Of a stretch of 64,000 bases of DNA, positions 1 to 64,000 are shown piece by piece (within the stretch, counting starts at the first letter, position 1; each line of letters opens with the position of its first letter). The notes beneath the pieces were generated by a model. That model was not told the origin of the DNA. It was given only the letters and a program-made list of their open reading frames with translations, and searched no databases. The position numbers were made by a program, and so were the translations under genes. This DNA comes from Chondrilla cf. caribensis (Eukaryota; Porifera; Demospongiae; Chondrillida; Chondrillidae), in the NCBI GenBank assembly GCA_964020155.1, contig OZ026567.1, forward strand, positions 1,259,693 through 1,323,692. Reading direction: 5' to 3'.

Positions 1-62
<62 letters not shown>
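1..62. repeat. (GT)n microsatellite
   Basis: A nearly pure GT dinucleotide run starts the window. The long cysteine/valine 'ORF' across it is an artefact of the repeat. Confidence 0.95.
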
Positions 63-63
<1 letters not shown>

Positions 64-265
64 AGTGCATACGTGTGTGTGTGTGTATACATGCATATGT
101 ACCTTCACACAGTACATGTGTATATGATCTGTCCACCTAGCTCTTTACGAACATGCATACATACATACATACAGGCGTCCTTGTGTACTGTACTATAAGT
201 AGACTGTGTATACTATGCCCTTGTATACATGCATATGCTCAGCCTGTACTGATCCGTGTGTACAG

Positions 266-480
266 GCACTGATGAACAGAAGAAGCTCGTGGTGGGCGGA
301 GAGGCCTGCATGTGGGGATCACTGGTGGATGGAACCAACCTCATCTCCAGATCTTGGTACGTGTACACAAGAGGTGTCTGTAGTGAAGAGACTTTAGTAC
401 CTGCATTTGTATTACCCTATTTTGCCTGTGTTTCTTCATTTGGTACAGAAGTGTGTTTGGACCTGTGTCATTGTGTGTAG

Positions 481-544
<64 letters not shown>

Positions 545-1617
545 ACATATATCTCCGTGTGTGTCTGTGCTTATTTGCATGTGTGCATGCCCATACATGT
601 GTTTGTATGTGTTCAGCTGCAGCTTATTATAATTTGATCACAGTTTGAACCTAATTCATTTCTGTTTCCCCTGTTCGTATTTTGATTGTTGCTTTGGCTA
701 TTTCTCCATACTTACACCATAACTTTAGTGTAGAAAATCTTCCTTTTATTGTTAACTCGATTAGTTTTCAAATGCTATATTCAATGCCTACCATACGTGT
801 GTGTAGAGGTCTTAGTATGCCAAAGCCAGCATGAAGTTATTGTGTTGGGTTTACCTTCATTCATGTGGTCACTTGTGTGTCTGCTGTAGGCCTCGCGGCA
901 GTGCTGTTGCCGAGCGACTGTGGAGTGCTCAACATGTGACCAGCATCCACGATGCGGCCACTCGTCTCCATACCCACAGATGTCGTATGATCAGGTACAT
1001 ATGTACGCATGTATGCACTCATGTCCTTCCACAAATGAGTACATTTGAACCTCACAAACACATAATTGCTCGCACAATACATCTCTAATCATGAAACTTC
1101 TGTCTAGTCTCTACATTTTTACATTTACTGCTAATGTACATACACATTACGTAAGTACTGTCAGCACAAAATACTGTTAACATGAAATTTTGAAGTTGTC
1201 TGTAGAGTTTGGTGTTAAGAAGGTATAACTGTATCTACATACATGTGTTCATACTGAACATACATATGTATGGTTATCTATCCGTGTGTGTATACTTGTA
1301 TCCTCGAGGTCTGTAGCTCCTCCAGAAGAGTATGCGTATGTACGTACATGTGGTCTTGTACTAATTTGTGTCATTTGGGTTCCTGCATGGCCTGGAGACA
1401 TACTGCTGTTGTAAAGATGTCTGCCTGTACAGTGACTACTGTATGTACATACATATGTATGTATGTATGTATGTATATAACCTCCTAATGTGCTATTCTT
1501 ACCCTTGACCATCCCCATCTCTGTAGGAGAGGACTTCGTGCGGAGCCATTCAATGGTCCTAGTTACTGCCCAGTGGAGTGGTCTGCAACCGTTAACCACC
1601 CAAAACGGTCCCCCTGA
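266..1617 (+). CDS. beta-hexosaminidase (GH20), last three exons, 5' part outside the window
   Basis: Three exons, 266-356, 890-994 and 1527-1617, encode the C-terminus of a lysosomal beta-N-acetylhexosaminidase, which removes terminal GlcNAc/GalNAc from glycolipids and glycans. The first exon has the family block [10 protein letters not shown] followed by VDGTNL. It ends in a split Trp codon (TG, then G after the intron) that continues as [11 protein letters not shown], the classic HEXA/HEXB motif. Exon two ends [11 protein letters not shown] with another split codon. The last exon reads [19 protein letters not shown] and stops TGA at 1615-1617. Splice sites are GT..AG and the phases agree across both introns. 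The catalytic Asp-Glu pair would lie upstream, outside the window. A (GT)n run and TACATGTA-rich sequence fill the introns. The gene appears intact here and is unrelated in function to the death-fold cluster that follows. Confidence 0.9.
481..541. repeat. (GT)n microsatellite in hexosaminidase intron
   Basis: About 60 bp of alternating TG between the first two hexosaminidase exons. Confidence 0.95.
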
Positions 1618-2635
1618 CTCCTGTGACCGTGTGACCCTATAATGTATACCAACACTCAGGCATATGTTTGTATGTACACCAACAAGTATACATAGTTGGT
1701 GAAGTGCTAATGTATTCAGTCATGTGTAAGTCCATTGTAGGAGAAAAAAAGTGGAAGTTTGTATTCTTTCGATCTGTTATTTCTGTATTATGGTGAGGTA
1801 CGTACATCATAAAGTATGAAGAATGCTACCAAGAAGGGTTCTATGTTTATGTTTTCTCCCTGTGTCAGTGGGACATTTCACATGTACATGACATTATGAT
1901 GATACCATTCAGCTTGTTGCATGTGTAAGTAGGTAAGTACGTACATAGGTATTGTAGGTACATACAAGGTATTGTAAGTCCTTGCATATCTACTAGTTCA
2001 AGCTCACACTGTACTCACTACTTTCAGTTACTGTATGTATTCTATTGTGCATCAGTGTTCCCTATGGAAAGGGGCAAGAAAAAAGGGTATTTGTCCCCAT
2101 TTTATTGTCAAAATTATATATATTACATGTTATTGCAATAATGAGATGTACCATGTATTTGCTCCATTCCTTGAGAATCTAATCTCTGTGAAAGTGTCTA
2201 CAATGGCATTAATCCTCAGTCACATCTCGTTTTCTTAAGTTCCCCCTGTTTTACAATGCTGTTTCCAATATACAATAGCTACGGTAGATAGATAGATGTC
2301 TTCTATTCTGATACGGTATTAGCCGAGGTGTAATTCTCGTGTTGTATGTACTCATTTGTGAACACGCACTAGTTCAAACACTATCCCATATTGTGTGTGT
2401 TGTGTGTGTAGTGTATTGTGCAGCTCATGCTGGTAACCATTTCCTGCAGGTATGCCTGGGGATGCTTGATACCATTATAATGAGAAATATACATATAAAG
2501 TATGATAAATACACCTCTGTGTTAGTTGGGGTACTATAATATTTTTTGTCCTGCTAGGAGGAGTGTGTACATTTTTTATGTAGCCATTAATTTATTAACA
2601 GTTATTTGCTTATAGTTGCAGCTGTTGAGACAAAA
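1618..2635. other. intergenic, no gene seen
   Basis: This is the gap between the hexosaminidase stop and the convergent CARD-1 gene. It is AT-rich with short TACGTACATA-type runs and a brief GATA repeat near 2287. No coding exon could be supported, and it should hold both 3' UTRs. Confidence 0.5.
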
Positions 2636-3691
2636 TTAATGGTCTGTTTCCAGCTTCTCCTTCAGGTGTTTAACTTGATATTCTAATTTCTTAACTGTCA
2701 CCTTGAGTGCCTCAGCATCTGTATCCTGTTTGTCTATAGTAGCCCATGGGCTCTTATCCTCCAACTCTTTCAGTCTTTTGTCCATTCTGTACATTTCTCT
2801 TCTCAGGCTATCAAGACCATAACTGAAATCACCTCCCTTGAAGGGTTCTTGGATGATTCCTTGTAATTGCTTCAACTGTGCCTTTAATTCTATATTCTCT
2901 TTTGTTAACACCTCATTGACATGTTGAAGATGGGCTATTTGCTGTTTTGGTTCCTGTTCCCAATTTTCATGACCTCTACTGATACCCAGGTTGCAAGTGG
3001 CCGTATATGTAGTGCTCTGCATGTGTTCACTACTGTTGGTGGCACAGTAGTCAAATACTGCTTCATTTGTGTGTGTGTACCTGCCAGTTAGAGGCGTGTC
3101 CGTGGGAGGTGTATTGTGTCTTGAACCGGTGTTTACTCCATTGCTATGTGTTGGTGGAGTATTGGCACCCATTGTTGTGACATTGACAATGATGGGTGAT
3201 GGTGCCGAAGGTGAAAAACGGTGAGGAGAAGTATTTCTTCTGTGTCTAAAATGTTCCTCCTCGGATATCCTGCGGTTTCTGCCTTTGAAACTTGAATATG
3301 ACCTGCTTCGACGAGGCCAAGGTTGTCTCTGATTTTGCGAGCTGTGCCCGAGAAGATTGTCCAGACCTCCTGGAACTGAAGCATAACTCTAAAAAGTGTA
3401 TATCAACAAATACAAAGTACATGTGTACACTAAATTCTCGTCAATCTGCCACAGTTTCCCAGTACCAATATAATAAGTACTGATAAATATCCAGCTAATC
3501 TGACAAACTTGTTAGCCCACCACATTAGTTTTGAAAAGTAAATGGCGGCAGATTAACAAGTACTCACTGTAGATACTTAAGCTGTTATAATAATCATAAA
3601 TATCCAAATATATGGAAGTCTGTATTCACTCTGATGTTGCAGAATAGTAATATATTGTATGTATATTATGTTTTTATCATTATAGAAAGTG

Positions 3692-3729
<38 letters not shown>

Positions 3730-5819
3730 ATGTAATGAACGTTATTGATCTTGTTACAATCTATCTATACAGTATTACATGTTGTGCAGTTCACCTCACC
3801 TTTGACCTTGCCACGCCCTTGAACTCAACAAGTTCACTCCTGTCCACTATGTCATCCAGGTTGTCCATACTTCTGTTAAGGGGATACGATATGTATCTGC
3901 TCTGCTGAAGGGCACATTCCCTGTTCAGAGGAATGTCATTCCTTGGATTGTGTGGTTCCTTTGTGATTCAAAAACATGGGGTTTACCACAGCAATACTTG
4001 AAATACCCGTGCGGGCACTCTCTGGCTTCTGTGCACATTGTTAAGATCTTTGCTTTGTATGGCTTCTGTGTGTACATACACACACTAAATATGTTACCGT
4101 TATAGACTGTGCATGTATCTCACCCTGTACATATACGTAGCTTTGACTAGTTGTGCTATTGGTCTTGGTCAAAACTTTGCACAATTATGGGTATATGCAT
4201 ATGCATGACATCTGGTCATAAACACAAAACTGTAAAAGTATTTCTGAACATTGTGTTCAAGGTATATGCATATATTTAGCAAAGTATACCTATGCATGTA
4301 GTGTGGACCACTTTGAACTCTGTGAGCTATTTATTGTAAAGACTTACTATTCTACACTACTCTAACTAAATCAACCACTTGTATGTCCCTTTTAACTACT
4401 GTAACAAAAGAACCCCATATTGCATCTTAACACTGTCTACAGAGAGATCTGGTTCCTTGAGCCGTTTTTACTATAATATTATTTATATAGTACTGGTCCG
4501 TATCAGTCTGGGAGTTTCTTATAGAAGGGGTCGGGCAAAAAGTGTGTTTGATCCCCCCCCCCCCAAGAATCAAACTCCCTCTCTTTCAAAGTGGCAATCA
4601 AAACCATTCCTCTTGCCAGTTTTTTTAAAGCCATGCATTCTACCCCTCATCACCCTGTGTCCACTTTACTAAAAGTGTCCTCTCGCAATCATACATTTAC
4701 ACCTTGTAATATGTAGGCAAGTACATACGTATAAGCATGCATACCATGTACAGACTGACGTTACTCCTCAGGTATGTGCAGTTTATCTTTAGGCTGTATT
4801 CTGTACTTATTTGGAACTATGTAATGTGTGTGCTGGAGGTTTTGAGCACTCACTTTATCTCCGCTGTGTGACTGCTTGTTATCTGTGTCTTCCTCAGTTT
4901 GTCTGGATTCTGTCTGTCTGCCTTGCTTTTTGATAAAACTCTGTTTCTGATATGCGTTATAAACCGTGGAAGCATATAGGGTTTGATAGAAGAGCATTAT
5001 TATAGTGCCTAGAAATCACTATAATATTCACTTGTATTGCAGCAGTGTATTTACTATGCTTAATGTGTATTGTACACACAAAAGGTACATTTCACGGATA
5101 CATCCAGAGTGAAATCTTACACACGTGATCCTTAAGATACTGTATTATCCATATTCCTATTATAATGTTAGTATACATTAGTCTCACAGAATCAGGACAT
5201 TGCTTACAGTATACACCAGGTAGCTGCTGGAAACTATTATAGAAGGGACTAAGTGGGGTTTGGTTATGCAAGAATGTTGTGTGTATGTAACAAGGATGGC
5301 AAGGCGAACATCCCCCCATGCAGGCCATTGTACCCCAGATTGATCCTGTAGTACGTACTATGGTAATACCTACATACTTCTCAGTACCTTTTTATTGCCA
5401 CGACGTTTTTGACGCTGGCTGCCTCGAGCTCCTTGTGGTTCCTGTTCACGTAACTGTGTCCACTCTCGAATTAGCTCCTTATGATGCTCTCTCTGGTCTC
5501 CAACTTGGTTGTCATCATGGACAAGTTCCACACTTTTTCTCAGTGTCTCAAGAAACTTTTCTATTTGTAAGTCATTGTCCAGGAAGCTGAGGAATGCTTC
5601 AATTGCCCCCTCTCTGTTGCCCTTGTCTAGCTTGTCAAGGTAAGCACCTTCCTTGGAATTCTTGAGGAAGTGTGTTTCAACAGCTGCCCTGTTGAACAGC
5701 TCAATACAAAGGTGTTTTCTCACGAGCTCTTCCTGTTGTTGACTCAGTCTGGAGTGGGGTGCACTAGCACCCTTTAGCTTACTTCCTTTTCCTTTACCAG
5801 AACCAGTGAACCAAGCCAT
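2636..5819 (-). CDS. CARD-1 family gene: CARD-like domain, basic/Ser-rich linker, C-terminal coiled coil
   Basis: The proposed exons are 5378-5819 (start MAWFTGSG, conserved in three copies), 4854-5008, 3800-3958 and 2636-3375. Residues about 30-110 form a helical death-fold region, LVRKHLCIELFNRAAVETHF through IEAFLSFLDNDLQIEKFLET, resembling MDA5/RIG-I-type CARDs. Exon two reads TIIMLFYQTLYAS and then turns polar (KKQGRQTESRQTEEDTDNKQ). Exon three contains RYISYPLNRSMDNLDDIVDR. The last exon is Arg/Ser-rich (RRSRSYSSFKGRNRRISEEE) and ends in a heptad-patterned coiled coil (LTKENIELKAQLKQLQGIIQ) before a stop at 2636. Phases agree across exons 1 to 3. The join to the last exon needs one more nucleotide, so a small exon in 3376-3799 is missing or the last exon belongs to a neighbouring gene. 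A CARD adaptor role is inferred. Confidence 0.6.
3479..3571. mobile_element. short MITE, related to the one at 7131
   Basis: It ends in ...AAGTACTCACTG followed by TA and shares the middle CAACTTGTTAATCC(A)CCA pattern with the clean copy at 7131-7233. The left terminus is decayed. It lies in an intron of the CARD-1 gene. Confidence 0.5.
3693..3728. repeat. (GT)n microsatellite
   Basis: About 36 bp of GT repeat in an intron of the CARD-1 gene. Confidence 0.9.
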
Positions 5820-5903
5820 GTTTACTAATAGGTAGTAGTATAGGTAATACCCAGTAGGAGCCCAGCTGCAGCAGTCCACAGTTGTTATAGTAACTCCCTC
5901 CAA

Positions 5904-7128
5904 TAGTGCCTAGTTATAGTAATAGAGCGATACCTTTATCTTAGATCTTTAAATAGGAACCAAGAACAGTATTAGTATATACTAATTATACATTGTCAGT
6001 GAGTATGATGTACTGTATATATTTCAAATTGTATTAGGTGTTAACTAGTCAATAGGTACCTACTACACTCGCATCATAATTTTCTGTACTATAGCTAGTT
6101 TTGGCACCTAATAAATGACTGTATTCTACTGTATAATATCACTAACACTATAACCAATACGTGTACATGGCCTTATTAACTACTATATTGGCTGTTTACA
6201 CAGTACAATGTACTACTACTCACCTCTTACGGATGTGTATACTCCTGACTATAAACTAACTTAACAGAACTGATCAATGGTAGTGTACTTGTAGTAGAGA
6301 GTGGTATGTAGTACTTACTGTGTATTCAACCATGTGACTGCACAATGTGAAAATAGTGTATATTTATATGCGTTATGTGCTGTGTGCAATTTGAAGAATT
6401 GTGGTTATATTGAATTAGTGGGAATTCCCTTCATACCTCACCTAACATGGACATATGTAAGATACCAGCACTAACGTGGGTGTCATGAAGAAGCCAATGC
6501 ATGGAAATTATAGCCAAGAGATCATCAAGTCAGATCGGATAGCTGAGATATTATCATTATTATTATAATTATTATTGTATTATTATAAATATTGTTTTTG
6601 CTCTGTTTTTATTGTGGTTTTATTTTTGGTTTGTTGTATTGTATGTATTGCTCCAGGGTACCTAGATTAGTATTCATTGGCTAAAGGCTTCCCCTGTATA
6701 AATAAGCTATCCCTATCCTATCCTATCTAATATACCATGTATATTGCATCTGTAACATATCAATGGAGAATTACAATACAGTGATATATATATATATAAT
6801 ATACATGCGTGCATGTATATTAATTATATTAATTCATATTATTTTCTTTATTAAATGTATGTTTCTAATTACAGGTATATATACATAAGCATGTTAAATG
6901 ACCATTTGCTTATAACATTCATAATTCATTTGACCATAATATTATAGCATGACAAAGCACAGCTAGAGTATAATATTATACGTCTATACCCAGTAATAAC
7001 AACTTGAAGACAATATTACAATAAACAATAATATTCAGCATAATGTGTCCATGACAGCATTTTTGCAGACTATAATCACACAATACAAGCAGTCTAATAA
7101 TAATATTAAAAGCAGTTTCACATATGCC
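5904..7128. promoter_or_regulatory. CARD-1 upstream region with probable 5' UTR exon donor
   Basis: The segment separates the CARD-1 start from the 3' end of the next minus-strand gene and is conserved with 42240-43100. Near 6220-6232 a minus-strand AAGAG followed by gtgagta is a good splice donor, and the same donor recurs near 42635. This suggests a non-coding first exon. No coding exon was seen. The region near 6560-6720 is AT- and T-rich and featureless. Confidence 0.35.
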
Positions 7129-7130
7129 TA

Positions 7131-7233
7131 CAGTGAATTCTTGTTAATGAATGAATATTCAGTTAATCCGCCAACTTGTTAATCCACCATATTCTTCGAA
7201 AATGAATTGTGGTGGATTAAGGAGTATTCACTG
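7131..7233. mobile_element. 103-bp MITE with TA target duplication
   Basis: Termini CAGTGAATTCTTGTTAAT and ATTAAGGAGTATTCACTG are imperfect inverted repeats. Both ends are flanked by TA, the duplication expected for Tc1/mariner-type elements. It has no coding capacity. Confidence 0.7.
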
Positions 7234-7704
7234 TATATCAGCCATGTATTATATTGTAGGAAGATGAAAATCAACTATCGATATTGTTCAACCATGCATA
7301 TACGTATAATATGTATTAAATCATTCTGAAGCCATATCACTCTATTACACACTCACTCCACTTATCACTATTATGTACTAGTCTGCTAGTAGCTAAGTGA
7401 CTGTACCGTTATTATTCAAATTACTAACATAAATGTACAACAATAATATGCATGTTTGCACAATATAGAGCAGTTGCATATTACAGGGCTGGAGTTACAT
7501 ATGTACACTGTTATTTATACAATATACATACTAATGTTACTTTTAAATGAATAGTACAACATAATACGTACATGAAGTAATTTATAGCAATAACTACAAT
7601 TGATAAAGGCTAATAATGATATTATTGCACACGTAGTTCTAACTTTACTACAATATTTCATTTTTGCAAAAATTACTAATAGATATATTATTTCTATGTT
7701 GTAA

Positions 7705-10700
7705 CTATGAATCTTTCGAATAATAAGGAGTTGGATGCTTCCTCTGTAGAGCCCGTTTTCTTCTCAGAGCTTCAAATCTTCCATTCATCATTGCAATAAA
7801 TTCCTCTTCCTCCTTTTGTGCTTCCTCATCTATTGCCTCTATCCAATCCGCATCAATGCGTACCTTCCTTTCAAATTCCTCAAACCTTTTCTCCCAGAAG
7901 GTTCGCATGTGTGTGACTTGCTGCTTCAGGTTTTCAAGGCTTGCACTGTCTGTGTAGTCTGTTGTAGCTTGATCATCTTTTGCTGATTTCTCATCCTTTA
8001 CTTTCTGAATGGATTCTTCCACTACAACCTTTGGTTCTTCAATCTGTCTTCTAAGCTTGTTCATGTCTTGTATGGTATTTCTGTTTAGTTCTTCCAAGGT
8101 TTTGAGCTTCTTACTAATTTCATTGATTTTTCCCATCTCTCTGCCGGCATCTTCCATTTTTTTATGGAGTTTATCCCATTCAGTTGGACCATCTTTATTG
8201 CCGCGAAGCTTCAGATGAATCTGTCCAATAGATCGACTATTGTCCTGTATTTCCCCATCCATTGTCTTCTGCCTCTTGCCCATTTGTTCAATCCGCTCTT
8301 GTGACTGTGCAATTTGCTTTTCAAGCCTATTCTCGAGATCATCGATCTCCCTCTTTTGCTCATCAGTTAGCAGTCTTTTTTCCTGAGACACATACCTATC
8401 CTCTTCTCTACGTGACGTTTCGGCTTGCATTGTCGCACATTGTCTGCTCATTTGGTCTATCTCCTCTTTCATGCCTTTCAGAAGGCTGTGATACTGAGCC
8501 AGTGTAGTCTGAGCTACCTTTGCATCAGAACGTAACAAAGCATTTGTATGTTTGAGCTCTTCGATTTCTTCCCAGGAATTTTGATGTTTGGCTTCTGAGG
8601 CCTGCATTTTGCCTTGTAGTTCTTTCACATCGCTCTGTGTGTATTCCAGATTGACTTTCTGCTCCTCTACTCGTGCATCTAGGTTCACTTGGCCCTGTTG
8701 TATATCCGCCACTGCCTTTTCATGCTCTTCCTGTGGCCGTGGTTCCAAGTGACTGCCCTTCAGTTTTTCTTTCAGTCCTGCTACTAAATCTTGAAGGCTG
8801 GCTTGTTCTTTGGCATATGCATTCGTCTTGTTCTGTAGAGCTTCTATTTGCTCCTCTGTGCGTGCAAGGCTTTTGACTTCATTTCTTCTTAAAGTGGTTA
8901 GTTCTTCTTGAAGTTCTTGTTGCCTCTTTTCATATGATTGAACTTTTGCTTGGAGTTGAACTTCCCTTTCTTTTATTTTTTCATTCTCTCTCTCTAATTC
9001 TTGGTATTTGGTCTGCAAACCCGTCAAATCTTCTTTTCTCACTACCTCCTCCTTATTACCACTGGCTTCAAGTGCTGTCAATCTTTCTCCCATGCTTACG
9101 ATTTTTTTCTGCATCTTCGTCTGATTAGTTCTACTGACTTCTTGATCTTTTTGAATGTGTTCTACATTAGTAGCAACTACATTCACTTGATTAACTTTGT
9201 CAGTGAGAGATTCAATCTTCATTTTGTGGGATTCAATGTCTTTTTGCATGTTTTCAATTCTAACACTGGTTTCACCCATGGCAAAATCCATCGAAGTCAT
9301 GGAGGCTGTTCGTGGGAGTCTAGGCCCTGCATCTATGTTATTGGTAACATTTATCGAGGCAGATTCCTTATTCCACGAAACAGACTGGTTATTTGCTGCA
9401 TATGAAACACCAGGATGTGGCACCTAATAAATGCAGGATAGTATACAAAATAATATAATGCTAATGCGATGTATAATTTTCCACAAGCTATTAATCACAG
9501 TGTATGTAATATAATTTCAAGTAATTTTGCAGTTTTGTGATTGTGTGAGGTTTTAAAGTGCCCTCAGCAATCTGGTAACTTCACTTGCCCCTATACGTAC
9601 TACTACGGTAGCGTTCCGTTCCATCTAAACGCAGCTTTGCACTTTTTGCCTACTGCAATAAAACAAAAACGGAACGAAACGAAACTTGCGAAAAGACAGA
9701 GAGAACGAAATGTATTAATTTGAATGTGTTGATTTGAACGTATTAAAGTACAAAACAATTTGGCTAGATCCTTGATTATGAAGATCTCATCGCTTTAATA
9801 TCGAATAAAACTACCACAAATTGATTCGTCTAAACAGTGGAGACATTTTCTGGAATGAAGAAATGGTGTTTCTCGATCGATCGATCCAGTGAACTCACAT
9901 CTCTTAATAAATTTACATATTATGGCCCATCCCTGTTATACGAATTCCTTTCTCTCTCAAACAAACTTGGATAGTAGGTGATTTGATGCCATTTGAATAG
10001 CGAACTACAATACTCTGCTTCTATAATTACTATAGACTATGGTTGCTTCATCGCACGTCTCTCTGGATAAATTAGACTTGAATGATACATGACAAGACGT
10101 ACACACGTCCATAAAATTATTGCGTTAGTTAGTGTTGATCAACACCATTAGTTTTTTTTTTAGGAATAGGACGAAACGAAATGGTACGAACATACAGAAA
10201 AAAGACAAGCGAGCGAGCGTTTCATATTAGTCTGTACAAAATGGTACGCAAAATTAATTTGGTGCCTATTGTATGTATTATGAAGCACAATCGTATCCAT
10301 AGTTTTAGGGCATTTTGAAAATTAATGTTAAATAACAGATTGCACTCAATTACTAGAAAATGTTTATTTTGAGACATGATATTATTAAGAAATCAATGTG
10401 GGCTGGCTTAATGCCTCATCTACAGAGTAGGGATGGTCCAGGCCCACTATACTAAGCAATTAACCAATTATATGTACCATGTTGTCATCATAGTGCGTGA
10501 CCCCTCATGGTCGATTTGAATTGTCAAGCAGGTGTGATTTGTCTCACCACATGTTCAAAATAAGAAACTTAACATTTTCACCGTTACTGTAATGTACCTG
10601 AATGAAGAAACAGAGTTGCGAGTGGCTGTAATACAGAGAAGCATCCCTATATGAAGAAGAGCCAGTGCCGAATTTGTAGCTAAGGTTTGAAGGAGTTTGG

Positions 10701-13700
10701 AACATTTCATAAGAGAATAAATCCTGCTCTTTTGATCAAATTCGCTTGTTCATTTCCTCAAAACAAGCAGTCTATTTCTAGGTATTGGTAATAGAGCTAT
10801 AGTCAACGACGGTTTAAGTCAATGGAAGCTTCCTCAGCCGAGATGTATTGGATTTTCTGCTCCCCTTTTTAGGATACCGTATAACCAGAAATATTGGCGG
10901 AAAGAATATTTGGCGGTTTGTCAATTTTAGGGTATTGGCGATTTTTATTTTGGCAGATGGCAAGCCCAGGTTATAATTATATTCATAGCCACAGTTACTG
11001 TGTTACCCAATTTGACAACTGTAACGCTTGAAATGACTTTCGATAATGGAGTTTTCGATCGACAGCTGTATTCTGTTCCTTTCTCTCGAAGTACCAATAC
11101 ATCGCCATGATTATTCGAGCTACACGTACGTGCAACATCGGGATTACGTCACTTCATTGTGACGTAATCCTGACATTCGGCACGGTTGCTATTATTTAGC
11201 GAATGTTATGTTGGCAGTAGTGGGTCAAACCACCAAACCACCAAAATAAAATAACCACCAATATTTCCGCTTATACGGTATATGGGATTTTTTGCTTTTG
11301 TTTACGTACTGACACCAATTGGCATCATTGGTGCATAATCAGCTAACATCACTAATACTGCATGTGTATTGGAACCATGCACAATGGAGGAAGTTGTTAC
11401 CTCACTCAAAATAGCCAGGTACTTTAACTGAACCAATGTAAATTAAGTAGTATATGTACACATTGGTGTAAAATAGAAACGAATACCTGATTTTTTCCAA
11501 AGCTTGGGCGTCGAGGTAGTGATCTCCGTCTGTGATCTGATCCACTCACAGATGATACTCGATCTCTTGGATCCTGTTTGTGATTCACAAAAATTGAAGT
11601 GGTACTTCACTCGTGATCAAAAGTACAATACAATGCACACACACACATATAGTGTACATAATTTCATGGACAGATCTAGAACAGGCATTTATGCATGTAC
11701 ATGCATGCATGTAGTGTGGAAACCCTAACATTGCCTGGTACATGATAGATGGTGGGTACATGTAGTCATGTTGCAATGATTGTGCCCAATAACAGATAAT
11801 ATTATAGGTAGTCATGTCAGGTCTGGGGACTCCTTCAGCAAAATACCCTATGCTACTATGGATCTCACGCCTCTTCTATAATACATTTCATAATACATGA
11901 CATACCTGTTCATATATAGTATCAGGTAGTGTGCCGAATTCACTGTAATCACACCAGGATTGAGAGTCTTTTGGAACAAGTTGACCTCCATGATTGTAGT
12001 GACTATCCTGTCAAGTACAGCACACATAATATCGTGATGATAATAAGTATCAGTTTGCATGTAGTAATAATGTGTATGTGTGTGCATGGGTGTGGAGTGA
12101 CAACCAATTTACTATGTATACATACATGTGTTATCTATCTTTTCAACAAACTGATTTATGGTGATGTAGTATAAATTATAATACATTGAAAGATCCAGAT
12201 TTAGATAATTTAGGCTAATCTCTAACTCGTTTGTAATGCACCAGCACAATGCCTTTCAAGCAATAATGTTCGAATTGTCATCACATGGATGTACCTATAC
12301 ACACTAGGTATGCCAAATTACATAAAAATGGCTACCATTACTTATTCTTTTCATAGCATAGTTATGAAAAACAGACAGACACATAATATATGAACAGACA
12401 GGGCAGCTACTATATTATCTGATTGGTGTACCCAGGTGATTATTTGATATATCTTGTACCATTTCTTAAAATTTCATAGCACATTGATATATAGATCACC
12501 TGTATATCAGAGCAAGCTAAATCAATTGACATACTTGTCTCATCTGTACCGGTCCTCCATGGATGGCTTCTGGTATTTTCTTACAAATGCCTCTGGGATC
12601 ATATATTGCAGATGCAGTTTCTTCTGGGATTGGGTGATGTCCACTGCGGGTACTATCAAGCAAGTCACTTGCATCCAATAGAGGATCATAATCTTGGTCC
12701 TATGTGTACGTAGCATAGTGTGCATAGTGAAACACTGATGCTATAGGCCTTTCAAAACATGTCAAATCCAGGATATATACATAATATTATGTGTACAGTA
12801 CTAGCAAATCTATTGAAAAGCGTTTTAAAGACAGAAGCTAAGTCACGTGGAAACCTAGTGACTATTGTGCAGAGAAGGGTTTGGGACAACCAAGAATACA
12901 GTACATTAGCTGAACTAATCACCAGAAAACCTGACGAGGATTGAAGGCTAGACAGTGCTCAAAGAGACCAATACATATCTAGAAGTGCTACTTATTTTGA
13001 CAAAACCGACCTATAGAGATGACAGGCTACTTACTACTAATAATATTATGACATGTAATTTATGGAAGCCTGTCAGTCAACACTAACACTTTGGAAAGGA
13101 CACATCAAACTATGGAATCACATGATGTTTGTGTTAAGAATGCCTTTACGTTTAAGTCTATCATTATGCTGCATCAATTATTTTACCCCACACGTAAGTG
13201 CTAGAGGTAAAGTGATCGATTGTGTCTTTCTGTCGTCACAAAGATCACCAGTTCTCAAGATGTGGACATATTTTATACAACCAAGCAATTGTTCCAATTT
13301 TTTTAAAGCTTTGAAGCGTTATCTTTGTTTTCTCCAGCTTGCACAATATGCTATGGAAACACTTCAAATTCAGCATTTTGAGTTCTCACATAGCCAGAAC
13401 CTCACTGTGGCTTTTTATTATTCAAATGGTGGCTACCATGGATCCTTCTCCTTGGTGTAAAGTCCAATTTTAAATTGGTTGCGAGATTGGGCCTGGCTAT
13501 GGAAATCTAGTCGAACCACACAAATCATTACACATAGAAATGTTCATATTTTGAGCACAATCTTTGCGCAAGCATGTATACGTAAACATAGTTGCACAGA
13601 AACTTGTTCATAATCACATACAGCATGTGTTCTGAATTGTGAGCAGTATTCATTCAACAAGTATCAATGGCAAATTTGGTAGCACACGCTGTGTGCAGGG

Positions 13701-14455
13701 TATTCTTGTACTCTGTAGAGAGCTTTATTATTTATAAAGGATTTAAATTAATGAAGAAGGTCACTTAATATGAAGGGTCTTCAAAACTGTTGTGGTGGAA
13801 CTCCACCACATAATACTTTGTGGTATGTAGTTGTCCACTAGTGCATGCCATTCATCAAATTTACCAATAGTGGAATATTCACACTAGTCCAGTGTATTAG
13901 CAGTATTGATGTACTAATAATATATACATACTGCAAACAAGCAAGAAAACATTTTCTATAGTATACCTTATCTTTATCTGGAAAGTGCTGTTTGCTTTCA
14001 GATTCTTTGGACTTCTTCTCTTTTGTTTTGAATATCGACTTGATGCCCTATCCAGAACAAATGGGCACAATGTATTTCATTGTAATGAAGATTTGACTTC
14101 CCCACACATGGATGTGCTTGCTTACCTTGAACACCTTTGGCTTCTTTTCTCCTACAATTTCATTTATTAGATGTTCATGAGCTTGAGCATCAACAACAGT
14201 TCTCTTTTGAGAATGACCTATCTCAATGGATATCTCCAATGTCCATATGAAGGCCTCATAGGTTGAATGCTTTCGGATTAGTTCCAATAACCGTTCCATT
14301 GCATCCACAGGTTTACGTTGTGCAATTTCTTCCAATTCTCTTCCTTGTTCTTCACTGTACAAGTGGGTTTCAGCAGCTGCCTGATTTAAAAGATCATATT
14401 TGACAAAACTGCAAAGGAGTCTTTTCTTTTTGACCAATGACTTCAGGGGGTCCAT
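7705..14455 (-). CDS. CARD-2 gene copy A: CARD-like domain plus long coiled coil, about 834 aa
   Basis: Seven exons: 14126-14455, 13967-14047, 12535-12699, 11906-12007, 11487-11573, 11401-11421 and 7705-9423. All lengths are multiples of three, splice sites are GT..AG and no stop interrupts the join. Exon one starts MDPLKSLVKKKR and encodes a helical death-fold domain (LLNQAAAETHLYSEEQGREL, then AMERLLELIRKHSTYEAFIW). The linker exons carry the conserved block DPRGICKKIPEAIHG and a short RS-rich piece. A 21-nt microexon gives YLAILSE. The 573-codon terminal exon is almost entirely coiled coil after a short conserved head (RTASMTSMDFAMGETSVRIE) and ends KHPTPYYSKDS. The plan resembles CARD9/CARD11 scaffolds, but homology to that family is not shown. 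The third exon found in copies B and C is missing here. The intron before the coiled coil holds a MITE. Confidence 0.75.
9424..10873. other. intron of copy A, no exon seen
   Basis: It runs from the acceptor of the coiled-coil exon towards the microexon. It is AT-rich with stretches such as GGAACGAAACGAAAC. A segment near 10330-10460 is shared with introns of copies B and C. No coding potential was supported. Confidence 0.5.
10874..11281. mobile_element. 408-bp MITE with ATACCGTATAA termini
   Basis: The ends read ATACCGTATAACCAGAAATA and, in reverse complement, ATACCGTATAAGCGGAAATA. Inner GGCGG/CCACC blocks extend the terminal inverted repeat. It sits in the last intron of CARD-2 copy A, is absent from the same intron of copies B and C, and has no ORF of note. 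Confidence 0.75.
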
Positions 14456-14557
14456 TTTTAGGTAATAGACACTCCAATTTACTGAAAATAATGATAAAAT
14501 AAATGATATAATAATAAGGATCAAGTGTAAGCATTATATGTAGCCTCTAGTCTTATA

Positions 14558-15459
14558 CCCCGTTTACACTGGCCCAGTTAAGTGTAGAAACCACAGGGCC
14601 AGGGCTGATGACCCGGGCCTGTGGTTTGTCTGACCCCGTTTACACTCAATTTTTTGATATTCCTGTAAAGTAGGTCACGACCAATTTTAATAATATTCAT
14701 TGCAAATAATATAATGATATTCACAGTGATGAATATCATTATAATATAGAAATATACTCCAATACCCTTCATTTCAAAGCTTATTTTATTTCATTTTATT
14801 TAAAGCTACATCGTGCCCATCCTTCGATTTCTTGTACCTGGCCTTCAATTTCTTCGGTTTATCTTTGCATTGTGTGGCTGATTTCTTGTATCCAGCCTCT
14901 CCCAGCTCCCTGGAAATGCGATCAAATATGGCCCGGTTCCTCCTTGAGCCCTCCAACGACTGAATCTTCTAATCGTACCATATACCGATCAAGCAGAACA
15001 CTTCCTCGTTATTACAAGACATTTGTGCGGAAAATCAAGCGATTATGAGACGGAGGATAGAAGAGAATCGGTTTAGCGTTAAAATTCACTTTACTGAAGT
15101 TAAGATTCGCAAGTTTAAAGGTGAAATGGTCTCTTCGCAACAGCAACTGGCTACTTACTTAATTAGCATGAAGCGTTCATGGAATTCTTCGTATCGACGA
15201 CTGCTTTTGATCGATCGAAGAAGATTACCGACAAATAAACATAAAAATGCGTTTACACGAACTTTTAACAACTGGGCCAACTGCAACTGGGCTGACCGAC
15301 CCGGTTCGATGTGCAGGGCCAGGGCCAGGTGGGCTAGCCCAGTTGCGGCCCAGCACCGTTGATAGTCGACATATTTACCAGGGCTAAAATGGGCCGATGA
15401 CGTCATAATTGGGCTAGCCCACGTTTATCTATGCTTTAACTGGGCCCGTGTAAACGGGG
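14558..15459. mobile_element. 902-bp DNA transposon remnant with TIRs and TATA target duplication
   Basis: Terminal inverted repeats begin CCCCGTTTACACTGGCCCAG on the left and, in reverse complement, CCCCGTTTACACGGGCCCAG on the right. TATA flanks both ends (14554-14557 and 15460-15463). Inside, on the minus strand, lies a Myb/SANT-like reading frame. It is inserted upstream of the CARD exon of copy A and has no counterpart upstream of the other copies. The Myb-like protein points to the PIF/Harbinger group, but the duplication length does not settle it. Confidence 0.8.
14772..15015 (-). pseudogene. Myb/SANT-like DNA-binding domain fragment inside the transposon
   Basis: From an ATG near 15013 the minus strand reads EEVFCLIGIWYD, an in-frame TAG, then KIQSLEGSRRNRAIFDRISR and GYKKSATQCKDKPKKLKARY, ending about 14780. 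The spacing of Trp, the Ile-Ser-x-x-Leu segment and the C-K-x-K-x-L-K-x-x-Y run is typical of Myb_DNA-bind_4-like domains carried by PIF/Harbinger elements. The TAG after the Trp-Tyr-Asp triplet breaks the frame, so it is probably dead. Confidence 0.6.
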
Positions 15460-15604
15460 TATAAGATACCGTATAACAATACGTATGTCTCCAGTCTATG
15501 GATAAAACACACATCATACTAACTCGGCATGTAGTATAATACACTCTGAAGTACGTATAAAGTAGTGCCTGTACTGCATGTAGCTAGTACCTTAATTGTA
15601 CAAG

Positions 15605-15865
15605 TTGTCAATTGCAAGTTGTAAGATAGATTTCTGTCCTCAGTCCACTTTTGGAGGCACTCCTTACTGATATTCCAGTTTTAGGCAGGTAGGTATAGGC
15701 AGTAATGTCAAACTCTAACTCAGGAGTAATATGTAGGCGTAACTGTAGAATGATCCGCCCATTTACTTCCCTGGTGAAGTACCTCACTGTTGGAGAGCTC
15801 TTTTCCATGGTAACCCATTGTCTTAGTGAATAGTAATGAGCCACAAATATGACAATGAATAACAT
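15605..15865 (-). CDS. exon-like ORF with hydrophobic N-terminus, function unknown
   Basis: The ORF begins MLFIVIFVAHYYSLRQWVTM, a possible signal anchor. It continues with an alternating hydrophobic pattern (NGRIILQLRLHITPELEFDI, then YTYLPKTGISVRSASKS) and stops near 15605. Related but frame-shifted sequences lie in the same place relative to the hydrolase and CARD-2 exons at 24760-25030, 39060-39360 and 39440-39760. In those copies the frame extends to ATDNLYK before a gtaatg donor. It could be an upstream exon of CARD-2, a 5' UTR exon, or a separate small gene. No family was recognised. Confidence 0.35.
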
Positions 15866-16394
15866 TATTATTGTCAGTTTTTATTGTGATTTATGCACAT
15901 GGAAGGATATAGCGAAAAGAACATGCTAATGCTGCATACAACTATTAAATGTAATAATAATAATAATAATGATGCAATTGATTTCTGCTACACTTAAAAT
16001 ATTTTATAATATACTCACGGAGTTCAAATGGTAACAAATATTCATTAACAATAATTTAATTTATGCACTGGAATCTTTGATAAATAATTTCTTATGGATG
16101 ATATTATATTAATATAGCTACTGTTATGGTGATTGTTTGTGCTATAGATTTTATGTGATTGATTACTGCAGACCCTTTCAGAGAATTTGCAAATATGTCT
16201 CCTTGCCTTCTTATCAGAATTTATATTTATTTTTGTTACATGTACATCGACAACTTTATTATGATACAACATATGAAACGATCATAATAAATTATACAAT
16301 ATTATGTATAATGTCTGCATCTATATGCATAAATGTTTTGAAAGTAGTAATTTCTTCGAACAATATTTTACTCATAATGTTGAATTGTTGACAG

Positions 16395-17165
16395 AGTAAT
16401 GTTCCCTCAGTCCATCCAAGTAGATCCACTCCATGACCCTCGCTGAGGAGAGGAACTTGCAGTAATGCATACCAGCAGCGGCCTGGACATACGTAGTACT
16501 AATCGGGAGTGCATTAAATGGCCGACGACACCTCAATAATGTCTCCTCCTGTTGAACTCTTTGCTTTGGTGTACTTCAAGCTGTGGTAGATCCACAATGG
16601 TCCTGCATTGTATGGCCCCCTGTCCTTCACCATCACCATTGGGACCCCGTATCGGGTGAAATGAGACAGTGTATCAGGACCGGCATTCTTTATAGCCCAG
16701 TTGTAGCTTCAATCCATCTAGTTCTCCCCCTATGGCCATGGTGGGCACAGGATAGCTGTCATTTTGATGTTTACGAAGAAGAAAAGATCCCATTAGAATT
16801 TGGCCTCCTGCACTCTTTGCATTGTTCTTTACGTAGTCCTGCAACACAGCTCCTCCAAAGGAGTGTCCACCGAAGAAGACCTTGACGTCCGACTTCATTC
16901 CTTGCGAAGACATGGCTTGCAATACGTTGGCAATACCTTTCGACAGAACTAGCGGTTCGGCAATATCACCGAAAAATTCGGGGATTCCTACCCAAAGAGG
17001 TTCGTAGCAGGCGTCTTGAATAGCTCTGGCGAGCGGGACGTACTGGTCAGGCTTTATCTGAGCTCCTTGGACAAGAACGAAAGCTATTTCTTCGCCAGTA
17101 GTTTTGGTGGGTTTGAGAATTAGCTACATCACCGCCCCAGGAACGACCAAGAAGAGTCAACGAGA
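16395..17165 (-). pseudogene. alpha/beta-hydrolase copy B, internally deleted
   Basis: The reading order on the minus strand is a hydrophobic leader (LLFLSLTLLG), then EPLWVGIPEF, then a nucleophile elbow GGHSFGGA and the acid-loop motif GGELDGL. Sequence that follows GGELDGL in the other copies, including the catalytic-His segment, is missing. The gene jumps straight to NAGPDTLSHFTRYGVPMVMV and ends STGGDIIEVSSAI. A 4-nt insertion near the N-terminus (17123 region) shifts the frame, and the expected start codon is ACG. It is a decayed serine hydrolase of the GxSxG type; the substrate is unknown. Confidence 0.75.
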
Positions 17166-17405
17166 GAAATAATAGAGCTTTAGACGTGGTACAAGCGTAA
17201 GGGACGAGGCTACTGGTAATAGATCAAATATCAACTAACAATAACAGCAGCACGAATCGAACACGAATCTCCAGCCATATGCATGGATCTTCCGTATACT
17301 TATCTATGCTCCAGCCATAGATAATCTATACTCTTCAGCCAAGGTCACTCCATAGATACTCCTGGCGTGATGGAGCTGTGTTGCGCAATTGACGTGATCA
17401 CAGAC

Positions 17406-17415
17406 AAAATGGCGG
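17406..17415 (+). promoter_or_regulatory. AAAATGGCGG motif in the divergent hydrolase/kinase promoter, copy B
   Basis: The YY1-like core lies between the hydrolase start (-) and the kinase first exon (+). The same motif recurs at 41772-41781 and, as AAATGGCGG, at 55786-55794. Function is inferred. Confidence 0.4.
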
Positions 17416-17419
17416 ATGT

Positions 17420-17655
17420 TTTCGGCGACAGCTACAGTGTACAGTAATCGATTGTACTTAAACCTCGTCGTTTATTTACTTTCGTATGAGGATTCGTATG
17501 CCGCGATCGCCAAGTGTGACCCCTATTTCTGTTGGAAAAGATTCCGAATTCCATCAAGAAAATTATATTGGTCAAGTATCATTTCAAAGAAGTCAATACG
17601 GAGTCCTTAAAAGAAGTGGACACTTTTAATGGCAGAAATTAGTCGTTTTCCGTTT
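17420..17655 (+). pseudogene. hydroxylysine-kinase-like first-exon stub, copy B
   Basis: It aligns with 55810-55997 of the longer copy (ATTATATTGG..CAAGTATCATTTCAAAGAAG) and breaks off at CGTTTTCCGTTT, exactly where truncated CARD-1 sequence begins on the opposite strand. The frame is broken by small changes. The rest of the kinase is absent. Confidence 0.7.
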
Positions 17656-17903
17656 TCAAATCATTCAGGAAGCTGCTGAATGTTTTTTGCTCCCTCTCTG
17701 TTATCCTTGTCCAGCTTGTCAAGGTAAGCACCTTCCTTGGAATTCTTGAGGAAGTGTGTTTCAACAGCAGCCCTGTTGAACAACTCAATACAAAGGTGTT
17801 TTCTCACGAGCTCTTCCTGTTGTTGACTCAGTCTGGAGTGGGGTGCACTAGCACCCTTCAGCTTATGTCCTTTTTCTCTACCAGAACCGGTTAACCAACC
17901 CAT
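17656..17903 (-). pseudogene. CARD-1 copy B, truncated in the CARD
   Basis: It starts MGWLTGSGREKGHKLKG and follows copy A through LVRKHLCIELFNRAAVETHF and AYLDKLDKDNREGA, where a small indel shifts the frame. It then ends at the junction with the kinase stub. The last CARD helices, linker and coiled coil are missing. The same junction occurs at 41966, so the truncation preceded block duplication. Confidence 0.75.
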
Positions 17904-17999
17904 GTTCACCAGTACATGTTTTTAGCAGCCCAGTAGTACACAGTCGTTGCAGTTCCTCACTCTAATAATACTTAATGCATGCTAAGTACCATGTCACTT

Positions 18000-18754
18000 G
18001 ACAGATGTAGTGTTTTATGTGCATTCAAAGGTTGTAACTATATTGATGTACTGGCAATTCCCTTCATGCCTCACCTAACGTGGACTTACCTATATCTGAT
18101 TATTATGGGTATCATGAATAAGCCATGGGAGTGATAGCTAGGAGCTCTTCATTAAATCCCACGTACAGGTATGTAATGTATTTTCACGTACACTGTACAA
18201 GCATTTGTTAACATTGATTTATATGATTGCATTATAATTATACAACATTTATCTATCTTTACTGTGCATACATGTAACATCAAGACGTTGTATAGATTGT
18301 CCACGGTATTATAAGTACTACATAATGTGATGTATTCATTTTCATTATTATTGTGTATACGTAATTAGTGTACCTAACAGAAGGTGTATGTAACAGTACC
18401 CATGTATGTATTTAAAATTCATTATTATATAGTTATTATATCTTCCTCGTTATTCATAAATAATTAATTTGACCATCTGTGTAACATTATATAATATTAG
18501 CCAAACCATACAAGAGTGGCAAGTCAAAGAATATTTTAGTAGGACTATACACATTTCAAACATATCAGAATCATTCAAAGTATATTATAATATCTTAATT
18601 TGAAGTTGTTTGTGCGCATTTTGACATTGCATAATATTATTAATAAAGATATAAACTAATTCAATACATTCTGAAGTCCTATTATTATTACACAGTCACT
18701 ACCTCTAACAGTCTACTACATATTTCATTATAATAACTACTATATTTATTGTTA
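18000..18754. other. intergenic between truncated CARD-1 B and CARD-2 B
   Basis: AT-rich sequence matching 5904-7700 and 42240-43380 in patches (for example AATTCCCTTCATGCCTCACC). It should contain the 3' UTR of CARD-2 B. No exon was seen. Confidence 0.5.
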
Positions 18755-21700
18755 CTACAAATCTTTCGAAAAGTTAGGGATTGGATTTTCCTGTAGAGCG
18801 CGTTTTCTTTTCAGAGCACTAGCTTCAAACTCTCCACGAACTTCATTTATCTTTGCAAACAGCTCCTCTTCTTTCCTCTGTAGTTGATAAACTTCCATTA
18901 ACCATTCTGCATCAATGCGTACCTTCCTTGCAAATTCCTCAAATTTTTTCCCCCAGGATTCTTGCATGTCCATGACTCGCCGCTCCAAGTTTTCAAGGCT
19001 TGCAATGTATGTGTGGTCTGTTGTAGCTTGATTATCCTCTACTGCTCTGCCACTTTCGTGTGCCTGACTCAGTGTTTGCACAGCATCGTATTGTTTCTCA
19101 ACCTGTCTTTTAAGCGTGTTCATATCTTCTTCCATGCTTTCAATTTTCTCGTTAACTTTGTCGATTTTCAACATCCCTCTACCCGTTTCTTCCAGTTTTA
19201 TATGGAGTTTATCCCATTCAATTAGATCATCTTCATTGCCAGGAAGCTTCTGATGAATTGATTTGATTGACTGATTCTGATTCATTAGTTCCCCATCCAT
19301 TGTCTTCTGTCTCGTTCCCATTTGTTCAATCTGCTCTTGTGACTGTCCAAGCCTTTCCTTCAGCTCATCAATCTCCCTCTCTTGCTTATCAATTAGCAGT
19401 CTCAATTCCCGAGACACACCCTCGATCTCTTTTCTACTGGACGTTTTGGTTTGCATTGTCGCAGATTGTCTGCTGACCCTGTCTGTTTCTTCTTTCATGC
19501 CTTTCAGACGACTGTCGTACTGAGCCAGTTTATTCTCAGCTGCCTCCAAATCAGATTGTAACAAACCATTGGTATGCTTAAGTTCTTCCATATCTTTCTG
19601 GAACTTTTGATTGTCGGTTTCTGAGGCCTTTATTTTGTCATGCAGTACTTCCACGTCACTCTGTATGTGCTGAATATGTACTTTTATCTGCTCCTGTATG
19701 CATGCCTCAAGCTTTGCTTGCTCCACTACCTGTGTCTGTCGTTCTGAGTCACTACTCCTCGGTTGTACTTGTAGCTTTGCTACATCGACTCGAAGGTTTG
19801 TTTGCTCCTTTGCGTGCCTATCAATTGTTTTTTGTAAAGCAGTTACTTGTTGTTGGAGCTCTACTTGCTTCTTTTCGTATGCATCAAAGGAGGCCTGTCT
19901 AACTTGTAATACTTCTAATTTTTCTTGAAGTTTTTCTTCCTGTATTTTCATTTTCTCTTTCTCCTTCTCCATTTCCTGGTGTTTGGCCTGCAAACCTCTC
20001 AGCTCTTCTTGGAATCTTACACCCTCCTTATTACCACTGGATTCGAGAGCTGTTAATTTGTCTCTCATAATTCCAATGGAGTCTCGCAGTCTTTCGCGAT
20101 CTGTTCTATTCACGTCTTGATCCTTCTCGACTTGTTTTTCTAATCTGCTGGCAACCCCTTCCAATTGCTTAACTTGCACAATGAGTGACGAGATATGTTG
20201 CTTTTGGTCTTGGAATTCTCTCTGCAAGTTTTCAATATTACTATCCGCTTTGCCCATACCATAATCTAGTGAAGCTGTGGAAGGTGCTCGTTGCAGTCCT
20301 GTTCCAGTGTTGACATTCACGTTTACTGAATTTTCATTCACATTCTTCACATTTTGATCAAATGGCATAGGCTGGTTACCTGAAAAAACACCGGGTTGTT
20401 TACCCTAATAAATACAAAATAGTACACGTTATGATAATTTGATTATGAAATTTATATATAATAATTGATTAGTTAAACACAATTAGCTATGCTTAAAGTG
20501 CCCACAGTCATCTCTTGCCATTTGGTACCAGTGTATCCACACCCAATTAGGAATTTGGTATACTAAGGTGAGTGTAGCAGTTACTGTATATGTTAGAACT
20601 GTTAACGAAACAATGTAGGGAAGACCAGATTTCCCGCCAGAAGACTAGTGCATAAACATGGCTCTAGCTTTCATGTTTTAATTTTTTGTCCTCTCAAAAT
20701 GTCTAGGTACTCTGACTGACACCAATGTATATGCATTGCTGTGAACATTTTCAAGCCAGATTTCGGGTGCACGTACGTGGTTGTTGAAGTAGACAACCTT
20801 TCTCCCGCTGTATTTGTTCTATACATTTGTCTTTCTTTTAATTTAGAAGACATCCACTCTTTAAAAAGACTATTAGCCGTTATATTATGTATGTGTTTTT
20901 TTTTATTTCAAACCAGTAAGTTCAGTTGGTAGCCATTTTCATTGTGTACGTATGCTAATCAAATTTCTGTAATCCCATTAGGAATTTTCGTATAACCAGG
21001 ATAACATTCACTTTTGTTGTCCTTTATTTCCTTTTATCCAGAACGTATAACTTTCTTATCATATAAAGTTACATATGTAGACAATATATGAAGCCTATAT
21101 GGAAAGAATCAATTTAATCGGATGAACTTTCCCAATGTAAACTTTCAGGGGTCACGCCAAAAATCTGGCTGGGAATGTTTAAGGGACAAAGTGTGCATGC
21201 CCACAGCCATCTGGTAACTTCTCTTGCTCTTATTCTATATGTATCATGAGGCACAATCACATCTGTGTTCTTTAAGACATTTTGAGAAAATTAATATTAA
21301 AACGAGATTGGACTGAATGCAACAGAAATTTTTATTTTGAGACATTTAAAGCAACAATATTGGGAAGTTAATGTGGGCTAGTTTAATGCCTCGATCATCT
21401 ATGGAATAGAGATGATTCAGGCTCTCGTATACTATGCCCTGGAACATGCACAATGCAGGGAATTGATACCTCACTCAAAATAGCCAGGTACTTTGACTAA
21501 ACCAATGTGAATTTATTAGTATGCATATTGTTGCAAAATTAAAGGAATACCTGATTTTTTCCAAAGCTTGGGGGTCGAGGTAGTGATCTCCGTTTGTATT
21601 CTGACCCACTCACAGATGATATAGTAACTCTTCTTCTTCGATTTCTTGGATCCTGTTTGTGATTCACATAATTGGAGTAGCACATAACGTATGATCAAAG

Positions 21701-24523
21701 TACTATAAATTGTACATACACACAAAGTGACGTTTCATTCAAAAGTCTGGAACAGGCATGCATTTATGCATTTACCATGAGTGTGGCACCCCCAACATTA
21801 CATGGTACATGATAGATGGTGGGTACATGTAGTTATGTTGCAATAGTTATGCTCAATAACAGATAATAGGTAGTCATGTTAGGTCTGGGGACTCCTTATT
21901 CGGCAAAATACCCTAAACTACTATGGATCTCATGCCTCTTCTATAATGCATTTTGTAATACATAAAATATACGAACCTGTTCACATCTAGTATCAGATAT
22001 TCTGCCGAATTCACTAGGATCACACAAGGATTGAGAGTTTTTTGGAACAGGTTGACCTCCATAATTGTAGTGACTATCCTGTCAAGTACAGCACACATAT
22101 TATTATTGTGATAATAAAAAGTATCAGTTTGTATGCAGTAATAATAATAATATTATGGATGAGTATGTGTATGCATGGGTGCGGAGTGACAACCAATTTA
22201 CCATGTATAATTTTATTATGTGTTATTGTTAATATATATATTATATACATATAAGTGTAATCAAAGTAAATTAATTGACACACTTGTCTCATCTGTTCTC
22301 CATGGATGGTTCCTGATATTCTCCTACAAATGCCTTTGGGATCAAATATTGCAGATACAGTTTCTTCTGGGATTGGGTGATGTCCACTGTGGGTGCTATC
22401 AAGCAAGTCACTTGCATCCATTAGAGGATCATTATCTTGGTCCTATGTGTGGTACAGTATGTACAATGAAACACTGATGCTACAGGCCTTTTGAAACATG
22501 TCAAATTCAAAGATATTTACGGCACTAGGAAACCTATTAAAAAGTGTTAAACACAGAAGGCTAAGTCATGGAGAAATCTAATGACTTTATGTGAAGAAGG
22601 GTTCGAAATGACTAAAACTACAGTGCATTAGTTGAACTATCACTGGAAGATCTGACGAGGTTTAAAGACTATAGACCGTGCTCTGGAAGACCAATACATT
22701 TGTGCAATAAACCTTCCCTACCAACAGAGCGTACAGTCACGTCTTGACTGTAAGCCTCCTATATTCTCTTTTATCATGAAGACCACAAGTGTTCACTTGT
22801 GTGTGGGAATTGTAAGATGAGGACAGTCATTCAACTGATGTACAGGGTGCACCACATTGATGAGCTCAAATGAGAGCGAAACAGCTGTCTGTGGTTCTGG
22901 ATTCAGATGACTGGGAGGTAATCACTGGTGGCCATCAAAATCGGACTTCGGTCTCCCAGCTGATAGAGACTTCAGTATATTTTCAGCTGGTTTGGCGTAA
23001 ATCCAGTGATATAATTAATTTTATTGAAAATTGTGTTTATTGCATTATGTGATTATTTTGAGGCCCTAACCTGTCAGGTAACACTAACTCTTTGGGAAGG
23101 ACATGTTAACCTGTGGGGTCACATGATGTTTGTGTTAAGAGAGCCTTTACACTCAATAAGATCATTCTCCCTTTATGCAGGTAATTCAAATTGGATAGTT
23201 ATCTTTGAGTGATCCTGCAGCTCTCTCATAATATGGCCCCCTATACTTCCCCCTCAATATAAAGTCCCAATTTTAAATTTGTGGTGAGATTGGGTCTGAC
23301 TATGCCAAACTAGATGAACCGCACAAATCAGTATGCATAGAAATATTTCTATTTTGAGCACATCCTTGCATAATCATTTATACGTAAACTAAGTTGCATT
23401 GTACACTGTTCGTAATTACAACTTGCATTCTGAATTGAGAGCAGTGTTCATGCAACATGTATCAATGGTCAATTAGGCAGTACATGCGGTGTTCAGGATA
23501 TTCATGTACTCTGTAGAGAGCTCTATTATTTATGAAGAAGATCACTTATGGTGGGTCTTCAAATTGGACAAAGTGTTGCGGTGGAACTCCACCAATGACA
23601 CTTTATTGGTATTTGTCCACTACGTAGTGCATGCCATACACTGATCATAGTGGAAAATTTACATTAATCCAGTGTATTAACAGTGTGTGTTTTACCATTT
23701 CAGATTCTTCAGATTTTTGAAATTCAGTTTTTTGTCTGGGTGCATACTTCCTAGGTTCTTGTGGGAAAACCATCACCTATAGAATACATTTGTATACAGC
23801 ATAATAATATCGGTATTAGAATCAGACTCTGAGAGACAATATTACAACAATATATATATTAAATTGTACTTGACTAGCAAACATTGTCTATGGGCTACAT
23901 ACCATATTCTTATCTAAAAAGTGCTGTTTGCTTTCAGATTCTTTGGACTTCTTCTCTTTTGATTTGAATAGGTTATGGACCTTGATGCCCTGTCCAGAAC
24001 AAACCAGTGCAATGTATTTCATTGTAAAGAAGATCAAAATTCCCCACACAGTCACATGGGTGTACCTACTTACCTTGAACCCTTTTGGTTTCTTTTCTCC
24101 TGCATTCTCATTTATTGGTTGTTCATGAGCTGGAGCATCAACAACAGTTGTACGTTGAGAATGTCCTATGTCAATTGATCTCTTCAATATCAATCCTTTT
24201 GGCTTCTTTTCTTCAGAACCTACAATCTCATTTATTAGTTGTTCATGAGCTTGAGCATCAACAACAGTACTATGTTGAGAATGACCTATCTCAATGGATC
24301 TCTCCAATGCCTGTATGAAGGCCTCATAGGTTGAATGCAATCGGATTAGTTCCAATAACCTTTCTACTGCAGCCACAGGATTATCTCGGGCAAGTTCTTC
24401 CAATTCTCTTCCTTGTTCTTCACTGTACAGGTTGGCTTCAGCAGCTGCCTGATTCAAAAGATTGTACTTGAGAAAGCTGGTAAAGAGCCTCTTCTTTTTG
24501 ACCAATGACTTTAGGGGGTCCAT
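18755..24523 (-). CDS. CARD-2 gene copy B: CARD-like domain plus coiled coil, about 883 aa
   Basis: Eight exons: 24074-24523, 23903-23989, 23696-23776, 22284-22442, 21977-22078, 21551-21652, 21470-21490 and 18755-20404. Every length divides by three and the join is open. The N-terminus MDPLKSLVKKKRLFTSFLKY leads into the CARD-like fold (AVERLLELIRLHSTYEAFIQ). The CARD exon is 120 nt longer than in the other copies because its last 40 codons (SIEIGHSQ...HEQLINE) are repeated in tandem. The linker block is DPKGICRRISGTIHG and the microexon is 21 nt. The terminal exon opens GKQPGVFSGNQPMPFDQ, keeps the head RAPSTASLDYGMGKADSNIE, is coiled coil throughout and ends NPIPNFSKDL. It is the most diverged coiled coil of the set. 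A filament-forming signalling scaffold is inferred from layout only. Confidence 0.75.
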
Positions 24524-24759
24524 TTTTACAGGATTTTTCAAGCTATAGATAACATTGTTATTTTAAATATAACAATTATAGCTAGGATCAAGTTTAATTA
24601 TTGGATATAACACAACAATGTCAACCTCTGGTCTATAAGAATGTCTCTACTAGTCTATAACAGACATAATACTGACTATGTGTCAAATGAACTGTCAGTA
24701 TGTACTTAGTATGATACACTGTGAAGTATAATGTAGTGCCTGTACTGTATTACCTTCTA

Positions 24760-25030
24760 CAAGTTGTCAGTTGCTAGTAGTAAGAGAGTGTCCTGTCCAC
24801 AGTCCACTTTTGGAGGTGATCCTAACTGATATACCAGTTTCAGGCAGGTGCCTAGGTAGCAATGTCAACCTCTATTACTCAGTGGTAATTTATAGGCATA
24901 TATGTAGAATGATCCACCTATTTACTTCCCTGGTAAAATACGCACATCTCTGTTGGAGAGCTCAATCCCATACTAGCCTGTCCTATTAGTGAATGGTAAT
25001 AAACCACAAATATGACAATGAATAACATTA
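24760..25030 (-). pseudogene. degenerate copy of the 15605-15865 exon-like ORF
   Basis: Nucleotide similarity to 15605-15865 is clear (TTCACTAATAGG.., CACAAATATGACAATGAATA), but deletions break the frame. The 3' edge keeps the ACTTGTAGAAGGTAAT-like donor region. Confidence 0.5.
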
Positions 25031-25274
25031 TCATAGTTGACGTGAACATGTTACACTAATGCTGTATAGATGGTATGCACTAAGCAGGGCTGTGGTGTTA
25101 AATTTTATTGGTAGCCATAGCCAGCAGCCGTATCTGCAGTACGCGTAACGTATTAGTTAATTTCGCTGCTTAGGTGACATTTATTTGTAAGAGATGGATA
25201 GAGTGAACTGTAGTATTATCAGTCTCTTTCAGAAGCAGTTCAGTGCAGTCCAGATGCACTATAAGATAGATCTA

Positions 25275-25892
25275 CACTGTAAAAACACCATGGAAATATT
25301 CCACCATATGCATTATTGGTGGATCTGATGAATTATATGCAAAAGTACACAAAATCTGTTATGGTTGCTATTGGCGACAAGACAAAATGAATACGATGAT
25401 TAGCTTTAGCTGTTCAACTGATAATGTTGTGATGGGCAACAGGAGGTGTGGTCTGAGGACTGTGCAAACATTCTTCACTTATCTGCATGTGTACTACATG
25501 AAAAGGTATCAGATGTACACATTGTGATAAGCAGGGTGGGAAGGGGTCTGCGTATCATGGTTTGTATATGTACATGTACATATGTAGACCAGCCAAGTAA
25601 ACATTCCAGTCCCACATACCCACACACATGTATTTGCAAAGTATGTACACTGTTGTATTAGATTTTGCATGGATTTTGTGGGGGATGGCATATCTCTGTT
25701 TGTACAGACCCCCCCCCCCCACACACACACAAAGCATGTACACTGTTGCTATGCTATGATTCCTTGTATCCATTTGTCTTGTCACCAATAACAACCATTA
25801 CAAATTTAAACATGCATGCAATGATACATACAATTCAGTGAATTAATCCAACCACCAATGAGGGTAAAATATTTCTACCAGTGTTTACAGTG
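25275..25892. mobile_element. 618-bp foldback MITE with TA target duplication
   Basis: Termini CACTGTAAAAACACCATGGA and, in reverse complement, CACTGTAAACACTGGTAGAA are flanked by TA on both sides. Inverted similarity continues inward for more than 100 bp (TTGCTATTGGCGACAAGACA against TTGTTATTGGTGACAAGACA). There is no transposase. The interior holds a C run and a short AC repeat near 25710-25730. Confidence 0.8.
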
Positions 25893-26787
25893 TAGACAAG
25901 TACCTAACCTGCAACATTTCAAATGAGAATCTTTTAAATAACCTCCATCGGCTGAATATTGAGTGCTCTGACATCTGAATTAACTCATATACACACATGG
26001 TATGCATAACAAGGATACTTTGAAGGCTTTGAAGGCATATGCTGTAACTATAATAGTACATTTAGGTTTGCAAATGAATATTTCTACACTGTAGATCAGC
26101 AACTTTTCATCCAATGCTTGAATCCACTGTTTTCAGTGGATCCTGCTGAGTTTCCAGTTTCATTTAGTATCTATTCCCTTTATTTCATCATAATAATTAT
26201 TCTTACCAGTATCACTTAATTTGAACTTCTGCTACCCTGAGGTGATTCTTGGATCAACATTTGGATCTTCTTTGACACTTCTCGTCACACATATCATGTA
26301 TGCATACCTCTCTGTCTATTTATTGTTTTTGCACTATCCACAAAGGAAAGCACAGTAGGGACATTGTCATGCAGGAGAAAGAGGATAATTACGCTTAGCT
26401 CCACATGTGAGGTGTTCAATGCAATTATGGTGCTTCCGGATCCTGTTGGTTGCCATTTATGTCACTTTAGCTACTTCTTAAATCCACACACTGCTTTCTT
26501 CTTTCTTGGTCGGCAGGTTATGATAAAGACCTATTTCAACGAGCGTTCACTGCAGCCAATAATGCAGCATCTCTCGGGCATTTCGATCATTTCGAGAACG
26601 GAGGCTTGACGTTCTTAATGACGATACTATAACGGACGACGTTAAAGGTCTAAATGTGATCATTAGGATCGTTATGAAGACGATTCAGACTGTGCCATAT
26701 TAGCTCCAGTCTCTAAGAGATTTGAGGTTTCATTTGACGATAAACTGTCTAGAACTCTTACAACTCAGATATTGACTGCTACCCAAA
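25893..26787. other. no gene seen
   Basis: Unlike the rest of the window this segment has no copy elsewhere. It is less AT-rich near 26500-26780 and ends in AAAATGGCCGCC at 26785-26796, which looks like a YY1-type promoter/initiator element. Confidence 0.35.
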
Positions 26788-26970
26788 ATGGCCGCCGACT
26801 TACGCCCGCACTTCGTGCATAATAATACACGTGTAATTAGCGAGTGGTGTAGCGAGGTTATAATTATTTCCGTCCCTTATGCAAGTCCAGTCGAGGTCGC
26901 CCACGCCTTTCGTATACGTGGTGTTATTTGGGATAATTTGGCTAATGTACAAATATTTGAATGCAGATAG
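26788..26970 (+). CDS. possible first exon, 60-aa ORF of unknown function
   Basis: The ATG lies within AAAATGGCCGCC, a strong initiation context. The ORF begins MAADLRPHFVHNNTRVISEW and ends at a stop in 26968-26970. No homologue was recognised and no downstream exon was identified with confidence. It may equally be non-coding sequence around a promoter. Confidence 0.2.
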   Translation: MAADLRPHFVHNNTRVISEWCSEVIIISVPYASPVEVAHAFRIRGVIWDNLANVQIFECR

Positions 26971-26994
26971 TGGCACTATTAGTAACTCACTCTG

Positions 26995-27782
26995 ACCCCC
27001 CTATGTGAGGAAAACAATAAACCTCGGTAATAATACACTCATGCAGAAGATATAGTATTATTAAATCCACAGTAATATTGTTCACTGCAGCTGGAATCAT
27101 TAATAAATTTGTAATTGATGATATTACAAAGTTATATCATACATAATTACTATTACAGAGATTGTTTGTACTATAATGTTTTATATGATTAATTATAATT
27201 ATTGCAGGCCCAGAAAATTTATAATACAGCTAATAACTAATTGAATGTAAATATGGCTCCTTACTTTCTCATTATGTATAATTACATTTGATACATGTAC
27301 ATCAACAATTTAATGTACATGCTAAACCATTACAATCATTATACAATTTATGCACATCAATGCTTTGTAAGTACTAATTTCTTTCAGCAATATTTTACTC
27401 ATGCTGTTGAATTGTTGACAGAGTAATGTTCCCTCAGTCCGTCCACGTACGTAGACCCACTCCATGACCCTCACTATAGGGAGAGGAGCTTGCAGTAATG
27501 CATACCAGCAGCGGCCTGGACATACGTAGTAATGATCGGGAGTGCATAAAAATGGCCGACAATACCTCGTTGATGTCTCCTCCAGTTGAATTCTTTGTTT
27601 TGGTGTACTTCATTGACAAGCTGTTGTAGATCCACAATGGTCCTGCGTTGTGGATCTACCTCTGTCCTTCACCATCACCATTGGGACCCCGTATCGGGTG
27701 AAACAAGACAGTGTATCAGGACCGGCATTCTTCATAGCCCAGTTGTAGCTCTCGCGATTCACCTCAGCACATAAAGAAGGAC
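26995..27782 (-). pseudogene. alpha/beta-hydrolase 3' remnant
   Basis: Only the 3' exon and downstream flank of the hydrolase remain. The minus strand reads AGPDTLSCFTRYGVPMVMVK and, after a local rearrangement around 27627-27662, KYTKTKNSTGGDINE and VCITASSS. Frame shifts separate these pieces. Similarity to copies at 16.4 and 40.6 kb stops abruptly near 27783, where the plus-strand ORF sequence begins. Confidence 0.7.
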
Positions 27783-27786
27783 TGTC

Positions 27787-27972
27787 TGTAACATTAAAGT
27801 TAAACCCTCTCCCACAACAAGAACTCGACCTGTTAATCTACGCTGTTGTAGGGAAGCTTGCCCATACAATACTGCTGAGTGTTTCGGCTACCTTGGCATC
27901 AGATGATCTAAAACACAAGGACTACATCATGGTGGACTGCGACAAGGCAGTTGCATTGTTAAAGTACCTTTA
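27787..27972 (+). CDS. unknown C-terminal exon-like ORF, plus strand
   Basis: An open frame reads NPLPQQELDLLIYAVVGKLA, then SATLASDDLKHKDYIMVDCD, and ends KAVALLKYL before TAA at 27970-27972. Composition and helical pattern look like genuine protein, unlike the AT-rich surroundings. It is single-copy in the window and begins where hydrolase similarity stops. A preceding attaaag could serve as a weak acceptor. No family was recognised. Confidence 0.3.
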
Positions 27973-28398
27973 AGTCACATTTCAACTTAACATTGGCTAC
28001 AACCTCACTGCATACGTGATATGTGTCTTATAAATTTTCACCTATTTCATAATAATTATATACATACATATATTTAGTCTTGTGTAGCCCAGATCCATTC
28101 TTGCCTTCAATTTTAAATTGGGTCTTTGTCCTTGTGTGAATGTGGTATGGTGGCATTATATAGCTATAGGCCAGCTGATATATTGGCTATCATGAGATTA
28201 TGATATTATTATTACACTATAGTATTGCAAGGAATGTACACCTTATCCACAATGGTTATATATAATATTATTCATTATTATTATCAAAGCAGTATAATAA
28301 TTTTTAACATTTAATCAAGTTGTGACATAAAGTATGCCTTTGAATTATATGTCAAACTCATAAAGTATGTCATAGTTTGGTTCTTGTATGTAGTTATT

Positions 28399-29250
28399 TC
28401 ACACTTCAGCATCTGATACCTGAGCATGATGAAAGATAACATAACATAATGTCATTTGATAATCCGCATATTGTACTCCATATACGTATATACTCTGTCT
28501 GAAAAGTTGTTTTTCTATGTAATTATTTTCACTTATTTTCCCAAGTAATGAAATTACATCTAGCGCTATGCAATATGACCCTTGAATTCCCATCATCTGC
28601 CTGTATTATAATAATATGTAATATTATGTCCTTTTCAGGAAGTGAGTTTGCATGTTCCCACGATCACACACAGTTGACATTTCTTGACCCCATGCATTAT
28701 ATATGTACTTACTTGAATATGACGACTTTTAGAGAGTTCCTTGGCCATTTTGTCAGCCAATTTTCCTTTACGAAGTTTCCTCACAATATGTATGAAGTAG
28801 TCCCAAGTGTGAGGACAGGTCTCAACCTCGGTGTCATTCAGCCACGTATCGAGGAGTGCCACAAGGCAGTCAGCTGGGTCTGGGTTGGTTTTCTCAATAC
28901 TAGCCCAATTTGTAGTTAGATCCAAATAACCGGCTATTTGGAATCCGGAATCTTGGAGGTCATTGATGTACGGCATGAGATCTTTCAACTTGAGCTTGTA
29001 TTTAGATCGTGTTCGAGTTTGGTACATAGGCGAGGGACTGAGAGAATCACTGTGTCCAACAGGTCTCGACCGTTCTACTGCAAGAGTATGATTGAAATAG
29101 AGAATATCTAATGCTTTTGCCAATTACTATATGATCATGTATATACAAACCTAATAGTATAGTACATTGATTATTATTTAATGTACTAATGTGTGTGTAT
29201 ATGTGTGTGTATGTGTGTGTGTGTGTTTGTGTGTGTTTGTGTGTGTTTGT

Positions 29251-29321
<71 letters not shown>

Positions 29322-31801
29322 ACACATGCAGGTGTGTTCACAATATTATAATAATATGTACAGTATGTAGGTACAGTATAAGAAGTGGGTCCATGTGAGC
29401 TGATACACAAGGTATAATAATGCATGCATTAGCATTGCTTGACATGTGGGCAGCAATGTGTAAATATTATGACCTTCAGTGGAAGTTGCTTGTATGTATG
29501 TACTCACTCTCTGATCTGTACTCATAGGCTGTGCAGAGGAATGGCATGGCTTTGTCTCTGACCCCTTCAATCTGCAGTACAACCTTAGTGGGGACTCCTG
29601 TTCTCCTCACCTCCTTGCTGTATGTTGTCTCACATGAAATGAAAGGTGGATAGGCTGCTGTTTTAACTGCTCTTTCCATGTCTTTAGCATTTCTTATCCC
29701 GTGTGATTTGTACTCTACATCTTTGCAGTGAACCTACAGTACCCAATGTGTAGTCATACATTAACACTAATGCATTGGGGATTACAGAAATACTGTTACC
29801 TACCACTTCATTTGCATTCAGCCAAGCCCTCCAGCCATTCCCTTGGTTTTCACTCAAAGTTCCCTTGATGGTACTGTCTTCAAATGTAAACAGTACATAG
29901 TTTGAGTCCGGAGTGGTACCTCGGTACTTTTCCAGAATCTAACGGACCAATAGATTACAATTACAGTTTCTGTATAACCTCAAGTTAAACACACCTGCAA
30001 CCAAGCTTGTGATGCATATGTGATCATCACACGTAAATTGGCACCCTTCTTGAAATGTCTCTCAAGACCTGTGGCATAGTAGCGCAATCCCTCCTTGTAG
30101 GAAGCTTCTTCATCAAATACGGCCCCAAACAGACTACAGTGCCCGTCGATAGAAATGGCACCATATCTATCGTTGAACGCTTCCCCCTCGACAAGTTGAA
30201 ATGGGTATGATTTCTCTTCTTCCAATTTGTGAGGAGCAATGACCCATTTCAAGTTCTTCTCCCCATCTCTACCCACCCAGTGAGGTAGATGAAGAACAAC
30301 TGGTTTAGTTGCATGTTCCTGCTCAAAGTAGACATACACCACCATGCTTCCCAACTGGTAGCCATTGGGGATACTGTATGAGCCATAAGCAATCACCCCA
30401 TATCTAATATTCAATCTGTCACACACAGCTGTGTTGACAGAATTTTTTGCTACCTCCATCATGATGATGGTGTGACCCTCATCATCTATCTTACTTCCTA
30501 AGGCTTGTGGCTGTAAAGGAAAAAGACCACCTTCTTGCCCAACAGTGAGTGTGCAGATGCCAAATGGGAACCAGCAAAGTTGATTGAGCTTCGTTTCATG
30601 TGCTGTGAGAATCAAAAATAGATTCAGATTGTAACTGAACAAGCATTTATTGTATATTGAGTTATATTATGTCATAAAGGTTTGTGCTATGATGTCGAAT
30701 GAAGTTTGATGATTAATGAACAATTGTATTATACCAGTGAGAGAGTATACTGTATACATAATAAATTTTCACTTCATGTAATGTTTGCAACTTTTACCAT
30801 ACAAATCAGCATTTCTCTGCTTTGCTTTGCTTATAAAAGCTAAACATGTTTTTTTTTCCAATGTACGTTTAGTGAACTAAAATTAATGATACAGATACAA
30901 TGAATTGAAAGACGGAATGTGAAAATGCTGTTGCTGTTACACACATATGTATGTTATTGCTCAATAGCTGTCATAATATTTAGTGGTTAAGACATGGGCA
31001 TGAGGGCATTATGCCCGAGTTCCATGTCTTAACCATTATAGCATCCGTTGCTAATGCTTTATACTGTTGCTAGCGCTTTATACATTATAAAATTGCTGTA
31101 TAACAGTACTGTTTCTATGGTAACGGATGCTATATGCTATTATAGAACCAACCTAGTGTATCGGAGTTTGTTATATGTACAGTATAATCATTGGTATCTT
31201 CACTTGAGGTCTGCATAATGAGTACAATTATATATGTATCAAACAATGTACAATTAGTTGAAGCAATGAACAAATTCACTATTGTCACCATTTTCCACTC
31301 ACTGATGTAGTCTCCATGCTTTCCTCAGATCTGGAGGTCGTAGCTGTAGTCTCTACATCCAGTTGCATGTCCAAACTGACATAATTTTTGGATGATGTCT
31401 TTGTCTGTGAATGACATGTTGATAGGAATAACTATAAATAATTGAAAAAGTAAAATTGGAAATGCATGTATTATTATAGGAAGACTTACTAGTGATGATT
31501 CTTGTAGTTCTGTCACGGTAACTTTCAATTCCTCGATTTGTTTCGTTAACTCGTCATATTCAGCTGTGACTGATTTTTTCAACTCATCTTGACTTTCCTG
31601 GAGTCTTTCCATTCCTTTCTTGAAACTTTGTAGCTGATCTAGTATGATTGATTCAAAGTTGGAGAACCTGCTAAACAAAGCAGCAATATCCTCCAGTTGT
31701 TGCTCCCTGGGGATTCCTCTTACCGCTCTACCCGTGTCATCTTCCACATGGTCTTGGATGTCTGCGAGACTTGGCGTGCTGCTGCCTAATCCTGTATCCA
31801 T
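28399..31801 (-). CDS. 3' half of the chimeric gene: coiled coil, ZU5-like region, Death domain (608 codons from its internal Met)
   Basis: Exons 31490-31831, 31303-31404, 31153-31210, 29995-30602, 29804-29938, 29508-29733, 28713-29077 and 28399-28419. From the Met at 31801 the phases chain to 608 codons plus stop. In order they give a coiled coil (MERLQESQDELKKSVTAEYD), a Thr/Ser-rich spacer and a beta-rich region with VVLHLPHWVG, the ZU5-like signature of UNC5/PIDD/ankyrin proteins. A module with GNGWRAWLNANEV follows, then a Death domain (LKDLMPYINDLQDSGFQIAG, PADCLVALLDTWLND, HTWDYFIHIVRKLRKGKLAD). The last exon is 21 nt, encodes VSDAEV and is conserved in the second copy. It can be a separate transcript or the 3' part of the gene starting at 38191. 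An apoptosis or innate-signalling adaptor role is inferred. Confidence 0.8.
29192..29316. repeat. (GT)n microsatellite in the Death-domain gene intron
   Basis: Interrupted then pure GT repeat in the intron between the 29.5 kb exon and the Death-domain exon. The same intron of the second gene copy also carries one (60019-60214). Confidence 0.95.
30984..31131. repeat. nested hairpins in an intron
   Basis: GGTTAAGACATGG at 30984-30996 pairs perfectly with 31022-31034, with GGGCAT/ATGCCC inside. Just downstream AGCATCCGTT (31040-31049) pairs with AACGGATGCT (31122-31131). The copy-2 intron lacks it, so it is probably a small foldback insertion. Confidence 0.65.
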
Positions 31802-31924
31802 ACTATTTGCAACAGTTATTGTGTAGCTTTCCTAGGGCAGGGATGATCCAGGTTCACTTATACTGAGTAATTAACATCAATAATACTATGCATTGGAACC
31901 ATGCACAATGAAGGGAGTTGTTAC

Positions 31925-34900
31925 CTCACTCAAAAATAGCCAGGTACTCTAAATGAAAATGTTGATACATATTGGTGCAGATTTAAAATTAATGAATACC
32001 TGATTCTTTCCACGACTATATCTCGGATGTATTTTTGAAGATCCCCATTTATAATCTGAAATATTCATGGATGATGATCAATCTCTTAAATCCTGTTATA
32101 GTGATTCATAAAATTAAAGTATATATCACATCAGTTATGATTAAAAGTACAATAAATTGTAACATACACACACAGAGTACATATTATCATTAGTCCTAAG
32201 TGTACAATAGTGACAAGAACCACAAGAGCCACACATGCTCTTAGCAGTGGCATCGGAATAGGGGCAACCAGGGGGACTTTGGACGCCCCACGTTCTTAGT
32301 ACAGCACAAGTAGTTTTTATTTTTATTCCTATATTATTTTCACTCCAACTTCCAGTATGTAGAGCTCGATATATTATTATATGATGTACCTGTTACTTTC
32401 TTTGGAGTTTGTATTATTTATTTAATTTTATTTTGTCTGAGAGGTTGTCTGTTTATGTACTGTATAGCAGGAAATTTTCGCAGTACAAAATTTTCGCAAA
32501 TGGCTCCAAAAATAAAATTCATGAGTAAAATGTTGCTGTCTATAGTCATGTGATAGAATGCCTAAATCGCAGGTAAAATTTTCGCGGATGATGAATTACT
32601 TAATTGTTTATTTTAATCCACAGAGAAAAGTAATTACATAACCAAAACATTACTAATGTATATCCTGAATGGCATTATTTGTCTCTTGGACAGTGCTGAC
32701 AGAGAGAATAACTATCAAAACATTCAGATTTTCATCTATTCAACCTTTGTTTATTGTAACGAAAATGTCTTCTGCACCATTCCTACGTTATTTTGACTTC
32801 ATGTGCATAGACCTTGGGTTTGACAACCACATCTGCGTCCAGCCTCAAACAACAGTGTGGCCCAACTTTCTAAAATTTAATACTTTCGACACCTCTGCTT
32901 ACATATATGCAACTATGTATGGTACATGACACAAAGTATCAAAGATTCTATACACCGATTTATGATACAAATGGCATCCAAAGTGGCCGTAGGATAGCTA
33001 CTTAATTTATTGGTTCAAAGGACCAAAGTGTGTAATATCCAAGCCTTACACATAGCTAATTGAAAAAATTGGTACTGCAAAATTTGATAATCATGATGTG
33101 GTAGTGTGTATTGTTCCAGTTGTTCTGTGTATAACAAGTTGTTCTTGTATCACATCATTATTGTAACTATTTTGGGTTACTTTGGAAGTGATTCTTTGTT
33201 TTGGTGTCAGTTGTCTTTATGTAGAGAATTATTAAGTTGTCAGTTGTTTCTATCAGGGTGTCATCTAAGTAGCTACCAGGATACTATGTGAGAGTGCTTG
33301 CTTTAAAATGTTTTTTAAAATCCATGTATGTCAATTGACTAAAACAATGTAAACTAAGTAGTATGCAAATACAATTGAATACCTGATATTTGCCGAAGCT
33401 ATGATGTTGACGTAGTGATCTCTGTCTGTGATCTGATTTACTTGTGGATGATACTCGATCTCTCGATTTCTTCTATAGTGATTCCCGAATAATGAAGTAG
33501 CACTTAACTTATATACGATTCAAACTATCATAAATTGTACGTACGTGTACCTAGTGTACTTATCATTGGTTCCAGGTATACATGTACAATAGTGATGAGA
33601 GCCACACTTATGTACATGCAACTATGCATGGTACACAACATAACATAAAGTGATGAAAATGAAACACACAAAACATTTTGAATGACAAATATTTTTAACA
33701 TGTGCAATATGTTCTAAGACGAATATTTAATTAGAATGTAGTTATTCTTCAAACGTTTGTGTTTCTGGTGAAAAATTAGACTGTGAACATTATTAAGTGA
33801 GATTTCTGGCCCGCACAGTTGTTGAAATAGACAACATTCTTTCCACCGTATTTGTTCTATAAAGTAGTCTTTCGTTTCATTTTGAAGACATTTGTTCTTT
33901 AGAAAGACTATTAACTGTTATGTCCATGTTTGTTTTCCTTTCCAAACCGGTAAGTTTGCTCAACAGCCATTTTCATTTGATCTATTTTAATTTTTTGACC
34001 TATAATACCAATTTTCGTCACTAAGCCTGGCGAATGTGTGAAAATTATACAAGGGAAATATTTACTGGTGAAAATATCCTAGTCTATGGTACATTACATA
34101 CCTGCTCATATATAGTATCAGATGGGGTCCTGACACAACCCCAGGATTGGGAGTCCATATTTCCAATGGAGTCTCGTAGTCTTTTGCGATCTGTTCCATT
34201 CACATCGTGATCCTTCTTGACTTGTTCTTCTACTCTGCTAGCAACCACTTCCAACTGGCTAACTTTCTCAGTGAGTTTTGAAATATGTTTCTTTTGGTCT
34301 TGGAAGTTTTCAATATTACTATCGGCTTTGCCCATACCATAATTCAGTGAAGTTGTGGAAGGTGTTCGTTGCAGTCGTGTTCCAGTCTCAACAAATAGCG
34401 TGGGGTGGTTATTTGAATAAACACCGGAATGTTTACCCTAATAAATACAAAATAGTACACATTATGATAATTTGATTATGAAATTTATATATTAAAATTA
34501 ATACATTGATTAAACAAAATTAGCAGTGCTTCAAGTGCCCACAGTCATCATTTGGTACCAGTGCATCCACATTCAATTAGGAATTTAAGATAAGTGCCTA
34601 ATGTTTATCCTCGAGGCAATTCAATACCCTATATCTCCCTATTGGTGTGATTCACAAGAAAATATTACTTCTTCAACGGCAAATTTTGCGAATGCAGTTG
34701 TGATAGTTCTGGAAGAATTGTGATTATCATGTGACACTTGTGACCCACCCCCAAAGTAGGTAATTCCATTTTATACCTAAGTTTAAAAGCACACGTTATT
34801 GGTTTAATTCCGCATTCAATGCTGACCTGTCCTACCTGTGTACCTCATGCACTGAAAAAGCCAGGTACTTGCCTACTACTACCTGCCTGACCATTGTCTA

Positions 34901-37900
34901 GAGGGCTGCTACTCCTATGTATACCCAATATACCGGGGTATATTTCTGACCACTTTACTGATATACTTCGTTTTCTAACTAAAAGGAAGTTATCAATGAT
35001 TATTATCGCCACACTTGTCACTTAACACTAGACAATCAATGCACCAGCAATTCTGATACACATTGTCACACACACTAAAGACCACACCAATTCAATTGAA
35101 GGAATACAAAATCAGTACACAAAACTATCGTGTATTCAGAAGGGCAGCGAATTGAGAATGATTTTAAGATAAATCAATCAGTCATTTAGGTCGAAGACTT
35201 TGTGGCTAGGCTGGATAATAGTTACTCAGCCCATTTTGGTTTCTCTTGGTGGTGTTTTGGGAACATAAGGGTTTGTCCACTCTTCTTAGTTGGTAAGCTC
35301 AAAGAAACGAGCACTGTCATCATTATCGCTACATCTCTTCTTGCTAGGTATTAGCGAGTCGGTCATTGTTAACTTGCCTCTGATATAGGATTCAGTGTTG
35401 TTTTCAGCTCCTAAAAAATCTTTTCTCACCAAAATTTTCATCTGCATTCATAATGCTAACATACTTTCAAATGTTTTGACAGGATACATATTTGTCATAC
35501 CCTGCCTTTGTTGGGTATAAGTACATAAATCTATCAGCTGTAGATTAGAGTGTAATCAATATAAATTAATTGACATACTTGTCTCATCTGTCCTCCATGG
35601 ATGGTTCCTGGTATTCTCCTACAAATGCCTCCAGGATCATATAGTGCAGAGGCTTCTTCTGGGATTGGGTGATGTCCACTGTGGGTACTATCAAGCAAGT
35701 CACTTGCATCCATTAGAGGATCATCATCTTGGTCCTATGTGTAGTACAGTATGTATAGTGAAATGCTGATGCTACAGGCATTTTGATACATGTCAACTTC
35801 AAGGATATGTACAGCGCTAGTAGATCCATTGAAAAGTGTTTAACACTGAAGGCTAGAAGGGAAGGCTGAAGAAGGGTTTGGAATGACTGAAAAATACAGA
35901 GCATTAGTTGAACTACCACTGGAAGATCTGATGAGGATTAAAGGCTAGACCGTACTCGAGAAGACCAATACATATCAATGCTATGTATTTTGACAAAGCC
36001 AACATAGAGATGCCGGTTTGCTTAAAAATGTGCCTTTACATTGCATTATGTAATATTTTGAGGCCCCAACCTGTCAATCAACACTAACACTTTGGGAAGG
36101 ACATGTCAACTTATGGGGTCACATGGTGTTTGATTTATGGATGTCTTTATGCATAATAAGGTTATTCCCTTTGTGGAGATACGTAATTCAAATGGGACAG
36201 TTTAATATGGTTGATCGTTGAGGCTTAATGATAATCTGACTCCCTTTATGTAAATGATTGCATATCATTATGCTGCAACAATTATTCTACCTCACACATA
36301 CGTGCTAGAGGTTTAGTGATCGGTTGTGTCTTTCTGTGGTCACAAAGGTCATGCACTGGCCAGATCTTAAGATGTAGAATAAACAATATGCATTGTTATA
36401 CCCACTGCCCATAGTAATGGGGTCATTGGGGTCACCGGTGAACGAGTTCACTTGAATGCATGGTCTAGTATAGGCAGCTTTGATGGAAATTGTGAAACCC
36501 TTTGCTTTTATGCCATCTCCTGCAATTATATAGTTGAACTTCTGGCTTTCTTGAAGGAACACAACTTGCCAACAACAGGAAATGGGGTCGAACTAGTTGG
36601 AAGGATAGCAATTTTTTAAAACTAAGAATCTGTCAAGTACACAATGTCTATATGCAAAGGTATATTTGAACCTGGCCATTATTTTTATTTATTTTTTAAA
36701 TGGTCGCTACCATGGCTCCTCAATTTTAAATTTGTAGTGAGATTGGGTCTGACTATGCCAAACTAGATGTACCAAACAAATCAGTATGCATGGAATTTTG
36801 AGTACATCTTTGCACAATCATTTATACATAGCTAAACCTAGTTGCCTTGTACACTGTTCATAATCACAACTTGCCTTCTGACTTGAGAGCAGTGTTCATG
36901 CTACATGTATCAATGGTCAATTAGGTAGAACATGCGATGTTCAGGGTATTCATGTATTTTACAGAGAGTTCTATATATTATTTATAAAGAATTTGACGAA
37001 GAAGGTCAATTATAGGGTCTTCAAATTGGGCAGAGTTGTGGTGGAACCCCACCAATAATACTTAGTAGTCAAAGGTGTAGGAGGCATTTAGAAAGTGGGG
37101 AGGCCACACTATCCTCTGAGGCTGGACGCAAATGTGGTTGTCAAACCCAAGGTCTTTGCACGTGAAGTCAAATAACGTAGGAATGGGCAGAAGACATTTG
37201 TGTTACGAGAAACTGAATGGCCAGCAACTCTATAAACGGAGGTTGAATAGATGAATATCTGAACGTTTTGATAGTTATTCTTTCTGTCAGCGCTGTCCAA
37301 GAGACAAATAAGGCCATGTTGGATATAAATAGTAAGGTTTTGGTTATGTAATTACTTTTCTCTGTGGATTACAATGATTCACCCCAGTTGCCCCTATTCC
37401 GACACCACTGGTAGTAATTATCCGCTATGTATAGTTCATGTCATTCATCAAATTCACTGATAGTGGAATATTTATATTAGTCCAGTGTATTAGCAGTGTG
37501 TATTTTACCATTTCTTCTTCAGATGCTTGAAATTCAAGTTTTTGTCTTGGTGCATTCTTCCTAGCTTCTTGTGGGATAATCTTCTCCTAGAAAACATATG
37601 TATAGTATAATATCATTATTGGAATCAGAGAGACAATATACAACAATAATATTATATACTTGTAGCTGCATCATACTTGACTAGTACAATACATTTTGCA
37701 TAGAATACCTTATCATTACCTTATGTCTTTTACTTTCCGGTTCTTTGGACTTCTTCTCCCTTGATTTGAATGGGTTTGAGACCTTGATGCCCTGTCCAGA
37801 ACAAACCAGTAACCTTTGTAATGAAGATCAAACTTCCCCACACATGGATGTACTTGCTTACCTTGAACCTCTTTGGCTTCTTTTCTCCTGCAATCTCATT

Positions 37901-38191
37901 TATTAGCTGTTCATGAGCTTGAGCATCAACAATAGTTCTCTGTTGAGAATAACCTATCTCGATGGATCTCTCCAATGCCTGTATGAAGGCCTCATAGGTC
38001 GAATGCAATCGGATTATTTCCAATAACCTTTCTATTGCAACCACAGGTTCATCTTGTGCGAGTTCTTCCAATTCTCTTCCTTGTTCTTCACTGTACAAGT
38101 TGGTTTCAACAGCTGCCTGATTCAAAAGATCATATTTGAGAAAGCTGGCGAAGAGCCTCTTCTTTTTGACCAATGACTTTAGGGGGTCCAT
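31925..38191 (-). CDS. 5' half of the chimeric gene: CARD-like domain, linker, truncated coiled-coil head, joined to the 3' ZU5/Death half
   Basis: Exons 37862-38191, 37720-37791, 37509-37586, 35579-35734, 34102-34437, 33383-33472, 32000-32055 and 31925-31946. The CARD exon matches CARD-2 copies (MDPLKSLVKKKRLFASFLKY). The 34.1 kb exon is a fusion: it opens like the coiled-coil exon (GKHSGVYSNNHP, then NYGMGKADSNIE) but after RKRLRDSIGNM switches to the tail of a linker exon (DSQSWGCVRTPSDTIYEQ) with that exon's donor. The next exon is RS-rich (RQRSLRQHHSFGKYQ). Exons of 56 and 22 nt, relatives of the usual RS-rich exon and 21-nt microexon, sum to 78 nt and are read in another frame. All phases then join the exon at 31490-31831. 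With the 3' half the total is 2997 nt, 998 codons plus stop. Expression as one transcript is not proven. Confidence 0.6.
32243..32935. repeat. dispersed repeat, copy 1 of an inverted pair
   Basis: It starts CAGTGGCATCGGAATAGGGG and ends near TTTCTAAAATTTAATAC. It is the reverse complement of 37082-37405, which lacks the middle 330 bp. That middle contains AAAATTTTCGC-type MITE ends (about 32467-32590), so a nested insertion explains the difference. Confidence 0.65.
36305..36562 (-). other. conserved ORF-like segment in CARD-2 introns
   Basis: The minus strand reads MFLQESQKFNYIIAGDGIKA and FTISIKAAYTRPCIQVNSFT over 85 codons. The same segment occurs at 48180-48395 with small indels that break the frame. 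It is absent from copies A and B. It may be a captured exon or an element fragment. No family was recognised. Confidence 0.25.
37082..37405. repeat. dispersed repeat, copy 2 of an inverted pair
   Basis: Reverse-complement match to 32243-32935, ending GTTGCCCCTATTCCGACACC. It lies in the intron between the 35.6 kb and 37.5 kb exons of the chimeric gene. Together the pair could form a long hairpin in the pre-mRNA. Confidence 0.65.
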
Positions 38192-38427
38192 TTTTAGGTA
38201 ATGGATATAATCTCTAGATAATAATAGTAAATTAAATACAATAATAGGATCAAGTGTAATTATAGTATAGGACACAGGAACCTCTAGATCTGGTCTAAGA
38301 ATATAACAATATGTCTAGTCTATAATGCACATTATATACTGAATATGTGTCACATGAGCTATCAGTATGTACATAGTATGATGAACTGTGATGTATAACG
38401 TAGTATAATTATACCCTTATCGCCTGA

Positions 38428-38435
38428 TGACGTCA
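38428..38435. promoter_or_regulatory. CRE-like TGACGTCA upstream of the chimeric gene
   Basis: A perfect CREB/ATF palindrome lies about 240 bp upstream of the CARD start codon at 38191. Near 38481 GTGCGCATGTGC resembles an NRF1 site. The other CARD-2 copies do not show these in their upstream 300 bp. Function is inferred. Confidence 0.3.
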
Positions 38436-38731
38436 TACATCAATGGCACTGCCTGTGCAGTAAATTTGATACTTTCCCTGTGCGCATGTGCAGGTATCAG
38501 GTAAGTACCCAATTTATGCCTTAAAAGGGCAGTACATTCAAGTTGACAATTTTGCACCTCCCAGGAAATGAACATCGTCATAGCAATGAAACAACACAAC
38601 ACTAACACAGTAGAGCAACAGCAGCCGAGAGGAAACTGGAAATAAAAGTTAAAAGTCCAACAGTTCTTTAATGCCAACACTACTGTAGTTTCCTGCTATG
38701 TACCGCGATATTCAAAATCTGCTATGTATTC

Positions 38732-38860
38732 TCAATTGAATTCCTCAAAGTCATCATGATCAAAATCAAATTTGTATCTAGCCACTTTTGCCACCTCGCT
38801 TTCTACATTTTGTGGTGTTTCTTCCCAGACAGCTGACTCTAAATATTGCAGACACACAGA
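38732..38860 (-). CDS. possible terminal exon with acidic C-terminus, unknown
   Basis: After a good acceptor (gctctccagcctag) the minus strand reads VCLQYLESAVWEETPQNVES and then VAKVARYKFDFDHDDFEEFN before TGA at 38732-38734. The frame covers 43 codons. The sequence is single-copy here and looks protein-like, but no upstream exon or family was recognised. It could be part of a gene fragment moved by a repeat. Confidence 0.3.
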   Translation of the reverse strand, partial: SVCLQYLESAVWEETPQNVESEVAKVARYKFDFDHDDFEEFN

Positions 38861-39059
38861 CTAGGCTGGAGAGCAGAAAATCCGGGCTTGACAACAAAGC
38901 GGAGATACTCTCTGTGCATTTTAGAGCATTTATCTGGTGATAGATTACTAAATGTCCATGATGGGGGGAACACATTCAGCTACTGTGCGAGAATTGAGGG
39001 CATGAAGCTCTACTTTATACATATACACATACATATTAACTTATACATACTGCATTACC

Positions 39060-39770
39060 TTGTACAAGTTGTCGGTTGCTAGTAGTAAGAGAGTGTCCTG
39101 TCCACAGTTCACTTTTGGAGACGATCCTTACTGATATACCACTGTCAGGCAGGTGATATGTATTAATATGTCAGCCTCTAACTCTGCCGTAATTTATAAG
39201 CGTAACTGTAGAATGATCCGCCCATTTATTTCCCAGCAAGTACCACTCAGTTGGAGAGCTCATTTCCATGGTAACCAGTCGTCTTAGTGAAAGGTAATGA
39301 ACCACAAATATGACTATGAATAACATTATCATTGTCATGTTTTAGTATGACCTTCGTAGGTGGAGGGATACAAAGAAATGAACATGAAATATGTCTAGTC
39401 TATAACACACATAATACTTGGTATGTGTCAAATGAACCGTCAGTATGTACATAGTATGATACACTGTGAAGTATAATGCAATGCCTGTACTGCTTTAACT
39501 TGTACAAGTTGTCAGCTGCTAGTATAGTAAGAGAGTGTCCTGTCCACAGTTCAAATTTGGAGGTATTCTTCACTGATACACCAGTTTCAGGCAAGTGCCT
39601 AGGTAGCTATGTCAACCTATAACTCAGCGGTAATTTATAGGTGTAAATGTGGAATGATCCGCCCATTTATTTCCCTGATGAAGTACCTCTGTTGGAGAGC
39701 TCAATTCCATGGTAACCAGTCACCTTAGTGAATAGTAATGACCCACAAATATGACAATGAATAACATTAT
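39060..39770 (-). pseudogene. two tandem degenerate copies of the 15605-15865 exon-like ORF
   Basis: Copies at about 39060-39360 and 39440-39770 both keep the hydrophobic start (MLFIVIFVVHYLSL) and the ATDNLYK or AADNLYK edge before a donor-like site. Single-base deletions shift the frames between. The tandem pair arose by local duplication of about 380 bp. Confidence 0.5.
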
Positions 39771-39865
39771 CATTGTCATGTTTTACTTTATAACTTTTGT
39801 ATGTGAAAGGGTATAAGGAAATGATAATATTTAATGCTGCATATAACTATAAAATGTAATAATAT

Positions 39866-39890
39866 TATATATATATATATATATATATAA
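39866..39890. repeat. (AT)n microsatellite
   Basis: A run of about 25 bp of alternating AT upstream of hydrolase copy C's 3' flank. Confidence 0.9.
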
Positions 39891-40333
39891 TGATGCAATT
39901 GATTTCTGCTACTCTTATATTACTGTATAATAATTATGGAATTACATAAGGAAGGTACCATTATTATTAATTTTATCGGCAATAATATGGTTCACTGGAA
40001 TCATTGATAAATTTCTAATTGATGATATATACTATACTAGAATTACTGTGAGAGTGATTGCTCGTTATATAATTTTATACCATTGATTACTCCAGGCCTT
40101 TTCAGAAAATTTATATCTATACCTAGCTAATAATTAATTAAATTCAAATAATACACGGTTCCTTACCTTCTCATCATGCATGTATGTACAATTACATTTG
40201 ATACATGTATAAGTACATCAACAATTTAATTATAATACAACATGCAAAATGATCAAAATAATTCATTATACATGCAGTATTATAATATACATCAATGATT
40301 TGTAAGTAATAGTTCATTTCAACAATATTCTAC

Positions 40334-41610
40334 TCATACTGTTGAATTGTTAACAGAGTAATGTTCCCTCAGTCCGTCCACGTAGATCCACTCCATGACC
40401 CTCGCTGGGGAGAGGAGCTTGCAGCAATGCATACCAGCAGCGGCCTGGACATAGTAACGATCGAGAGTACATAAAATGACTGACGACACCTCAATAATGT
40501 CTCCTCCTGTTGAATTCTTTGCTTTGGTGTATACTACGTCAAGGTATTGTAGATCCACAGTGGTTATGCATTGTACGGCCCCCTATCCTTCACCATCACC
40601 ATTGGGACTCCGTATCGGGTGAAACGAGACAGTGTATCAGGACCGGCATTCTTCATAACCCAGTTGTAGCTTAAGCGATTCACCTCAGCACATAAAGAAG
40701 GACTGTCTGTAACATTGAAGTCAACCTTACCATAGCCAGCAGCCTCAAGGAATACCTGTCTTGACTTGACTTTTGCCCGGATCTCCTTTTAAATTAAGTT
40801 AACAGAATTTGAGAAGAAAACAGTGTCGATTTTGTCCCCTTCTTCATAGATGTTGTCCGACACAGTCTGCGAGTGTAGCACGCAGGAGTTGGATGGTTTG
40901 GAGTGTACATTGCAACAGTGGAGTAAGCGTTGTCGAAACTTATTTCTGCTTTCAAGTCTCGCTCTCGAACAAGGAGAGGCATACTGCCTGAAGCAAACTC
41001 AAAATGGTTCATTCCCTTGACAACAATTACAGGAAATGTTGCCACGGCAACCTGTCTGTCTGGTGCTATGGCAATCCTGTGATAGTACTCCTCCATCATT
41101 CTAGACACTCGATTCAATCCATCCAGTTCTCCCCCTATGGCCAAGGTAGGCACAGGATAGCTGTCGTTACGATGTTTACGAAGAAGATCCCGTTAGGATT
41201 TGACCTGCTGCACTCTTCGCATTGCTCTTTACGTAGTCCTGTAACACAGCTCCTCCAAGGGAGTGTCCACCGAAGACTCAGACCTTGACATCGGACTTCA
41301 TTCCTTGCGAAGACATGGCTTGCAATACGTTGGCAATGCCTTCGACAGAACTGGTAGTTCGACAATATCACCGAGAAATTGGGGGGTTCCTACCCAAAGA
41401 GGTTCGTTGCAGGCGTCTTGAATAGCTCTAGCGAGCGGAACGTACTGTTCAGGCTTTATCTGAGCTCCTTAGACAAGAACGAAAGCTGTTTCTTCGCCAG
41501 GAGTTTTCGTGGGATTTAGAATTACATGCACCGCTCCAGGCTCGACCAAGAAGAGTCAACGATAGGAATAATAGAGCTTTAGACATGATACATGAGACAT
41601 GATACGATGA
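40334..41610 (-). pseudogene. alpha/beta-hydrolase copy C, most complete length but frame-shifted
   Basis: It is the only copy with an ATG before the leader (MSKALLFLSLTLLGRAW). The middle has an in-frame TAG and single-base deletions around 41340-41480, so the GxSxG region is out of frame. The catalytic Asp (GGELDGL) and His (KGMNHFEFASG) regions are open in 40794-41153, followed by RDLKAEISFDNAYSTVA. After an acceptor at about 40790 the next exon reads VFLEAAGYGKVDFNVTDSPS and RYGVPMVMVKDRGPYNA, then meets TAA. A serine hydrolase with a secretory leader is the likely ancestor. This copy cannot encode it intact. Confidence 0.75.
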
Positions 41611-41764
41611 GATGAGGCTGCTGGTAATAGGTATATAACGAACAATAACAGCAGCACGAATCTTCAACCATAGATCTTCCGTACCTATATATCTATGTTC
41701 CAGCGGTAGATCCAGCTACGGTCACTCCTGGTGTGATGGAGTTGTATTGTGCATTTGACGTGAC

Positions 41765-41965
41765 GGTAGACAAAATGGCGGATGTTTTCTACAACTACAA
41801 TCGTTTGTACTTAAAACTTGTCGTTTTATTTACTTTGTATGATGATTTATATGCAGCGATCACAAAGTGTACCCCCAGTTTTGTTGGAAAAGATTCCGAA
41901 TTTCATGGAGAAAATCCTTCAAAGAACTGGACAGTTTTAGTAACAGAAATTTATCGTTTTCCGTT
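41765..41965 (+). pseudogene. hydroxylysine-kinase-like first-exon stub, copy C
   Basis: It matches 17420-17655 and 55800-55997 (CAAAATGGCGGATGTTTTCT; GAACTGGACAGTTTTAG). It ends at CGTTTTCCGTTTG where CARD-1 sequence begins. A deletion removes part of the exon present in copy B. Confidence 0.7.
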
Positions 41966-42216
41966 TGCAAGTCATTCAGGAAGCTGATGAATGCTTTAAT
42001 TGCCCCCTCTCTGTTATCCTTGTCCAGCTTGTTTAGGTAAACAACTTCCTGGGAACTCTGTAAGAAGTGCGTTTCGACAGCAGCCCTGTTGAACAGCTCA
42101 ATACAAAGGTGTTTTCTCACGAGCTCTTCCTGTTGTTGACTCAGTCCGGAGTGGGGTGCACTAGCACCCTTTAGCTTACACCCTTTTCCTCTACCGAAAC
42201 CAGTGAACCAAGCCAT
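41966..42216 (-). pseudogene. CARD-1 copy C, truncated
   Basis: It starts MAWFTGFGRGKGCKLKG and runs through LVRKHLCIELFNRAAVETHF and NREGAIKAFISFLNDLQTE. It is cut at the same kinase junction as copy B, so any translation continues into antisense kinase sequence. A shortened CARD protein is possible but unlikely to fold. Confidence 0.7.
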
Positions 42217-42239
42217 GTTTACTAGTACACACAATTGCA

Positions 42240-43384
42240 ACCCAGTAGGAGACTAGCTGCAACAGTTCACAGTTGCTACAGTAACTCCCTACATTGGTAT
42301 TACCTAGAAATTGTAGAGTGATACCTTTATTTTAGGTTTTTTATATAGGAACCAAGAACAGTATTAGTATTATACTAATAATACAAATTGTCAGTGAGTA
42401 TGATGTACTGTATATACTTTAAATTTGTATTAAGTGTTAACTAGTCTATGGGTACTGTACTCAGATAGTAATGTAATTTTCTGTACTATATATAGCTAGT
42501 TTCGGCACCTAACAAATGAAAAATGTATTCTACTGTATATTTATATCATCAACACTATAACCAATACATGTACGTACATACGTAGCCATATTAACTACTA
42601 TATTGGCTGTTTACACAGTACAATGTACTCACCTCTTATGGATGTGTATACTCCTGACTATAAACTAACTTAACAGAACTGATCAGTGCTAGTGTATTTG
42701 TATATACTAGTATACTACTATTTGTATATAGATCTGTACTAGAGGGAGTGGTATGTAGTACTTACTGTGTATTCAACCATGTGACTGTACATGTGAAAAT
42801 AGTGTATATTTATATGTGTTATGTGCTGTATGTTCACGTGCTGTGTGCAATTTGAAGTTATATTGAATTAGTGGGAATTCCCTTCATATCTCACCTAACA
42901 TGGTACCAATAATAACATGGGTGTCATGAAGAAGCCATGGTAATTATTGGTAAGAGATTGTCAGATCGGCCCTCGGATCAGGTCAGATCAGACAGCTGAG
43001 ATATTATCTAATATATACAATGTACTGCATCTGTAACATATCAATAGAGAATTACAATGCAGTGTGATATAAATATAATATAATATACATGCATGCACGC
43101 ATATTAATAATATTAATTTACTTAATCATATAATAATCATAGAATACTTGCATTATTATTACAGGGTCGTAGCTACATATATTGTTATTTATACAATATA
43201 CATACTGTTACTAATAAATGAATAGTACAACATAATTCGTACATGAAGTCATTTATAGCAATAACTACAATTAATAATGGCTAATAATGATTTTATTAAA
43301 TACGTATACGTAGTTGTTATTTTATTGCAATAATGTATTCTTACAATAAGCACTAGTAGAAATAATATGATTTTAATGATGTAA
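42240..43384. other. intergenic, duplicate of 5904-7700
   Basis: AT-rich sequence closely matching the interval downstream of CARD-2 copy A. It includes the AAGAG followed by gtgagta donor near 42635 and should hold the CARD-2 C 3' UTR. No coding exon was seen. Confidence 0.5.
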
Positions 43385-45151
43385 CTATGAATCTATTGAA
43401 TGATAAGGAGTTGGATGCTTCTTCTGTAGAGCCCGTTTTCTTTTCAGAGCTTCGAATCCTTCATTTATCATTGCCCTTAGTTTCTCTTCTTCCCTCTCTA
43501 CTTCCTCATCTATTGCCTCTATCCAATCCGCATCATTGCGTACCTTCCTTTCAAATTCCTCAAACCTTTTCTCCCAGGAAGTTTGCATATGTGTGACTCG
43601 CTGCTTAAGGTTTTCAAGGCTTGCACTGTATGTGTGGACTGTTGTAGCTTGATCATCTTCTGCTGATTTCTTATCCTGGTCTTTCTGAATGATTTTTTTC
43701 ACTGCATCCTTTTGTTCTTTAACCTGTCTTCTCAGCTCATCCACGTCTTGTTTGGTGGCTCCGTTTAGTTCTTCCAAGGTTTCGAGCTTCTCGGTGATTT
43801 CATTGATTTTTCCCATCTCTCTGCCAGCATCTTCCATCTTTTTATGGAGTTCATCCCATTCAGTTGGACCATCTTTATTGCCACGAAGCTTCAGATGAAT
43901 CTGTCCAATAGATCGACTATTGTCCTGTATTTCCCCATCCATTCTCTTCTGCCTCTTCCCCATTTGTTCAATCTGCTCTTGTGACTGTGCAATTTGCTTT
44001 TTAAGCCTTTTCTCAAGGTCATCGATCTCCCTCTTTTGCTCATCAGTTAGCAGTCTTTTTTCCTGAGACACATACTTATCCTCTTCTCGACGTGACGTTT
44101 CGGCTTGCATTGTCGCAGATTGTCTGTTCATCTGGTCTATCTCCTCTTTCATGCCTTTCAGAAGGCTGTGATACTGAGCCAGTGTAGTCTGCGCTACCTT
44201 CACATCAGAACGTAACAAAGCATTTGTACGTTTGAGCTCTTCGATTTCTTCCCAGGAGTTTTGATGTTTGGCTTCTGAGGCCTGCATTTTGCCATGTAGT
44301 TCTTTCACATTGCTCTGTGTGTACTCCAGATTGACTTTCTGTTGCTCTACTCGTGCATCTAGGTTTACTTGGTCCAATTTTATATCTGCCACTGCCTTTT
44401 CATGCTTTGGCTCTGGCTGTGGTTCCAAGTGACTGCCCTTCAATTTTTCTTGCAGTCCTGCTACTAAATCTCGAAGGCTGGCTTGTTCTTCAACATATGC
44501 ATCCATCGTGTTCTGTAGAGCTTTGGAAACTTTTATTTGCTCCTCTGTGCGTTCAAGGCTTTTGACTTCATTTCTTCTTAAAGTGGTTAGTTCTTCATGA
44601 AGTTCTTGTTGCTTCTTCTCATATGATTGAACTTTTGCTTGGAGTTTTACTTCCCTTTCTTTTATTTTTTCATTCTCTCTCTCTAATTCTTGGTATTTGG
44701 TCTGCAAACCCATCAACTCTTCCTTTCTTACCACATCCTCCTTATTACCAGTGGCTTCAAGTGCTGTCAATCTTTCTCCCATGCTTACTATTTTTTCCTG
44801 CAGCTTCGCCTGATTAGTGCTACTGACATCTTGATCTTTTTGAATGTGTTTTACATTAGTAGCAACAACGTTCACTTGGCTGACTTTGTCAGTGAGAGAT
44901 TCAATCTTCAATTTTTGGAAATCAATGTCTTTTCGCATGTTTTTAATTCTAACACTGGTTTCACCCATTGCATAATCCATCGAAGTTTTGGAGGCTGTTC
45001 GTGGGAGTCTAGGCCCTGCATCATCCTTATTCCACAAAACAGCCTGGTTATTTGCTGCATATGAAACACCAGGATGTGAACCCTAATGAATGCAGGATAG
45101 TACAATATATTATATATATATATATATAATATATAATAGTATAATAGTAAT

Positions 45152-45193
<42 letters not shown>

Positions 45194-48100
45194 TAGAAAT
45201 GCATGGCATATTCCATAAACTATTAAATACAGTATAGTATCTGATGGGATCTGAAATAAGGGGTATTATTGCATCAACAATCGATTCCGAGATAACCCTA
45301 CGAAGTTAAAACACTTGTACTAATCTACAGAAAGCAGCTTAATTTTTCAGTATAGCTGCTTTGGTTCCGAAGATATATGTGAAAGAATGTTACGTCAAAT
45401 TAAACCATGTTTTCGAGAAAAGGCGATTATATGCTTACTTCTGAACATTCCACATATCTTTGTATAATATGTGACGTCATCTCAGCTACATGATTTATGT
45501 GTTAAATTCCTTTGTGCACATACCCAGCGGTAACCACATAGCTGCTTATCAAATAAGATGGCACATTTCGATAGATAATAATCAGCCATAGCTCCAAAAC
45601 ACAAGGTCAAACAGTTACTGCGCTTTCAGGGAACCTTCTATTTAACATTCAGATTGAATTTTTTGCAGATAAAAATTTGAAACAATTATTACATGTAAAC
45701 ATGCTTTGACTCATATCTCTGTTTACACAACAGCATGATAATACCCCTTTACTCAGATCCTACCACATATAATTTCAAGTAAACTTTCGCAATGTTGTGA
45801 TTGTAGGAGTTTTTTAACTGCCCTCGGCCATCCCGTAACTCCTCTCGCCCCTATTCTATGTTTTATGAGGCACAATTAGGTCTGTGCTCTTTAAAGTATT
45901 TTAGAAAAATATATTAAAACCACTAGTGAATTTTCATTTTTGAGACATTCAAACAGTAATTAATAGGAAGTTGATGTGGGTTGTCTTAATCTTAATACCT
46001 CATCTACGGAATAGGGGTCCTGGCTGACTTATACTGAGTAATCAACATCCTATAATACTTATGAACCTATTGTTGGAGTTCATTCTGCTGAGAGAAAAAA
46101 AGAGAAAAGGGAAGAAACTGGCAGCCGAGGGACCTGAACCCAGGGTGTCTGGCTGAAGCCACCATAACCATTGAGCCACATGGAGGAGATTGTTACCTCA
46201 CTCAAAATAGCCAGGTGCTTTGACTGAACTGCTGTTAATTAATTAGTATACATATTGGTGCAAAATTAAAATGAATACCTGATTTTTTCTAAATTTTTGA
46301 CTTCGAGGTAGTGATCTCCAATTGTAACCTGATATACTCGCAGATGATACTCGATCTCTTGGATCCTGTTTGTGGTTCACAAAAATTAAAGTAACACTCA
46401 ACTTATGATCAAAAGTACGAAAATGTACATACACACAGTGTACACATCATACACAGATCTAGAACAGGCATTAAATTTTATGCATGTGCATGCATGTATG
46501 TAGTGTGGAAACCCTAACATTGCCTGTTACATGATAGATGGTGGGTACATGTAGTCATGTTGCAATAATTGTACCCAATAACATTAGGTAGTCATGCATG
46601 TCAGGTTTGAGGACTCCTTTGGCAAAATACCCTAAAATACTATGGATCTCACACCTCTTCTATAATGCATTTTGTAATACATGACATACGTACCTGCTCA
46701 TCTATATCAGGTAGCCTGCTGAATTCACTAGGATCACACAAGGATTGAGAGTCTTTTGGAACACGTTGACCTCCATAAATGTAGTGACTATCCTGTCAAG
46801 TACGGCACACATATTATTGTGACAATAATACTTGTAGTGGCTATATTTTGCATGTTTCCTATATTTGGTTCTAGTTATGTAATATTATTATTTCCTGTAA
46901 GCATCGTACTTCACTACTTTTCCACGCATGTGTTTGTATACACCCACACAGCTGGTGGTGTGCACCCACTGTACACGTGTTGTGAATATATAATATAGCC
47001 ACGTGTTTTTTGGCAAAGTAATAGTCAACGCATTTTGATTTTCTTGATATGATCGGTTGAATTCGCTGTCATTTCCAGCTCCTAAAGAAATCTTTTCTTA
47101 CCAAAATTTTCATCTGCATTCATAACGCTAAAGTACTTTCGAACATTTTGATGGGGCACATATTATTTACTATAGCCCGTCTTTGCTGGGTAAATGGTGG
47201 ATATACTTGAGTGTCAGGAAGTGATAATCTCGGGCTTCGCCCTCAGTATATTGTTTCCTGACATTCAGGTATATCCGCCATGTACCTAGCAAATGCGGGG
47301 CATAAATAATACATAAATATATCCGCTGTATATTATAGTGTAATCAATGTAAATTAATTGGCATACTTGTCTCATCTGTTCTCCATGGATGGTTTCTGGT
47401 ATTCTCCTACAAATGCCTCTGGGATCATATAGTGAAGAGGTTTCTTCTGGGATTGGGTGATGTCCACTGTGGGTACTATCAGCCATGTCACTTGCATCCC
47501 ATAGATAATCATCATCTTGGACCTATGTGTAGTACAGTATGTATAATGAAACACTGATGGCACAGGCCTTTTGAAGCATGTCAAATTCAAGGATATGTAC
47601 AGTGCTAGGAAACCTATTGTAAAGTGTCAAACATAGAAGGCTAAGCCATGTGGAAATCTAATGACTTTATGTGAAGAAGGGTTCGGAATGACTAAAAATG
47701 CAGAGCATTAGTTGAGCTACCACTGAAAGATCTGACGAGGATTAAAGGATAGACCACGCTCGAGAAGGCCGATACATATCAAAAGAATTTGCTATATATG
47801 TATTTTGGCAAAGCCAACATAGAGATGTTGGTCTGCTTATAAATATGCATTTACATTGCATTATGTAATATTTTGAAGCAAGCCCCAACCTGTCAGTCAA
47901 CACTAACACTTTGGGAAGGACACGTCAACTTATGGGGTCACATGATGTTTGATTTAAGAATGCCTTTACACTTAATAAGGTTATTCCCCTTTGTGGAAAT
48001 ACGTAATTCATTTATTCATTTATTATACAGTTTAGTATGGTTGATCCTGAGGCTTACTGATAATATGACTCTGCTGCGACAATTACTTTACCCCACACAC

Positions 48101-49680
48101 ACGTAAGTGCTAGAGGTAATTTAAAAGTGATCGGTTGTGTCTTTCTGTGGTCACAAAGATCACCGGCCAGTACTCAGGATGTAGAATAGACGATATGCAT
48201 TATTATACCCACTGCCCATAGTAATTGGTTTATTGGGGTCACCGGTGAACGAGTTCACTTGAATGCATGCATGGTCTAGTATATATAGGCAACTTTTATG
48301 GAAATCGTAAAACCCTTTGCTTTTTGCCATCTCCTGGAATTATAGCTGAACTTCTGGCTTTCTTGAAGGAACACAACTTGCAAACGACAGGAAATGGGGT
48401 CAAACTAGTTGAAAGGATGGCAATTTTTTGAAAATGAGAATCTCAAGTACGCAATGTCTACATGCAAAGATATTTGTGAACCTGGCCATTATTCTTAATT
48501 TTATTATTATAAATGATTGCTACCATGACTCCTTCCCTCTCAAAATATAGTCCCAATTTTAAATTTGTGGTGAGATTGGGTCTGACTATACCAAACTAGA
48601 CAAACCACACAAATCAGTACGCATAGAATTTTCAGCACATCTTGGCAAAATCATTTATACATAAACTTATAGTTGCATTGTACACTGTTCGTAATCACAA
48701 CTTGCATTCTGAATTGAGGGCAGTGTTCATGCAACACATATCAATGGTCAATTAGGTAGAACATGTGGTGTTCAGGATATTTATGTTCTCAGAGTTCTAT
48801 TATTTATAAATTTATTTTAATTTTTTGAACAAGGTCACTTATGAAGCTTTTCAAATTGGACAAAGTGTTGTGGTGGAACTCCACCGAAAATACTTACAAG
48901 TAATTGTCCACTATGTAGTTCATGTCATATTCATTGAATTCACTAGTGGAATATACTAATCCAGCGTATTAGCAGTGTGTACTTTACCATTTCAAATTCA
49001 GAATCTGCAGATTCCAGAAATTCAAGTCTTGCTGCATTCTTCCTAGTTTCCTGTGGGTGAATCTTCTCCTAAAAACATGTACAGTATAATATTATTAGTA
49101 TTAGAATCAGAGAAACAATATACAACAATATGTACATGTATATCATATCTGACTACTGGACATTTTGTATGGAATACCTTATCCCTATCTGAATAGTGCT
49201 TTTTGCTTTCAGATTCTTTGGACTTCTTCTCTTTTGATTTGAATGGGTTAGAGACCTTGATACTCTGTCCAGAACAAACCAGTGCAATGTATGTATTTCA
49301 TTGTGATGGAGATTGAACTTCCACACAGTCACATGGATGTACTTGCTTACCTTGAATCCCTTTGGCTTCTTTTCTCCTGGAATCTCATTTATCAGTTGTT
49401 CATGAGCTCGAGCATAAACAACAGTTCTCGGTTGAGCATGACCTATCTCAATGGATCTCTCCAATGTCCGTATAAAGGCCTCATAGGTCGAATGCAATCT
49501 GATTAGTTCCAATAACCTTTCTACTGCAACCACAGGATTATCACGTGCAAGTTCTTCCAATTCTCTTCCTTGTTCTTCACTGTACAAGTTGGTTTCAGCA
49601 GCTGCCTGATTCAAAAGATCATATTTCAGAAAGCTGGTAAAGAGCCTCTTCTTTTTGACCAATGACTTTAGGGGGTCCAT
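43385..49680 (-). CDS. CARD-2 gene copy C: CARD-like domain plus coiled coil, about 852 aa
   Basis: Eight exons: 49351-49680, 49178-49264, 48988-49068, 47367-47522, 46694-46792, 46279-46365, 46197-46217 and 43385-45082. All are multiples of three and open. The CARD exon starts MDPLKSLVKKKRLFTSFLKY and carries LARDNPVVAVERLLELIRLH. The linker motif is DPRGICRRIPETIHGEQMRQ. The microexon encodes HLAILSE. The 566-codon terminal exon is very close to copy A (RTASKTSMDYAMGETSVRIK; VSQEKRLLTDEQKREIDDLE) and ends KHPTPYHSIDS. The similarity suggests a recent duplication or gene conversion between A and C, with B older. The introns carry a tRNA-derived SINE, an inverted-repeat element and a 25-bp-arm palindrome. 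A scaffold function is inferred. Confidence 0.75.
45106..45192. repeat. (AT)n-rich microsatellite
   Basis: Long AT dinucleotide tracts sit just upstream of the coiled-coil exon acceptor of copy C. Confidence 0.9.
45247..45760. mobile_element. 514-bp element with GGATCTGA termini
   Basis: The left end GGATCTGAAATAAGGGGTAT and the right end in reverse complement GGATCTGAGTAAAGGGGTAT form an inverted repeat. It lies in an intron of copy C and is missing from that intron in A and B. No ORF was seen. Confidence 0.6.
46080..46185 (-). mobile_element. tRNA-derived SINE or tRNA pseudogene
   Basis: The minus strand reads TGGCTCAATGGTTATGG (A-box-like) and, about 25 nt on, GGGTTCAGGTCCCTCGGC (B-box-like, near GGTTCGANTCC). 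A pyrimidine-rich tail with TTTT runs follows. It lies in the intron just downstream of the 21-nt microexon of copy C. A functional tRNA is unlikely because the acceptor ends do not pair well. Confidence 0.6.
47196..47279. repeat. 84-bp palindrome with 25-bp arms
   Basis: The left arm 47196-47220 (GGTGGATATACTTGAGTGTC...) and the right arm 47255-47279 pair with three mismatches. GGGCTTCGCCC forms an inner loop stem. The matching intron of the chimeric gene (about 35510) lacks it, so it is a recent insertion. Confidence 0.65.
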
Positions 49681-49800
49681 TTTTAGGTAATGGATACAAT
49701 CTATAGATAATAATAGTCTATAACGCATATTATATAATGAATATGTGTCACATGAGCTGTCAGTACGTATACGTACATAGTATGATATACTGTGAAGTAT

Positions 49801-50111
49801 AATGTAGTATATCTTCCTTCTGTACCATCAAGATACAGGTAGTTCACACCAGGTCTGATCTCATCCCAAAGTGAGGCATACCTTTAACGTAGAGGGGGAG
49901 GGTGGTTACACGTTTATGGAGTTTACAGAACAAAATGGCCACCTAAAACTTCTCCCTCAAGAAGAAACAATATACCACATTATACCTCATGATACTCACA
50001 ATACAAATCCTCTATAACGCAATGGAGATAATAATATAAGCATACAACAGTGTTAATAACACGGTATTTCTCTAAAAAAATCGCTATGGCTGCATGTGCA
50101 GTATTTACTAA
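49801..50111. other. no gene seen
   Basis: Sequence upstream of CARD-2 copy C and the start of a repeat-rich island reaching 54.5 kb. No exon or family was recognised. Confidence 0.4.
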
Positions 50112-50309
50112 CAGTGGAACCTCTCTATAAAGGACACATTGGGACCAGGTATTTTGTCCACTGTAGAGAGGTTGTCCACTCTTCAGAGGTGGAAAATGTA
50201 TTAGCACTATAGGAAAGTCTACTTCTGGTGCCTAAGAAAGTGTCCTTTGTAGAGAGGTAATTTCTATGGTGTCCTTTATTGGGAGAGTCCTTTAATAGAG
50301 GTTCCACTG
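50112..50309. mobile_element. 198-bp pogo/Tigger-like MITE
   Basis: Terminal inverted repeats CAGTGGAACCTCTCTATAAA and, in reverse complement, CAGTGGAACCTCTATTAAAG are of the pogo/Tigger type. The right end is followed by TA; the left TA is altered to AA. A diverged relative lies reversed at 51480-51625. Confidence 0.7.
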
Positions 50310-50319
50310 TAGTTACCCT

Positions 50320-51479
50320 TACGAGGAAGTGTAAACATGAAGGATTAATGAGGTCACAAGCAATTGGATTATCACATATCCCATAAATGTATGAATTTCA
50401 TTAAGTAGCCAAAAACAAAGCATAAATACAGGTACTATCACTTCAAGTCCAGGCCTGTTTTACATATAATTATTGCCATATTATCATGCTACATTATGTA
50501 CAGGTCCATGAAAATGAACTTCATCTATTAAAAGGAGTTAGTGTGTATTGGTATATACGTTTGTATAATGTAGGACACATGTAGATCATGTATGTATGAG
50601 GCTTCAGGTCATAGCTGTGGCAGGAAAACAACTAAGTGTTCATAGGGTTACAAGATAATCAAATTACAACAGCCAACACTGCAGTTGGGAGTGATTGGAA
50701 AATACCCACTCAAAAGAATCCCATCCAATATCGTCAATTCTAGGGACAATGATGACTGCATTATAGTAATATTATCATCTTACAGTGCTCAAAACTAGTT
50801 GCATCATCATCAGATGCTTGCTTGTTCTACCACATGTGTGCCATGTCAAATCATGATAACACCACTGCATGTTGTAACAATATTATAGTGACACCAACAA
50901 TGAGAATAACACACTTACAGTGTAACATTCTCAATTAGTACAGTAAGTACCTGAGTTGATACACACTCGTGGTTAGTGATTACACTTTACTAACTCCCTA
51001 TAGCTCATGTACACTCTGTCAACCAGTACTGATAGTCAATACCTCTACTAAGAAGTACCTGCAGATTTGGTGTGCCTGTCAATGCACTTACTAGATGAGT
51101 TGGACTGTATTAATTACAAAGAATTGAATCATTAAATGACGTTAAAATACAATGGAACCTATTTCAAGAAGAGGTGGTCACTATATGTAGACAGGTGGTC
51201 TAGAAGTAGAGACAGTTTAGTTACATATAGTGAAGTTGATTGAGTTGACATGAATGGCTCAGATGGCTTGATGGCTCAGTAAAGGTTACTTAGCATAGGC
51301 GGTTTGTGTCTGTAGGTGGTCATTAAGACAGGTTATAGCACTATATCGGTTAGGAATCCATTGATTTTGGCAATGCATTCAGTACCTTCAAATTCTTTTT
51401 GAACAAAGATTAGTAAAGTCTACAAACAACAGAAATAGAAGGAACACAGTAGCCAGTTACAAATCACCCAGTAAAAACA
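50320..51479. other. intergenic repeat-derived sequence, no gene seen
   Basis: Includes a degraded relative of the pogo-like element near 51150-51340 (CAATGGAACCTATTTCAAGA, GTGGTCATTAAGACAGG). No coding exon was supported. Confidence 0.4.
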
Positions 51480-51625
51480 AAGAATACTCCAATGGGCCAA
51501 AAAACTAATGGGCTTTTCTATAGTGCCAAAATATTTTTCAACCTCTAAAGAGTTGATAACTTCCCTACAGTGGACAAAATAGCTGGTCCCAATGTGTCCT
51601 TTACAGAGTGACTGTATATATATAT
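51480..51625 (-). mobile_element. reversed, decayed relative of the 50112 MITE
   Basis: The reverse complement contains AAAGGACACATTGGGACCAG and TTTTGTCCACTGTAGGGAAG, matching 50128-50170. The left terminus is present as CAGTCACTCTGTAAAGGA. Confidence 0.6.
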
Positions 51626-51929
51626 ATGAGAGTGAGAGTTTCCAATCACAGTTCACCTTCCTTGTACAGTGGTTACCAATATCAATATTTGCAAGTAGTA
51701 ATACCAACCTCAGTGTCAGTTGAAAGAGATGGAGAAGAGAAATTCTTGATATGACTTTTATTGCCGGAAATCCCTTGACCAAAAGAGTACAATCAAACTC
51801 AGTTCCTGTCCTCTCGGGCTGAATCTTATTGTGGGGAATTTGTTTTCATTTCGACTTCCGGTAAGTAACGCTCGATATACTTATATCCTACGCGTAACGG
51901 CAACATTGAATTTACATAGTATAATTTAG

Positions 51930-52110
51930 ATTGCGCGAAAAAGATGGCCGATTTCGAACGCCGAGAATTAGAAATTGGGCTAGAATTCGTGCGCTGAAGC
52001 TTCGCCGAACGTGATAACTTTAGCGAAGTTTTTTCTGAGCCTAAGAAAGACGCCCAAGTAAGTCGAGTGCGGGGAGCGGCAGCCCCACGAGTTTTTGAAC
52101 TCAAATTACC
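51930..52110. repeat. dispersed repeat shared with 62890-63070 (inverted)
   Basis: The block GATGGCCGATTTCGAACGCC through CGGGGAGCGGCAGCCCCACG is found in reverse complement at 62890-63066. It is an element internal region carried elsewhere between two inverted arms. Confidence 0.6.
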
Positions 52111-52386
52111 TGTTTTAAAAAAATCAAAAGTATACATAACACGCTGAAACATTTCAATTGTGTCCAAAATTGTTACATAAAGTTGTTAAACTGCATTTTC
52201 ACATTCTTCTTATCGGTCTTGAGGGTCATTCCTTGTTCTGGCTGTCCCTCTGTTCAAATGATGGTGGTGTGTCAAGCTCTGTTAGTCCCTCTGTTGGTTC
52301 AGCACCTAAGAATATAAAGAACAAGTTTAACTTGAGAGACAGCTAATTAGAATTAAGTTGAATCCATCTATAATTTATTGTGCACA

Positions 52387-52415
52387 GTAACTAGGTGATG
52401 CTGAGTTTAAAGGCT

Positions 52416-52471
<56 letters not shown>

Positions 52472-52716
52472 ACTATCTGTTCTTCATGTATTGTCAAGAT
52501 GTGTCATCTTTCGGCAGTACACCTGTTTCATCTTGACAGGTGTATTGCCAAAAGATGACACATGTTGACAATACATAAAGAGCAGATAATGTACACTTTC
52601 AACTAGTATGTATGTCACACAACAAACAGGCCTATTATGTTAGCTCCCTGCCGAAAGATGACACATCTTGACAACACTTGAAGAGCAGATAGTGCAAACA
52701 CACATACGAACACAAG

Positions 52717-52788
<72 letters not shown>

Positions 52789-52816
52789 GACTTTTAACTC
52801 AGCACCACCTAGTTAC
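52387..52816. mobile_element. 430-bp foldback element with microsatellites in both arms
   Basis: The left arm begins GTAACTAGGTGATGCTGAGT and the right arm ends in its inverted partner. Each arm carries a long (GT)n/(AC)n tract in matching position (about 52418-52467 and 52722-52785). Inner arms TGTCAAGATGTGTCATCTTT and AAAGATGACACATCTTGACA pair, and a third copy lies between them (52543-52592). Confidence 0.75.
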
Positions 52817-52819
52817 ATA

Positions 52820-53190
52820 TAAAGGTTGCATCAACTCACATCTTCTTCTCTTTTGTAAAGCCTTTGTTTGAATTTGGGATGAAGAAGCAAATTTTTATTA
52901 CACACATACGCATCTTAGAAACAAGTCAAAAAGGATATTAGATGGAATAAAAACTTAGTAAGCTTTGAAATAATGTTCAGAAGTGGAGTTTTTAAGGCTT
53001 TAATTGATGCCTAGATGAATGAATAATACTGACTCAGAGTATACACCAGTTAGTGTAAGTGGAATAATAAATAAACCAACTTACACATGGTGGAAGTCTA
53101 ATTCGTTGGGTGTCAATGTTCACAGGATAGGTGATTCCTTTTAGAGCACAGAATTTAGGATGTATTACTAACAGGAATTCTATTAATTTT
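52820..53190. other. no gene seen
   Basis: AT-rich sequence without supportable exons, ending in a (TTA)n tract. Confidence 0.4.
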
Positions 53191-53191
53191 A

Positions 53192-53229
<38 letters not shown>
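53191..53229. repeat. (ATT)n microsatellite
   Basis: Thirteen TTA units in the repeat island. Confidence 0.95.
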
Positions 53230-53230
<1 letters not shown>

Positions 53231-53377
53231 GTCTTCTTTTTGGTCCACCTAATTAGCGAAATCTGTAGATTTCCTCATGGAGCTGACCATTGGACTAAAG
53301 AACTCTGATCCTAGTCGAAGGCATAGTACTAGAGTCGGAGACACACTTAGACAAGGTTGATTTCGGATCCTGAGAGT

Positions 53378-53733
53378 AGTGCTGGGATGATTAAGTGATT
53401 AATCGATTAATCAATTGATTTTCATTTATGAGTATCGTTATTAGCGCAAGCAAATCGATTAATCTCAGGAAGTAATTAAGTGAGTAGAACAGGAAGCCAC
53501 CCCCACCTTATAACTCAGATCCTCCCCAATCCATGAGTTCAATTTTATACCTGAAGTGTGAAAAGGACTCTATGGACTTCACTTTATATCTATTGGATGA
53601 TTACTCAATCTAATAAAGTGGGAGTGGTTTCCGGTTACACCCACTTAATTACTTACAGTGATTAATTGATTAATCAATCAGTTAATATGTATTGATAATC
53701 AATTTGAAATTTACAGCCGATTCCCAGCCCTAG
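53378..53733. mobile_element. hAT-type MITE, about 356 bp
   Basis: The ends AGTGCTGGGA and TCCCAGCCCTAG resemble the CAG(G/T)GCTGGGA termini of hAT elements. They are flanked by CTGAGAGT (53370-53377) and CTGAGAGC (53734-53741), an 8-bp target duplication with one mismatch. Subterminal GATTAATCGATTAATC palindromes are typical. No transposase. Confidence 0.8.
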
Positions 53734-53741
53734 CTGAGAGC

Positions 53742-54539
53742 GGAACTAGCGTTCATAATAACCTTTCTTCAAGAACGTACATTCTTCTTCAAGGCTGTCG
53801 ATACTATAAATCCCGCCCAAAACAGCCACAGATTAGTATGATTTCATCCTTTTAACTTGACAAGATTAAATGAAAATCCTCAACTACGAGATAATTCTGA
53901 AAACAACCCATTAGCTACAATATTAATGAACCCGTAAATTCCTGAGCAATACTGGAAGCCTGGCATAACCGGTACCGTATTCTGATTGTGTCACAGGATC
54001 TGTGTTGCACTGTATTTCTTATTTTCGCTGTGAATGTCATTAATTTTAGTTCTGTCAGTACTTGTACACAGACCATAAATATAGAATATATATAATATTA
54101 TATATTTATATACATTACAGAAATTTTTCATCTAGAGTAAATTATTATATAATAGCAATAAATCATACACTAAAGTGTGCTGCAATGTACTGTATACGTA
54201 TGAACATAGATGATCTCCTATATGGATTTCTTTAGCATAATATGGAGTTTATTATTTATGATACATTTTAATTGCAGTTGTACACATTATGTAAGTATAT
54301 ATATGCATCCAATTATTGATAATTGTTATATGTAATCATACTAGAATATATAATAAAAAATATTATATATTATATGTATACATCAATGATATTCATTGCA
54401 ATTAATTAATTGTTAATATTATGTAAGTATATGCATCCAATTAATTGATAATTGTCATATAATTATACTAGAAACTAGAATACATTATTATGTATATATA
54501 ATATACATCAATCATAATTATTGTAATTAATACTTAATC
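53742..54539. other. AT-rich hydrolase 3' flank, no gene seen
   Basis: The part from about 54060 on matches the AT-rich 3' flanks of the other hydrolase copies (16.0, 27.1 and 40.0 kb). No exon was seen. Confidence 0.5.
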
Positions 54540-55665
54540 TTAACAAATATAATCCAACTTTTGCTGATAATGTTGAATTGTTGACAGAGTAACGAATAAA
54601 CCAGTGTCGAGTTTGTCCCCTTTTTCATAGACGTTATCCAACACAGTCTGCGAGTGCAGCACACAGGAGTTGGATGGTTTGGAGCAGTTGTTGAGAATGT
54701 GAGGAAGGTGAATGGGAGTCTGAGACACAGGGTGGAATTGGTCAGCATCGTCCACTGTCCCCTCCTCCAGACCAGCAATGGAGGACACAGCTGTGGGTGT
54801 CCAAGGAGAACCAAGTGTACAAAGAGAACTTGGTGGGTTATCATAGCAGGGAGGTTTGAAGTGGTAAGATGCCTCCAAACTGTAAGCACTCAACAGAGGT
54901 TGTAAAAACACACCAGTGGTAGAAATGCCTAAGCACTATTGAGGACGTGTTGCCAAGGTGCACAGAGATAAACGCAGATGCGTACATTACAACAGAGGAC
55001 TGAGTGTCATCAAAGTGAGTTTTAAGTCTCGCCCCAGATCTCAAACAAGGAGAGGCATACTACCTGAAGCAAACTCATAATGGTTCATCCCCTTGACAAC
55101 AATTACAGGAAATGTTGCTATGGCAACCTGTCTGTCCGGTGCTATGGCAATCCTGTGATAGTACTCCTCCATCATTCTAGACACTCGATTCAATCCATCC
55201 AGTTCTCCCCCTATGGCCATGGTGGGCACAAGATAGCTGTCATTTCGATGTTTATGAAGAAGAAAAGATCCCATTAGAATTTGGCCTGCTGCACTCTTTG
55301 CAGTGTTCTTTACGTAATCCTGCAACACAGCTCCTCCAAGGGAGTGTCCACCCCAGAAGACCTTGACGTCCGACTTCATTCCTTGCGAAGACATGGCTTG
55401 CAATACGTTGGCTATGCCTTTAGACAGAACTAGCGGTTCGGCAATATCACCGAGAAATTCGGGGATTCCTACCCAAAGAGGTTCGTAGCAGGCGTCTTGA
55501 ATAGCTCTGGCGAGCGGGACGTACTGGTCAGGCTTTATCTGAGCTCCTTGGACAAGAACGAAAGCTATTTCTTCGCCAGCAGTTTTCGTGGGTTTGAGAA
55601 TTACATCACCACCCCAGGCTCGACCAAGAAGAGTCAACGAGAGGAATAATAGAGCTTTAGACGTG
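54540..55665 (-). pseudogene. alpha/beta-hydrolase copy D, best-preserved catalytic core
   Basis: A 198-codon open segment (55041-55637) contains the leader LLFLSLTLLGRAWGG, the nucleophile elbow GGHSLGGA, the acid-loop GGELDGLNRV and the His region KGMNHYEFASG, consistent with a Ser-Asp-His triad. The initiator is ACG where copy C has ATG. CTTGTT is followed by TGA where copy C reads CGA. Downstream, VLHSQTVLDNVYEKGDKLDT fuses directly to the extreme 3' end because the EAAGYGKVDF exon is deleted. It was divergently transcribed from the kinase. Non-AUG initiation or an upstream leader exon cannot be excluded, but it looks like a pseudogene. Confidence 0.7.
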
Positions 55666-55874
55666 ATACAAGCGTAAGGGACGAGGCTATTGGCAATAGG
55701 TCAAATATCAACGAACAACAGTAACACAAAGCATATGCACGAAGCTAGCTGGAGCTGTGTTGCGCAATTGACATGGCCACGAGCGAAATGGCGGATGTTG
55801 TCTACAGCTAACGGATTGTGCACGTTTACTTCATCGTTCTGTTTACTTTGTATAAGGAATATATGCCGTGAAAG
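55666..55874. promoter_or_regulatory. divergent promoter between hydrolase D and the kinase
   Basis: About 200 bp separate the two head-to-head genes. AAATGGCGG lies at 55786-55794 and is kept in the two other hydrolase/kinase pairs. TTGCGCAATTGAC just upstream is also conserved in copy B. Shared regulation is inferred. Confidence 0.45.
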
Positions 55875-56375
55875 CCAAGTGTACCCCCGAATGTCTTGGA
55901 GAAGATTATATTGTCCAAGTATCATTTCAAAGAAGTAAATGCGGAGTCCTTCAAAGAACTGGACAGTTTTAGTGACAGAAATTACTCGTTTTCCGGTAAA
56001 TTCTCCGAGGACAAGAGTTTTGAGCATTTTGTACTGAAAATTGTAAACAGTGAAGACTCTGAAAGTCATGTTTTAGTGGAAGGGACGTTATCTGCCATGC
56101 AGTGTGCGAATGTCAACAATGTCCGTTGTCCCTGGCCCATTCAGACCTATGTTCAGACTAAAGAGGACACCACTTGTGTCAGGGTGAGTCTTGAGGATCT
56201 CCGTGAAGGACGCGTTGGAGTAAAGGAGCCATGTTTGGATGTAAATCCTCAAGAGTTGTGTTCTGTGTGTTCATTATGACGTTCATTGAGGGGACACAGT
56301 TGTTTCTTCTGCCAAAGTCTGATCGTGTCCTCTACAACTTTGGAGCTCTAGCTGGAAAACTGAATTCAATCTGGA

Positions 56376-56430
<55 letters not shown>

Positions 56431-56435
56431 TGTGT

Positions 56436-56489
<54 letters not shown>

Positions 56490-56936
56490 AACGTATATGT
56501 CTGTGTGCATGTGTGTGTGCATGTACGTGCGTGCGTGCGTGCATGCATGTGTGCATGTGCGATACACATATGTCTCTGTAGAATGCACTGTTACTCCTAT
56601 GGACCCTATAACCCCTGTGTTTGTGTCTGTTTACAAAGATACTACCTCAACGATACCACAAGGTGGATTTTACCAATCTCCTTTCTTCAGAATTTCCATC
56701 ATCCAGGGACAGATGAAAGAGAACCATCAAATTGGCACTTGCAGAGTTTGCCTCATCTGTGTCATCTGCTCAAAACAGAGTATTCTGAACTGACTCCACT
56801 CATCCAAAATGGGATTGCAGTTTATGAAAAGTTTGTAATGAACCAATTGAACATTTTAATCTGGGGAGTTATTCATAGTAATTTCCATGATATGAATGTT
56901 CTTTGTCATGAAGGCAACATCGAGAATATGGGTGTT
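55875..56936 (+). pseudogene. hydroxylysine-kinase-like (APH/choline-kinase fold) gene, truncated
   Basis: Exon 1 (to 56183) reads EKIILSKYHFKEVNAESFKE and HFVLKIVNSEDSESHVLVEG, the N-lobe of an aminoglycoside-phosphotransferase-like kinase, closest to hydroxylysine kinase, which phosphorylates 5-hydroxy-L-lysine. Exon 2 (about 56263-56377) has MTFIEGTQLFLL and LYNFGALAGKLNSIWK. Exon 3 starts at 56691 after ctcctttcttcag with NFHHPGTDEREPSNWHLQSL. The catalytic loop reads WGVIHSNFHDMNVLCH, where the family's HGDxxxxN Asp is Asn. Coding similarity stops at ENMGV, just before the expected I-D-F-G-D metal-binding motif, because the satellite begins at 56937. The exon 1 to exon 2 phase does not fit cleanly. 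It is most likely dead. Confidence 0.75.
56378..56488. repeat. (GT)n microsatellite abutting a splice donor
   Basis: The repeat begins with the GT of the exon 2 donor of the kinase gene (CTGGAAG then GTGTGTGT) and fills the start of the intron. Confidence 0.95.
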
Positions 56937-58919
56937 TTCTACCCAGTGTCCATGCCAAACTCACCAACTCAATTTCGGAAGCATTCTGATTGTACTGAGT
57001 GCGCTATAAGCCTCGTGGTGACAAGCAAAAAATGTCAATTTTTTGAGTTGTCACCACGGCCTCTCCTGTGTGCACGTAATGCATCATAGCTCAAATCTGA
57101 ATGCACAGACACACTCCTGGACCTAGTACCTACCTTCTGATAGCAAAAAAGATGTATTCTGATGTCGACCGAAATTTCTCCCCAGTGCCACATAATAAAA
57201 TGCTTATACTTTGTATGTACATTCATATATAAGTGTAATACACCTTGTGGTGATCACCTAAGCAATTTGAGATTTCTTTTCTGGTCACCAAGGGCTACCC
57301 AGTGTCCATGCCAAACTCACCAACTCAATTTCGGAAGCATTCTGATTGTACTGAGTGCGCTATAAGTCTCGTGGTGACAAGCAAAAAATGTCAATTTTTT
57401 GAGTTGTCACCACGGCCTCTCCTGTGTGCACGTAATGCATCATAGCTCAAATCCGAATGCACAGACACACTCCTGGACCTAGTACCTACCTTCTGATAGC
57501 AAAAAAGATGCATTTTGATGTCGACCGAAATTTCTCCCCAGTGCCACATAATAAAATGCATATACTTTGTATGTACATTCATATATAAGTGTAATACACC
57601 TTGTGGTGATCACCTAAGCAATTTGAGATTTCTTTGCTGGTCACCAGTTGCTACCCAGTGTCCATGCCAAACTCACCAACTCAATTTCGGAAGCATTCTG
57701 ATTGTACTGAGTGCGCTATAAGTCTCGTGGTGACAAGCAAAAAATGTCAATTTTTTGAGTTGTCACCACGGCCTCTCCTGTGTGCACGTAATGCATCATA
57801 GCTCAAATCTGAATGCACAGACACACTCCTGGACCTAGTACCTACCTTCTGATAGCAAAAAAGATGTATTCTGATGTCGACCGAAATTTCTCCCCAGTGC
57901 CACATAATAAAATGCATATACTTTGTATGTACATTCATATATAAGTGTAATACACCTTGTGGTGATCACCTAAGCAATTTGAGATTTCTTTTCTGGTCAC
58001 CAAGGGCTACCCAGTGTCCATGCCAAACTCACCAACTCAATTTCAGAAGCATTCAGATAGTCCTGAGTGCACTATAAGGCTCGTGGTGACAAGCAAAAAA
58101 AATGTCAATTTTTTGAGTTGTCACCACAGCCTCTCCTGTGTGCACGTAATGCATCATAGCTCAAATCCGAATGCACAGACACACTCCTGGACCTAGTACC
58201 TACCTTCTGATAGCAAAAAAGATGCATTTTGATGTCGACCGAAATTTCTTCCCAGTGCCACATAATAAAATGCATATACTTTGTATGTACATTCATATAT
58301 AAGTGTAATACACCTTGTGGTGATCACCTAAGCAATTTGAGATTTCTTTGCTGGTTACCAGTTGCTACCCAGTGTCCATGCCAAACTCACCAACTCAATT
58401 TCGGAAGCATTCTGATTGTCCTGAGTGCGCTATAAGTCTCGTGGTGACAAGCAAAAAATGTCATTTTTTTGAGTTGTCACCACGGCCTCTCCTGTGTGCA
58501 TGTAATGCATCATAGCTCAAACCCGAATGCACAGACACACTCCTGGACCTAGTACCTACCTTCTGATAGCAAAAAAGATGTATTCTGATGTCGACCAAAA
58601 TTTCTCCCCAGTGCCACATAATAAAATGCATATACTTTGTATGTACATTCATATATAAGTGTAATATGCCTTGTGGTTATCACCTAAGCAATTTGAGATT
58701 TCTTTGCTGATCACCAAGGGCTACCCAGTATCCATGCCAAACTCACCAACTCAATTTCGGAAGCATTCAGATAGTCCTGAGTGCACTATAAGGCTCGTGG
58801 TGACAAGCAAAAAAAATGTCAATTTTTTGAGTTGTCACCACAGCCTCTCCTGTGTGCACGTAATGCATCATAGCTCAAATCCAAATGTACAGACACACTC
58901 CTGGACCTAATACCTACCT
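56937..58919. repeat. 356-bp tandem satellite, about 5.6 units
   Basis: Unit boundaries, marked by CTACCCAGTGTCCATGCC, fall at 56939, 57295, 57651, 58007, 58365 and 58721, giving periods of 356 to 358 bp. Each unit holds a hairpin (CGTGGTGACAA pairing with TTGTCACCACG, for example 57014-57024 with 57048-57058, with a CAAAAAA/TTTTTTG inner stem) and the palindrome GTGGTGATCACC. Two sub-variants alternate ('TCACCAAGGG' and 'TCACCAGTTG' edges), suggesting a 712-bp higher-order unit. Confidence 0.9.
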
Positions 58920-59298
58920 ATGATTATATACATGCGTATATGTGGTCTTGTGTAGCCTGGACCCATTCTTGTCTCCAATTTTAAGTTGGGGCTTTGTCCC
59001 GGCAAGAATACAATATTATGGTGGTATTAGGCCAGCTGATTGGCTAGAATGAGATTATATCACACTGGCCAAGTATTTCAAGGAATGTATACCTTGCCCA
59101 CAATGAATATTGTATTTATTTAATTATTATTATCAAAGCAGTGTAATATAACAATTATCAAAAATTAATCAAGGTGTGACAACTAGTGTATAAGAACATA
59201 CAGTATGACTGTGAATTACTGTATAGGTCAATCTCAAAATGGCTGCATAATGCTAAGTACATGTTATGTATGTAGTTTGGTTCATGTATGTAGTTTCT

Positions 59299-63466
<4,168 letters not shown>

Positions 63467-64000
63467 GTTTCTACTTTACATTTTTAGTTCAAATATCTCA
63501 GATATCACCAGACTTCTTGTATATGAAGAAGAAATGCATACAACCGACGACACCTTGGCAATGGTGATGGGTATCAACTGCCCTATTGGTGGAAGTTTAG
63601 GTTAAACTTAATAGCTATGTCAGTTGCATTGTTTTCTGTCTTTCATACAATTTCGCAGAATTGAAAAAGCAACCGTTTAATTTAATATATTGTTTCATTG
63701 CAACAAGGTCACATGAGTTAAACGTTATGTCATTGTTGATGTAATTCACAAGAATATGGCAATATACTTCTTTAATTAATGGCACATTTTGCAAATGCTA
63801 TTGTGATTCTTCTGGGACAAGCATGATTATCAGGTGAACTGCTTGTAACCTGCCTACAAATTAGGTGATTTAATTGTTTACATAACTTAAAAACCACAAG
63901 GTAATAGATAACTACACAGATGTTGACATGTCATACCTGCGATAACTAGACCTTCTTTCTATTTCCGGTTCCAGAGTAATTATTCCCGAATCCAGTGATT
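63467..64000. other. upstream of ZU5/Death copy 2, no gene seen
   Basis: The 5' flank of the minus-strand gene. A stretch from 63720 (TTCACAAGAATATGGCAATATACTTCTTTAATT) is similar to 34650-34770 of the chimeric gene's intron, so it may once have been CARD-2-type intron sequence. No exon was supported. Confidence 0.4.

Follow-up and report, generated by a model that had tools for sequence, protein, structure and literature searches.

A putative recombinant CARD-like/coiled-coil/ZU5-like/Death-like gene in a tandem array of the sponge Chondrilla cf. caribensis

We analysed a stretch of 64,000 nucleotides (the window) together with its continuation past the window edge (extended coordinates). 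The gene T1 is best read as one of three tandem genes (T1, T2 and T3) with the layout CARD-like/coil/ZU5-like/(UPA position)/Death-like, which would encode a two-ended scaffold, and T1 itself as a recombinant among them (probability about 0.58). Positions of the features are listed in Table 1.

The T1 model runs from 38191 to 28399 on the minus strand and consists of 14 exons (E1-E6 and E8-E15) which sum to 2,919 nt, or 972 codons plus stop, with GT-AG borders, compatible phases and no internal stop. The open in-phase chain without internal stop claimed in the preliminary description therefore holds for these 14 exons; its 16 exons, 2,997 nt and 998 codons could not be reproduced. The first seven exons are, in order, a CARD-like exon, three linkers, a short coiled-coil exon, a linker and a second coiled-coil exon. 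Two linkers come next, then the ZU5-like exon (203 aa) and a pair of exons at the UPA position, and the chain closes with the Death-like exon and a very short terminal one. Exon 5 shares its open frame with the coil exon of paralogue B (20404-18755) and has a donor of its own. A random open frame of 972 codons has a probability of ~4e-31 at the local base composition, which is a crude figure as the exons were picked as open, and dN/dS between paralogues is the better control for the openness of T1. This ratio is 0.25-0.59 in all 15 pairs of the CARD exon, 0.44-0.70 in the coil, 0.27 in E9-10, 0.18-0.27 in pairwise comparisons of the ZU5-like exon and 0.17-0.27 in the two UPA-position exons which follow it. 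For the Death-like exon it is 0.18-0.19 between T1 and T2 or T3, and 0.76 between T2 and T3, where there are few changes.

Table 1. Features of T1 and of related genes in the window.
Feature	Position	Strand	Remarks
T1 exon 1, start codon and CARD-like domain	37862..38191	-	
T1 exon 2, linker, CARD-coil type	37720..37791	-	phase 0; matches at 49.2, 23.9, 14.0 kb
T1 exon 3, linker	37509..37586	-	phase 0; matches at 23.7, 49.0 kb
T1 exon 4, linker	35579..35734	-	phase 0; 90.5-91.6% identity to 47.5, 22.4, 12.7 kb
T1 exon 5, shortened coiled-coil exon	34102..34437	-	84% over 243 columns to start of coil exon 20404-18755
T1 exon 6, linker	33383..33472	-	open; homologous to single exons at 11.5, 21.6, 46.3 kb
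E7, duplicate of exon 6 (33472-33383), in-frame TGA	32000..32092	-	skip or other splicing needed
Breakpoint interval, CARD-coil type ends and ZU5/Death type begins	31773..31872	-	limits of BLASTN matches
T1 exon 7 (E8), coiled coil	31490..31831	-	homologue of T3 exon 80480-80013; weakest acceptor of 32
T1 exon 8 (E9), linker	31303..31404	-	T3 identity 96%
T1 exon 9 (E10), linker	31153..31210	-	T2, T3 identity 87.5-89.7%
T1 exon 10 (E11), ZU5-like domain with GHCS motif	29995..30602	-	DNA 94% identical to T2, T3
T1 exon 11 (E12), UPA position	29804..29938	-	conserved 3' of ZU5-like exon; no Pfam match
T1 exon 12 (E13), UPA position	29508..29733	-	conserved 3' of ZU5-like exon; no Pfam match
T1 exon 13 (E14), Death-like domain	28713..29077	-	slot holding Pfam Death in C8 sibling
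T1 exon 14 (E15), C-terminus and stop	28399..28419	-	last 11 bases kept at 59299-59309, 76658-76668
T2, in-window part	59299..64000	-	whole gene, with the CARD exon past the edge: 12 exons, 2,451 nt, 816 aa, open
Paralogue A, CARD-coiled-coil	7705..14455	-	
Paralogue B, CARD-coiled-coil	18755..24523	-	
Paralogue D, CARD-coiled-coil, type of T1 5' half	43385..49680	-	

Between 38.3 kb and 31,872 the DNA of T1 matches the CARD-coil genes A, B and D piecewise, and from 31,773 downwards it matches T3; the limits of the breakpoint are set by BLASTN matches with 11.3-11.7 kb and with 79.7-80.3 kb (extended coordinates). In the CARD exon, dS of T1 is 0.15-0.18 against A, B and D, 0.65 against T2 and 0.75 against T3, whereas in the ZU5-like exon it is 0.13-0.14 among T1, T2 and T3. 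Because of this contrast in dS and the switch of BLASTN partner at 31,773-31,872, T1 is, on sequence grounds, a secondary hybrid whose 5' half (exons 1-6) would come from a neighbouring CARD-coil gene and whose 3' half is of the ZU5/Death type. Resemblance of the 5' half to a neighbouring CARD gene, as noted earlier, is thus borne out by the BLASTN matches and the CARD dS. An origin of T1 by fusion of a CARD gene with a solitary ZU5/Death gene, as proposed, is not supported; a fusion did take place, but as a swap of the 5' half in a gene where the layout was present before, T2 and T3 both carrying a CARD. Distances along the gene fall from 0.30-0.53 in the coil to 0.15 in E9-10 (T1/T3), 0.10-0.13 at the UPA position and 0.03-0.08 in the Death-like exon, and dS between T2 and T3 is 0.56 in the CARD exon and 0.14 in the ZU5-like exon, which together suggest conversion or repeated exchange of the 3' half among the copies.

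T2 had been described as a ZU5/Death gene standing alone at 59.3-63.5 kb, which is not the case, for its own CARD exon (66536-66207) is located 2.2-2.5 kb past the window edge. T3 (76658-82603, extended coordinates) was modelled with 11 exons and has a CARD and the same layout as T1 and T2. CARD exons are therefore present upstream of all three ZU5/Death copies on contig C22, on the same strand, and CARD-coil-ZU5-like-Death-like is probably a recurrent local layout. A modelled T3 exon of 468 nt (80480-80013) contains both a linker like T2 exon 4 and a coil like T1 31831-31490, and so links the two halves with no splice between them. T3 also carries two lesions: a single TGA lies after the UPA-position exons and ahead of the Death-like domain, and exon 10 is without an in-phase GT donor. 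Since T2 and T3 share the layout, and CARDs of their types are also present in other assemblies, the CARD-coil-ZU5-like-Death-like architecture proposed earlier is probably real.

An open T1 chain requires that the TGA exon be left out or be entered at an inner acceptor. E7 has good splice sites (acceptor 8.2 bits) and its inclusion ends the T1 protein after 358 residues; in the aligned stretches of A, B and D, the E7/exon 6 type is present once each. The acceptor at 31831, leading into E8, scores -4.0 bits and is the last of 32 in our leave-one-out splice matrix, which is small (32 sites of each kind, acceptor and donor, taken from the T1, T2 and T3 models) and comes from models partly chosen by motif. 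Two alternative junctions in T1 are also open, one through the acceptor 31633 (2,721 nt) and the other through the acceptors 32055 and 31670 (2,814 nt). Possible outcomes for T1 are therefore another splicing pattern, E7 serving as a stop exon, or decay. Because of the TGA exon and the weak acceptor, the putative transcription of T1 as one message is the weakest point of the T1 reading. The ATG at 31801, considered as a conserved 3' start, was rejected as it aligns with an Ile inside the T2 and T3 chains; the suggestion that this internal Met permits a separate 3' gene is weakened accordingly, for the residue is not conserved.

The CARD-like exon is predicted to adopt a six-helix CARD fold, and the assignment as CARD is supported by this model. 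CARD9 and CARMA1 are among its fold matches in Foldseek, where none of the 52 matches reached E <= 0.001. Pfam CARD (PF00619) found no match at E <= 1 in the T1 exon or in 8 paralogous exons. The hhalign comparison of the CARD profile gave E 0.0034 (probability 10%) against the Pfam-CARD set of the genome and 0.27 against the Death set, neither being significant. Genome-wide, the exon is matched 8 times, always on C22 (1,265,152 to 1,342,295); one of these matches is a further piece within exon B, and another belongs to the other CARD-like type (29% identity). This second CARD-like gene type sits between the CARD-coil genes, and an alpha/beta-hydrolase is also present in the array (Pfam match at 55041-55700).

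Matches in the genome number at least 68 for the ZU5-like and at least 43 for the Death-like exon, each count including the exon itself. Pfam ZU5 (PF00791, cut-off 21 bits) is not found in T1 and is seen below threshold in 3 of the 19 family members scanned at E <= 1 (best 14.7 bits, E 0.037, in the expected part), and the domain is therefore called only ZU5-like. Its profile has no match in PDB, aligns at a probability of 0.2% (hhalign) with four canonical ZU5 stretches of the same genome, and in hmmsearch the canonical ZU5 ranked below shuffled decoys. Exons 11-12 of T1 have no Pfam UPA match and are labelled by position alone. Pfam Death (PF00531) does not match T1, T2 or two relatives on contig C8, for which reason we use the label Death-like; it scores above its cut-off in the same slot of the C8 sibling, with which the T1 exon gave no real alignment in BLASTP. 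The Death-like profile is nearer to the Pfam-CARD set (E 0.0037, probability 9%) than to the Pfam-Death set (E 0.18), neither significant, which counts against the Death label. Its 3 PDB matches are MarR regulators (E 0.4-0.52), and the AlphaFold2 model of the T1 exon shows five helices at low confidence (pLDDT 56). The HMM search of T1 for CARD, ZU5 and Death, suggested earlier as a check, thus gave no Pfam match to any of the three. With the whole 3' half as query, 0 of 3,180 protein database candidates reached E <= 0.001, whereas exon-sized queries did match. The same 3' half hit 3 unrelated PDB sequences, none with an E better than 0.06. The putative ZU5 and Death identities rest on pattern, sub-threshold Pfam matches and the sibling gene.

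It has been described that CARD8 and NLRP1 cleave themselves before the Ser in SFS, that the motif of PIDD and Nup98 is HFS, and that the Ser is required while the Phe is structurally important (PMC3210808, in the portion available to us). In T1 (GHCS) and its family the site reads H-C/N/S-S and HFS is absent. In the 30 copies examined out of at least 68 in the genome, HCS is seen 18 times, HNS 8 times, HSS twice, and HCY and HCN once each; H is thus kept in 30/30 and S in 28/30, Phe occurs in 0/30, and neither HFS nor SFS is found. The 26 database relatives of the exon comprise 20 with GHCSL, one with GHCNQ and 5 without a match to the pattern. Since the buried Phe of HFS is Cys in T1, PIDD-type autocleavage is predicted to be weak or absent, and the ZU5 would be structural instead of self-cutting.

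Besides these 26 relatives, the protein database holds 12 of the CARD exon. P0027 is the record of T1 itself and P0029 that of A, while P0028 (98% to the D CARD) and P0034 (100% to the T2 CARD) may be the same genes as D and T2 in other records. P0038 is 92% identical to the T3 CARD. In another assembly, P0033 (84% to the T2 CARD) and P0002 (88% identity in the ZU5-like exon) each lie on a contig with a listed length of 2,330,177, and P0037 (88% to the T3 CARD) lies on another contig. Within the genome, the C8 sibling carries the ZU5-like exon, then both UPA-position exons, then the Pfam Death; upstream of these are ORFs that look like coiled coils and an N-terminal ORF of another kind, for which neither Pfam nor PDB sequences gave a match at E <= 1. 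A separate PIDD-like gene (C11:5104681) has a Pfam Death nearby and contains two HFS motifs and, judged by eye, LRR-like sequence.

It is doubtful, though worth weighing, that T1 is split or decaying, i.e. that a 358-aa CARD-coil protein ends at the TGA of E7, the ZU5/Death part is separate or silent and only T2 works. E7 being a duplicate exon with an in-frame TGA and good splice sites fits such a situation, as do the weakest acceptor at E8 and the lesions of T3, which show that copies here do acquire damage. However, in T1 the ZU5-like, UPA-position and Death-like exons remain free of stops, at low dN/dS against T2, and exon 5 retains the open frame of paralogue B despite the differences in length; three different junctions in T1 are open, and Met 31801 is not kept in T2 or T3.

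It seems improbable that the array is simply a row of alternating CARD and ZU5/Death genes, each with a transcript of its own in every copy. The array does hold the hydrolase and the second CARD-like type, and the 3' halves are more similar to each other than the 5' halves; yet T2 is open end to end, the modelled T3 exon spans both halves, and the C8 sibling has its coiled-coil-looking ORFs upstream of the ZU5-like exon. Similar tandem copies can cause assembly misjoins, and an erroneous join in this repetitive array could in principle have produced the hybrid. T1, however, has 69-71% identity to A, B and D over the stretch 31.87-32.19 kb, and over 31.15-31.77 kb its identity to T3 is 82%; it differs from the present copies on both sides of the break, so a misjoin of two present copies is very unlikely. 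The 100% database match of the T1 CARD is T1's own protein and gives no independent check of the assembly.

Under the preferred reading, of a recombinant T1 among three tandem genes, the T1-type protein is probably a cytosolic two-ended death-fold scaffold, with a function that we infer wholly. The coil would gather chains. In UNC5B, ZU5, UPA and Death are held closed, and on this model the ZU5-like/UPA/Death end would stay closed until a signal arrives, upon which the N-terminal CARD would seed CARD filaments and recruit a CARD effector, e.g. a caspase, and the Death end would dock a Death-domain partner. A single chain could in this way do the work of PIDD plus RAIDD. More tentatively, it is conceivable that there is a whole family of single-chain, two-ended CARD-coil-ZU5-like-UPA-Death scaffolds, in which a coil-ZU5-Death chassis has repeatedly received new N-terminal modules by exchange (a CARD on C22, a different module on C8), joining PIDD-type sensor and CARD-type effector ends without RAIDD-like adaptors; T1 would then capture one such swap, the TGA exon at its junction being either regulatory or in decay. 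If true, an animal swaps ends between tandem death-fold genes, whose 5' and 3' halves have separate histories, and a natural CARD/Death scaffold exists with a ZU5 that is perhaps a clamp without autocleavage. The need for ZU5 cleavage in death-fold switching would be testable in one protein.

TRADD-N has been described as fused to FIIND and to the UPA-ZU5 module, with autoproteolysis predicted there (PMC8195603, in the portion available to us). A CARD-ZU5-Death protein is not described in the available portions of PMC12909245, PMC8195603 and PMC3210808. Nor is one named among the titles and abstract openings listed in the literature search, which does not prove its absence.

Among known systems, PIDD1 (LRR-ZU5-ZU5-UPA-Death) is joined by RAIDD/CRADD (CARD-Death), through which the PIDDosome obtains its CARD output. 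T1 resembles PIDD1 in having a ZU5-like followed by a Death-like domain at the C-terminus, but no LRR is seen in T1, the CARD is in the same chain and the motif is GHCS, not HFS. NLRP1 and CARD8 (FIIND, i.e. ZU5-UPA, then CARD) likewise combine a ZU5 block and a CARD in one protein, whereas in T1 the CARD is N-terminal, the C-terminal domain is Death-like and the cleavage motif is without Phe. The order of ZU5 before Death is shared with the UNC5 receptors (ZU5-UPA-DD), MACC1 and ankyrins; in T1, however, CARD and coil stand in place of the receptor, SH3 or ankyrin parts. An N-terminal CARD followed by a coiled coil is the arrangement of CARD9/CARD11, from which T1 differs by its short coil and its ZU5-like/Death-like end.

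Table. Coordinates of the features, in the window or, where named (C), on contigs of the same animal's genome
Feature	Location	Coordinates
Second CARD-like exon type (MAWFTGSG...)	window	5370-5909, 17661-17921, 41860-42252
Hydrolase, Pfam match	window	55041-55700
Hydrolase-like ORFs	window	16674-17123, 40794-41715
Inverted element pair	window	37087-37375, 32610-32874
T3 stretch with a stop ahead of the Death-like domain	outside window (extended coordinates)	77267-76921
Canonical Pfam ZU5 and Death exons	C22	1405835-1458844
PIDD-like gene	C11	5103218-5105265
Tandem array with ZU5-like and Death-type exons	C14	833277-1125161
Adjoining Pfam CARD and Death exons	C7	66908-67984
Adjoining Pfam CARD and Death exons	C17	1401428-1402941

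An inverted pair of elements, 265-290 bp in length and about 82% identical, is placed in two introns of the hybrid gene T1, either side of its rearranged region. In the tandem paralogue T3 a stop lies directly ahead of the Death-like domain; the product would keep the CARD and ZU5-like parts but lack Death.

Between the CARD-coil genes lies a second type of CARD-like exon, accompanied by alpha/beta-hydrolase exons; these have a Pfam match at the sole place where one was tested, and the other ORFs resemble it by eye. This unit seems to have undergone several duplications.

Canonical ZU5 and Death exons are present on the window's own contig, about 80-135 kb away. The C14 array combines ZU5-like, T1-type Death-like and Pfam Death exons, which follow one another in this order at at least seven places. 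The PIDD-like gene has LRR-like sequence (judged by eye) and carries the HFS motif twice, with a Pfam Death match nearby. On C7 and C17, a Pfam CARD exon adjoins a Pfam Death exon on one strand, neighbours that resemble the CARD/Death pairing of RAIDD.
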